Source: Membranipora membranacea (Eukaryota > Bryozoa > Gymnolaemata > Cheilostomatida > Membraniporidae). From it: a stretch of DNA of 64,000 nucleotides. The notes below the pieces were generated by a model. The model was not told where the DNA came from. It did no database searches and saw only the letters and a list, made by a program, of their open reading frames with translations. Position 1 is the first letter of the stretch, and each line of letters begins with the position of its first letter. Location: the NCBI GenBank assembly GCA_914767715.1, contig OU612066.1:31842283-31906282 (forward strand). Direction: 5' to 3'. The position numbers were made by a program, and so were the translations under genes. Below, piece by piece: positions 1 to 64,000 of this stretch.

Positions 1-52
1 ACTTATCAAGGCTAGTAGGCTAATGCATGTGTGCCCTTACGGTTGGGTTCAA

Positions 53-100
53 CCAGAGACCATAGATATTTTTATATTGATATATATCTATAGTCTCTGG
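53..100. mobile_element. 48-bp palindromic element, CCAGAGAC family
   Basis: Starts CCAGAGACCATAGATAT, ends ATATCTATAGTCTCTGG; the two halves are inverted repeats. Flanked by a perfect 5-bp direct repeat TTCAA (48-52 and 101-105). Confidence 0.75.
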
Positions 101-105
101 TTCAA

Positions 106-1434
106 CCATAAACATATACTTATACTTTAGACATACTCATACTTTAAACATACTCATGTGTATGGGTTCAACTATAAACATGAGTATTTATATGTTTATG
201 GGTTCAACAAAGAAACAAACATGCGATGTAGGAAATTATGGAGAGCAATGAGCAGAGTATACAGGCTCGTTTGTGGTCATCTGAACTTTGTTGAGAACTT
301 AGCAAAACAACAAATTTATACCACCTTCACAGGAATAGAACAAGGAACAATGAAGATACTATAAAAATTGCATCAGTTCAACTATAACTGTCTATTGACT
401 GTAAAAACTAGAATAGTAGTAAACGGAACAAAATGAGCAAAGGAATGAAATAATTTGGGGAAACTGGAATACTCTTGATGATGCAATGTATACCAGTTGA
501 AGCAAATTTGAAACAATTTCCGATGCCCAACTAATTTTACAACACAACACAGGCTACAAAACACATCAGAGGACTCCCAGTGGTAGAGTTTAATATGCTG
601 AATCTGCTGGGCAAAGTTAAACTGTTACCTGTTATACCAAATTAAATACAAGCCAGTTATGTATCCTGACTACATTCATCACGCATCCAGTGAAACAGCT
701 CATACAATATACATCATGACAATATGCATAATCGATCCCTAAGCAGTGTCTGAGAAGAGACACACACAATTTCAGAGTATCAGTACAATACAGAATCAAT
801 CACAGTGTTAGCTGATATTTAACAAGCTCTCCATTTACTGGAAGAACTTGTGTAAAACCAATTAACACCTACTATGGAAATGCTACTAAGTACCATAGAT
901 AATATATGCTAAGTACATACTGCCATGGCTATGGGATGATTATTACCAGCCAGGTGCTAACCAAATAACAAACAAAGCAATACAAAGACTCTTGTGGGGT
1001 AATTATATACTGTAAACATCAATGCTGTGTGCCCATCTTATTAAAAGTATTACTCGCAGCTACAATTGTTTAGTGAACCATGCAGTCACGCTGTGCTTTG
1101 TTATACATGGCGCAATGATGATAATGGTCTGTTATGTTTGGCACAATGCCATCGCTTGGCTATTAATAGCAACATAGGCTTATCTGTGTAATACGTGTAA
1201 GAAGTTAAGACTGGAAGAAATAATCTGTAATGAAATTTCTTCTACTACCAAGCAAATAAGACATAAAAGACAAGTAGCATAAAGTGTTGCACAAACCTAA
1301 CTCAAATCTCATGGAGTAAGACAGGGCAACATGGTGAGAGTCTCTGCGCTATGCCTTTCTCTAGAATAAGACACAAGTGATTAGTCTAGGATGGTCTAGT
1401 AGGTATATATATCAAACATTTTGATGATGTAAAT
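106..1434. other. Intronic or intergenic sequence
   Basis: AT-rich; no EGF-type exon, RNA gene or repeat recognised apart from the flanking 48-bp element and the U6 promoter at its right end. Confidence 0.5.
1368..1411 (+). promoter_or_regulatory. U6 copy 1 Pol III promoter (PSE-like block and TATA)
   Basis: The PSE-like block at 1368-1386 is conserved with 3425-3445 and 4656-4676; TATA at 1404-1411. Gene-external type 3 Pol III arrangement. The PSE assignment is inferred from conservation among the three copies. Confidence 0.7.
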
Positions 1435-1451
1435 GTACTCGCTTCGGCAGT

Positions 1452-1491
<40 letters not shown>

Positions 1492-1541
1492 GGCCCCTGC
1501 GCAAGGATGACACGCAAATTCGTGAAGCGTTCCACATTTTT
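1435..1541 (+). ncRNA. U6 spliceosomal snRNA, copy 1
   Basis: Full U6: 5' stem-loop GTACTCGCTTCGGCAGTAC, the ATACAGAGA box, AGATTAGCATGGCCCC and GCAAGGATGACACGC, ending in a T run (Pol III stop). A TATA box at 1404-1411 sits at about -31 to -24. A PSE-like block shared with the other copies (AAGACACAAGTGATTAGTC, 1368-1386) starts at -67, about one helical turn nearer than in copies 2 and 3. Confidence 0.95.
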
Positions 1542-1775
1542 TCCCGGTCAAGCGAAAGGACTGTATATGATAACCAAACCAACATTGGATACAGAGAAGA
1601 TTAGCATGGCCCCTGCGCAAGGATGACACGCAAATTCGTGAAGCGTTCCACATTTTTTCCCGGTCAAGCGAAAGGACTGTATATGATAACCAAACCAACA
1701 TTGGATACAGAGAAGATTAGCATGGCCCCTGCGCAAGGATGACAAGCAAATTTGTGAAGCGTTCCAATTCCAGAT
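1472..1775 (+). repeat. 116-bp tandem array of 3' U6 fragments
   Basis: The segment from U6 nucleotide ~38 (GATACAGAGAAG) through the U6 3' end and about 47 bp of flank is repeated with a 116-bp period starting at 1472, 1588 and 1704. The second and third copies lack the 5' stem-loop and promoter. The third also has changes (ACAAGCAAATTTG) and loses the T run. These are non-functional U6 fragments. Confidence 0.9.
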
Positions 1776-2181
1776 TGAAAGGTCAATGGAAATATAAAGA
1801 AAATCTGAAGAAAATACTCAGCTTTCCTCCTGAAAATACGACCTGTGGAAATTCTGTCGAATATTTTAGAAGTGAGGGTACAACAATGAAAGTTGACCAC
1901 CCAATTCTAGAGCCCTTCTGTTTTTGATAGTAAGATGACAAGTTACAGTAGGGAGGATATGCTTGTCGGTTATGCAGAGAAATTCCTACCTTATAGTTCT
2001 TTGTAAACACTTATGAAATTAACAACACAACATTGAAACATGGCAGTACAAGCGTGATATAAGACAACAGCAAAAATTTTAAGGGGTTCACAGTGTTGCC
2101 TATGAAGTACCATTACCTCATAAAATATATCATGACTGTTCATAGTGATGTTCATGTAAGGTCTTCGAAATACAAAACAGC

Positions 2182-2266
2182 GACTCCGGTGGGATTCGAA
2201 CCCACAACCTTCAAATCTCATCTAACCACTAGAAGTCTGACGCGCTATCCATTGCGCCACGGAGCC
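2182..2266 (-). tRNA. tRNA-Arg(UCU), intron-containing, copy 1
   Basis: Read on the minus strand it starts GGCTCCGTGGCGCAATGGAT, has anticodon TCT in a loop followed by an intron of about 12 nt, a GGTTCGAATCC T-loop and a closing CGGAGTC acceptor strand. Length 85 nt including the intron. tRNA-Arg(UCU) commonly has an intron after position 37 in animals. Confidence 0.95.
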
Positions 2267-2741
2267 AGTTGAGCAACATGAAAAATCCCCCCAAAAGTAC
2301 CAAAATTCAAGTTATATATTGAAAAAGTTTGAAAATTTGATATTATTTTTTTTATAAAAATTGATAAAGCAAGAAAACTTGCACCTACAACCCAGATGAT
2401 CTCTATTTTGGATCAAATCTGTTTTGTCACCTGTCCCTGTATATATGGCGGGGGGGGGGGGGGGATGATCATTATATTCTCATAAGGGGCAAACTCAGGT
2501 TACACAAAATGGATCAAATCAGTAATATATTGAGGTTTAATAGAGGGAAACATGCATGAAACAGAAAGGCTGGCAACACATCCTTTGTATGCTTTATCTT
2601 TACTTCGGCCTCTATGCAGCAATATTTGGCAGGGAGAAAACCGCCTTGTGCACATATGAGATACAAGAAAAATTCTGTTCCCAAACATCATAACCAAAAA
2701 ACAGATAACCAAACACCAGAACCAGACACTTGTCACAACGG

Positions 2742-2969
2742 CTAATTCCAATAAAATTGGCTTCTTAGCTTGGAAAAAAACGCCTTGCTTCCACAAATTC
2801 CATTGAACACTCGAAATTCATCAGTACCAAAAACTTGGTAAATGTCAGAAATACAAATACTTGAGTGTCGAAGAAGAGTGCACAGCAAGCAGTCATAATC
2901 TGAGCATGGATTCCCTAAGTGTGTATCCAAAGTGGCAACAAGGGCAATGAATAAGACAAGCTTTGACAT
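2742..2969 (-). CDS. Possible small secreted-protein ORF (uncertain)
   Basis: From ATG at 2969 on the minus strand there are 75 codons. The first ~16 residues (MSKLVLFIALVATLDT) look like a signal peptide, followed by a Cys-rich part with C..DYDCLLC, C and GIC. It lies antisense to the presumed long fibrillin intron. I see no family match, no supporting neighbour exon and no promoter. A chance ORF is quite possible. Confidence 0.2.
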   Translation of the reverse strand: MSKLVLFIALVATLDTHLGNPCSDYDCLLCTLLRHSSICISDIYQVFGTDEFRVFNGICGSKAFFSKLRSQFYWN

Positions 2970-3424
2970 CAACACCAAATAAAAAACAAAACCATAATAT
3001 CATATATTTTGCATGACCCACTTCAATGTCATAGCTTCAGATGTCCCACCTCTTCAGGTTCTTTGTTCGGAAGACATTCACAATTCTATTCTCATATAGG
3101 CCTCTGCAGATGATTAAAATAATCTAGTCCAATTTGATATTGTTCTAGTGAAAATCGAAATAAAAGCTGAGATAATGACGCCTCTGTCACATACCATTAC
3201 CCGTACTGATTATCATCTATTAATAGCAACATAGCGCAGTCGTTGTGTATGATTTGTAGGGCATTATCATTCATGGATCAACTCTCCAAGGATGTTTTGT
3301 AAAATAGCAAAGATTATAAATAGTATTGCATGTGTGAATATTGCTAGCTCTGAAAAGGCTTTTTTGTCATACATAAGTTTTACAACTGCAGATATACCTG
3401 TCCAACATTATCCATTATTAAAAT

Positions 3425-3479
3425 AAGACATAAGTGATGAGAGTCATGTAATACATGGAGGGTATAGTCAGTATATATA
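3425..3479 (+). promoter_or_regulatory. U6 copy 2 Pol III promoter
   Basis: PSE-like block at 3425-3445 and TATA box at 3472-3479, at -78 and -31 of the U6 start. Confidence 0.7.
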
Positions 3480-3502
3480 GAGAATTATTTTGGCCTGCAA
3501 AT

Positions 3503-3519
3503 GTACTTGCTTCGGCAGT

Positions 3520-3559
<40 letters not shown>

Positions 3560-3609
3560 GGCCCCTGCGCAAGGATGACACGCAAATTCGTGAAGCGTTC
3601 CACATTTTT
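3503..3609 (+). ncRNA. U6 spliceosomal snRNA, copy 2
   Basis: Same sequence as copy 1 apart from GTACTTGC in the 5' loop. T6 terminator at 3605-3610. TATA box (tatatata) at 3472-3479; PSE-like block AAGACATAAGTGATGAGAGTC starts at -78 (3425). Confidence 0.95.
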
Positions 3610-4655
3610 TCCATTTGGATAATTCCAGATCAAAAAGAATGTAAAAACATGTTAGCAAATGGACTAGTAAAAAATAAGCGGAAATCAGCTTTTTCCTCTA
3701 ACAAATCCCAGTTTAACGTGTGAGACGCGCATGATAAAAAGGTTATCCTATCAAATTATCTGTTGGTTGAGTTGAACATCCTGGAATACAGTCAACTTGG
3801 TATGAGGATGAAAATGCTTTAGCTCTAACTTGTTGAAATTAAAATTTTTATTGATGTGTACGTAAAATGTCTACATGATGTAAGAAGCTTTTCACAACCA
3901 CCGTACTGCGATATTTGGAAAATTTAAAACGGAACAAATGACGTCAAAACTATTGCTAGTCATGTCTTATACCACAAAACTTCAGAGACCTGTAATAGAT
4001 AAAAACATGATAAGGAAAAACCCCATTATATTGTTAATATCTGGCAAATTTGAATAGTATACTCAACTAAATATAAGGATTTCTATGTCAGGCACCTGGG
4101 CCAGGAACCAGATCCATGGATAATAATAACCAACAATGAATTATTAGTATTAAGATATGCCAAACGCTAGCAGAGTTGTTACTCTTCATCCTATATAAAG
4201 GAGATTAATGTTCAAGTGAAATATAATGAGATATAATTTCTATGGCATAATCTGTAAATGTGTCAAAATATTTAATAGACCACCCAGATACTATGCTATC
4301 TTCTATCATTTAGTATATACACCATAGATGATGTATGAATTAATAATCCTGCCCTATTGGTAACTGATGTACCAGTATTGGAAATAATTACACTGCTTTA
4401 CCTTCACACTAATTACTATCTATGAATAGTAACACAGATAGAATGGTCCTAGGATTGACTTGGGTCGTTCAACTGGGTGTTATCATACATGGAAAATCAT
4501 GTAATGAACTAAAAAACATTACGGTGGAAAAAAGATTATTCATCATGGAATATCATAAGTGCAATATAGACAGTGCTGGCAGCAATTTTAACTTGCAACA
4601 CTGAAACATGTGGGCTCTAGACATGCAAATATAGCATATTATCCTTTACCATTAT

Positions 4656-4710
4656 GAGGCATAAGTGATGAGAGTCAAGTAATACTAGGAGTGTAAAGTA
4701 AGGTTATATA
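4656..4710 (+). promoter_or_regulatory. U6 copy 3 Pol III promoter
   Basis: PSE-like block at 4656-4676 and a TATA-like element at 4704-4710, with the same spacing as copy 2. Confidence 0.65.
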
Positions 4711-4733
4711 GATAATAGATTTGTCCTGGAAAT

Positions 4734-4751
4734 GTACTCGCTTCGCTTCGT

Positions 4752-4791
<40 letters not shown>

Positions 4792-4841
4792 GGCCCCTGC
4801 GCAAGGATGACACGCAAATTCGTGAAGCGTTCCACATTTTT
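4734..4841 (+). ncRNA. U6 spliceosomal snRNA, copy 3 (altered 5' stem-loop)
   Basis: The body is identical to the other copies from ACATATACTAAAATTGG onward and ends in T5. The 5' end reads GTACTCGCTTCGCTTCGTAC in place of ..CGGCAGTAC, so the 5' hairpin is shortened. TATA-like ttatata at 4704-4710; PSE-like block GGCATAAGTGATGAGAGTC keeps the -78 spacing of copy 2. Could be a functional variant or a decaying copy. Confidence 0.85.
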
Positions 4842-5089
4842 CCATCACGATATATAGTGCACCAAATTCACAAGGTATTGCTTCATCAGTCATAGGGATT
4901 AATCTAATGCTGTTGACATTGAGACAATAAAAGAAGGCAGATAATAATAAGGGGCATTAGGTGTTCAAGCTGATCCACAGAAGTATTATTGATGTTTTAT
5001 TCGAGACAGAATTGATGTCTTTGTATTATAGGGGATAGGGCATAATGTAAAGGATATAGGGGTGTAGGATGTGGGACCTAGGTGTTGGA

Positions 5090-5243
5090 GTGGTAGGGAG
5101 TGGTAGGGGGTGGTAGGGGGTGGTAGGGGGTGGTAGGGGGTGGTAGGGGGTGGTAGGGGGGTGGTAGGGGGTGGTAGGGGGTGGTAGGGGGTGGTAGGGG
5201 GTGGTAGGGGGTGGTAGGGGGTGGTAGGGGGTGGTAGGGAGTG
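5090..5243 (+). repeat. G-rich 10-bp minisatellite
   Basis: About 15 copies of TGGTAGGGGG, with one extra G slip near 5160. G runs of four or five on the plus strand give quadruplex potential. Ends about 50 bp before tRNA-Arg(UCU) copy 2. Confidence 0.9.
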
Positions 5244-5295
5244 ATCGGGAGCCTCACTTAATTTGTTATTTTAATATTCGAAATAAAAAATACTC

Positions 5296-5380
5296 GACTC
5301 CGGTGGGATTCGAACCCACAACCTTCAAATCTCATCTAACCACTAGAAGTCTGACGCGCTATCCATTGCGCCACGGAGCC
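5296..5380 (-). tRNA. tRNA-Arg(UCU), intron-containing, copy 2
   Basis: Identical over its 85 nt to the copy at 2182-2266, same strand, including the intron. It lies about 55 bp from the end of the G-rich minisatellite. Confidence 0.95.
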
Positions 5381-5564
5381 AGTTGATAAAATAGAAAAAT
5401 ATAAGCTGACATAACAATAAACAATAAATAGCTGCTTTTAGTACCTCCTGTTGCTTGATCATAGAGTTGTAAGTCTATAATTGGCACTGATCCATGACTG
5501 GAGTTTGCTGCGGTGGAACTGTCAAAGCTGCTGTTTATAATGTATTGTCTTTGTTTCGTTTCAG

Positions 5565-5696
5565 ATGTAGATGAATGCGTGGAGGTATTGAATGCCTGTA
5601 CATTTGGTCAATGTGTCAACGAAAGGGGTTCTTACTACTGCAAATGTCCTGAGAACTTTGTCCAGAGCTTCGATGGGGACAAATTCAAATGCATGG
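5565..5696 (+). CDS. Fibrillin exon: calcium-binding EGF domain 1 of window
   Basis: Acceptor tttcag at 5561-5564 after a pyrimidine-rich tract; donor GG|gtatgt. It encodes DVDEC...[13 protein letters not shown]...C, with six cysteines, the D-x-D-E calcium motif and the Asn and aromatic residues of cbEGF modules. Phase 1 at both ends. It starts mid-protein, so at least one upstream exon lies outside the window. Confidence 0.9.
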
Positions 5697-8600
5697 GTAT
5701 GTTGAGATGGGAGAGCATACCTTTAGGCCCAGTTTAGGGTCTTCAAAATTCCTAAACCTAACTGTTTTGTCCTGTGATGTGTCAGCTGCAAACCCCCATT
5801 GACAAACTGCCCATGTCCTTTCCCACCTCAAACACTAAGGAGGCCCTCGAGGCCAGTTGAGGCCCCAAAGGCAGTATAGGTCCTTGAAGGCAATAGAGGT
5901 TCCTGAATGTCCCTGAGGGCAGTGGAGGCCAAGGAGGCAGTGGATGTCCGGGAAGGCAGTGGAGCTTCCTGGGTGCGGTGGGTGCCCTTGAAGATGGTAG
6001 AGCCCTTTTCTGCCACAAGCATAACAACTAAAAATAGTTATGATAGCCTTCCTTAGGTATCAAGATCCTAGACACTGAAGTATTCCCTCATTTCCCTGGC
6101 CTAGACTTTGATACAGATTCCTTTGCATGTCAGTTCAGTTGCAATACCCCCTTTCAAATCTCTAAGAATGTCCAATCTCACCCCAATCAATTGATATTAC
6201 GAGTTCTTTGTGTTTCAGACACACGTTATGGGCTGTGCTATGATAATATCGATGGAGATCTGTGTACTGGTGAAATGCCGGTTAACATCAGTAAATCCTC
6301 ATGTTGTTGTGCAGTCGGCAGCCCGGCAGCATGGTCATATGGAGGTGAATGTGTGAGCTGTCCCACTGAAGATAACCCTGTATTCAGCCTACTCTGTCAC
6401 ATGGGTATCGGATACGTGGAGCAGCCAGATGGATCAATTGTGGGTAAGTTGAGCTTGCCTTCCTCTTACTCTCACATGTGTATGGTGTATGGTGTATGGT
6501 GCATGTATGGTGCATGTACGGTGCATGGCCGTAGATCTCTTGTATATATGCTCTGGTGGAAAATCTGCTTCCCTGAACAGCTGTTATGAAAACGGACAGG
6601 AATGATTGCTGCCATTAGTAACAAGGATTTATTGACCCAGTTGCATTGTTGGATGCCATCTCCTGGCCCCGCCAAACCCTGAGCTGGGCCTTGTGTCTTC
6701 TCAGTCTAAGATCATGAAAATTATTCCTTTTCTCTCTTGGAACATTGTTGATTGGACCATAGACTGTAATAACTGAGTATGAGTTTGAAAAAGTGGAGCA
6801 GAAGAAATATTGTAAACAGAAATGACAGTTGTTAAATGATTATAACAAATAATGCATGACAAATTGTAATTGATCAAACCTCCCGAACAGAATGGACTTG
6901 GAAAACAGTCGTTAACATCATATATCATTGTAAAATATTTTAATGCATAATTTTATTATTCAATCAACCAGATATTGATGAGTGCTCAATGCACCCGGAG
7001 TCCTGCTTCAATGGGAGATGTGTTAACATGGACGGTGGGTTCAGGTGTGAATGTAATCCAGGTTATGAGCTAGATGAAACAGAGGCTTACTGTATAGGTA
7101 TGTGAATGTGTTACATTGTCAAGTCCTCAATCCATTATGTATCACAGGTTAACATTAGGAGTATGTGGACTTGATCGAAGCGAAATATTGACTGTTAGTT
7201 TTAGATGTAAATTGGAGTTACTTCCTCCCTATCTAAGCACTAGACATTTTTGCTCTCAGCCTTCTCTATAAGACTTCCGCAAGTGCTATCAGAATTATGA
7301 TGTCTATTCTTACAAACCCCATCAAAAACCTTGACGGATGAAATTTTGTATGTTCGAATTTCCTTTCGTTCTAGACAAAGATGAATGTGACGACCCAAAT
7401 GTCTGCGGCCAGGGAAGGTGCCGGAATACCATCGGGTCCTTTGACTGCTCATGTGACCCTGGGTTTGAAGTTGGGTTAGACGGGAAATGTCAAGGTAGGC
7501 TTACAAACAAAAACTCACGCTATAACTATTTTGAAACGCTTATGTTATACACATCCTGAATGGGTGTTGATTCTGTCACATGTTATGGGTGATTTTCTCT
7601 TCCTATCAAACTGTCACTTTTGTTTATTATTTTACTGCAGATGTTGATGAGTGTGTTGATTTTGACTCACACAATTGTGCGTTCAGATGTCACAACATGC
7701 TTGGCTCGTTTGCCTGTACCTGCCCGGCAGGCTATCAGCTCGCTGACGACAGGATACACTGTGATGATGTCGATGAATGTGATACTCCTGCTAATAACTG
7801 CAGATATCTCTGTAAAAATCTCATAGGAACGTTTCTGTGCATCTGTCCAGAGGGTATGTGAAGTGTGTGATTGCTTAACCAAATATAGTAACTGTTTACT
7901 ACTGCGGTTTCTAATACTGATAACTACCACCATAGACAATCATGGTGAATGCTGTTTGCACAACAATAAAAAAAAAATTCTGTTGAGTGATGAAAAGATA
8001 ATCCTGAAATAATTGAGGTTCTTACGCACATTTTTAAACTACTGCATGCACCCTTGCCAAAATAAAATGAAAATGAAATGTTGGTATGGAGGAACACATT
8101 CTGAGATATAAAAGCCAATAACTCAGCCAAAACATACTCCCAGACGGGGAATCGAACCCCGGCCACGACGGTGAAAGCGTCGGATCCTAACCACTAGACC
8201 ACCTGGGATGGCTTGTGAAACCGGAGAGCACTCTGTCAATATATGAGTCAATTGCATCTAATATAATGATCATTTGGAAATCAGCCAATCATAGCTCAGA
8301 ACAGTGACTAAACAACAGTTCAATGATTGGTTGAATGCGCAGCAAGCGGCCATCACATTGACAGCGATGAAAGCATTGATCAAAGCATTCAGCACCATTC
8401 TGCTTGCAGGATAGCCTTGTGACATAGTCTATCTCTGCAGCACAGCAGTGGTGGCGCTGCCTTCCATCAAGAAAGGCAACTCCCAGGGTTCAAGGTTATG
8501 AGATATCAAAACCAGTGTTCCATTTAGGCCCAAATATTTCCAAAATATGGGTTTCCATTGTTTTCCCAATTTTGGTACTCAGACTAGGTGAATTAGTTCA

Positions 8601-11600
8601 AGCCCTATGCTGCAGAGACGAACGTATGCCTCAACAGTTCGCACATGCGCAGACTGATTCAGCACTAAAGCGTTAGGCCATTAGTGAAAGGTTACATAAG
8701 AGACATTGCCCTCATTCACTGTACATATTGAAGTAATGCTAAATCCAAGCTAATCTTGCCAAATGTTCTTGCTATGAAACCTCAGATTATACCAACACAC
8801 AACAGTGTGATGTTGATGTTGCACTATTTTACTCCTCTATTGCCAGATTTGAGGGTATAAAAACAGGATAAGCAATGGTGGCACGAAAATTTGAACAAGA
8901 ACAAGTTTGAGCCACTTTACCTGCTGTCCAGTCAACCTCATTCTACTGGTGAGCTGGCGGCAGCTCAAACTCTTAATGCAGGCAAATTGGATCATGCTTG
9001 ATCTAATGTAGCCCCATATGGTGCACATCTGGTTAAACAAGAATAGTGGAAAGGCTGTAATGCAAATTCCTAACCTCATCAAATTGACCATCACACATTA
9101 TTGTTAGCGTCATTCTAAAAATGACATTTATATCTTCATGAAATATAGTCCAAAATATAAAGCTGAGGGACTGTCAGACAATATTACCAGGTGCAGATGG
9201 ACTCAATCCACTTTCTTTGCCTTTTCCTCTTTTCAAAGTAACTCTCGGAAAATATCAAGCTAGGTGTGCAGATGTACACTCTGTACATTATTAAAAAAAA
9301 AAACTACAGCTAAGTGGTATGAATTCATCAACTCAAAAGTATGCCAGCTCAAACGCTAAGTTGTGGTTTTCTTTGTCAAGATGAAAGGGAATGTAGTATA
9401 AGTAACAATGAGTGAACAATGCACTTACAGGTAATTAAAATCAATCCCATATTAGCTGGTTCAAACGTAATAAAACAATAAACGCTCCAATATTTCTAAA
9501 GGTCAAGCTTATCCACTATGATGATAATTATGACCTGAGATTGGAAAAGATACAATTTCGTTCAGAAACCTCACACATTGCTGAGCATGTGTACATATCG
9601 TAAATGCTCAAACACTGAATCAATGATCTAGGTTGAGTTATCCAAAAGGACGGTTATTATTTATTTTGAGCTATCAGTGTTATTGGCCAATCATTGATCC
9701 GGAATGCCATGATTCATTCACAATTGGCTGATTATAGCAATTTCAAGTGCCTCTGAATCCTATTGGACGTAATATAGCCTTAGACTTTGTTAAAGGCCCT
9801 CATCCATCCCAGGTGGTCTAGTGGTTAGGATCCGGCGCTCTCACCGCCGTGGCCGGGGTTCGATTCCCCGTCTGGGAAGATATTTTGTCTCTCCAAAGAT
9901 GCCCTCTGCATTATGACTTCCAGAAGCTTTATTTGGGCTGTAGAATTTGAGCTTGTGCTTGGGGTGCAGATATGCTTGGGGGCAAATATAGGCTCAAGTA
10001 ATTGTCTTTGGACAAAGTTGAAAATTCCAGATGAACTAGATGCCTGATAACTTCGTAAAACATGTCTAAGTCAGCTGTATAGAGAATCATGTTCTATCTT
10101 AGCAGTGTGTTGATTAATAGCCCTGGGTATTTCAGTGAAACGGTAAATCACCACTGCATTTCTCAAGCTTGCCACCTCAAAATCCCAGAATTTTATTCTA
10201 TCATGCCAAATTCCCAAGTGTGTTGAAAAAGCCAAATTTAAATAATTTATGTCTTGCATGTGCTCTCGCTAGTTGCTACTTAGTTGAGGAAAGGTTCTAA
10301 GACCTATGAGCTAATGACCTAATGTTGTGGACTTTTTTTTGTCAAAGGGTTTCAGAAAGTGCCGGGATATGAAGACGAATGTGATGATGTTAATGAATGC
10401 CGAGAGGACCCATCTCTGTGTCAGAATGGTCGATGTGTCAACTCGGAAGGCGGCTTTCGATGTGAATGTTATTCTGGGTACACCTCTTCTGCAGATAAAA
10501 AGTCTTGTATAGGTGAGAAACTTCAACCATTAAATGCACAACGCAATAGTCTTGGTAGCCCCTAAAAAAAGGTTTTTATAGCCCTTCAAGACTCATGTGT
10601 GTTGAACCTGCTACATTCTGTTTTCCCATTTTCATATTTGTGTCCAAACAAATCTTTTTCAAATCAAATCAATTTTCAGAGATGGTGTGTTGCCTCAGCA
10701 AGATAACAAAGTAGTTGGCTTTTGGGTACGATGCAGTTTTGTCTTGTTTGTCTCTATCGCTTTCAATGTTTATTGTAGACATTACTGGTAAGTTGTCAAG
10801 CCTTTTGAAAGATAATGATAACCAAGTAACCATGTAATCTATTCTAATCTCCTGAGTGCCACTTGACATTATGGGAAGATCAAAAAGGAAGCTTTTGACC
10901 CCGCCAGGACTCGAACCTGGAATCTCCTGATTCGTAGTCAGGCGCCTTATCCATTGGGCCACGAGGCCAGCTGTTTGATTGGCCTGCAAGGATATCGCCA
11001 GATTGACACATGATGTCCATATGTTGCTAACAACAATGAATTGCACAAATCCCATTGGACAGTTTAACTGAGTGTAGTGAATCGTGAAAGCATTAATCAA
11101 AGATTATTATCATTGGTATAGTCAAAGATTATAAATACTAAGTTATTGGTATAATGGTGTAGATATACGTTGCTAACTCATTGGATGGTAGCTATCCTAT
11201 CTTTTATTGGCATCATAACCTGTAATAATAATTTTATTCTAATAATAATCATCTCATCAACCAAGCTGAGATATATGGGACACTGGGATTTGCTTGGCAT
11301 AGGCCAAGGCTTCTGTTCCATTGAATGTTGGAATAAACTCACACATCCCAATATATAATTACTCTTCACCTATTTTCAAGACGCAGCACCATATTGATAA
11401 TGATTTATTCTTGTTTGTAGACACTCAACAAGGGTTGTGCTACATCGATCTCGACAACAGAGGGTTTTGCTCATCCAACACTACTGGGCTTCAGATGACA
11501 GCTAAGCCCTTCTGTTGTTGTTCTCGTGCAGCGGCATGGGGCCCGGCTTGCAGCAGGTGCCCTGAGGAAGGGACAGCTGCCCACAAGAAAATGTGTATAT

Positions 11601-14600
11601 TTGGCCCTGGTTTTGATAGCACTGGCCAAGGTGCGTATTAGAAGCTTTCAAAAGTGATTTTCTGATTTTACCAAGTAGTCCAACACTCAATGGTAGCAAA
11701 ACTAAGCCACCAATGAGGATCGAACTCATGACCTCCTGTTTACTAGACAGGCGCTCTAGCCACTGAACTATGGCGGCTGAATTGACACTAGGGTGAGACA
11801 ACTCTGAAATGAATTTTGGCACATTATAAGGGTTTGTGCTGCCAATCTGGTGCCAGCAGCTTTGTTCCACAGGCAGCTAAAGCCAGAGCCTCCGTTACTC
11901 AATAGTGAATCCAGATAATGTCTGTCGTTAGAGGGGTTTATGTGTGGTGTGCAAAGTTATGGTCTCTAAGGCTCTGGGCAGGCTGCTTGACAGAAATACC
12001 CCATGTCTTTTATACCACGACCTTGAAACACCATTATGCAGTAGGTTATGTATCTGCTTGACAACAATGGGATTGCCTGACAAATTTGCTACCAAAGAGG
12101 TAATTAAAATTAGTCCGGGCCTCTGAATATTCTTCTATTGGGACTGAATGAATTCACATTTATTTCATTCATCTCAGTCCTCAGACTCTCTCACACGCCA
12201 GTCAACGGGCCTCCCAAGCATTCATACGACATGTGACATACGGTTAAAGGGTGATTATGTGATTGACACCTTGTATGGCTAAATCTTGTGGGAAAAGAGG
12301 ACGGCTCTAGTAGCAGAGAAGTTATGAAGTTTTTTTATTGCCTAATTCTAATATCAATCCTGTAGTAGGTCGATAGCATCAAAAGTATGGCACAAAAGAA
12401 GAGGAAAAAGAAATTAAAAAATGAGACTGAGCTGCATTAGTTGAAAAATTGCATTTAAAACTAAAAAAATGTTCTCAAAAGGGAGCCTGTTTATAGACAT
12501 TTAGGTCAACAGTTTGGCCAGAGACTATAGATATAGAGACCTTCCACTTGCCATGATAACGTATATAACCGATGCGAACACATTGAAAATTAGGCTCCGC
12601 CCCTTTCTGGTGGTAATTGCTTGGAGGTAAGCGTACCCAGTGCTATGAATTTACTATCAAAAATTGACAAGGTGAATGATTTAGCTGTTTATTTTATAAG
12701 TACATTCACACAAAACTCTCAATAATATCAACTGGGACAAATGAAATCTAAGATGTGCGACTTTTATATAAAATATAGGTATCAAGGAAACAAAATACTT
12801 GGTGGATGACCTTTTGGTAATGTAGCCCCCATATGTATAGAAAATTGAGTATTCAATGTGAAAATAGTTAAATGTGAACAAGCACTGATGTTATATTCTC
12901 CAGTTCCGGTGACTGAATTGAATTCATCAGTTAGGTCAGCACAGAAACTTTCTATAGCATAGGTCTGAGAAAAGTATCATCCTCAAAAAGTCTTAAGTTT
13001 TCCCGTTTTAAGTCAGCATACTGCTGATTGTTGCCTGAAGATATGTGCTTTGAACTGCTCTGAATCTGTCTATGAAGCCCAAACAAGTTTTCAAGGCGAT
13101 TTGTAAAAATAAGCTTTCCATAGCCTCAACCATCCCACAATAACTTTGAGGCAGAGAGGGAGGTCTTCTATCTCTCAATGCAGTAAATTCTATACATTTG
13201 TCAGCATTGAATTGTCAGTATGAATCTGCTGACGATGCACTTTACTCTGATGCCATTCTTACTTCAGTTTTGAATGTGTGTGTATGGTTGGAACTAGTCA
13301 CCATGATTAAATTCTTTTATATTAATCTTAGAGCATATATTAACAAACAAAAAGAAGCCCTCTTCCTCTTGTCCTCACACATGAAAACTTTGTCCGTGAA
13401 ACTCATTACAACAGCTAACCTATGGCAGTGGGCAACAATGATGGATTATACTGCACAGCCCCCTTACTTTCTTACAAAAATACAGGCCTGTATAATATAA
13501 ATCTCTGGCTAAGAATGCAACAACAAGTTGATAGTGACTTTGTTGCTGTCTGATCTGGTTTTGTCATCAAGATTGTGGTTATTTTGCCTCAAATAACTCA
13601 GGTGAAAAACCTGAAATTTTATTGAGAAAGCCATTGCTGTCTAAGGCAGCAGCGCTTACTATACAACCAGAAGTGGGCGTGACTGTTAAATAACGCTGAT
13701 TGGCTATTCGCATTTTATGCGCAAGTGGAAGGTCTCTATATCTATAGTCTCTGGTTTGGCTCTGAAATAACCAGGGAGGTATGGTAAAACTAAGCCACCA
13801 ATGAGGATCGAACTCATGACCTCCTGTTTACTAGACAGGCGCTCTAGCCACTGAGCTATGGCGGCTGTGATATGCCCATTGCAAAACAACACTTTACTGA
13901 TTTATACCTTTATTGATTTTAGCCTTATAATCACTGGTAAAATGCATGAATAGCAAGCAGTTCATTGTGTACTTTAGCATGACTGCCAAACTGTGATAAT
14001 ATCAGATACCACAAAATTCAGTGAGTTGTGGCACTAGTTTTGATCATGAACACGATGTATGGTCCTCACTCCTGATGACATGATCTTAGAAAATACTGCA
14101 AAATTAACATTGTAAATAATGACCACAACAGCTTGCAAATCGCAGACTGGTGCAGTTGAAACCTTGGACATTAGCCAGTACCTAATTGTAGGCTTGGGTT
14201 GTTTGCTAGGTCAAAATAGTCAGATACCGGTTGTTAGCTGTAAACCATCAGTCCGAACAGACAAAGCCATTTGAGTTGCAGGGACCCATATGCTAGATAA
14301 AACAAGGGAAACTGATCATAAGTCCCTAGAGTATGTGGTGAGTCGCCTGCTATTTGGAAGATGATTATCATCTAACTAACCAGTAGCATTAGATCACTGT
14401 GAAAGGCATCCTTGCAATGTACCTAGTTTCAGTCGTTGTAGTCCAGTAGAACTTGAGAAAGTACCCATTTTATGCATGTTCGTTTTTGTAATAATCAAAC
14501 CCTATCCTTTGCCTATCTGCAGTCTGCCATGCAACCAAAAGTATGTTGTCATGCATTCTGCAACCTCACTACAGTAGCAATATCATATAATCTATGTTAT

Positions 14601-17600
14601 GTTGGAAATTCAACAACAATCCCTCCCCATCCAAGCATCCGTAAATCTCCCAACTGTTATGCACACAGCCTTGATGTATGCCTAAATCACATGACACAAT
14701 ATTCAACTTAGCAATGAATATATAGAGATATAGAATACTAAATTAATTTTATGACAGATATTACGAGTAGTAGTTAAGTTAGTAAAATAATGATGGGTCA
14801 TAATTAAATAATAGTTTAGATTTATTTATATTTCTACATGTATATATAGATAAAGATATCTTTTCACTATAACAAGTATACTTAATGAACAATCTATCGA
14901 TTCTTCTCGTAATTTGTTATCCCTAACGCAATAAATGTGCAAAAAATAACGCTGTACATCATTATTATACCGATGATTTCAAAAGAAGATATGTATCTCG
15001 GAGCACACTAGAAAATCTTCAAAATTCACTAATCACTGTCCTGATTATTTTATGCAGATATTGATGAATGCTCGTTAATGCCAAATGTTTGCGGAAATGG
15101 ACGCTGTCTTAACACTATGGGGAGTTATCGCTGTGTGTGCGATGATGGATACAAAGTGGGACCCTCCGGTAAAGAATGCATTGGTGAGTCCTTACCCTGT
15201 CTCATGTGGTTATCACTGACGATGAATGGGTGAAGGGTCGGCAAATGAAAAGCAATATTGGGGATAGTCTTACAAACCAGTATGTAAGATTCGCTTTCAA
15301 TATAGCAGATGTAACATGCATTCACCCGCATTGCGAGGGTGTGATATTATCCCCGACAGCAGCGCAGGATTGGCCAAGTTGTGTGCACATGCTAAAAAAG
15401 GACACAACTCCAATATGATTTATCTGAAATCATGAATAGACTACCCTTGAATGCCTATACCAAATACATAAGTTTGGTAGCATAGGAACTCTACATAAAT
15501 CAGGAGTGACAAAAACTTGTGCCTGAATTATCAGTATGGCTTATTTTACACATCCCTCAAGAGCTGGTAAAACTAACTGTTGTTAGCAGTATCATCTGCT
15601 TCAAATTGACTACCAACTTTTAGATGCTACCTGTAATAACCCTCTTTTTATAATTGTAAGGTCTTATTTTATTTTTATAATCATAAATACATCTCTTTCT
15701 CGTTTAGATGTGGATGAGTGCAGTCTGAGCGCGTCAATGTGTGATCAAAATTGTAGAAATTTGATAGGAAGCTTCCAATGTATCTGCACTGCTGGTTATA
15801 CCCTGGCAGCGGACGGCTCCTCATGTGATGGTAATGCTTCTGAATTTCATTGTGCTCATCCATTTTCAGCTGGCACAAAACCCAAATGCCCCTCTTCCGC
15901 TTCTTCAAAGAAAATCCCTCACAGAAGGGGTTGAAAAGTTTTTAAATTGATTCAATGTTTAGGCATTTGCAATTGACAGCTCTTTCAATGATTCTTGAAT
16001 CTTCCAGTATTGGCCTGTGAGTTGAGCTACCCCTGATAGAAGATGAGATAATTAACCAACTAATATTTAATTGACACTTGTCGACAAATGGCCTTAAAAA
16101 AATCCATCTACAGGCGAAGATAGCAACCTTATACAGTAAAAGCTGGTCAATTCAGACTTTATAATTCGGAACTCCTGTTAATTCAGGCAAGGAAAATTGG
16201 TCCCTTCAGCCAGATCTCAATGCATTCTAATGTCACTTAATTCAGATTCAGATTTTGAAGTGGAAGAATTAGCAATAAGGAAATGAATGATACAAATCCA
16301 GTGGCAGCTGAAAATTGATTTTGTGAATTTTTCTTGGCACTGGTAGTGCACACTTTGAATGAGCTTTTGACCATGTTATAGTTGTTTTACAAGCTTTTAA
16401 TGTTGATATTCCTTTTCTACACATATTCTTTGATTATAAAAGTTGTATTTCTCTAAATTGAAATTAAGAAATTTTTTTCCAAAATTAACCACTCCTTCTA
16501 CCTTAATTAGGACAAATTTTTCTGGACCCCAGAGGTTTAAACTAAGGGAACTGCACTGCATGCTTATACTAATTAGAATGTTACCATTATTTTACAGATG
16601 TAGATGAATGTCTGGACACCTCTTTTGAGTGTCCCCCTGATGCTATATGTCTGAACGAGGTTGGAGGCTACACCTGTGAATGTCCTGCCGGCTTCACAGC
16701 TGATAACCTCCTCTGTGTTGGTATGTAACAGTGTGTAATGAGACACCTGAGGATAAAACAATGTTGAAATTCCCATGACATATCATGACAATAACATGTT
16801 TCGAAGTGTCAGTAAAGACCATGTTTGGTACAGCTTTTAGCATCTCATATCAAGAGTAGAAACTATAAATCTGGCTTATGATCAAACCGCATACAGACTA
16901 CCAATGACTGACTAGTGGGATCCTAGTGAATCATACAGTCATCATAACTTCTGCTGACAACTATGATCCTAGCTCTTAGCTATGATTCTAGTACCCGCCC
17001 GGCCTGCACCCCCAACCCAAGTGATCTGTACACTCATGTGTCAAATTTAGAGTTATTTTCCCAACTCCCCAAATTCTGTAATGTTATGTATTCGATTTAA
17101 CGGAAGGTAGACCAAGCTTGGTGAGTTTGCCTGCATTTGGAGATGATTCCCCTCCACTGGTGACCAGTGGAGGGGGATCAACTGGTATGCAAGCAAACTG
17201 GATCAAACTTGTTCTACACAGAAGGTTAATAACTGACACTGGTATCTGGTCACTGTTGTAGATCTGAATGAATGCCGATACGAAGGCACATGTGGCCTCG
17301 CAGACTGTATTAATATATACGGAAGTTATGAATGCTCATGCCGATACATCGGTGGTCGATACAACACTTACGACAAACGCTGTGAAGATGGTCAGTATTG
17401 TAAAATATCGAAAAATTAACAACTCATGAAATATGAAATGCGTCAAAAGAGATATTTTCAAGTCAGCTGATTTTGGTGTTGATACTCATTCAGATGGGAG
17501 AGCTATTGTAGGAATTTATCATGTTAGATGATAGTTTGGAAGTTTGCGTGTAGCCCATTAATTTTACAACATCGAATATACCGGCTTAAAAAGTAGAAAT

Positions 17601-20600
17601 GACAATTACAGGGTCACCAATATCATTTTAAAGAGCTCAAAGAGCTATACTATCTTGTGGGTTCACAATATGCTGACAAATTCTGTGAGATCTTAAGAAT
17701 CTTTTGCAAAAATGATTTTCAATTTTGCAGTTGTCCCTCAACCACAGGCTCCAAGTCTGCAGTTGAGGCAATAAGCTTAGAAATGATATCAAATCTTAAA
17801 ATATCTAGTATCATCTTATCTTAGTATTGAATTTTTTGGTATTTTTAAATCATAACCTTTTTTCCTAATAAATCGGTAGTTTTACTTTAAAAGCACAGTG
17901 AGAAGACACATTTTGTTTTTGCAGCTCATACAGAGCTTGAGTGATGACAACTTCATAGGGGTGGATGGAGGCACTTTTCTATTTGATTTGCAGTACTGTA
18001 ATACTGATCTATTCTTTCATATTCTTTTTTATTGCACACTAAAATTTGATCTTTGTTTTACAGATGATGGCAATGTAATACTCAGGCCAAGCCGGCCTGG
18101 TTCTGGTGACCTAACAGATGGTAGGCCAGCTGGTAGGCCTGAAGGTGGACCAGGAGGCGGACCAGGTGGATTCCCAGGAGGCGGACCAGGAGGATTCCCC
18201 GGAGGCGGACCAGGAGAATTCCCCGGAGGCGGACCAGGCGGATTTCCTGGAGGTGGACCAGGAGGCGGACCAGGAGGATTCCCAGGTGGTGGACAAGGTG
18301 GATTCCCAGGCGGTGGACCAGGTGGATTCCCAGGAGGTGGACCAGGAGGATTCCCCGGAGGTGGACCAGGAGGGTTCCCCGGAGGTGGACCAGGTGGATT
18401 CCCAGGCGGTGGACCAGGTGGATTCCCAGGAGGTGGACCAGGAGGGTTCCCCGGAGGTGGACCAGGTGGATTCCCAGGCGGTGGACCAGGTGGATTCCCA
18501 GGAGCTGGACCAGGTGGAATCCCCGGAGGCGGACCAGGAGGCTTCCCCGGAGGCGGACCAGGAGGATTCCCCGGAGGTGGACCAGGAGGTAGACCAGATG
18601 GTGGACCAGGAGGATTCCCCGGAGGTGGACCAGGTGGATTCCCAGGAGGTGGACCAGGTGGATTCCCAGGCGGTGGACCAGGTGGATTCCCAGGAGGTGG
18701 ACCAGGTGGATTCCCAGGCGGTGGACCAGGTGGATTCCCAGGAGGTGGACCAGGTGGATTCCCCGGAGGTGGACCAGGAGGATTCCCCGGAGGTGGACCA
18801 GGAGGTAGACCAGATGGAGGACCAGGAGGATTCCCCGGAGGCGGACCAGGAGGCTTCCCCGGAGGCAGACCAGGTGGATTCCCCGGAGGCGGACCAGGTG
18901 GATTCCCAGACGGTGGACCAGGTGGATTCCCAGGAGGCGGACCAGGTGGATTCCCAGGCGGTGGACCAGGTGGATTCCCAGGAGGTGGACCAGGAGGGTT
19001 CCCAGGAGGTGGACCAGGTGGATTCCCTGGAGGTGGACCAGGAGGTAGACCAGATGGAGGACCAGGTGGATTCCCCGGAGGCGGACCAGGTGGATTCCCC
19101 GGAGGTGGACCAGGAGGCTTCCCCGGAGGCGGACCAGGAGGCTTCCCCGGAGGCGTACCAGGAGGATTCCCCGGAGGTGGACCAGGTGGATTCCCAGGAG
19201 GTGGACCAGGTGGATTCCCAGGCGGTGGACCAGGTGGATTCCCAGGAGGTGGACCAGGTGGATTCCCAGGAGGTGGACCAGGAGGGTTCCCAGGAGGTGG
19301 ACCAGGTGGATTCCCCGGAGGTGGACCAGGAGGATTACCCGGAGGTGGACCAGGAGGTAGACCAGATGGAGGTCCAGGAGGATTCCCCGGAGGCGGACCA
19401 GGAGGCTTCCCCGGAGGCGGACCAGGTGGATTCCCCGGAGGCGGACCAGGAGGATTCCCCGGAGGTAGACCAGGTGGATTCCCAGGAGGTGGACCAGGTG
19501 TATTCCCCGGAGGTGGACCAGGAGGCTTCCCCGGAGGCGGACCAGGAGGTTTCCCCGGAGGCGGACCAGGAGGATTCCCCGGAGGTGGACCAGGAGGTAG
19601 ACCAGATGGTGGACCAGGAGGATACCCCGGAGGTGGACCAGGTGGATTCCCAGGAGGTGGACCAGGTGGATTCCCAGGAGGTGGACCAGGTGGATTCCCC
19701 GGAGGTGGACCAGGAGGATTCCCCGGAGGCGGACCAGGAGGCTTCCCCGGAGGCGGACCAGGAGGCTTCCCCGGAGGCAGACCAGGAGGCTTCCCCGGAG
19801 GCGGACCAGGAGGCTTCCCCGGAGGCGGACCAGGTGGATTCCCCGGAGGTGGACCAGGCGGTGGACCAGGTGGATTCCCAGGCGGTGGACCAGGTGGATC
19901 CCCCGGAGGTGGACCAGGTGGATTCCCCGGAGGTGGACCAGGAGGTAGACCAGATGGAGGATCAGGTGGATTCCCTGGAGGTGGACCAGGAGGGTTCCCC
20001 GGAGGCGGACCAGGAGGATTCCCAGGCGGCGGACCAGGAGGATTCCCTGGAGGCGGACCAGGAGGTAGACCAGATGGTGGACCAGGAGGCTTCCCCGGAG
20101 GCGGACCAGGTGGATTCCCCGGAGGTGGACCAGGAGGCTTCCCCGGAGGCGGACCAGGAGGTAGACCAGATGGAGGACCAGGAGGATTCCCCGGAGGCGG
20201 ACCAGGAGGATTCCCAGGCGGCGGACCAGGAGGATTCCCTGGAGGCGGACCAGGAGGTAGACCAGATGGTGGACCAGGAGGCTTCCCTGGAGGCGGACCA
20301 GGTGGATTCCCCGGAGGTGGACCAGGAGGCTTCCCCGGAGGCGGACCAGGAGGTAGACCAGATGGAGGACCAGGAGGATTCCCCGGAGGCGGACCAGGAG
20401 GCTTCCCCGGAGGCGGTCCAGGTGGATTCCCCGGAGGCGGACCAGGAGGATTCCCCGGAGGCGGACCAGGAGGTAGACCAGGTGGTGGACCAGGAGGATT
20501 CCCCGGAGGCGGACCAGGTGGATTCCCCGGAGGTGGACCAGGAGGCTTCCCCGGAGGCGGACCAGGAGGTAGACCAGATGGAGGACCAGGAGGATTCCCC

Positions 20601-23600
20601 GGAGGCGGACCAGGAGGCTTCCCCGGAGGCGGTCCAGGTGGATTCCCCGGAGGCGGACCAGGAGGATTCCCCGGAGGCGGACCAGGAGGTAGACCAGGTG
20701 GTGGACCAGGAGGATTCCCCGGAGGCGGACCAGGTGGATTCCCCGGAGGTGGACCAGGAGGCTTCCCCGGAGGCGGACCAGGAGGTAGACCAGATGGAGG
20801 ACCAGGAGGCTTCCCCGGAGGCGGACCAGGAGGTAGACCAGATGGAGGACCAGGAGGATTCCCTGGAGGCGGACCAGGAGGCTTCCCCGGAGGCGGACCA
20901 GGAGGCTTCCCCGGAGGCGGTCCAGGTGGATTCCCCGGAGGCGGACCAGGAGGATTCCCCGGAGGCGGACCAGGAGGTAGACCAGGTGGTGGACCAGGAG
21001 GATTCCCCGGAGGCGGTCCAGGTGGATTCCCCGGAGGCGGACCAGGAGGATTCCCCGGAGGCAGACCAGGAGGTAGACCAGGTGGTGGACCAGGAGGATT
21101 TCCCGGAGGCGGACCAGGTGGATTCCCCGGAGGTGGACCAGGAGGCTTCCCCGGAGGCGGACCAGGAGGTAGACCAGATGGAGGACCAGGAGGATTCCCC
21201 GGAGGCGGACCAGGAGGCTTCCCCGGAGGCGGTCCAGGTGGATTCCCTGGAGGCGGACCAGGAGGATTCCCCGGAGGCGGACCAGGAGGTAGACCAGGTG
21301 GTGGACCAGGAGGATTCCCCGGAGGCGGACCAGGAGGATTCCCCGGAGGTGGACCAGGTGGATACCCAGGTGGCGGACCAGGAGGATTCCCAGGAGGATA
21401 CCCAGGAGGCGGACCAGGCGGTAGACCAGAGGGAGGTAAGTAATTGAATTGAATTGAATTACCTCTCCTATGTATCACATTATGAATTGCTGCTTGTACC
21501 TTGATACCTTGATCATTCACCCTATTCGAATAACTAAAGTTCTGTTTTTCACTAACAACAGCACTCAAAAATGAAATTTGCCATCATATACGACGGGTAA
21601 TATTGATGGTAGGCTAAAATTTGGACATGGTAATTTTAGGAAATACCCTGATTCAAAGGTGCTCTTACGTCCAATTTGTTGAAATCATGTAACTGCATGA
21701 TATAAATAGCTCAAAACTGATCTAACCACAACTGGCAACTGACTGATCCTTATCAGAACGCTGTAAATTGTACAATACCATGTGAATCAGTCCCATAAAC
21801 CTCAAAACTTTGCCTCAACTCCTACCTCAGTCTATTAAAAGACTACACAATATTGATGCATGCCATAGTTATGTAGGATTCGCATACGCCAAAATTGCAA
21901 ACCTCCTCTTGGCGTGAATAATTGATGATAGACAGAGTTTTCACCATCATGGAGGGTTACTGCATTATGATGTTACTTCCCAATATTTGTGTGTGGCTGA
22001 GGCCGCTAACAATTGGTTCTTGCATGTGATGATAAGATTGACGATATACCAAAATAAACAAACCATCCTGGGTATTGTAGTTGGTGGAGCGTGCTAGGCG
22101 TAAGCTTGATACCCACTGAGGGAATAAATTGTCATGCATTTTATGCAATACAATATTACAATATAGTAACTGTAACTATGTTGCCATAACCTAACCTGCA
22201 TAGTCCAACCAGAGACTATAGATATAGTCTCTGGTCCAACTCATCTTTCATAGGTTAAAGTAGCATACAACCACATAAGTTAAATTTGATATTTGATGCA
22301 TAATGATGTACTCCTTGTAATTTTGAATGTGTTATTAATAACCATGAATTCGAAAATTTTAATTATTTCAATTCCTAACTCTCTTCAAGGAGTTAGAGAC
22401 TTTAACTCCTTGCTCTCTTCAACCATTGTTTCAGTAACAGGCATACCCAAGATGATTGGCCAATTGATGAACACTCTCAAAAATATGTATGAAAGTATTT
22501 GCTTCTAGAATTAAGGCAGTTATCTTTCAGTTGTTTCAATCATAATACTTGAACAGGGATCTCAATTACTTAATAGCCTACACAAACAGTTATTGCTTTC
22601 AGTAATAAGAAAATAAGCATTTTCTATGAGATAATTCATACTGACTCTCGTGATCTGACTGGGCATGTATATCACTGATAAACTAGGCTATCATTACCAC
22701 AAAGCAGGTGTCGTAAGGCTAAGTATGCATCATGCGTGACTTGAATTTGCGCATGTGCAAGAACAACGAGTTTAGTTTGGGTTCTGATTGCAACTTTGGA
22801 AAGGGGAAATGGGATATCCCCTGCATAAACTGTCAATCAAAATCAGCTAATAATGATAAGAGAGGATAACTGTTAATAACAAATCCGCACGCTTTGGGGA
22901 ATATGTCACCAGAGCAGGTAGCCAATCAGATGGCTTCGGAATTCCGAGACTCAATTTTGCAGAGATCAGCTCATGCCCAGAGCTGAGCATGCGCAGAATG
23001 GAGATAATTAACAAAACAAAGCTTCCCGATTTAATTCAGTTTATTGCAGCCATTGAGTTGAGGAACTGCTGACTGCCCTGCAGTGCAGAACCAGAGCTGT
23101 TACCTTGGATTTTCATTGTTGAGTATGCTGCCTACCTGAGAAGGCAAATTAAAAGTTGATCTATATTTAGTGGTGCCAGGGTTGAATGTTACTTTAAGCT
23201 CAGAATTTCTCAGATTATAATAATTTTAACAATTTATCTATCTTCATCATCAGAGCATAGGATTGATTTGCCAAATGGGTGATTACAGTGTGAGTTAATA
23301 TTGCCCTGTCACTCGACTCCAGGGCAGTTAAAGAATGCTGAAGTTGGGTTTACATTAGGAAAAAGCCATGCCAAATTAAGCAGGTTTGTTAAATAGACCT
23401 ACTTTTCTGCTATGCTATAAGTGTTGTTTGATGGTCCTAGAGGATTGTTGATCAATTTTGGAAACACTTTCTTGCCATACTAGTCATCTGGCTGAAAATC
23501 CTTGGAAATTCTGAGCTTTGAAATAATTATCCACCACCATTGAATTTTCTACCACCATTGAATTCCGTGTCTGGAATAGCATCATTAGCTTTTATTTTGC

Positions 23601-26600
23601 CAAACAATGGGCTTGCAAAAATAGCCAGTCCCTAGTAGCATTCTATAAAAGCCCAAATCATTGACATTGAAGGCATTATATTACCATTTGTAGTTTTGTC
23701 ATCAGTCAATTTCCCAGGCTATATTATTCATGCTAGTAGGGACAGCCAATCTGATCAATGTCAGATGAGTCCCTGTGTTGTGTATTCTATCGGGATGATG
23801 TTATTATGATATTTCCATTACATGAGAAAAATTTAAATCAGTGTCTACCACATATATCTGCTGTAAATGGCGATCAGCTGGCATAATGGATTTCCAAAGT
23901 ATTCAAGTTTTGAACATTTTTCTGATCCCAAATATTATATATATGAAAAAGCCAATTCTAGGGTTAATGAATTTTCCTTTGAAAGTTACAAATTTCTACC
24001 TTTCCCAATTGGTTAGTAAAGCACTGAAAAGAGCTCAAAGCATATGAATATTAGTTTTCAATTTCCCCAGTATTGAAGAACAGATAACATTCAAATTCAT
24101 TTTTTGCAATGAAATGCACTCTGGTGGATGATTCCATACAGGTGATGTTCACCACTTGTGAAGCAACCATAATCTTATAATCTTTCTATCAACTCAGCCG
24201 TAGTACACACATGCTTCTCTGTATGGTTTTTCACTCACAACTTCTTGGCTAATTTGTCAATCACCTTCTTTCTTTCACATACCCGGCAATGTCTCAAATT
24301 ACATATGTTATATAATGTTACATATGTTATACAATGTTACATATGTTGTACAATGTTACATATTTTATAACTTTTGCGGATGGAAGCCACTAACTTCCTG
24401 AGATGAAGCCAGATAAAAAATGCTCCTCTCCATTTTGTTAATTGCTTACTTTTATGGCTCCCTGCAGGTCACATGACTTGTCACAACGCAAAGTTATTTC
24501 AGTCTGATGAAAGTATTGGCCGTTGTGATAAAGCTTTCATGGTAGCGATAAAGATAGCTTAGGAAACTAATCTTGAGCTATTCTACAAACTTCAGGAATT
24601 TCCATGTGCAACATACATCTATGTAGCACTAAAGTTATTACATTTACCTTAGAGATAATGTTGTGCTGGATTCTCCTAGCAATACTTGCATACATGCTCA
24701 ATCTTTATTCCATCATATGGACAGTTGTATAAGCTTGATAAGTTCCTCAAGAGTTGTAAAACCAACTATATGAAATATCTATGTGTTTAAGAAGTCCCTC
24801 AAGACCTTAGAATAATAAAATATCTATGTGTTGTATTATTTTAGGACAAGGCGGTTACCCAGCTTATCCTGGTGGAAGATTTCCCAATGGATCAGTAGTA
24901 CCTGATGGCTATCCAGGAGGACCAGGAGGATACCCAGATGGTGGACCAGGAGGATACCCAGGAGGCGGACCAGGAGGTTACCCAGGTGGTGGACCAGGAG
25001 GTTACCCAGGTGGTGGACCAGGAGGTTACCCAGATGGTGGACAAGGAGGTAGACCAGGAGGTTACCCAGGCGGAGGACCAGGAGGTTACCCAGGTGGTGG
25101 ACCAGGAGGTTACCCAGGTGGTGGACCAGGAGGATACCCAGATGGTGGACAAGGAGGTAGACCAGGAGGTTACCCAGGCGGAGGACCAGGAGGTTACCCA
25201 GGTGGTGGACCAGGAGGTTACCCAGGTGGTGGACCAGGAGGTTACCCAGGTGGCTATCCTGGTGGAAGATTTCCAAATGGATCAGTAGTGCCTGATGGCT
25301 ACCCAGGAGGACCAGGTGGTTACCCTGATGGAGTACCAGGAGGATACCCAGGCGGTGGACCAGGAGGTAGACCAGGTGGTGGACCAGGCGGATACCCTGA
25401 TGGTGGACCAGGTGGATTCCCAGGAGGATACCCAGGAGGCTATCCTGGTGGGAGATTTCCAAATGGATCAGTAGTGCCTGATGGCTACCCAGGAGGACCA
25501 GGTGGTTACCCTGATGGAGTACCAGGAGGATACCCAGGCGGTGGACCAGGAGGTAGACCAGGTGGTGGACCAGGCGGATACCCTGATGGTGGACCAGGTG
25601 GATTCCCAGGAGGATACCCAGGAGGCTATCCTGGTGGAAGATTTCCAAATGGATCAGTAGTACCTGATGGCTATCCAGGAGGACCAGGTGGTTACCCTGA
25701 TGGAGGACCAGGAGGATACCCAGGTGGTGGACCAGGAGGACACCCAGGAGGTAGACCAGGTGGTGGACCAGGAGGATACCCTGATGGTAGACCAGGAGGT
25801 TACCCAGGTGGTGGACCAGGAGGTTACCCAGGTGGCTATCCTGGTGGGAGATTTCCAAATGGATCAGTAGTGCCTGATGGCTACCCAGGAGGACCAGGTG
25901 GTTACCCTGATGGAGGACCAGGAGGATACCCAGGTGGTGGACCAGGAGGTAGACCAGGTGGTGGACCAGGAGGATACCCTGATGGTGGACCAGGAGGTTA
26001 CCCAGGTGGCTATCCTGGTGGAAGATTTCCAAATGGATCAGTAGTGCCTGATGGCTACCCAGGAGGACCAGGAGGATACCCAGGCGGTGGACCAGGAGGT
26101 TATCCAGGCAGTGGGCCAGGAGGAAGACCAGGTGGTGGACCAGGAGGATATCCAGATGGAGGACCAGGAGGTTATCCAGGTGGTGGACCAGGAGGAAGAC
26201 CAGGTGGCGGACCAGGAGGATACCCGGATGGTGGACCAGGTGGATACCCAGGAGGATACCCTGGTGGTGGACCAGGAGGATACCCAGGTGGTGGACCAGG
26301 AGGTTACCCAGGTGCCTATCCTGGTGGAAGATTTCCAAATGGATCAGTAGTGCCTGATGGCTACCCCGGAGGACCAGGTGGTTACCCTGACGGAGGACCA
26401 GGAGGATACCCAGGCGGTGGACCAGGAGGTAGACCAGGAGGTGGACCAGGAGGTTATCCAGGTAGTGGACCAGGAGGAAGACCAGGTGGTGGACCAGGAG
26501 GATATCCAGATGGAGGACCAGGAGGTTATCCAGGTGGTGGACCAGGAGGAAGACCAGGTGGCGGACCAGGAGGATACCCTGATGGTGGACCAGGTGGATA

Positions 26601-29600
26601 CCCAGGAGGATACCCTGGTGGTGGACCAGGAGGATACCCAGGTGGTGGACCAGGAGGTAGACCAGGTGGCGGACCAGGAGGATACCCTGATGGTGGACCA
26701 GGTGGATTCCCAGGAGGATACCCAGGAGGCTATCCTGGTGGAAGATTTCCAAATGGATCAGTAGTACCTGATGGCTATCCAGGAGGACCAGGTGGTTACC
26801 CTGATGGAGGAGCAGGAGGATACCCAGGAGGTAGACCAGGCGGAGGACCAGGAGGTTACCCAGATGGGGGACCTGGAGGATTCCCAGGAGGATACCCAGG
26901 TGGCTATCCTGGTGGAAGATTTCCAAATGGATCAGTAGTACCTGATGGCTATCCAGGAGGACCAGGTGGTTACCCTGATGGAGGACCAGGCGGTAGACCA
27001 GGTGGTGGACCAGGTGGATTCCCAGGAGGATACCCAGGAGGCGGACCAGGTGGTAGACCAGGTGGTGGACCAGGAGGTTACCCAGGTGGTGGACCAGGAG
27101 GTAGACCAGATGGTGGACCAGATGGTGGACCAGGAGGATACCCAGGTGGTGGACCAGGAGGATTCCCAGGAGGATACCCAGGCGGTGGACCAGGAGGTTA
27201 CCCAGATGCTGGACCAGGAGGTAAACCAGACGGAGGACCAGGAGGATACCCAGGTGGAGGACCAGGAGGTTATCCAGGTGGTGGACCAGGAGGTAGACCA
27301 GGTGGTGTACCAGGAGGTAGACCAGGTGGTGTACCAGGTGGTAGACCAGGAGGATACCCAGGTGGAGGACCAGGAGGTTACCCAGATGGTGGACCAGGAG
27401 TTAGACCAGGTGGTGGACCAGGAGGATTCCCAGGAGGATACCCAGATGGAGGACCAGGCAGTAGACCAGGTGGTGGACCAGGAGGATATCCAGGTGGAGG
27501 ACCAGGAGGTTTTCCGGGAGGAAGACCAGGAGGATACCCTGATGGTGGACCAGGCGGTTTCCCAGGAGGATATCCAGGTGGTGGACCAGGTGGATACCCT
27601 GATGGAGGACCGGGAGGGTACCCGGGAGGTGGACCAGGAGGTTACCCGGGCGGTGGACCAGGAGGATACCCTGATGGAAGACCAGGAGGTTACCCTGATG
27701 GAAGACCAGGAGGATACCCAGGTGGCGGACCAGGAGGTTACCCAGGTGGCGGACCAGGAGGATACCCAGATGGTGGACCAGGAGGTAGACCAGGTGGTGG
27801 ACCAGGAGGATACCCAGGAGGTGGACCAGGAGGATACCCAGGCGGCTATCCTGGTGGAACATTTCCAAATGGATCAGTAGTACCAGATGGCTATCCAGGA
27901 GGACTAGGTGGTTACCCTGATGGCGTACCTGGAGGTAGACCAGGCGGTGGACCAGGTGGATACCCAGGTGGCGGTCCAGGAGGTAGGCCAGGAGGTGGAC
28001 CAGGAGGAAGACCAGGTGGTGGACCAGGAGGATATCCAGATGGAGGACCAGGAGGTTACCCAGGTGGAGGACCAGGAGGTTATCCAGATGGTGGACCAGG
28101 AGGTTATCCAGGTGGTGGACCAGGAGGAAGACCGGGTGGTGGACCAGGAGGATATCCAGATGGAGGACCAGGAGGTTACCCAGGCGGAGGACCAGGAGGT
28201 TATCCAGGTGGTGGACCAGGAGGTTATCCAGGTGGTGGACCAGGAGGAAGACCAGGTGGTGGACCAGGAGGTTACCCAGATGGAGGACCAGGAGGTTACC
28301 CAGATGGTGGACCAGGAGGTAGACCAGGCGGAGGACTAGGAGGTTACCCAGGTGGTGGACCAGGAGGTAGACCAGATGGAGGACCAGGAGAATACCCAGG
28401 TGGCGGACCAGGAGGATACCCAGATGGTGGACAAGGAGGTAGACCAGGTGGCGAACCAGGAGGTTACCCAGGCGGAGGACCAGGAGGTTATCCAGGTGGC
28501 GGACCAGGAGGTTACCCAGGCGGAGGACCAGGAGGTTACCCAGGTGGTGGACCAGGAGGTAGACCAGATGGTGGACCAGGAGGATACCCAGGTGGTGGAC
28601 CAGGAGGATTCCCAGGCGGTCGACCAGGAGGTTACCCAGATAGCGGACCAGGAGGTAGACCAGGTGGTGGACCAGGGGGTGGACCAGGTGGATACCCAGG
28701 TGGTGGACCAGGAGGATATCCAGGTGGCGGACCAGGAGGATACCCTGATGGTGGACAAGGAGGTAGACCAGGTGGCGAACCAGGAGGTTACCCAGGCGGA
28801 GGACCAGGAGGTTATCCAGGTGGCGGACCAGGAGGTTACCCAGGCGGAGGACCAGGAGGTTACCCAGGTGGTGGACCAGGAGGTAGACCAGATGGTGGAC
28901 CAGGAGGATACCCAGGTGGTGGACCAGGAGGATTCCCAGGCGGTCGACCAGGAGGTTACCCAGATAGCGGACCAGGAGGTAGACCAGGTGGTGGACCAGG
29001 GGGTGGACCAGGTGGATACCCAGGTGGTGGACCAGGAGGATATCCAGGTGGCGGACCAGGAGGATACCCTGATGGAGGACCAGGAGGCAGACCTGGCGGT
29101 GGACCAGGAGGATACCCTAGTGGGAGTAATCCAGGTGGAGATGGTGTGAGTGGCTTCCCTGGAATTGATGACAACAATGATGGCAGTGAGAAGAGATGTG
29201 TAGATGAAGATTGTACATTTGGATGTGAAAGAACCTCCAATGGATTCTTCTGCAGCTGTCCACTGGGTTACCAACTTGTTGACAAAGGGTAAGTCTATTA
29301 CCACACTATTACTACCCGTCCAGGCCATTCCCACCATCAAGCATACCAACGAGAATACAAAAAATCTTGTAGAGAAGTCTGGGAATTGTTATGGCACTTT
29401 TGTCATAGGTTTTTATGGTATGAGGGATTATATTTTGAATTTCTCTTCTTCTAAAATACCATTTAAGACATAGAGATGTACACCCAAATTGTCATAAGTC
29501 AACTCTAGATGGTGTTACTTAATTAAATATTCAGCTCTTAGCGCTCGTATGCTATTTCCATACTATATTGTACCGATGCAATTATAGATTGAGTCAAATG

Positions 29601-30180
29601 CCTATATTGATATCATTTTATCAGTATCATTTTTCCTTTTTATTGCAGTCACTGCATAGCTACCATCAGTCCACCAGATGAGGAATATTTCAAAAACAAG
29701 CTCCCCCTGCCTCATGTACCATCTAGTCAAGGAAACAATCTCCCACTCGGAGAAGGATGCTGGTCGTGCGGTATAAGCCAAGTAGAGAAAGCTCAACTAG
29801 TAGAATCAGTGCGCAACCTTCGGGCTAGGTATCGAGTGAGAAGAGACCTTCGATCAGTTCTCGAGCGAACTAACATTGAGAAAATGCTGTCACAAGTCGT
29901 GGTGGTGAATGTGACTACTAATCAAACCGCTGTCAAAACTCACAATCATATCTTGAGTGTGGTGCAAGCTCATAAGCATATGCCAGGAGAAACCTACAAA
30001 ATATATGGAGACAATAGTCATAAGTTCAGTCTGGATCACTTTAACAACAATGAAGTTTTTTTGCAATTCAACCACAAGGTTACCAAATCGCGGGTCTTTA
30101 AACTTATCCTTCTTATTGCTGACGAAAGTAAACTAGAAAATCTTACATTACTTCCTGTTGAGGTTAGAGTGTATGCGTAG
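5565..30180 (+). CDS. Fibrillin-like extracellular matrix protein, 3' half of gene (spliced, 5' partial)
   Basis: Thirteen exons can be joined with consistent phase (mostly phase 1-1, usual for EGF modules): 5565-5696, 6219-6443, 6972-7097, 7375-7494, 7641-7853, 10348-10512, 11421-11630, 15058-15183, 15708-15830, 16598-16720, 17262-17390, 18064-21435, 24845-29288, plus the terminal exon 29649-30180. Order: cbEGF, TB, 5 cbEGF, TB, 4 cbEGF, Gly/Pro/Phe block, Gly/Pro/Tyr block, EGF, C-terminal propeptide. TB domains (8 Cys with a CCC triplet) occur in fibrillins and LTBPs; the C-terminus with a CWSC motif, a furin site and an asprosin-like domain is specific to fibrillin. TB-5 cbEGF-TB matches, from memory, the TB6-TB7 region of human fibrillin-1. 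The protein should be secreted and form microfibrils in the matrix. The first exon seen starts in phase 1, so the signal peptide and N-terminal half are upstream of the window. I did not assign FBN1/2/3 orthology. Confidence 0.9.
6219..6443 (+). CDS. Fibrillin exon: TB (8-Cys) domain 1
   Basis: A single phase 1-1 exon (acceptor gtttcag, donor G|gtaagt) encodes a complete TB/8-cysteine module: GLC, DLC, the CCC triplet followed by a conserved AW, then EC, SC and LC. Eight cysteines in TB spacing. No RGD integrin motif. TB modules occur only between cbEGFs in fibrillins and LTBPs, so this exon strongly supports the gene call. Confidence 0.92.
6972..7097 (+). CDS. Fibrillin exon: cbEGF domain 2
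   Basis: DIDEC start, six cysteines, [12 protein letters not shown] core with Asn and Phe of the calcium-binding consensus. Acceptor accag, donor G|gtatgt, phase 1-1. First of five cbEGFs between the two TB domains. Confidence 0.92.
7375..7494 (+). CDS. Fibrillin exon: cbEGF domain 3
   Basis: DKDEC start, [17 protein letters not shown] core, final Cys in GKC. Acceptor ttctag, donor G|gtaggc, phase 1-1. Confidence 0.92.
7641..7853 (+). CDS. Fibrillin exon: cbEGF domain 4 and most of cbEGF 5
   Basis: One exon holds a full cbEGF (DVDEC...[12 protein letters not shown]...C) and the first five cysteines of the next (DVDEC...[12 protein letters not shown]). It ends at PEG with donor G|gtatgt, before Cys6, so the second module is split by a 2.5-kb intron. 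This is the only EGF in the window, apart from the last one, that is divided between exons. Confidence 0.9.
8137..8208 (-). tRNA. tRNA-Glu(UUC)
   Basis: Minus strand TCCCAGGTGGTCTAGTGGTT, anticodon TTC in CGCTTTCACCG, T arm GGGGTTCGATTCCCC, acceptor closed by TCTGGGA. No intron. Lies in the fibrillin intron after exon 7641-7853. Confidence 0.95.
8893..9005. repeat. Hairpin MITE, 'TTTGATCCAGTTTGCCTG' family, copy 1
   Basis: Inverted ends: ACAAGTTTGAGCCACTTTAC on the left, complement ATCAAGCATGATCCAATTTG on the right. Inside a fibrillin intron; the most diverged of four copies. Confidence 0.6.
9807..9878 (+). tRNA. tRNA-Glu(CUC)
   Basis: Same body as the UUC gene but on the plus strand, with anticodon CTC (CGCTCTCACCG) and compensating stem changes. 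In the same fibrillin intron, in inverted orientation 1.6 kb away. The two decode the two Glu codons. Confidence 0.95.
10348..10512 (+). CDS. Fibrillin exon: end of cbEGF 5 plus cbEGF domain 6
   Basis: Acceptor gtcaaag|GGTTTC at 10341-10347 keeps phase 1 and yields [12 protein letters not shown], supplying Cys6 of the split EGF. A nearby ttcag at 10351-10355 would give an in-frame stop and was rejected. It continues DVNEC...[12 protein letters not shown]...C and ends at donor G|gtgaga. The acceptor lacks the usual pyrimidine-AG context right before the exon but follows a run of eight T. Confidence 0.85.
   Translation, partial: GFRKCRDMKTNVMMLMNAERTHLCVRMVDVSTRKAAFDVNVILGTPLLQIKSLV
10896..10968 (-). 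tRNA. tRNA-Arg(ACG)
   Basis: Minus strand GGCCTCGTGGCCCAATGGAT, anticodon ACG in CTGACTACGAATCAG, T arm CCAGGTTCGAGTCCTGG, acceptor CGGGGTC. A T-rich run follows (gaagctttt read on the plus strand side). Confidence 0.95.
11421..11630 (+). CDS. Fibrillin exon: TB (8-Cys) domain 2
   Basis: Phase 1-1 exon (acceptor gtttgtag, donor AAG|gtgcgt). Eight cysteines: GLC, GFC, the CCC triplet, then AAWGPAC, RC and MC. It is the last TB of the protein and, by position, the likely counterpart of the most C-terminal fibrillin TB. Flanked by tRNA-Arg(ACG) and tRNA-Thr genes in the adjoining introns. Confidence 0.92.
11704..11778 (-). tRNA. tRNA-Thr(AGU), copy 1
   Basis: Minus strand AGCCGCCATAGTTCAGTGGC, anticodon AGT in CCTGTCTAGTAAACAGG, T arm with GTTCGATCC, acceptor GGTGGCT. 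TTTT stop just downstream (AGTTTTGC). Confidence 0.95.
12518..13754. mobile_element. 1237-bp DNA element with perfect 34-bp TIRs, CCAGAGAC family
   Basis: The left TIR at 12518-12551 and right TIR at 13721-13754 are exact inverted repeats, beginning CCAGAGACTATAGATATAG and including CCTTCCACTTGC. Flanked by 5-bp direct repeats TTTGG (12513-12517, 13755-13759). The longest frame inside is 100 codons (13198-13500) with no recognisable transposase, so it is probably non-autonomous. 5-bp duplications do not match the common 2-, 3-, 4- or 8-bp superfamilies; Transib makes 5 bp but has different termini. Lies in a fibrillin intron. Confidence 0.8.
13792..13866 (-). tRNA. tRNA-Thr(AGU), copy 2
   Basis: Same as the 11704-11778 gene except one D-arm base (CAGTGGC preceded by AGCT rather than AGTT), with a TTTT stop (AGTTTTACC). 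It starts 33 bp beyond the target duplication of the 1237-bp TIR element. Confidence 0.95.
15058..15183 (+). CDS. Fibrillin exon: cbEGF domain 7
   Basis: DIDEC start, [17 protein letters not shown] core, last Cys in KEC. Acceptor atgcag, donor G|gtgagt, phase 1-1. Confidence 0.92.
15708..15830 (+). CDS. Fibrillin exon: cbEGF domain 8
   Basis: DVDEC start, [16 protein letters not shown] core, last Cys in SSC. Acceptor gtttag, donor G|gtaatg, phase 1-1. Confidence 0.92.
15831..16597. other. Fibrillin intron, possible pogo-like MITE remnant
   Basis: Begins TACAGTAAAAGCTGGTCAATTC at 16133 and ends near CTAAGGGAACTGCACTG at 16558; the left end resembles pogo/Tc1-type termini, but the right end matches only weakly. 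Weak call. Confidence 0.25.
16598..16720 (+). CDS. Fibrillin exon: cbEGF domain 9
   Basis: DVDEC start, [12 protein letters not shown] core, last Cys in LLC. Acceptor tttacag, donor G|gtatgt, phase 1-1. Confidence 0.92.
17107..17217. repeat. Hairpin MITE, same family, copy 2
   Basis: Left end GTAGACCAAGCTTGGTGAGT, right end complement GTAGAACAAGTTTGATCCAG, with a central CCACTGGT/ACCAGTGG palindrome. Immediately 5' of the exon at 17262. Confidence 0.7.
17262..17390 (+). CDS. Fibrillin exon: cbEGF domain 10
   Basis: DLNEC start, [12 protein letters not shown] core, then a somewhat long C5-C6 loop ([13 protein letters not shown]). Acceptor ttgtag, donor G|gtcagt, phase 1-1. Last EGF before the repetitive exons. 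Confidence 0.88.
18064..21435 (+). CDS. Fibrillin giant exon A: Gly/Pro/Phe octapeptide repeat
   Basis: A single 3,372-nt exon (1,124 codons, phase 1-1; acceptor gttttacag, donor G|gtaagt) with no stop. After a lead of about 30 residues (start [13 protein letters not shown]) it is built of a 24-nt unit coding GGPGGFPG, about 135-140 copies, broken at intervals by GRPDGG or GRPGGG. In the 3' part these interruptions fall every 96 nt (for example at 20064, 20160, 20256 and 20352), a four-unit higher-order repeat. No Cys and no Lys. The GPGGX motif resembles flexible spider flagelliform silk and elastin-like sequences, so a disordered, extensible spacer is the likely role (inference). The downstream exon continues the frame. 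Confidence 0.85.
22209..22234. mobile_element. 26-bp minimal palindrome, CCAGAGAC family
   Basis: The element is two 12-bp termini (CCAGAGACTATA and its complement) joined by 2 bp, flanked by perfect 5-bp direct repeats TCCAA (22204-22208, 22235-22239). It equals the ends of the 1237-bp element with nothing in between. Confidence 0.75.
22386..22412. mobile_element. 27-bp palindromic micro-insertion, CARGGAGTT family, copy 1
   Basis: Inverted arms CAAGGAGTTA and TAACTCCTTG with a 7-bp centre, flanked by perfect 7-bp direct repeats CTCTCTT (22379-22385, 22413-22419). Confidence 0.75.
24299..24370 (+). repeat. 20-bp AT-rich tandem repeat
   Basis: Roughly 3.5 copies of TTACATATGTTATACAATG in the intron before giant exon B. 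Confidence 0.8.
24845..29288 (+). CDS. Fibrillin giant exon B: Gly/Pro/Tyr repeat plus start of last EGF
   Basis: A 4,444-nt exon (acceptor attttag, donor GG|gtaagt, phase 1-2) without stops. It uses GGPGGYPG in place of the Phe version, mixed with YPDGG and GRPGGG. Ten times it contains a non-repetitive marker, [13 protein letters not shown] (once GTFPNG), near 24871, 25258, 25444, 25630, 25840, 26011, 26320, 26731, 26905 and 27850, defining long higher-order units. It ends with SGSNPGGDG, an acidic linker and an EGF start (RCVDEDC..GC..FFCSC) completed in the next exon. Tyr-rich and nearly Lys-free, so dityrosine rather than lysyl-oxidase cross-links would be expected (inference). Confidence 0.87.
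29649..30180 (+). CDS. Fibrillin terminal exon: end of EGF, furin site, asprosin-like propeptide
   Basis: Phase 2 acceptor (tattgcag) joins to give GHC, the last EGF cysteine. Next come a spacer, then GEGCWSCGI (compare the paired cysteines before the processing site in vertebrate fibrillin) and YRVRR, an R-x-R-R furin-type site ending at 29844. The remaining 111 residues (29845-30177) resemble the fibrillin C-terminal propeptide/asprosin: an IEKM..VVVVNVT strand, a [17 protein letters not shown] segment and a hydrophobic end. N-glycosylation sequons NVT, NQT and NLT are present. Stop TAG at 30178-30180. Human asprosin is longer (140 residues). Confidence 0.88.
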
Positions 30181-30661
30181 AACATTAGTGAATTATTGTA
30201 TTTATAGATTTCTTCAGTCAGTTTGTATCAAAATATTTTGGTTGCATGCATGTCTATCACACTACAATCTTTTACTACTAGCGAGCCAAACTTTTATGCC
30301 AAAATCATGCATGCAATAGTTGCAAAGAATTTTACTTTTCAATTTTTCATACAGATTTCTTTGGATTTCCTGTTGAAATCTCATAGCAAATAGCTTCATG
30401 TTTTGTTTGAGAATAGCGGATTATTATGGTGGATGTAGTAGTACCACTTTGTCACAAATTTTTTCCAAAGCCTTGTGAATCCAATTTTCCCTCCTCCAGT
30501 TATATTTATCATCATTTTTATCTGCAGGAATTTAGCTGAGATTGTCAGAATTAACTACTTGTGAATTATAGTATATTACAAAGTCAGATATTATTGTCAT
30601 TAATGACTGTTATTACATTGCTAGTTGTTCAAACTTTGCCAATTAAAAAGCTAGAAAATGT

Positions 30662-30795
30662 AATCTACCGCATACACAATCTACCGCATACACAATCTAC
30701 CGCATACACAATCTACCGCATACACAATCTACCGCATACACAATCTACCGCATACACAATCTACCGCATACACAATCTACCGCATACACAATCTA
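30662..30795 (+). repeat. 16-bp minisatellite in fibrillin 3' region
   Basis: About 8.4 copies of AATCTACCGCATACAC, nearly exact, about 480 bp past the fibrillin stop codon; probably in or after the 3' UTR. Confidence 0.9.
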
Positions 30796-30882
30796 CTACC
30801 GAGCATCATGAGCTAGCTAGTGTGTCTTCTGTGCAAACTATCCTCACTATACAATCAGAACATTGTACTAATACTATTCAAT

Positions 30883-30899
30883 CAAGGAGTTACTCCTTG
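30883..30899. mobile_element. 17-bp palindromic micro-insertion, CARGGAGTT family, copy 2
   Basis: CAAGGAGTTACTCCTTG, an 8-bp arm palindrome around one base. Flanks ATTCAAT (30876-30882) and ATTCTAT (30900-30906) match at 6 of 7. Confidence 0.55.
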
Positions 30900-31022
30900 A
30901 TTCTATACTGATCTGGTTTGGTACCTTTTATCCTGCATATAGGACAATCATGTAAGCCTCAGTTACCTAATCTCAAACCAATTTTGTCATCGTATTATTA
31001 TAAATTATAGATCAGATTTTGA

Positions 31023-31156
31023 GTAGACCAAGTTCGGCCCATTTGCCTGTATTCAGAGTCGCTCCCGATCCACTAGTCATACTGTGGTCACTGCTGCGGT
31101 GTGACCAGTGGAAGGGAGCAACTGGAATACAGGCAATTGGATTAAACCTGATCTAG
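31023..31156. repeat. Hairpin MITE, same family, copy 3
   Basis: Left TAGACCAAGTTCGGCCCATT, right complement TAGATCAGGTTTAATCCAAT; both continue TTGCCTGTATTC. Near-repeat flanks GATTTTGAG and GATTTGAG. Between fibrillin and ZDHHC. Confidence 0.7.
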
Positions 31157-31507
31157 ATTTGAGGGATACGACCATATACTCCTGACATTCCAGTTGGGAT
31201 AGGCCGCTATGAGCTAAATATAAATCTGATATAAGGATGAGGTAGTAATTTGTGGATTTAATTGCCCCAGATCACAGAATTAGGATATCTAAACTCTGGG
31301 TCCAGATCGTATGATTTATTATTTTAAAACTTGAGAGACATTTGTGCATAAGGTAATCATAGGAGGAAATATATAGAGTAATCAAAGATCTAAGAAATTT
31401 GTAAACAAAATACACTAATAAGCTTCATGTCATAACTTGTACTATACAGGGATGTACAAACACATGGAATTAAATGACATGACATTCATCAGTCCATCCA
31501 TGGTGCC

Positions 31508-31609
31508 CATGACCAAGTTTGATCCAGTTTGCCTGCTCCTCTTCCCTGCAACTGAAATGAGGGGGAAGCAATTCCGACTGCAGACGAACTGGATCAAACT
31601 TCGTCTATT
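31508..31609. repeat. Hairpin MITE, same family, copy 4
   Basis: Left ATGACCAAGTTTGATCCAGT, right complement ATAGACGAAGTTTGATCCAG, with TTCCC/GGGAA inverted blocks inside. Only about 350 bp from copy 3. Confidence 0.7.
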
Positions 31610-31955
31610 GATGCCTCAACAATGAATAGTTTGATTGAATGCTTCAGCAGTCTTTTTCGGTAGATCAGTTGACCATGTCTTACAGCTTTATACTGGGCTA
31701 AGAATGAGGTATCACAGTCACATATAAAAGAAATCGAGACCAGAGCCAGACCGCAAATGAATGAATCTCTTCATATTAAAGTTAATACCCACAACATGCA
31801 CACTAAACACCAAGGTTACTGACAAATGGTTGCTAGAAGCGTTCAAAATTAAATGCATTCAAAATCTTAACACACACAATCATGATACAGAAATATTTGG
31901 TGTCACAGGTGAGTCACCATGAGAAGCCAGAAGTGAGAGATTGTTCTTGAAGAGG

Positions 31956-34900
31956 TTACACCGTTTCCAACATCATCGGTCTTCTTAGATGCGGTCTCGG
32001 ACCGGATAGGTTGAATGGGAACAACCACAGTGCTGGGTGAACTGTAATCAAGATTAATATACCTGCTATAACACTATACAAACAATTCACATAAACCTAT
32101 CTTGATCAGTTTGTGTTTTTTTTGTTAGTGTTACTTCGACAAGTCGGGAGAGGGGACAACTCTCTCATATTGCCCTGCATCTGAGATCCCTGAATGCTAG
32201 GTATAATCTGTTTTGGTTGGTAAGGGAAGTCAACTAATAACTTTTAAGGGCATATATTTTTAGGATGTGTTGTCATTTGTGCCCTTATACATAACAAACT
32301 GATAGTTGATAGGGCTCAGACTAACGAAACCACTTACCATCTCCGAATACTTCGACGCATGCTTGTTGGGTAGTTATTTGTCGTCTTGTCTCCTCTTTTT
32401 TTAATTGTTCTATCAGAGTGGCATCAGAAATTATGGCACAAACCTAAAATAGAAGAAAATCATGTTGTACAAGAGGAAAGGTATCTAAATGTTATGCCAA
32501 ATGGGATTTATATGTGAATGCACACACGCTTATCAAGTATGATAGCAGTGATACTACAGACAGACCAAAATCATATTGACACTGTACTGCAGCTTAAAAA
32601 AAAGTCTTATAAGACATTAACTTTATATATCGAACATAATTGTCACCTGTTGTTTTATTCTATAAGTTTCATTCTATTTCTATGATTATAATTTTCTAGT
32701 AGCCTCTTAACCAATTAATCTTTTATTGTTTAGTTTTAGACAGTGAAACCATTTTTAGACAGTGAAACCATTTGTATCATCTTGCTATATATATACAATT
32801 TATATATTTTGACGATAATTAAACCGAACCAAAGGACCTGAAATCTGTTGTGATTTTGTTATGAAAACGAGCGCAAAAGTCATACAGCCCTAAAGCCAAA
32901 CTGGTAATTACTTATGTGAGAGTTATACTAATCTTTCACTAGATCACAATTATTCTGCACTGCAATTATCGATTTCTCGCAAGTCCCGTGGGGATAGTCT
33001 GGCTAAGTCTGATGTCATCCCATGTGATTAGTTTAGGTACAAATAGTATCTATAACTTAGTATGGGGGAAAAAAATTGATGGTGTTATAGTGTGCCCAAT
33101 GAACTGAAGAGGGAGTTCATTGGTGTGCCAACATGGTTACTATAGTTTTCAAACAAGTGTGGCTGGATATATTTGCTGTCATCTCAACCTACTTCTGGTT
33201 TCCAGTTGTGCAATACCAGTAGACATACTCTCTTCTCCTGGTGAGCCTGATACCGGCTAACTCATGCCCGAAACCTAACTACTGATGATTTGATTGGGTG
33301 AATAATTTGAAATTTTGTTCCTAGACTGAGAAATGTCAGTTTTCTTAGTATTATAATTATTAGGTCTATGATGGTTACTCACCTGATCACAGCCAATAGC
33401 TACGACAAATAATAGGAATAAGCAGCATTCCACCACCAGTATAATTGTGTGCATTCTACAAAACAAGACCCACTATATATATATAGTGTTGTAGTACAGT
33501 TTGACCTGATTTTCTTGTTCAGTGCCACACCCATGTCACAGAATCTCAAGGTGCCAGTATTCGTGCCAATCTCATCAAATCAACAATTATATTATTTTGA
33601 GCTTCAAGTGAGATCAGGTGAATTATAAAATATTTTAAACCGTCCACTCATCCTTGAAATTTTGTATCAAAATGATATCGAAAGAGCCAGGTTTTTTTTA
33701 ATCATTCTTGAGTTCTAAGTCTAATTTAGCATACAGCTCTAGGTTTACAAACAGCCGATGTTACTAAAAAGGGACTATTTTTCCCCAATTTGAAAATAGA
33801 ACCTTTTTGTATCTGTTTATGAACCTACAGCAGTATTCTATATTAGACCTAGAACTCTTGAATGATATCAAAAACCTCATTTTTTCACTATCATTTTCAT
33901 TTTCAGTTAGGTTGATATAAAAGGCAAGTCTAGAAAACCAGCAAACCCATTTTGCCTACTAGCTACACCATCCGAACTGGGTGGCAACCAAATTATGTAT
34001 GCCAACATATATATTCTAACTGCAGTAACCAAACAGGTTTCACTGGTTTATAAATAATCTGCCCAATTATATCAACTGAAAGGATTCAATCATTTAAGAC
34101 CAGCCAATCATTTATTTCACTTTATCAAAATAGATATTATACCAATGACAGAGTGTAGGTTTTTTTGGTCATATGAGATCAGTAAGTCATAACATGCCAG
34201 GCAAACTTTGAGCTTACATTTTTGTTTCTTTATCATCGTGATGCTTGAAGGCTGGATGTACAAACCAGTATGTTATCACCATGGAAACTGCATAAATGCT
34301 GGCAATTCCTAAAACAAACAAAGACAAAAATGTCCAAAGTAACAATCAGGAAAAGCAGCGGAAGTGTTGATATGAAGCATGTAATCATAGTAAATTAGAG
34401 TTATAGCGCTCAGACTTCACTTCACTGTAAAAACCCACTAATAAAACAAATGTGAGATTTGCTGATAAATGTACGATGTTTTGTCTTTGTTACTGAGATA
34501 CATGGAACTTTTGCATCTCTGTGCCATACTGGATGTCTCATATCATGGGCCTTTCGGTCGCATGGACTAACCTTTACTAGTATGGCTAGAAATGAGTATG
34601 ACATTATATTTTCCTTAGGTTGCTCTATAAAAGCAGGGAGTTAGTCCCAAACTCCCTGATAAAGTTATCAGTATTGAGACGATGAGCGTATCTCTAACAC
34701 TTCGATTCAACTTACCGACATAAAACAGGAACATGATGAAGTACTTTTGATTAAATTCTCCCACACAGTTATTGATCCTGGGAAAATATATAGAAAAACT
34801 TATATACATGTAACTAACACTAACCAGTATGATGTGTATATACTCTACATAATCAATTAAATCACAATTGTCAATAAAATAGTATTCATTCAAGCTAATT

Positions 34901-36391
34901 TTTATCAAAAATACAAAAGTACATTAGCTAAACAAATAAGGAATCGGAATTTAAACCAGTGAAATTTCGCCACACAATCTAGTTATACTCCTCCTATGCA
35001 GTAGCCTGTCTTGACAAGCTTTGTTGTATGGGGGTGGCACTGAACAAAGCTTGTCAAGACAGGCTACCTAAGCAGGTGGTATGCTGAACTTGGTAATAAG
35101 TTAACAAAGATGCGAACATCTAAAATAAAATAGCAAACTTATTTCATCATTCTCCTGATTTTCAATATCCTGTTCCTTCACCAGGTATTCCCAGAAAAAG
35201 CTGGTTTAGAAAAGAAACCCAATGGGTGTCATGTAAAGAGGGAGCGTAAAGCTGTTAGCAAACTCACCAGGGACAGTGATGGTCCATTTTACGAATACAT
35301 CTGCCACAAATTCTACAGTGATGAGATCGTGGAGGTCTGTATGTTTGACATTTTCCGCAAACTGTCCATCCATCCATTCCTGGTTGCTGCTCAGATGTAA
35401 GAATATATGTATGTAGTTTATTACAGGCAGATATGTGCTCGCAAAATATGCCAGTGGGACTAGCTACATACATACTTAGTACACATTACCTCATTCTGAC
35501 TACGCTTTTGTATGTTACTAAAAATACTAACTCATGTGGGTTCTCAAGAAATTGCCGCATTATTGTAAATGAATAGCAGCTGCGACACCAGATAATGTTC
35601 GTAATTTTCGTAATTATGTAGATATCCTACCTTTTTCTTCGCTGAGTGAAGATGAGAGAAGTCTATTCGGGTGGTCGGTAGAGGCACCATACCAGGGTCA
35701 GAGGTCACAGCTCGTAAGTGAGACACCGTCAGCAGTATAATTAATGTGTTAAATATAGCAATATTAAGTGGAGCCCAAAAGCTGCAAAAGGGAAATTTAA
35801 ATGTTATATAACACCTATCATACTGATTCATGTCTATTATTTCAGGTTTGAGCAAGTTTTTGTGCGTTTATGTGATAAAAGAGGCAAGATTTACAGGACA
35901 CAGCTGCGGCTGCACTTTATATTATCTTGTTCCATAGTGATTACTTTAGATCGTTGTTTGTAGCCACTGACTGCTGCAAACTGAAACATAACCGACTTTG
36001 GCTTCCAGTTAAAGTCATTGAACTTCCTACCTAACCACCATTTTGTACTAAATTCAATGTAAACAGATGATGGATCACAACTGTTATAGGGAAGCAAGAG
36101 GGCAGCAATTAACAATAAATAACCATAATATGATAAGGCCATTACTGAGAAGTAATTGGATGCTAAGCTTATGATGGATGGGTAAATAGTTTGAATTGAG
36201 GGATCTGGAAGAGGCAAAGTTACAAAACATAATATAAATAGAGGCATATAACATATTATATTAATAATAACAAACCTTTCTGCTAGTGATCCTAGAATCA
36301 TATGAAATGTAACAACATAATCAGCATAAAACACAGCAGTGTATGTTATGAGAATACAGATAAAACCACAAATATCCTTTCTGCAAACCAT
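31956..36391 (-). CDS. DHHC palmitoyltransferase, ZDHHC3/7/21 type, complete
   Basis: S-acyltransferase that palmitoylates cysteines, usually at the Golgi. Eight exons with matching phases on the minus strand: 36276-36391, 35631-35781, 35268-35389, 34716-34777, 34218-34308, 33383-33455, 32338-32443, 31956-32041; 268 residues. Two N-terminal membrane segments ([34 protein letters not shown]), then SDPG, the Cys-rich zinc-binding domain with CGKC...[13 protein letters not shown] and the catalytic DHHC, a W-INNCVG-NQKYF motif, two more membrane segments and a cytosolic IEQLKKEE motif typical of ZDHHC3/7. It ends ...RRPMMLETV. The start Met at 36391 lies close to the first membrane span, so the N-terminus is shorter than in human ZDHHC7. 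The third exon could start at 35389 or 35386. Head-to-head with BRX1. Confidence 0.92.
33701..33866. repeat. Fold-back MITE in ZDHHC intron
   Basis: Inverted ends of about 45 bp: ATCATTCTTGAGTTCTAAGT on the left, complement ATCATTCAAGAGTTCTAGGT on the right, continuing through CTAATTTAGCATAC / CTAATATAGAATAC. Confidence 0.65.
34634..34658. mobile_element. 25-bp palindromic micro-insertion, CARGGAGTT family, copy 3
   Basis: Arms CAGGGAGTT and AACTCCCTG around a 7-bp centre. Flanks ATAAAAG and ATAAAGT match at 5 of 7. Lies in the ZDHHC intron between exons D and E. Confidence 0.55.
35001..35067. mobile_element. 67-bp hairpin element
   Basis: A perfect 25-bp inverted repeat (GTAGCCTGTCTTGACAAGCT... 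and its complement) around a 17-bp loop. Flanks CTATGCA (34994-35000) and CTAAGCA (35068-35074) match at 6 of 7. In the ZDHHC intron between exons C and D. Confidence 0.7.
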
Positions 36392-36675
36392 CTTTTTGTC
36401 AATTAGGGCATAAGTTTAGCAGTATTAGATGAACACCTCAATATAGTCCTGAGTGTAAAATAATTGGCTGAAAAGTATTTGGGAAAGTTTGGAAATAGCC
36501 TAAACAGGAAATGAGAAGAATGGGTTTTATTCCACTCACTAGATTTAGCCTCTAGGTTATCTTGTATACAGACTTCTTCAGACTGAACTTGTGTTTTAAT
36601 TATGCATATACATAAATCAAATTATATTGTCAGGCTCCCAGGCTAAAATGTCCTATTTCCGTTTCAACAGCAAGC
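36392..36675. promoter_or_regulatory. Shared divergent promoter region, ZDHHC / BRX1
   Basis: Only 284 bp separate the two start codons, which point away from each other, so the 5' UTRs and promoters must fit here. No TATA box is obvious. It includes the ZDHHC 5' flank and a possible acceptor (gtttcaacag at 36661-36670) just before the BRX1 ATG, so a BRX1 5' UTR exon is possible. Confidence 0.6.
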
Positions 36676-39600
36676 ATGGGTAGAAAAAGAAAACAAACTC
36701 AGGAGGTTCCAGAGAAATCAGTAGAAAAGAGCTCAGAACCTGTACCACTCCCAGCAACAGTGTCTTCAGATGATCTGCAGCCAGTTGCAAAGAGGGTATG
36801 GTTTTAGTCACAACCAAATTCTTGCAATTCTTCTTATTTATTCTTGCCTATCAGTAATAGAATAATATTCAGTTTAGTTAGGCAAGTCTCCTCCTCTTGT
36901 TCTGTTGTATCTCACCTGTAGTCGTCCTATCACCACCATCTTGTTGTAGATGATTTCAGCAATTGGTTTTCCGCACTAGATTTCCGTTCTCAGTTCAGCA
37001 ACATGGCAGTGGAAATGGGTCCCAAGAGGTGCCAAACCCTTGGGATTATCAAAGATATTAACTACTTGCTGGTTTGTGGTGGGTCAAGTATAAGGACTTT
37101 CAGGTGGCAGAGAATTCCAGTCGGTACCAGTTCGGATGAAATAAAAATGCTGGTGATGTTTTGTGGAGCAGGGAGGTACCAAGTGTTGTTGGTTATGCCT
37201 CCTGTTGTTTGCTTTCGGATGGAGGTGCTGGAGTATGATTTCTGGCCGATCATGATGGTATGAGTTGAAGATGGTCAGTCTTCGGTGTTTCCTTCGTGTC
37301 GCGAGGGTGTCCCAGTCGTGATCAGAGAGAAGTTTGGTGATACTCGTCTTCCTGTCTCTGAACTTGATGTTACATGCCATCCGTACTGCCCGTCTTTGTA
37401 CTGCTTCGATATCCTTTTCTTGGGTTTTACCAAGACGGTCCCATGCAGCCGATGCATATTCAAGTTTTGAGCGAATGAGCTGTTTGTAAGCCATGGTTTT
37501 AATGTCCTGAGATGTAGTCTGGACATTCCTTCGTACTGTACTAACTAGCTAGTACCAGAATTTACGCTGTTAGTGTTATTACACCTTAGGCTTATTGTTC
37601 TAACTAATAGTAGATTGATGATGTGTCAATGATAATTATATGTTAAAATTATTATTTTAAAATTTTAGAATAATAGTAGGCCTACTAACTGTAACTTGTA
37701 AGTAAAGTAAGTCACTAACTAAGTCTCTTGCTTCTAATTTACTCCTGACCTGATAGTGATTTGGTTGATTTCAATGGATGGAAAGAAGGGTGTAAGAGCA
37801 GTATAATGATGATAGGAGCATTTTCATGACTTCATTGACTGCCAATGTCATAACTAAAAAAAAGCAACCAGTGTACTGTAGAACAAGATCTTGGTCCATA
37901 ATGATATATATATATATATAAACACCTTGCCTACAGGACTGTTGGTATCAGCAAAAGTCTGGCACGGGGAGGCAGTCTGCGTGCCAATCTGCTGCCCAAG
38001 TGTCCTGCTGCAACAATAATTTCAAAATCTAATCGAATAGCAACTCAACTGACGAGTTTTACCTATACGTCGATACGGCGGTCACAACCATTCTACATCT
38101 TTGAACAACACTAGTGGCTGACATCTACTTGAGTGTCCCCATTTAGCTGTTAATGTAGCGTAAATGATTTATGCTTTTTCTTTACAGGGACGATGGGTCA
38201 ACAAAGAGCGTGTACTGATATTCTCATCACGAGGTATCACATACAGAGACAGACATCTCATGAGGGATCTCAGAGCATTGATGCCACATTCCAAGCCTGG
38301 TGAGTTTAATCATGACCCCTGACTGTATGAGATGAATGAGTAGATACTGATCCCTTGGAGATGAGGATGAGAGTTCAAAATAATAATTAAGAATGCTATT
38401 TACTAGGCCACAAAATTGATTGATAATCAAAAAATTTTGTTTTTCAAGTGCTATTCTACTGGACCAAACATAAGCCTGCAATATAATCCTTGAGAGTGCA
38501 TGGTCAATTAATTGACCGCCGAACACTATGTTCCATCAGCTCGATAGAGTTCGCCCTGGGTTGTTAGGCCTACCTCACGACTTGTCATAAGAAACTCCTA
38601 ACTGCTAAGCGTAACCACCATTATTCTTACCCCGCCGCCGCCACACAAACTGGCGACTAAGCTGGCATCAGTTTGCACAAGGACAGTCTGCGCGCTGAGC
38701 TCAACGTGATTGTGTTCTCAGGGATCAAACATGTCCAAACCTGGTCAAAATCCAGCTCGTTGAAATGTAGTGATTCGTCATCATAATCATAACTTTCGCA
38801 TATATTGTTTTCTTTTTTGTTCAGATGTCAAGATGCACAAGAGTGAGAAATTGCTGGAGATCAATGAGGTGAGTGATTGATTAACCAGCATTGATCCTGT
38901 TTCCTATGTTTAACAAAATCATTTTATCAAGATAGCCAGTGACTGTAGGCATCAGCTCCACATGGTTATTACTGAGAGGCATTTTTCACAACGTTGCTAA
39001 AAAATTTTATGAATTCCAATTTATTTTTACCAGAGCTTGCTAACTGTTTAATGTAATACCTCAGGGTATTTCAACATCTGTAAATCTATCAGCTGATGAC
39101 CTGTTACAAATGAAATACCATTAGTGCCGATTACGTCTTGTCTATAATGTGTGTGAAAGAACATTCATCTAGCCAAAGGCAGACTAGCCAACCTTTTGCT
39201 GGAGAGTGGCAAAGCAGATTCATCTGGTATTATAGTTATCAAGTACTTGTTGTTGATTTTCTTCTATTTATCCGTTTGCAGATGGCTGAGATGAAAAACT
39301 GCAACAAAGTTCTGTATTTTGAGAATAGAAAGAGAGCAGATTTGTATCTGTGGGCTTCAAACTCACCAGAGGGTCCTTCTATTAAATTCCTGGTAGAAAA
39401 TGGTAAGCTATCATCACCTTGGATCGCTTGTCTTACGAATGTCTTATCTAGGAAACCAGCCTACCCTGTAATATTGTTGCATTCCATTGTGAGTGTTTCA
39501 ATAAATCAAAGTTTTTAAATTTGCCATCATTTAGCTGAAAAAAAATGTTTAAACTACATTAGCTGCCATGTTACCATAATTAGGTATAACCCTTCTGCTC

Positions 39601-41275
39601 ATAAAACAACTGTTAGTGATCATCCCTGAATCTTGACTGGATTTACTTGTCATCCAGAGTTATCTCACCACTGTAAAACAGTAGATAACTCCATGTGTCA
39701 GATTTAAAATATTGAATGAGTATTTGTTAATTATTATAATAATAATAATAAAACCTTCATTGTCACTAACATTTCATCATCTCTCATGTTTTTCATGATG
39801 TGACAAGAACGTAAATACATATGCAGCGCTTGTGCTGGAATATGTTTTATAAATTCCCTTTGTTTTAGTTCACACTATGGATGAGTTGAAACTGACTGGT
39901 AACTGTCTCAGAGGTTCACGCCCCATCTTATCTTTTGATTCGGTAAGACTTTTAAATGCAGTTGCTGATCAGAATAATGTTTGCTAAAATCTCAATATAT
40001 TAACACTACCTGATGACAGAAGGGCAGTGGTTGCAATTTTTTTAAGTGGAGTTGAAGCTTACCTGCGTCACAATGGCCCAGTAGTCAGCAGGCAGTAGCA
40101 CTGTTTTATCTAATAGTAATTCTGAGAATAAACAGCTGACTTGTTGTCAGCTCATCTTAACCTTTTCCTGTCCTTGTAGACGTTCGACGAGAATCCACAT
40201 TTCAAGTTGATGAAGGAATTATTCACTCAGATATTTGGCACACCAAATAACCATCCTAAGAGTCAGCCGTTTATAGACAATGTGTACACATTCTCAATAT
40301 CAGATAATCGTGTCTGGTTCAGGAATTATCAGATAGTTGAAGAAACCGGCTCACTCACAGAAATAGGTTAGTTAATTGAAATAGATTAAAGCTTGTATAC
40401 CTTAGATTAGAACAATCTTACCTGTGTGGTGTGAAATTAGTTAGCATAGTTTGCCAAAACAATGGTATATATAAATTTTACTCCATAGAACACTTTGGGT
40501 GCTACAAGTTGGACATTTTCATTAGTTTGCTCATAATTTTGATGTCTAAAACTTAATCCTCTGGGTGTAAGGGGTTGAAAGGATACCCCATTGCCACCAT
40601 TGTATGTATTTTGACTTTGCAGGTCCTAGATTTGTGATGAACCCTATAAAGATTTTTGCTGGTAGTTTTGGTGGAGCGACATTATGGGCTAATCCTGAAT
40701 ACAGATCTCCTAACCTAGTAAGTCAATCATTATGTTTGAAGCTTTAAGGAAAACAGCTGCATGTTTATGTATGTATGTATGTATTGTATTCTGTCTCTGC
40801 CACATATGGTTCAGCAATAAAAAAATTGATGCACATAATATTATGTATAAAAATTATCTTTTAAAAAGACTGAATTTAAAAACTGCACACATTGTGCTCT
40901 AAAAGTCTTCATAATGCACAGGCTTCATTTAAAAATAACGTCACTTTACTCGTGAATTGACGACTTTTAGTACATTATGATATAAAGATTTGAATGTTGT
41001 TATTCCTTCTGACGCCCGTTGGCTGTGCAGGGTTACACGGATGCATACACATGGTGTAAGAAATTAAATCACAGAGCTCATCATGATTTGTGAACTTTTG
41101 TTTTTAGCACCGAAGGATGATTCGTCAATCGCTCGCCAACAAATACAGACATAAGAACCTCACTAGGGAGAGGAATGAAGAGAGAAGAGAAAACCTCGGT
41201 CCTAGCTATCAGGCAGACGTCACTGACGATGTGTTTGTTACCATAGACAGCTCAAAACTAGAACAGGCGTTATAA
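36676..41275 (+). CDS. BRIX1: BRX1 ribosome biogenesis protein, complete
   Basis: Nucleolar Brix-domain protein needed for 60S subunit (27S pre-rRNA) maturation. Exons: 36676-36795, 38188-38299, 38825-38868, 39282-39402, 39869-39942, 40180-40366, 40623-40717, 41108-41275; phases agree and total 306 residues. A basic N-terminus (MGRKRKQ) is followed by the Brix domain: KERVLIFSSRGITYRDRHLM, LMPHSK, EMKNCNKVLYFE, DLYLWASNSPEGPS-KFLV, LTGNCLRGSRPILSFD, NHPKSQPF, DNRVWFRNYQIVEE, EIGPRFVMNPIKIF-GSFGG, ending SPNLHRRMIR. The match to human BRIX1 is close; the C-terminal basic tail is shorter (ends KLEQAL). The AATAAA at 41636-41641 is a likely poly(A) signal. Intron 1 holds a LINE fragment. Confidence 0.95.
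36796..38187. other. BRX1 intron 1
   Basis: Carries the antisense LINE fragment at 37084-37550 and a short TA run at 37907-37920; otherwise nothing. Confidence 0.6.
37084..37550 (-). mobile_element. Non-LTR retrotransposon fragment (C-terminal part of RT ORF)
   Basis: On the minus strand an open frame reads MAYKQLIRSKLEYASAAWD, then IEAVQRRAVRMACN, LSDHDWDTLATRRKHRRL and DWNSLPPE, the post-RT thumb and tail typical of LINE ORF2 proteins (Jockey/CR1/RTE-like). The frame extends upstream of the Met (RRNVQTTSQDIKT). No catalytic FADD box is present, so it is a 5'-truncated dead copy inside BRX1 intron 1. Confidence 0.85.
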
Positions 41276-42952
41276 GTAGTGTTTGTAAATTTATTTTAAA
41301 AAACCCACACTTATTGTGTACATGATTAGGCCAGCCCAGTGATATCATCCAGTTGCCTCTCCAGATACCTGTGTAGAAATGGAAGATGTGCTAATTTTTA
41401 TCCCCTGTAAGATTACACAAACTTGTACATGTCATCAAACTTGAGCGATAGTATCATTCCTATCGTACCGCCTATGGATTGAAGTGAACTGTTTTAAATA
41501 GCTTATGAACTACCTTTTTATTTGTAATGATGCATCTTATTATTCCAGCAGCCTCTTACTTCAATGGTATTAAACTTTTCGAAAGAGAAATATAGTTGTT
41601 GGGATAGGTTAAAAAAAACAAAGACTAGTCGCACAAATAAATTGTACTGAAGATGATATACGAAAAGTGAGGTCATTTAAGAAAGGATATTCTGTGTGGA
41701 GTTGAGTAGAGAGAAAAATACCAAGCTGTCAGTGGGATATTCCTCTGAAGAATAGTTATTTGCTGCTTTCTCTATCATCACAGAGGTGACAGTATCAATT
41801 CATTTTATTCCAAATGCTTTGACTATTCTCGGTCCAATCAGGTTTTGAGTGCTCTCAATTTCTCAGTATCTACTGATCACCTACAAGAAATTGACGTTGA
41901 TTCTGATTCTGGGTTGGTTAAGCACTAGATCATGGTTGTTCCAATTTGCCTGTTTTTTGGGTTGGTTCCATTTTACTTTGAGCAACTCAAAATACTGGCA
42001 GATTGGGTACCGGATGGATTGTGATATGAGCCTGCAAATCGGTTGGTCACTGACCAAAGTTACCTTGGAGTCCCGATACAAATATGTCAAACTGAAGAGA
42101 TTCCCATGTCCGGCGAGCACCGAATTTGTTTAAAAGGGTTTTCAACCTCGGGTAGAATGTTTCCCTAAAAATCTATGGGGGGGGGGGGCAATGTGAATTG
42201 GAAGGAAACCATTCATTCAGCTGAATTGATAAAATGTTCATCTCCTTAGATTCGGTAATACCAGAGGTTGGTTGAAGTTATATTACCTGTTTATGAGGAA
42301 AGATAATTCCTCATTATGTTTGCAATGAGTTGATTTGAAGTTACTGGTACCAGGGAGTTACAGTTTCAAACTCCTTGCTGGTACTGCACTAGCAATTATT
42401 TTTTTTCTAAAGTTCTGCTCGTGATTATTTTTACCTATGAAGCCAGCACTGATAACTTCCCCAGAAATACAGGCAAGGCATAGACGAGGTTAGAGTGAAT
42501 TATATCTCCAGCTTCCATATCTGTCCTTATTTATTGTAATGGGAGATGTGGTTTATTATTCTGCCAGAAGGTGATTATAGTCATATTATCTACAGGTAAG
42601 TTGTCTACTAATTCCCTACATTTCTGATACTTCTGAATTATGATATATGAAGTGGAATGTGTAAATTCAATATGGTTTATTGGGTGCGCTGTTAAGATGC
42701 CCGTCAAATGAGGTTGTTGCCAAACTCGGTAAACTGTTGGCATTTTTGCCGTCCGTGATTGTGATCATACAGGTTGTACATCACAACGTTGACAGGACGT
42801 CCAGCGTCATCACTTTCAGCAATGACTGACATTTTCTTTTTTCAGATTGAAGTCGTCATGCCACTGCGCGCTGCTTTGATTGTTGTGAGTCTTAGAGCGT
42901 GACGTCATTTGTGAAGCCATAACATCACTCATCGGATACGCACGAAACAATC
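41276..42952. other. BRX1 3' UTR and upstream region of proline-rich gene
   Basis: AATAAA at 41636, a G run at 42178-42189, and the 27-bp insertion at 42351. The putative promoter of the proline-rich gene should lie in its last few hundred bases; possible acceptor ttttttcag at 42838-42846 could end a 5' UTR intron. Confidence 0.4.
42351..42377. mobile_element. 27-bp palindromic micro-insertion, CARGGAGTT family, copy 4 (with empty site)
   Basis: Arms CAGGGAGTT and AACTCCTTG (one mismatch), flanked by perfect 7-bp repeats CTGGTAC (42344-42350, 42378-42384). The duplicated segment has a single uninterrupted CTGGTAC at 59419-59425, exactly the pre-insertion state. Confidence 0.85.
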
Positions 42953-45900
42953 ATGGCAAACGAAATTGTTGTCAAATTAGATGCAAGTTTATTAGCCTTT
43001 GCATCATCATTTCTCTCATCGCTTACACTTATCCTTTTCATTTCTATTATCGGTAAGTAAATATTCTTTGTTCAGCTAAAAAATAACTTTGTAAAACTAC
43101 TAACACCCTAGGCCTTATCCGACCTGTTTGTAGAAGAGGCTTTTTATCTTTGTGTAAACCAAATCATTTTGATTTGGATGCCGTTACAGTTACACAAGTA
43201 GGGATGAGTAACATAACACATAATATACAGCATACCCCACTTATTACAATTATTCAGACCTCATGTTTCTGACAAGGAATATTGGTCCCTCCTGCAGAAT
43301 CTCAAATCAACGAGTTGCTCAAATCTAGACATTCTAAATGATGTCGCTTGCTTAAGATGAATTCTGTTAGAGGTTAAAATTAAGTAGAGCCAGTGTAACA
43401 ATATAACAAGATAAAGCTAGTCTGAGCCCCCTCCCCCCCGGACTTTTGCCCCCGGCTGACAGCCTCCCGCCGGGGCTCATATTTGTTCTGCTATTAGTCT
43501 GCAAAGCCCAATGGAGATTTGATGATCAGCGATGTCGTTATGGAGGAAAACATAGAAGCCTTGACCCAACGGTAAGCTCACCATAAATGTTGATTTGAAG
43601 CTGTAGGATATAATGATTTATGGTTTTTAATGATGTAAACTTTGATTTTTCTTTCCAGGTTTCTTTCTCGTTGGCTGTCTTTTGATCTACTTACATACAC
43701 ACATACTCTACATACAAAAACACCAACCATCTACACATTGCTCTGTAAGTATACAAATTACAACCCGAGGCAGCGAGGGACCAAATTTCTTCTCTCAATG
43801 CTTTTAATGGATGGGTTTTGATCAAAGTTTCAATTACCTATCTGACCATGAAGGTCTTATTAAAATTCACCGACGCTGTTACTATACCTTTGTGATAATA
43901 TAAATCTGTTTGTGATTGAATTCAATTTTTGGTCAGCTTTGTACTTATGTACAAAACTGATCTTAGTAGACGTTATGCATTGCACCACCCCACTGTGTGT
44001 AACTGCTGACAGCTGCCTAATATACCAACAAACAGTTTTCATTGGCCAGCTTTGAGTGTGAGGTATCCTTCACATGGAATAGGTGATCAACATGATCAAC
44101 CCTATAACGGCAAAATCATTAAGCTGAAAGACTACCCATAGACCAAAGCATGTTATAGTCAGGCAGTTACTTATGATGAAGTTGTGTCAGATTTGCGTGG
44201 TAAAAAAATTCAGTGCTCTACTTGGCATGAATTATCGACGGTGGACAAAGTGCATTCAATAAGGGAAGGTAACTCCCATTCTCTGCATTATTCTGTCACA
44301 GTCTCCCGGAAGTGATAGTTTCTTGTATTACACAACCAGGATACTGTGACATCTTAACGCAAAGAATGGGAGTTACCCTCCTTTATGGAAGGCACTCTTT
44401 CCACCACCATCAATAATTCATGTCAAGTAAAGCACTGATTTTTTTACCATGTCTGACCAAATCTGACAAATTCTATAAAAAGTAACTGCCTGACTATAAC
44501 ATGCTTTGGTCTTTGGGTAGTCAGAGATTTCAATCTCGCACTCTGCGATCCTTTCTCTATGTATACTTGAGGTATCAAAATTTTGCTATCTTTTGATGAT
44601 CGAAACAATATCATCATTTTGTTACTAATTAATCATAATGTCAATCCTATTTTCCATAACCAATTAATTTCTTTTCTAGTGCAATAATGTATCTCCTACA
44701 CTACCACCAGTCACACCACCACCACCAATAATAATTCTACTCCAATCACCAACTCCAGCACTCCAACCACCAACGATACCACAAACTCTACTCCAAACAC
44801 CTACTATCGTTCCCCAACCAGCCGTACCACAAACTCTTCCTGGAACCCTTTCTTCGAGTCCACCACCAATAATACCACCAACACTGCCAGAAGTATCTAC
44901 CCCCTCTTTACCACCAGCTATACCACAAACTTCTCTCACTCTCCCACCAACCACACCACAAACTCTTCCCACAAGGATCCCACAAACACCTATTCCACCT
45001 CCACCACCAATTACACCGCTGACACATCAGAGATCTCCTACACATCCATCGATCAGACATTATTCTCAAAGCTTACCTTCAACCTCACAGGCTCAACAAC
45101 CTAGTGCACTTATCGTGAGTAATACAATGATATTTGTATTTTCTTATCTACCATAAATTTAGCAGTTTTTCTGTAATTACATGAATTTGTCTCATGTTGT
45201 TCCTGAGCAGCACTTATTTGTTTCACAATCATCATATCTCACATCGTTTAAATTTCTCTGAGCATGCGATAACTCTTATCAATTTGAATAGGTTCAAGTT
45301 TAACACATGTATTTTCGATATTGAGTCTGGTAAAGCTGGAATAGAATAGGGCCACACAATGTTACAACTATAATATGAAATGCAAAACATATTGCAGTTG
45401 GAGGTTGTCTCTCTTTTAACATTGTACGAATTAATTTCCAACTCGATTTCATTCCAGGATTTTTCCAATTGGCAGTATGATTTAACTGAGAGGATGAGTG
45501 TAAAATTCTGTATACATACCCGGCCGACAATATAAATGTCAGCAAACTGCATTGATCTGATGTTTTATAAATTATGTTGCAGACTTCATCACCTTGTGGC
45601 TCTAAAAACAAACAGAATAGTCAAGGGATACCCTACCTTATGGAGTTACAGGCTGTAAGTATTCTTTCACAGCCCCTAAACCGCATTGTAATTATATCCT
45701 TCATCGGTAGCTGACAGATTAAATATCCGATTTTGTTAAGGACCGAACCCTACCTCATAGAGTTACAGGCTGTAAGTATTCTCTCCCATCAACTTAACCT
45801 CGTAGTAATTCCTACCAAGCCTTCATTGGTAGCTGAAATTAGTCTCCTTGTAAGGTAATCACAATTTTCCACAGCTTAGTGCCACTCCGATCCAATGAAT

Positions 45901-46458
45901 GAAGCAGCCTTTATGCTTGTCGCTGATATATGCGAGGGAAAATTAACTTTGTGCAAAATATATAGCAGTGAGATTGCTACTCTTATATGTGAAGAGCGTC
46001 TTGATGGCTGATCAACCGACTCACCGACTCACCGACTTTTCTAACCACTGAAACGTTACTCAACATGTCGAGTCATGGAACTCATGACCTTATGTCATCC
46101 ACATTGTTTGACATTAAAACTATCATTGCTTGTTTTTGGGAGAACAACTCTTATTTCAAAAACCTCGGTAGCTTCTCATAATTACACATAATGGTCTATA
46201 GTTTCCTTGCAATGACATCACAACTTTCCACAGCTGTGTCCCTCTCCAACCAATCACAGATGTGCATCAGTTTGATTAATTTTTTTTTAACCTTTACAGG
46301 CATTAGTCTCTCGAAGATCTGGTCTGAATATCAAGACAAGTGCCAGCCTAGCTCGTTCTACAACATCAACTGATGTAACTGAAGTCAGAGATAACCATCA
46401 GATGTATCAAGGGATGAACTGGTGGAGCCAAGACAAGAGATACCTGATACTGATGTAG
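42953..46458 (+). CDS. Proline-rich membrane-anchored protein, copy 1 (C-terminal frameshift)
   Basis: Not recognised. Exons 42953-43052, 43659-43744, 44680-45114, 45583-45654, 46300-46458 splice in phase (1,0,0,0). The N-terminus MANEIVVKLDASLLAFASS is followed by about 35 hydrophobic residues (residues ~13-50, one long or two short membrane segments), a Cys pair (HCSCNN), then about 120 residues rich in Pro, Thr, Leu and Gln (PPVTPPPP, PQTLPGTL, IPQTPIPPPPP), then a basic/polar tail. Relative to copy 2 one T is missing after AACCAT near 46399, shifting the frame and ending the protein at TAG 46456-46458 (283 residues). Without the shift it would run to TAA 46548-46550. The shift may be a mutation or an assembly error. 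Confidence 0.7.
44130..44522. repeat. Fold-back element in proline-rich gene intron 2, copy 1
   Basis: About 393 bp whose halves are inverted repeats: GACTACCCATAGACCAAAGC... and complement GACTACCCAAAGACCAAAGC..., continuing CATGTTATAGTCAGGCAG. No clear target duplication. Confidence 0.7.
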
Positions 46459-46550
46459 AGACAGAACCTGTAGCTCTAACCGAAGAACCAGCAGCTAATA
46501 CTCAATCACCTACAGACCAGACTACACCTCAGAGCGATCAGCAGCAGTAA

Positions 46551-49500
46551 GTATAACTCTTATATACTTACATATAGCGGCTTTATTCTACCCACTGCTT
46601 GTAAAAAGCTATCTCATATTTTGATAATTTCAACTCAATTAAACTAATCCCTTACTTGAAAGCGAATTAATTATCTAACAATATTCATCTTATAGAAATT
46701 AAATAAGGGATTAGTGAAATGACATAATGAGACAATGAAAATTAATTCATGATTGCTCACTTTCAACAAAATTTAATCTGAAGTTGGATACCTGTGAATT
46801 GTTGAAATACGAGATAAAACTTTTTACCAGCAGTGGGCAGAATTGTCGTACAGTGTGACCAGTGGTGCAGACTAGACATAGCTTTGGTATACTTTTACAG
46901 TTAATTCCTAATAAGCAGGGAGCATCAAGTGATAAAATAGCTGTCAAAATCAAAATCAAAATCCGAGTTAGAACCAGAACCATTGCATTGTTGAGTTCTA
47001 CAGTTGGCTTCATATGCTATATGTCTGTGTTCTAATTTATCCAGATCTACTAGCAGGAGGAGAAAAAAATGGTGGCGGCGGCTCCTCTGCCACATATAGA
47101 AACTGCTCACTGAGTGGGAGGTGGAAATCATCTCCAACTCTTATAGAAGCAGTGATGTAAGGGGAGAAAACCTTAATGCAACGTACGTTGTTTTTGTGCA
47201 TGATAGCTATACTTAGTACACCTGCATCTACCAGCTTGACTTTAAAATAAACCATCAACAAACAAACTGCGCTCATTGCAGTATGAGGGGAATATGACCC
47301 TAAGTATAATATAAACCTGTCTGTTGAAATTTGATGAAGTGTTCACACAGAAAGCTGTATACAAAGTGGCCGAGGGAATGTAAGTTACTGTTGATGGTAA
47401 GATGCTCAATAGTTAATATTGGCTGATCTCATGTCTGCATTACATTTGATGCCATTCAAAATAAACGCTGTGTGATTGTTGTTTTTTTTCTTTAACCTGA
47501 ACACAGCTCGATACCATAGATATAAATAACTCCCTTTTTATATCTATGTATGATACTTTTCACCCTGTTTTTGTGTTTTGGGTTGACTATTTTTGCATGG
47601 ATGGTATTGATGGTATGATTGCATTTTCTTTTATTGATGTTGGGATATTCCAGAATTCTTCTCATGTGTGGCAATGAGTCATAGAAGAACTCAAACCATT
47701 ACTGATTAGCCACTTCATCTTAATTTTCTTAATAATTGTAAATAATAAAGTCGTTCATAAAGCACACCAATACATACCAATATTATGCACTATAAAAGAT
47801 AAAGGCAGAAACCTATTCCAGCAAGGCTCGGTAATTTTGAAAATATATTTATTGCTGTTATCTTTTTTTCCCGACCATGTTGGTCAACATGATTTGTTCA
47901 ACCTCCGCGCCCTGACACGCCTAAGTGACAACAATATACCCATAGTAGCTTACATCAACAATACTAGCTACCTGATACCGCCCACAGCGATTCAATATCA
48001 AAGAAGTTGAAGGTATTTACCTACTATCCATTATCGACTAGCATTAGACTGGGATTCAGTCCATTTCGAAGTTATCTATTCAGGTTGGGTGAGCAGACAT
48101 CTCAACACTACAATAAACCAAAACACATCAGTGAATCAAAACAAAACCAAAACACAAGCACATGGGTCTATTCAGAGTGGCACCATCATATTGATTCATG
48201 AGTAAATAACACCTAGCCTTGTCAAACGGCCACAGGGGTGGCTGAGTGGGGTTGCTGAGCGGTTAGCATCAAAGAGTGTGATGGGGAGGCCCATGTACAG
48301 TTCCTGAGTGGGGCAGATTTTCTCTGAAATTGTAGCATCATTGGAACCATAAACATCCCATTCGAATTGAGAGTAGGCAATTCCAATAGAAGTGCCAAAT
48401 CGATACATGAAAACTAAGTGATTGACTGGCCTGTAAATCAATGCTATAGTTCAGTGTCAATAAGGACACTGTCCATTCTAGATACTCTATCCTCTTTGTT
48501 GGTTATGAAATTTTACACTTACACTTACCTGTCCCAAATTAATCTTTCCATTTTACGCAGCAGTCTTGATCACTCTGTTCGTAATGTTGTCAACAATCAT
48601 AATGTTGTTAACAGCATAAGGCCTATAACAATGAAATAAAAACAACCATAAGCTTGGTTAACACAGGTCCAGAAGACAATAGATACTTTTGTGATAAATG
48701 TAAAACCTCATCTTCAACCTTCAGTTATGTCCTAGATGTGGGTGGATGCAGTCTGCCTTCATTGTAATTGCTCCCTGATTGTTACTTCAGATGATTTTCT
48801 ATTCCGCACCTAAAGCTGTCACCTACATAAAATTATTTTTTAATATATTATTCACAAACGTGTCTGTATCCTTGCATTATTTAGATATTATTAAGAGCTG
48901 TTGAGATGAGAAAATTGGTTGATGTGCTTCAGGGTTTTGAGCTATTCGTTGGGATGAGGGTGTACAGAATATAGCCTGGAGTCTCTGCCGAGATTGGGGA
49001 TCAACCGCGGTTCTGTGATTGCACTGCTATCGATAGCATTCTCAAAATGCAGCACATAAACTGCTTATGAAAAGAGTCTGTACAATTTTAATTAGTATAG
49101 ACAAGTGTTACTACTAGTCTGAATATATGATATGTGTTTTGTATTCAATCTTGATACAGAAAGTTCTTTTTTGTAATTGCTTCGACCAGTCGCGTAAGTA
49201 ACTTGTAGGATATTGGATATAATGTGAAATTATAAAAGTCTATATTCGTATGCCGGACATTGTGCGCCAATCTCTCCGACAGGTATATTCATTTTTCCGA
49301 GTATGTACTTACCAAGTTTGCTACTCTGATAATAACAATGGATCCACGGTATTACCATGTTGCTGACAAACACAACAAAGAAATTACCTTATTTTACAAA
49401 AAATGGGACAGAAAGACATGTGCTTCTGACATAAACCCTGTTATCTAGATGTCAAGATAAAAAACTACCGAATAAGAGAAGCGCAGTGTATCCTCTTCCT

Positions 49501-50964
49501 TAGGCTACATCAGAAACCAGATGGATATGGTCAATCTGTTTCACCTGATTGGAGCAATTGAGTAATAAACCGAAGGGATATGAGGCATGTTCTGACCATG
49601 CTGTTATGGTTTACAAAACCTCTACAGACAAAGATACATTAACCAGATGCCATTGTTGGTAGGAGGTACGCTAACAAACATGCCCTCGCTGGGTCTGATC
49701 CTTGATCCTGATCCTGGTCCTGATCCTTGGTCTGAAGCAACATCTAAGTTATACCTCAGACCAATGACGGAGTTCATTGAGCAAACAAGCCTCCTGCTAT
49801 TCTGGGCATTTTTGAACCAAAGTTGGAGTATGTTACGAAAGTTCATCATGTTTGTCTCAAAAGCGTACATGCTGCCCCTTCCCTGATAGCTGTACATTAT
49901 GAGCTAGTGAATCGCACGATTCTAGAACCAGTTGAATTGGAGATACGTATACTAGTCAGAAAGTCTGTGTTGCCCTGAAATCTTAACACAGCTTTCATTT
50001 AGAAAAGATACTTATAACCGACCACTTAAATTAACACGAATTTAGATATACTAGATGTCCTAATGCAATTATTGCTTTATGTTAGCAATGCATACTATAA
50101 AATAGTAATGGGAAAAACACAAGGTGTTGCTTTATTTGAACTTGAATGGAAGCCTAAATTGCAGCGGAGCCCGAACCAACAATAAGTGTTGACAGCTGTG
50201 TAGGGTGGTCAATCTCCACCGCTCACAAAATGTGTGAGACAGCAACTGTAATGCATGAGATGGCAGAGTGATCAAACCAGTCCTGGTCCGCACACTCACC
50301 TATAGTTCCCTGGTGCCCAACCTAGGGCTCATGAGCCCCAATGGCTTATTTTAAAATATTGGTGGCTCATTTCCTTTTCTCACAGTCTCTGCGCGAAACT
50401 GACATGTGCGTCATCATTTATCATCAATAGTATATTGGTTGGATAGAGTATCTCTACTCTAAATTCTCCATCTATTTCTATCAGAACAGCATAATCATCC
50501 TCAAATTTTAATCGGTGATTTGGTCACAATTTGGCATTTAAAACCACAAAATTTATCCGGAGCAGGCACCCCTCCTGCTGGCCTTTCCGCGCCAGTCGGG
50601 CAACCAGGCTATGCCAGCCAATACAAAGAGTAGGTAAAATGCACATTTGGGACAATATGTTTTTTTCTGAATGAAACTTCTTTGATCTTGCAATTTCCAT
50701 TCAACTCACTGTGGTCGGGAATTTGATCCCAAACTCTCCGCTGTGGTCCAGCAAATTGAGGAGTTATCTTTATTTTGAATGGGAGAGACAACTTCTGATT
50801 CATTGCTATGGGTTGTGGCGATTTTTATAAAGTCTCCAATCATCATTAAATAAACAGCGCCCCCCCCCCCTTGTGAGTAAATCAGATAATCAGTTCATCA
50901 TCTTGTGTGCAAACTACAAGAAGGTTACCTCACCATCTAGCAACGATGAGCAAACTGTGTAAAC
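46551..50964. other. Intergenic, no gene recognised
   Basis: Follows the proline-rich gene copy 1 (46551-46960 is still duplicated). Contains AATAAA candidates near 47246 and 47460, a small TGATCCTG repeat near 49700, and a short hAT-like end (TGGTGCCCAACC) near 50310. No convincing coding sequence. Confidence 0.4.
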
Positions 50965-51147
50965 CAGGAGTGCCCAACCTTTTCTTTGAGAGGGCCGCAT
51001 CATCCACATATTGCAATGTCCCGGGGGGGGGGGGGGGGAGGGGCACAACCTCACCATAAATCAAACCTTTTCATGTATGGGTATGCAGTATTTTCATCTC
51101 TGCGGTGGGGGGTTTATTTATTTAAGCTAACTCAATGCAATGGATGG

Positions 51148-51943
51148 TGTAGTGTTTTCGGATGTTATTATTAAAATTTCATAAATCCAGTTTTCGTTAA
51201 CTTGTTTACTGTTACCTTGCTGCCAATCTATTCATAGCCACAGCGCATAACCACAGAGAGAATCATCTATTCAACTCAATATTTTCATAGCCGAATCATC
51301 CCTCCAAGCTGTTACTCTTTGACCCCTCATAAACCCCATTATACTCAGTTACTCTTTAACCCCTCATAAACCCCATTATACCCAAAGAATAACAAACATT
51401 ATTGCCTGATTCACCAAACCCCCTTTGTGTCGTCACATATTGCGATAGCGATGGGGCCCCCTTTTATCTATTATTCTCAGCACTTGTTTTTGTCTTTTTT
51501 ACTATAAATTGAAATGCTTGGTCAAAGTACCTTATTCGAGCTTAAATCCTCAGAGAATGAGGTAATAATTTTACATGTTGTTTCTTCGTTTAAATCCATG
51601 ATATACAAACTGTATATGGTCTAGAGCTCATATTTTATACTAACTCTCTCCTGGAAAGGGTGACAGAGGTATGTTTGTATTATTTTTACCTTTTATCATA
51701 GCAACGCATCATCTAAAAACTTGATATTGATTTAAACAAACTTGCATTTTTACCATGACAAATGCCATTTCAATTTCAATGTTTTATGTATAACCACTTG
51801 AAATCATACTAACCACACGTTATCAATATTTTAATCAATTTTATATAAAATTGTGGTTTTACGGTGTCAACGGTTTACTCAAATAAACTACTATAAAATG
51901 CACCCGTTAGAAACTCGATCAATAATCTAGGAGGGCAGTTTCA
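51148..51943 (+). repeat. BEL/Pao 5' LTR
   Basis: 796 bp, starting TGTAGTGTTTTCGG and ending GGGCAGTTTCA. Contains a direct repeat of about 37 bp (TTACTCTTTRACCCCTCATA) and TATAAAA near the 3' side (about 51892). Confidence 0.95.
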
Positions 51944-52205
51944 GTAAAACTCTTCCCTCTGAGTCGCAGCAAGGGTATCTCTAACTCAACACCGATGAGT
52001 AAAACTCTTCCCTCTGAGTCGCAGCAAGGGTATCTCTAACTCAACACCGATGAGTAAAACTCTTCCCTCTGAGTCGCAGAAAGTGTATCTCTAACTCAAC
52101 ATCGACGAGTAAAACTATAAACTACAACTTGCAACTCTTACTCAACATCGACGAGTAAAACTCTAAACTCGCAACTTGCAACTATAACTCAACATCGACG
52201 AGTAG
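51943..52205 (+). repeat. 55-bp tandem repeat in BEL leader
   Basis: Units starting AGTAAAACTCTTCCCTCTGA at 51943, 51998 and 52053, then degenerate copies (CAACATCGACGAGTAAAACT). They sit right after the 5' LTR where the primer-binding site would be; no obvious TGG-type site seen. Confidence 0.85.
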
Positions 52206-52571
52206 AACTACAAGAAATCCTGAGCCCAAAAATACAGCTCACACTTAACACCACTCCCATGGATTATACTCCAAAATCCTAAAAACAAAATAAACATTCA
52301 AGTAAGCAATCGCCAATCACCCAACCAGGCATCAACCGTCTCCATAAGAAAGCTACAAATCAACTCTACTATCTTCAAACAGTCATACCGTGCCCGAGCC
52401 AAGTCAGCCAAGCGCCAGAGCCACGAAGCCAGAGCCAAGAGCCAGAGCCAGCAGCCAAGAAGACTTCAGCAAAGATAAGTTGTTGTTACTATTTTTAACT
52501 TTCTAAATTTTGACTTTTGTCTAGGGATTGCGATTGTATAAACACAAACTCAAGCTACCACGCTTAAAATT

Positions 52572-52645
52572 TGAGATCAATTTTATCTATCACAATTAGT
52601 GATATAGAAGATCAATTTTATCTATCACAATTAGTGATATAGAAG
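52572..52645 (+). repeat. 36-bp direct duplication in BEL leader
   Basis: GATCAATTTTATCTATCACA ... GATATAGAAG occurs twice in tandem between the leader repeats and gag. Confidence 0.85.
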
Positions 52646-52985
52646 ACTTTACCTAGAAACTATTTATTGCATGTTCAATTAATTTTCTACGGTCCCCATT
52701 TATTACTGTTACATCGTTATTGTAATAGTGACATCACAAAGAGCAGTTGTTTACATTCCGGACATTAACTGGGACAAAGCAATAATCTTTCACTAATAGC
52801 ACATCATCCATTCATCGCACCATTCTCCCTAATTGCACTCAAGCTATTTTACTCCTGCTGTGGTTAAGCGTGTCATCTTTGAATTTATTGCCAGCAAGGC
52901 GACAGTAGGCAAGGCTATAAAATACCTTGAAGATTCCTTAAACTGATCAATAAAGTTAGGAGTTGTGTCCTCATTTCTCACAGCC

Positions 52986-54323
52986 ATGTCTTTGACTGAG
53001 AAAAATCCAAGTTTACATGACCAACAAGCTGATGATAGCGAACATGAACAAACCCTTAGCAATTCTACTGAACATGAAACGGCTAAAAATCTAAATTTCC
53101 CAGCTAAAGAGAAATCAAACGAAAATACATGCCCAGCCAAACGAGCTGAAATTAAACAAGTTACTGATGTACTAAAACAGGTCCTCGAAAACTGTAGTTT
53201 ACTTCATGATTCATTGATTTCTTACATGTCCTCTCCCGATACTTTGACCTATGAACAATTGGAGAAATGGAATGAAGAATTAGAGGAAAGTAAATCCAGT
53301 GCAGTACAAATTTATGAGCAATGGCGCAATAAACAAGGCGATCTTGAACTAGATTTAGGAATACGCAATAAAATGGATAGAGTAGAAGCAGATAGGGAAC
53401 AGATAAAAGATAGGGTCCTAGATCGCATGAATAAACTATCTGTCAAACATAGGCAAACCAATCAAAACGATTCTAGCACACCTCCCCCAATCACCACTAA
53501 ACTCACTCAATCACATCCTGGCTCTATAGCACCCTCGCTTAAATCTGGGACAATCTCTTCCCGAGCTAGTTCGAAAATTAGGCTGATGCAAATTGAAGCC
53601 AAAGCTAACAAAGCTGCACTCCAAAAGAAACTTGAGGCCTCTAAAACAACCCAAGCGCTGAAGCAGCAAGCCCATCAGCTCGCCATGGCCATTGAACAAA
53701 ACCAAATACAAGCAGAACTTGATGCTGCTGATGCTCAGGAAAAAATCATATCGGAAGCAATGGAAGAGGATGAGGTTGTTTCACTTTTCAGCCCACCTTC
53801 TCAACATAATCATGTTGTCACAAAACCTGCTCCTCAGCAAGCCAGTAAATATTCTGATCCTATGCAAATCACATTACCACAAGTTGAACCCTCTGGCCTA
53901 CCAAATACAAGCGCACCTCTGCCACAACCAGTAAGACAGCAACCAAATCAAGCACCTGCTCCTCAACTTGTATATATATCATCAGACAATTCTAATCACA
54001 GCCATGCACAGGGTCCAGTCGCAGTCAGTCCATTGCAAATTGGCTCCACAACCTCAGAACAACAAGCATTTGCTACCACATTAGCTCAAGCTATCCACAC
54101 AATCAAACTCAAACCTGCCGAGCCCACTATATTTTATGGTGATCCTCTTGATTATTTAGACTGGAAAGTATCATTTGAAGGCCTTATTGAGAGCGGTAGT
54201 TATGCCCCCCTACAAAAACTAGCTCTCCTCCAGCAGTATTTAGGTGGCAAAGCAAAAAGGGTGGCATCAAATTTATTCCAAATTGGCACTCACGAAGCCT
54301 TCCAAGAGCGAAAAGAAAACTAG
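52986..54323 (+). pseudogene. BEL/Pao gag, 5' part
   Basis: ATG at 52986; about 445 codons. The N-terminal half is Gln/Ser-rich with a charged coiled-coil-like middle. The end (TIFYGDPLDYLDWKVSFEGL, LQQYLGGKAKRVASNL) is the start of the DUF1759 gag domain of BEL/Pao elements. The frame closes at TAG 54321-54323, while the rest of the domain continues in the -1 frame. Either a mutation or a frameshift site; I see no classic slippery heptamer. Confidence 0.85.
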
Positions 54324-56293
54324 ACAAAAGGTTTGGAAAACCTCATATTCTCACTGAAGCATACCTTTCCAAGCTCGAACAGTGGCCCCTCCTCAAAGAA
54401 CATGATGGGGAGGCACTGGAAGAGCTTGTCGACTTTTTAGAATCATGTCAAACAGCTATGACAAAACTACCTGAGCTACGCTGCCTCAATGAGAGACGCG
54501 GAAACGAAAACATTTTGGTGAAACTACCACTTTCAATAGGAAATCGTTGGGTAAAAAGGGCAACTGATATCGAGGCCAACACAATGAAGTTCCCATCGCT
54601 CTTTGATTTCACCGTTTTCCTTGCAAAAGAAGCTGACGTAGCTAGTAACAGCCTCAACAAAGCCCTCGCTAGAAGAGCAACATATCGCAAATATGATGGG
54701 CACAAACAAATCAGAACCCCTCACCCACCTGAAAAGCGTGTTACCACACTGCTCACATCTGAAAGTCACACAGCATTTGAACATAATACATCACCAGATA
54801 GAAACAAACCAAAACATAAAAGATATCCATGCATCTTTTGTGACATGGACAACCACACCACAGGAAGATGTTTTCAGTTGACAAAAGAATCCCACGAAGA
54901 CATAGAAAAATTCTTTACTGATAACAATCTGTGTTTTGCATGTGCTAAGCCACATCACAATATGAGTAAGTGCTGGTATCCAGAATCATGCAACAAGAGA
55001 GATTGTGGGCAACAGCATCTTACAGTATTCCATGACTATTACACTCGAGGCAGCAAAAGTAAGACCTCTGCAACACCACATTCACCAAACTCTACCCGAA
55101 ACCAAGGCAGCGAAAATAAGGCCTCATATCCCGATCGACAACAAAGATCAAATCAAATCCAAGGCAGCGAAAATAAGGCCTCATATCCAGATCGACAGCA
55201 AAGATCAAATCAAACCCAAGGCAGCGAAAATAAGGCCTCATATCCCGATCGACAACAAAGATCAAATCAAATCCAAGGCAGCGAAAACAAGGCCTCATAT
55301 CCCGATCAACAGCAAAGATCAAATCAAATACAAGGCAGCGAAGAAAAGACCTCAAAATCACAACCAGCTATCAATGATATACCTGAACCACAAGCAAGCA
55401 ATCATGCCACTGCTACAGTGCGCAACTGCACAGATACAGTCAATAAACCTGCTAACCTAGCATCATGGACCATTCCAGTATATGTGTCAACAATAGAAAA
55501 CCCTGATCAAGAAACTCTTGCTTATGCCCTACTAGACTCTGGGTCCAATAGCACCTTCATAAGTCAGAATACTCTGCAGAAACTCAAGATATCCACTCAT
55601 GAAACAGAAATGAAAATTAGCACACTTACTGATGTTAATGGTACCCAAGCATACAGACAAGCCGCTTCTGGACTTTTAGTCCGTGGCTATAACAAACAGA
55701 AATACATAGATCTACCAACATGTGTAAGCCAATCGCACATCCCATTCAATAGGGAAGACATACCTAACTCAATGTCTGTACAAGACTGGCCCCATTTACG
55801 ACACCTCACAACTGAATTCATTGCAGCCAAACATGGAAATACGTTAGAACTTGGCCTACTGATCGGGAATAATTTACCACATGTGTTTATCTCCAGGCAA
55901 GAAGTAAGTAGGGGAGATCATGAGCCTTTCGCCCGGCTTACTGACCTGGGATGGATTTTGATGGGAAATACAGCAAAGCAACCCCCTACTAATCAATCAA
56001 CTACAATAGTAAACCTAGCAATTTCTCAACCAACCACAAGAGAATATATTTCTCTCAAAATAGAAGCTGAGAAACTCAATCCTGATAATGATGACAACAA
56101 TGTCAATCTAGAAACTAAGCCAATTAAAGCTCTCAGTTCTGACTTCCATTCTAAGCAAGCTGATGAAACACTTTCTACTGATGATAAAAACTTTCTAAAG
56201 ACAATGAAAGATCACGTCTATAAAGATGATGATGGTCATACCACAATGCTGCAGATTAAATGCAAACCAAGTGCACACAAGTCCAAATCATGA
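54324..56293 (+). pseudogene. BEL/Pao gag 3' part, zinc knuckles and aspartic protease
   Basis: The rest of DUF1759 (RFGKPHILTEAYLSKLEQWP), then two CX2CX4HX4C knuckles (near 54829 and 54936) and a CNKRDCGQQH-H motif, five or so 57-bp repeats, then a DUF1758 protease with the catalytic triad ALLDSGS (about 55530) and GWILMG at the end. First in-frame ATG at 54458. The frame ends at 56291-56293. Confidence 0.88.
55104..55350 (+). repeat. 57-bp in-frame tandem repeat in BEL gag-pro linker
   Basis: Starts AAGGCAGCGAAAATAAGGCC at 55104, 55161, 55218, 55275 and 55332. Each unit encodes 19 residues (QGSENKASYPDRQQRSNQI). Confidence 0.95.
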
Positions 56294-56754
56294 CATTATA
56301 TCCTTCCAAACCAGTACGGAAGAAACTCTCTGATCCACTGTTCTCCGAGCAATATCACAAATTAATATCTGAAGGTGATGCCGATATCATTCCTCCTAAT
56401 CAGCTAGAGAATACTGAATCATATTATGGTGTATATATCCCTACAGAACCTGATAAAATCAGCTTTGTTTTATATAGCGCCGCCAAGGTGGGAGGCAGGA
56501 AATCAGACAGCTTTCGGTTTAGCTCCTCCCCTAGGCCTAACTCTTCAACTGGTAGGGTTGTTTTATCCACCAATATATCTATCTATGACCCTTTCGATTT
56601 CATATCTCCTTACACTCTCCAAGATAATAACATTCTCCAAGACATGTACAGAATAGCTTCGTCTTTGGAGAACCCTCTGACTGGTGGCCTCTTATTACGG
56701 TGGGAGAGCTGGAAATCATCTCTATCTGATCTTTCTAACATTGACATCAAATAG
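56260..56754 (+). pseudogene. BEL/Pao pol remnant, RT start joined to pre-RNase H region
   Basis: Reads DPLFSEQYHKLI and YYGVYIPTEPDKISFVLYSA (start of the BEL RT), then passes directly to GRVVLSTNISIYDPFDFISP and LLLRWESWKSSL, which in intact elements lie hundreds of residues downstream. The polymerase active site and everything C-terminal of the A17 region are absent. Confidence 0.85.
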
Positions 56755-56866
56755 ATGCCTACATAGGTCTGTGTCAAAACTTAAAACCATCATTGAAAAC
56801 TATGTCAAAACTTCCCGAATTAAAAGAAAACCATTTGCGGAAAATTTATGAAATTTTAGGTGGGAG

Positions 56867-57662
56867 TGTAGTGTTTTCGGATGTTATTATTAAAATTTCA
56901 TAAATCCAGTTTTCGTTAACTTGTTTACTGTTACCTTGCTGCCAATCTATTCATAGCCACAGCGCATAACGACAGAGAGAATCATCTATTCAACTCAATA
57001 TTTTCATAGCCGAATCATCCCTCCAAGCTGTTACTCTTTGACCCCTCATAAACCCCATTATACTCAGTTACTCTTTAACCCCTCATAAACCCCATTATAC
57101 CCGAAGAATAACAAACATTATTGCCTGATTCACCAAACCCCCTTTGTGTCGTCACATATTGCGATAGCGATGGGGCCCCCTTTTATCTATTATTCTCAGC
57201 ACTTGTTTTTGTCTTTTTTACTATAAATTGAAATGCTTGGTCAAAGTACCTTATTCGAGCTTAAATCCTCAGAGAATGAGGTAATAATTTTACATGTTGT
57301 TTCTTCGTTTAAATCCATGATATACAAACTGTACATGGTCTAGAGCTCATATTTTATACTAACTCTCTCCTGGAAAGGGTGACAGAGGTATGTTTGTTTT
57401 ATTTTTACCTTTTATCATAGCAACGCATCATCTAAAAACTTGATATTGATTTAAACAAACTTGCATTTTTACCATGACAAATGCCATTTCAATTTCAATG
57501 TTTTATGTATAACCACTTGAAATCATACTAACCACACGTTATCAATATTTTAATCAATTTTATATAAAATTGTGGTTTTACGGTGTCAACGGTTTACTCA
57601 AATAAACTACTATAAAATGCACCCGTTAGAAACTCGATCAATAATCTAGGAGGGCAGTTACA
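56867..57662 (+). repeat. BEL/Pao 3' LTR
   Basis: 796 bp, equal in length to the 5' LTR, with differences such as CATAACG for CATAACC, ACCCGAAG for ACCCAAAG, and a final TTACA for TTTCA. Confidence 0.95.
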
Positions 57663-58179
57663 GATGGGGAAACTCCAAAATACTGTGATTAAAATATAGT
57701 GTTCCTTATCATTGTATGAATGAGGAATGTAATATATATTGTTTTTGCGACTACGCGATTTTCTCAAACGGGTCGAGGGCCCAATAAAATTGGGTTGGGG
57801 GGCCGCATGCAGCCTCAGGGCCTTTGGGTAGCCCTGGTGAAGACGCTAATAAAAAATTACCGCCTCCCTCACAAATTTCCAGATCCTTCATTTCACAATT
57901 TGAATAAACTGATAAGTAGATCCGAGCTCAGGCTTCATATTCAGAATGTGGTTGTGAATGCAGATTCTGAAAGTTAATGACGATACTGCCTCGTCAATTA
58001 AATCTTCTCTACCTATTCCTCTCAGGTTTGGAATTTGAATACCATTTCAAGAAATCATGAAGATTTGTCACATTATTGTTGTTATTATTGTTATTCCTTC
58101 TGGGTTACACGCATGCATACACATGGTGTAAGAGATTAAATCACAGAGCTCATCATGATTTGTGAACTTTTGTTTTTAG

Positions 58180-58347
58180 CACCGAAGGATGATTCGTCAA
58201 TCGCTCGCCAACAAATATAGACATAAGAACCTCACTAGGGAGAGGAATGAAGAGAGAAGAGAAAACCTCGGTCCTAGCTATCAGGCAGACGTCACTGACG
58301 ATGTGTTTATTACCATAGACAGCTCAAAACTAGAACAGGCGTTATAA
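58180..58347 (+). pseudogene. BRX1 last-exon fragment in duplication copy 2
   Basis: The 168-bp exon is duplicated with its acceptor (tttttag) and stop, and with one visible amino-acid change (DDVFV to DDVFI). No other BRX1 exons precede it within about 16 kb, so it cannot make BRX1. The poly(A) signal AATAAA of copy 1 is AATAAC here. Confidence 0.9.
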
Positions 58348-59982
58348 GTAGTGTTTGTAAATTTATAAAAAAAAACCCACACTTATTGTGTACATGATTA
58401 GGCCAGCCCAGTGATATCATCCAGTTGCCTCTCCAGATACCTGTGTAGAAATTGAAGATGTGCTAATTTTTATCCCCTGTAAGATTCCACAAACTTGTAC
58501 ATGTCATCAAACTTGAGCGATAGTATCATTCCTTTCGTACCGCCTATGGATTAAAGTGAACTGTCTTGAATAGCTTATGAACTACCTTTTTATTTGTAAT
58601 GATGCATCTTATTATTCCAGCAGCCTCTTACTTCCATGGTATTAAACTTTTCGAAAGAGAAATATAGTTGTTGGGATAGGTTAAAAAAAACAAAGACTAG
58701 TCGGACAAATAACTTGTACTGAAGATGATATACGAAAAGTGAGGTCATTTAAGAAAGGATAATTATTCTGTGTGGAGTTGAGTAGAGAGAAAAATACCAA
58801 GCTGTCAGTGGGATATTCCTCTGAAGAATAGTTATTTGCTGCTTTCTCTATTATCACAGAGGTGACAGTATCAATTCATTTTATTCCAAATGCTTTGACT
58901 ATTCTCGGTCCAATCAGGTTTTGAGTGCTCTCAATTTCTCAGTATCTACTGATCACCTACAAGAAATTGACGTTGATTCTGATTCTGGGTTGTTTAAGCA
59001 CTAGATCATGGTTGTTCCAATTTGCCTGGTTTTTGGGTTGGTTCCATTTTACTTTGAGCAACTCAAAATACTGGCAGATTGGGTACCGGATGGATTGTGA
59101 TATGAGCCTGCAAATCAGTTGGTCACTGACCAAAGTTACCTTGGAGTCCCGATACAAATATGTCAAACTGAAGAGATTCCCATGTCCGGCGAGCACCGAG
59201 ATTTGTTTAAAAGGGTTTTCAACCTCGGGTAGAATGTTTCCCTAAAAATCTATGGGGGGGGGGCAATGTGAATTGGAAGGAAACCATTCATTCAGCTGAA
59301 TTGATAAAATGTTCATCTCCTTAGATTCGGTAATACCAGAGGTTGGTTGAAGTTATATTACCTGTTTATGAGGAAAGATAATTCCTCATTATGTTTGCAA
59401 TGAGTTGATTTGAAGTTACTGGTACTGCACTAGCAATTATTTCTTTTCTAAAGTTCTGCTCGTGATTATTTTTACCTATGAAGCCAGCACTGATAACTTC
59501 CCCAGAAATACAGGCAAGGCATAGACGAGGTTAGAGTGAATTATATCTCCAGCTTCCATATCTGTCCTTATTTATTGTAATGGGAGATGTGGTTTATTAT
59601 TCTGCCAGAAGGTGATTATCTACAAGTAAGTTGTCTACTAATTCCCTACATTTCTGATACTTCTGAATTATGTTATATGCAGTGGAATGTGTAAATTCAA
59701 TATGGTTTATTGGGTGCGCTGTTAAGATGCCCGTCAAATGAGGTTGTTGCCAAACTCGGTAAACTGTTGGCATTTTTGCCGTCCGTGATTGTGATCATAC
59801 AGGTTGTACATCACAACGTTGACAGGACGTCCAGCGTCATCACTTTCAGCAATGACTGACATTTTCTTTTTTCAGATTGAAGTCGTCATGCCACTGCGCG
59901 CTGCTTTGATTGTTGTGAGTCTTAGAGCGTGACGTCATTTGTGAAGCCATAACATCACTCATCGGATACGCACGAAACAATC

Positions 59983-62900
59983 ATGGCAAACGAAATTGTT
60001 GTCAAATTAGATGCAAGTTTATTAGCCATTGCATCATCATTTCTCTCATCGCTTACACTTATCCTTTTCATTTCTATTATCGGTAAGTAAATATTCTTTG
60101 TTCAGCTAAAAAATAACTTTGTAAAACTACTAACACCCTAGGCCTTATCCGACCTGTTTGTAGAAGAGGCTTTTTATCTTTGTGTAAACCAAATCATTTT
60201 GATTTGGATGCCGTTACAGTTACACAAGTAGGGATGAGTAACATAACACATAATATACAGCATACCCCACTTATTACAATTATTCAGACCTCATGTTTCT
60301 GACAAGGAATATTGGTCCCTCCTGCAGAATCTCAAATCAACGAGTTGCTCAAATCTAGACATTCTAAATGATGTCGCTTGCTTAAGATGAATTCTGTTAG
60401 AGGTTAAAATTAAGTAGAGCCAGGGTAACAATATAACAAGATAAAGCTAGTCTGAGCCCCCTCCCCCCCGGACTTTTGCCCCCGGCCGACAGCCTTCCGC
60501 CGGGGCTCATATTTGTTCTGCTATTAATCTGCAAAGCCCAATGGAGATTTGATGATCAGCGATGTCGTTATGGAGGAAAACATAGAAGCCTTGACTTAAC
60601 GGTAAGCTCACCATAAATGTTGATTTGAAGCTGTAGGATATAATGATTTATGGTTGTGAATGATGTAAACTTTGATTTTTCTTTCCAGGTTTCTTTCTCG
60701 TTGGCTGTCTTTTGATCTACTTACATACACACATACTCTACATACAAAAACACCAACCATCTACACATTGCTCTGTAAGTATACAAATTACAACCCGAGG
60801 CAGCGAGGGACCAAATTTCTTCTCTCAATGCTTTTAATGGATGGGTTTTGATCAAAGTTTCAATTACCTATCTGACCATGAAGGTCTTATTGAAATTCAC
60901 CGACGCTGTTACTATACCTTTGTGATAATATAAATCTGTTTGTGATTGAATTCAATTTTTGTCAGCTTTGTACTTATGTACAAAACTGATCTTAGTAGAC
61001 GTTGTGCATTGCACCACCCCACTGTGTCTAACTGCTGACAGCTGCCTAATATACCAACAAACAGTGTTCATTAGCCAGCTTTGAGTGTGAGGTATCCTTC
61101 ACATGGAATAGGTGATCAACATGATCAACATGATCAACCCTATAACGGCAAAATAATTAAGCTGAACGACTACCCATAGACCAAAGCATGTTATAGTCAG
61201 GCAGGTACTTATGATAAAGTTGTGTCAGATTTGCGTGGTAAAAAAATTCAGTGCTCTACTTGGCATGAATTATCGACGGTGGACAAAGTGCATTCAATAA
61301 GGGAAGGTAACTCCCATTCTCTGCATTATGCTGTCACAGTCTCCCGGAAGTGATAGTTTCTTGTATTGCACAACCAGGATACTGTGACATTTTAACGCAA
61401 AGAATGGGAGTTACCCTCCTTTATGGAAGGCACTCTTTCCACCACCATCAATAATTCATGTCAAGTAAAGCACTGATTTTTTTACCATGTCTGACCAAAT
61501 CTGACACAATTCTATAAAAAGTAACTGCCTGACTATAACATGCTTTGGTCTTTGGGTAGTCAGAGATTCCAATCTCGCACTCTGCGATCCTTTCTCTATG
61601 TATAGTTGAGGTATCAAAATTTTGCTATCTTTTGATGATCGAAACAAAATCATCATTTTGTTACTAATTAATCATAATGTCAATCCTATTTTCCATAACC
61701 AATTAATTTCTTTTCTAGTGCAATAATGTATCTCCTACACTACCACCAGTCACACCACCACCACCAATAATAATTCTACTCCAATCACCAACTCCAGCAC
61801 TCCAACCACCAACGATACCACAAACTCTACTCCAAACACCTACTATCGTTCCCCAACCAGCCGTACCACAAACTCTTCCTGGAACCCTTTCTTCGAGTCC
61901 ACCACCAATAATACCACCAACACTGCCAGAAGTACCTACCCCCTCTTTACCACCAGCTATACCACAAACTTTTCTCACTCTCCCACCAACCACACCACAA
62001 ACTCTTCCCACAAGGATCCCACAAACACCTATTCCACCTCCACCACCGATTACACCGCTGACACATCAGAGATCTTCTACACATTTACCGATCAGACATT
62101 ATTCTCAAAGCTTACCTTCAACCTCACAGGCTCAACAACCTAGTGCACTTATCGTGAGTAATACAATGATATTTGTATTTTCTTATCTACCATAAATTTA
62201 GCAGTTTTTCTGTAATTACATGAATTTGTCTCATGTTGTTCCTGAGCAGCACTTATTTGTTTCACAATCATCATATCTGACATCGTTTAAATTTCTCTGA
62301 GCATGCGATAACTCTTATCAATTTGAATAGGTTCAAGTTTAACACATGTATTTTCGATATTGAGTCTGGTAAAGCTGGAATAGAATAGGGCCACACAATG
62401 TTACAACTATAATATGAAATGCAAAACATATTGCAGTTGGAGGTTGTCTCTCTTTTAACATTGTACGAATTAATGTCCAACTCGATTTCATTCCAGGATT
62501 TTTCCAATTGGCAGTGTGATTTAACTGAGAGGATGAGTGTAAAATTCTGTATACATACCCGGCCGACAATATAAATGTCAGCAAACTGCATTGATCTGAT
62601 GTTTTATAAATTATGTTGCAGACTTCATCACCTTGTGGCTCTAAAAACAAACAGAATAGTCAAGGGATACCCTACCTTATGGAGTTACAGGCTGTAAGTA
62701 TTCTTTCACAGCCCCTAAACCGCATTGTAATTATATCCTTCATCGGTAGCTGACAGATTAAATATCCGATTTTATTAAGGACCGAACCCTACCTCATAGA
62801 GTTACAGGCTGTAAGTATTCTCTCCCATCAACTTAACCTCATAGTAATTCCTACCAAGCCTTCATTGGTAGCTGAAATTAGTCTCCTTGTAAGGTAATCA

Positions 62901-63590
62901 CGATTTTCCACAGCTTAGTGCCACTCCGATCCAATGAATGAAGGAGTCTTTATGCTTGTCGCTGATATATGCGAGGGAAAATTAACTTTGTGCAAAATAT
63001 ATAGCAGTGAGATTGCTACTCTTATATGTGAAGAGCGTCTTGATGACTGATCAACCGACTCACCGACTCACCGACTTTTCTAACCACTGAAACGTTACTC
63101 AACATGTCGAGTCATGGAACTCATGACCTTATGTCATCCACATTGTTTGACATTAAAACTATCATTGCTTGTTTTTGGGAGAACAACTCTTATTTCAAAA
63201 ACCTCGGTAGCTTCTCATAATTACACATAATGGTCTATAGTTTCCTTGCAATGACATCACAACTTTCCACAGCTGTGTCCCTCTCCAACCAATCACAGAT
63301 GTGCATCAGTTTGATTAATTTTTTTTTAACCTTTACAGGCATTAGTCTCTCGAAGATCTGGTCTGAATATCAAGACAAGTGCCAGCTTAGCTCGTTCTAC
63401 AACATCAACTGATGTAACTGAAGTCAGAGATAACCATCTAGATGTATCAAGGGATGAACTGGTGGAGCCAAGACAAGAGATACCTGATACTGATGTAGAG
63501 ACAGAACCTGTAGCTCTAACCGAGGAACCAGCAGCTGCTACTCAATCATCTACAGACCAGACTACACCTCAGAGCGATCAGCAGCAGTAA
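59983..63590 (+). CDS. Proline-rich membrane-anchored protein, copy 2 (intact)
   Basis: The same five-exon structure as copy 1: 59983-60082, 60689-60774, 61719-62153, 62622-62693, 63339-63590; 314 residues. The conserved splice sites, exon lengths and open frame through 945 nt support a real gene. The last exon continues in frame into an acidic tail (DVSRDELVEPRQEIPDTDVE ... EEPAAATQ) ending SDQQQ. Residue 16 is Ile in place of Phe in copy 1. Topology guess: short extracellular or luminal N-terminus, membrane anchor, long cytosolic proline-rich tail with possible SH3/WW-ligand sites (PPPP, PPPPP); this is inference. No family recognised. Confidence 0.75.
61168..61561. repeat. Fold-back element in proline-rich gene intron 2, copy 2
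   Basis: Paralogous to 44130-44522 within the segmental duplication, differing by scattered substitutions and a one-base gain. Confidence 0.7.
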
Positions 63591-64000
63591 GTATAACTCT
63601 GATATACATATACATATATCGGCTTTATTCTACCCACTGCTTGTAAAAAGCTATCTCATATTTTGATAATTTCAACTCAATTAAACTAATCCCTTACTTG
63701 AAAGCGAATTAATTATCTAACAATATTCATCTTATAGAAATTAAATAAGGGATTAGTGAAATGACATAATGAGACAATGAAAATTAATTCATGATTGCTC
63801 ACTTTCAACAAAATTTAATCTGAAGTTGGATACCTGTGAATTGTTGAAATACGAGATAAAACTTTTTACCAGCAGTGGGCAGAATTGTCGTACAGTGTGA
63901 CCAGTGGTGCAGACAAGACATAGCTTTGGTATACTTGTACAGTTAATTCCTAATAAGCAGGGAGCATCAAGTGATAAAATAGCTGTCAAAATCAAAATCA

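What the first reader, a model, noticed from the sequence alone, without database searches (positions are those of the whole stretch)
18064..29288. A fibrillin with its own silk/elastin-like block of ~2,600 residues
Two giant exons, each phase-compatible with fibrillin EGF exons, insert about 1,124 codons of GGPGGFPG repeats and about 1,440 codons of [18 protein letters not shown] repeats between the cbEGF array and the last EGF plus C-terminal propeptide. Seen directly: the frame is open across both exons and joins cleanly on both sides. Known: vertebrate fibrillins have only a short Pro- or Gly-rich region near the N-terminus, and elasticity comes from separate elastin deposited on fibrillin; GPGGX repeats make flagelliform silk extensible. 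Inference: this animal may have fused an elastomer into its microfibril protein, with one Phe-type and one Tyr-type (dityrosine-capable) segment and almost no Lys.
Basis: partly seen in the sequence, partly recalled or inferred. Interest (0 to 1): 0.88.

Follow-up and report, generated by a model that had tools for sequence, protein, structure and literature searches.

The report
Sea-mat fibrillin with built-in elastomer
A colonial sea animal carries the gene for the elastic-fibre scaffold protein fibrillin with about 2,550 residues of silk-like repeats built into it just before its tail end, so that scaffold and rubber may be one molecule.

Summary
Two giant exons (18064-21435, 1,124 codons, GGPGGFPG type; 24845-29288, 1,481 codons, [18 protein letters not shown] type) sit in frame between the penultimate and the last EGF of a fibrillin gene. 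It is a real fibrillin: upstream DNA gives the N-terminal unique domain, EGF1-3, two hybrid and seven TB domains; its N-terminus matches fibrillin-1 (PDB 5ms9) at E 6e-55. The array is coding: neighbouring copies differ at about 32% of third codon positions but 4-15% of first and second. Exon 2 carries five of the six cysteines of the last EGF; skipping it gives a stop after Val-Thr-Ala, while exon 1 can be skipped in frame. All 48 matches of a repeat query to the genome lie in these exons. All 11 chromosome lengths match the bryozoan Membranipora membranacea. Best reading: a microfibril protein with an integral entropic spring, Tyr- rather than Lys-cross-linkable. Expression, elasticity and orthologues are untested: no RNA or other animal genome was available and the protein database was off. 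New variant of a known kind.

The parts
5565..5696 (+). cbEGF exon (phase 1-1)
   Evidence: Pfam EGF_CA on the joined exons
6219..6443 (+). TB (8-Cys) domain exon, sixth TB of the gene
   Evidence: Pfam TB
6972..7097 (+). cbEGF exon
7375..7494 (+). cbEGF exon
7641..7853 (+). exon with one cbEGF and most of the next
10348..10512 (+). exon completing that cbEGF plus another cbEGF
11421..11630 (+). TB domain exon, seventh and last TB
   Evidence: Pfam TB E 2e-9
15058..15183 (+). cbEGF exon
15708..15830 (+). cbEGF exon
16598..16720 (+). cbEGF exon
17262..17390 (+). cbEGF exon, last EGF before the inserted block
18064..21435 (+). giant exon 1: 1,124 codons of [12 protein letters not shown] repeats, phase 1-1 (could be skipped in frame)
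   Evidence: no Pfam family
24845..29288 (+). giant exon 2: about 1,420 codons of [18 protein letters not shown] repeats with 10 NGS sequons, then the first five cysteines of the last EGF; phase 1 in, phase 2 out, needed for the frame of the last exon
29649..30180 (+). last exon: sixth Cys of the last EGF, CXXC (CWSC), furin-type RVRR, C-terminal propeptide, stop
   Evidence: sequence; no Pfam family, only weak PDB matches, nearly all to EGF proteins

Best explanation
This is the fibrillin gene of a bryozoan, almost certainly Membranipora membranacea, in which two exons place about 2,550 residues of Gly/Pro-rich repeats between the EGF/TB rod and the last EGF plus C-terminal processing domain. 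Shown: gene anatomy, open frame with third-position variation, splice phases, a frame that needs exon 2, repeat matches at one locus only. Inferred: the protein is secreted and cut at RVRR, joins microfibrils through its canonical rod and ends, and the disordered block works as an entropic spring in series between the rod and the C-terminal part. By a worm-like-chain estimate the block rests at about 30 nm and could be drawn out to about 0.9 um. The Phe half would supply hydrophobic self-association and the Tyr half, with 134 Tyr and almost no Lys, the sites for dityrosine-type rather than lysyl-oxidase cross-links. Skipping exon 1 could tune the spring length; exon 2 would be present in every full-length fibrillin.
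For: Canonical fibrillin order, read from predicted exons and open frames: N-terminal PNVCG...CCPGW domain, EGF1-3, hybrid 1, TB1, TB2, hybrid 2, TB3, about 12 EGFs, TB4, 2 EGFs, TB5, EGFs, TB6, 5 cbEGFs, TB7, 4 cbEGFs, block, last EGF, CXXC, RVRR. PDB: fibrillin-1 5ms9 E 6.3e-55 over EGF2-hybrid 1-cbEGF1 and 2m74 E 7.7e-25 over the N-terminal unique domain and EGFs. Third-position pattern. Stop after Val-Thr-Ala if exon 2 is skipped. 48 of 48 matches of a 90-residue repeat query in 339 Mb lie in these exons (the tool says its counts are lower bounds). Gly+Pro 84% and 75%; high Pro+Gly content is linked to disordered, hydrated elastomers (PMC5703643 passages; PMC6168590 passages). Chain estimate.
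Against: No transcript, peptide or mechanical data. The C-terminal domain has no Pfam match and only weak PDB matches, nearly all to EGF proteins, so it is assigned by position and motifs. The exon with signal peptide and N-terminal furin site was not found. Several upstream EGF exons were read as open frames without a clean predicted exon, and TB2 was joined by hand from two open frames. Only 5 EGFs follow the last TB, against 7 in human fibrillin-1 (recalled). Exon 1 holds five internal AGs with a pyrimidine tract at the low end of the modelled acceptors' range, so splicing inside it is not excluded. Gly/Pro-rich repeats are not always elastic.
Confidence: 0.62

Rival explanations
1. The block is made as part of fibrillin but is a disordered, hydrated spacer or adhesive/cohesive segment (gel, hydration layer, cuticle or substrate contact) and not a load-bearing spring.
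For: Regular NGS sequons and Asp/Arg in exon 2 suit a hydrated, perhaps glycosylated coil; Gly-rich 'silk-like' proteins occur in many other animal materials such as shells, byssus and nematocysts (PMC4944945 passages).
Against: It sits in series inside a family of elastic-matrix proteins; very high Pro+Gly content is typical of elastomers.
Confidence: 0.2
2. Exons 18064-21435 and 24845-29288 are mostly used by another transcript or minor isoform (for example a separate Gly-rich matrix protein from an internal promoter), and bulk fibrillin lacks most of the block.
For: Exon 1 is phase-symmetric and can be skipped in frame and has weak internal AGs; no RNA data here.
Against: Skipping exon 2 truncates fibrillin before its last EGF and propeptide; the last EGF is encoded on the same exon as the array, and no AG in 29000-29230 has a pyrimidine fraction above 0.50, against 0.61-0.83 for the 14 modelled acceptors.
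Confidence: 0.12
3. A coding minisatellite that has drifted to large size as tolerated junk in a flexible linker, without a mechanical role.
For: Recent local duplications: exact repeats of at least 300 nt inside both exons; 48-nt and 186-nt higher periods.
Against: Differences concentrate in third positions in both exons, Phe and Tyr units are kept apart, no frameshift or stop in 7.8 kb.
Confidence: 0.1
4. Assembly or contamination artefact.
For: Long tandem arrays are prone to assembly error (general knowledge).
Confidence: 0.03

Closest known systems
Vertebrate fibrillin-2 and -3 glycine-rich 'unique region'
   Same: Gly/Pro-rich, cysteine-free stretch inside a fibrillin (PMC3306419 passages)
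   Different: There it is short (length recalled) and follows TB1 near the N-terminus; here about 2,550 residues, tandemly repeated, near the C-terminus, while the next exon found after TB1 carries an EGF, as the paper reports for invertebrates
Invertebrate single fibrillins
   Same: Domain order, no unique region seen after TB1, no RGD in the third and fourth TB as read, 8-Cys hybrid 2, CXXC and furin motif in the tail
   Different: No giant repeat block is described in the passages read of PMC3306419
Flagelliform spider silk (GPGGX)
   Same: GPGGX-type repeat units
   Different: No spidroin domain among the Pfam matches of the pieces scanned; embedded in a matrix glycoprotein; X is Phe or Tyr followed by Pro
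Resilin (GGRPSDSYGAPGGGN repeats)
   Same: Gly/Pro/Tyr/Arg/Asp-rich, Lys-poor, candidate dityrosine chemistry (repeat quoted in PMC4455251 passages)
   Different: No chitin-binding domain among the Pfam matches; different repeat; inside a fibrillin
Elastin
   Same: High Gly+Pro, expected disorder and entropic recoil
   Different: No Lys-rich cross-linking blocks; part of the scaffold protein and not a separate protein laid on it
Silk-like structural proteins (SilkSlider survey)
   Same: That survey lists fibrillin among broadly distributed 'silk-like' proteins (PMC4944945 passages)
   Different: The passages read describe no block of this size or place

Membership tests
Fibrillin | N-terminal unique domain with four cysteines followed by non-calcium EGFs | tested here: met
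   PNVCGTVGNQHCCPGW...; PDB 2m74 fibrillin-1 E 7.7e-25
Fibrillin | First hybrid domain | tested here: met
   5ms9 fibrillin-1 E 6.3e-55, collinear over EGF2-hybrid 1-cbEGF1
Fibrillin | Seven TB domains plus a second hybrid domain in the usual order | tested here: met
   Whole-genome TB search: 8 matches, 7 on C2 in this gene, one of which I read as hybrid 2; the remaining TB (TB2) was read from two open frames joined by hand and is Pfam-positive. Order compared with recalled human order.
Fibrillin | Long arrays of cbEGF exons | tested here: met
   38 EGF-type candidate exons in C2:31792401-31859672 (only phase 1-1 exons were enumerated, so phase is assumed there); Pfam EGF_CA
Fibrillin | C-terminal CXXC and RX(K/R)R after the last EGF (PMC3306419) | tested here: met
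   CWSC, then RVRR 25 residues on, in 29649-30180; the domain itself has no Pfam match
Fibrillin | Seven cbEGFs after the last TB, as in human fibrillin-1 (recalled) | tested here: not met
   Four plus the last one were found, the block before the last; I do not count this as a defining feature of the family
Fibrillin | Signal peptide and N-terminal furin site | tested here: inconclusive
   First exon not identified in about 12 kb upstream
Fibrillin | Assembly into beaded microfibrils | not testable with these tools
   -
Spidroin (flagelliform) | GPGGX-type repeats | tested here: met
   101 GPGGFPG in exon 1, 51 GPGGYPG in exon 2
Spidroin (flagelliform) | Spidroin N- and C-terminal domains | tested here: not met
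   None among Pfam matches of exon 1, exon 2, the last exon and the upstream pieces scanned
Elastin | Lys-rich cross-link blocks | tested here: not met
   0 Lys in exon 1, one Lys inside the array of exon 2
Resilin | Tyr-bearing Gly/Pro repeats | tested here: met
   134 Tyr in exon 2, commonest spacing 8 residues (57 of the spacings)
Resilin | Chitin-binding domain | tested here: not met
   None among the Pfam matches of the pieces scanned

The most novel reading that the evidence does not exclude
A one-molecule elastic fibre: an animal outside the elastin-bearing vertebrates built the rubber into the scaffold, so that each fibrillin carries a hydrophobic (Phe) and a Tyr-cross-linkable extensible segment in series between its rod and its C-terminal assembly domain. 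Such microfibrils would be stretchy by design, perhaps serving the flexing colony walls or membranes of a bryozoan that encrusts kelp.
Probability: 0.5. Interest if true: 0.85.

Novelty: new variant of a known kind. Interest (0 to 1): 0.73.

Why it matters
Vertebrate elastic fibres are a two-part system, with elastin deposited on fibrillin microfibrils, and animals with fibrillin but no elastin pose the question of where their long-range elasticity comes from. A fibrillin with an integral elastomer would be a second answer, an evolutionary fusion of scaffold and rubber, and a natural design for one-chain elastic biomaterials. It also gives a precise test: compare the same exon position in other bryozoan and lophotrochozoan fibrillins.

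Tried and rejected
Phage collection: none for the last exon and for a transposon ORF. No orthologue test was possible.

Rejected: non-coding minisatellite; a repeat found elsewhere in the genome; two freely skippable exons; cephalochordate or vertebrate origin (no RGD in the third and fourth TB as read); sponge or cnidarian origin, which I first suspected (two troponin matches over the cut-off; then equal chromosome sizes).

In print: searches 'fibrillin'+'GPGG' (4 papers; only the scallop byssus paper looked near and its passages, describe another protein), 'fibrillin'+'silk-like'+'cnidarian'+'glycine-rich' (9 papers), 'fibrillin'+'dityrosine'+'invertebrate'+'resilin', 'fibrillin gene'+repeat terms, and the wider ones gave listings, several cut at 12-25 rows, in which I saw no fibrillin of this kind; this covers only the open-licence papers held. 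The Flustra bryozoan genome paper has no 'fibrillin' in its main text.

Not done: structure prediction (a disordered repeat would give no usable model); alignment with a full human fibrillin.
Full report
What is there. The + strand of the window carries the 3' part of a large gene. Fourteen exons from 5565 to 30180 join in frame with one stop at the end (the join was one base off at 29289 and was corrected). Eleven are EGF or TB exons, two are giant repeat exons (18064-21435 and 24845-29288), one is the terminal exon (29649-30180). Both giant exons have GTAAGT donors, and acceptors with pyrimidine fractions of 0.72 and 0.67, inside the range 0.61-0.83 of the 14 modelled acceptors.

The array is translated sequence. 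TRF finds 24- and 48-nt periods along both exons and 186-nt units in part of the second. Comparing each array with itself shifted by one 24-nt unit, in stretches at least 70% alike and without choosing units by their protein, 3.7, 6.5 and 32.5% of first, second and third codon positions differ in exon 1 (2,868 sites) and 9.3, 15.4 and 31.5% in exon 2 (2,781 sites). Third positions differ most at each of the ten shifts tested in both exons; the order of positions 1 and 2 is reversed only at shift 12 in exon 2. (An earlier count, picked units by their protein motif and so was biased; I do not use it.) Neither exon has a stop in the gene's frame. Other frames are open too over long stretches, as such repeats often are; the flanking exons and the codon-position pattern choose the frame.

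Composition. Exon 1: 59.5% Gly, 24.6% Pro, 110 Phe, 3 Tyr, no Lys. Exon 2: 51.5% Gly, 23.4% Pro, 134 Tyr, 25 Phe, 53 Arg, 62 Asp, ten NGSV sequons, three Lys of which one is in the array. Two of the three Tyr of exon 1 lie at its end, residues 1,100 and 1,112 of 1,123, which suggests one ancestral array divided by an intron (inference).

It is a fibrillin. The window is C2:31842283-31906282 of a 339,339,785-base genome. A TB-family search of the genome gave 8 matches, all over the cut-off: seven on C2 between 31798190 and 31853878 and one on C6. I fetched the upstream DNA and found 38 EGF-type candidate exons in 31792401-31859672, a PNVCG...CCPGW N-terminal domain, EGF1-3, hybrid 1, TB1, a TB2 read from two open frames, an 8-Cys hybrid 2, TB3, TB4 and TB5. 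Pfam calls TB in six of six TB and hybrid-2 pieces given (five, TB1), besides TB6 and TB7. Three EGFs that I count were read as open frames: for two no exon fitted my splice rule and for one only oddly long ones did, so the EGF numbers are approximate. The assembled N-terminus matches fibrillin-1 structures 5ms9 (E 6.3e-55) and 2m74 (E 7.7e-25) collinearly; the rod before the block matches LTBP-1 best and fibrillin-1 second. No Gly/Pro region was seen after TB1 and no RGD in the third and fourth TB as read, both as reported for non-chordate fibrillins (PMC3306419, passages read). The terminal exon supplies the sixth cysteine of the last EGF, CWSC and RVRR, matching the CXXC and furin motif that the paper calls conserved. 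Against this, the terminal domain has no Pfam family, its PDB matches are weak and nearly all to EGF proteins, and I did not find the first exon.

Place of the block. After the last TB come four cbEGFs, the two giant exons and the last EGF. Human fibrillin-1 has seven cbEGFs there (recalled), so two are missing or were lost. No further EGF exon was seen in the three frames of 15825-18070 or of the intron between the giant exons. Exon 2 encodes the first five cysteines of the last EGF. Joining exon 1, or 17262-17390, directly to the last exon gives Val-Thr-Ala-stop. Of 563 internal AGs in exon 2, one (29256) has a pyrimidine tract in the range of the modelled acceptors, and it lies inside the EGF, which starts at 29194; of 419 in exon 1, five reach 0.61. 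So a complete fibrillin needs exon 2, while exon 1 is phase-symmetric and could be alternative in whole or part.

Is the repeat elsewhere? A 90-residue repeat query gave 48 matches in the genome, all 48 in these two exons (109 candidates scored; the tool warns that counts are lower bounds).

Which animal. Contigs C1-C11 have 41.07, 39.53, 35.04, 35.00, 29.96, 29.39, 28.51, 27.17, 25.74, 24.42 and 23.37 Mb; C12-C17 are 10-36 kb; C18 is a 14,741-base contig whose frames under table 5 read by eye as COX1, COX2, CYTB, ND and ATP6 genes. Table 2 of the sea mat genome note lists the same 11 sizes, total 339.4 Mb; its text counts 21 scaffolds where 18 contigs are held here (PMC10290214, passages read), and its abstract gives a 14.7-kb mitochondrial genome (listing). 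Troponin matches support a bilaterian. Membranipora membranacea is a cheilostome bryozoan. That its colonies encrust and flex with kelp is recalled; the sequenced colony grew on Undaria pinnatifida.

How it most likely works. Shown: anatomy, codon-position pattern, phases. From the literature: fibrillins form extensible microfibrils (abstract of PMC5639267 in the listing); high Pro plus Gly content keeps chains disordered, hydrated and able to recoil (PMC5703643, PMC6168590, passages read). Inference: the block is an entropic spring in series with the EGF/TB rod, close to the C-terminal assembly and processing domain. For 2,546 residues at 0.36 nm and 0.5 nm persistence the contour is 917 nm and the rest length about 30 nm (the parameters are assumed). 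With almost no Lys, lysyl-oxidase links within the array are unlikely; Tyr at 8 residues in the commonest spacing makes dityrosine plausible but untested.

Novelty. Fibrillins with Gly- or Pro-rich unique regions are known in vertebrates, and one survey lists fibrillin among Gly-rich silk-like proteins across taxa (PMC4944945, passages read). In the listings of my searches I saw no fibrillin with a long elastomer block; open-licence papers only. I call it a new variant of a known kind. The animal's own automatic annotation, which I could not see, may already contain it unremarked.

Limits. No RNA, no protein, no orthologue. The protein database was switched off and no relatives of this genome are held.

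Noticed in passing
window 1435-4841: Five U6 snRNA matches over the Rfam threshold, all on the + strand, in the long stretch between two fibrillin exons found (C2:31835809 and 31847847); three score above 110 bits.
   Followed up: no
window 2180-13866: Seven tRNA genes (two Glu, two Thr, one Arg, two undetermined by ARAGORN) in stretches between fibrillin exons.
   Followed up: no
window 51147-57663: LTR-type element: 798-base direct repeats at 99.4% identity flank two long ORFs, the second with a weak aspartyl-protease match below the Pfam cut-off; it looks young.
   Followed up: partly
window 41030-46958 and 58102-64000: A segment of about 5.9 kb present twice, about 17 kb apart, at about 98% identity, the second copy reaching the window end.
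   Followed up: no
C6:1236000-1276300 minus strand (L033, L034, L018, L019, L038): A second TB-containing locus: two TB-like open frames and an EGF pair resembling the pair after TB5 of this fibrillin, followed on the same strand by a long series of EGFs of another type; my filter for Gly/Pro repeats showed none in the 90 kb read.
   Followed up: partly
window 30655-30800: Short tandem array of a 16-base unit (ctaccgcatacacaat) in the 3' flank of the fibrillin gene, seen by eye.
   Followed up: no
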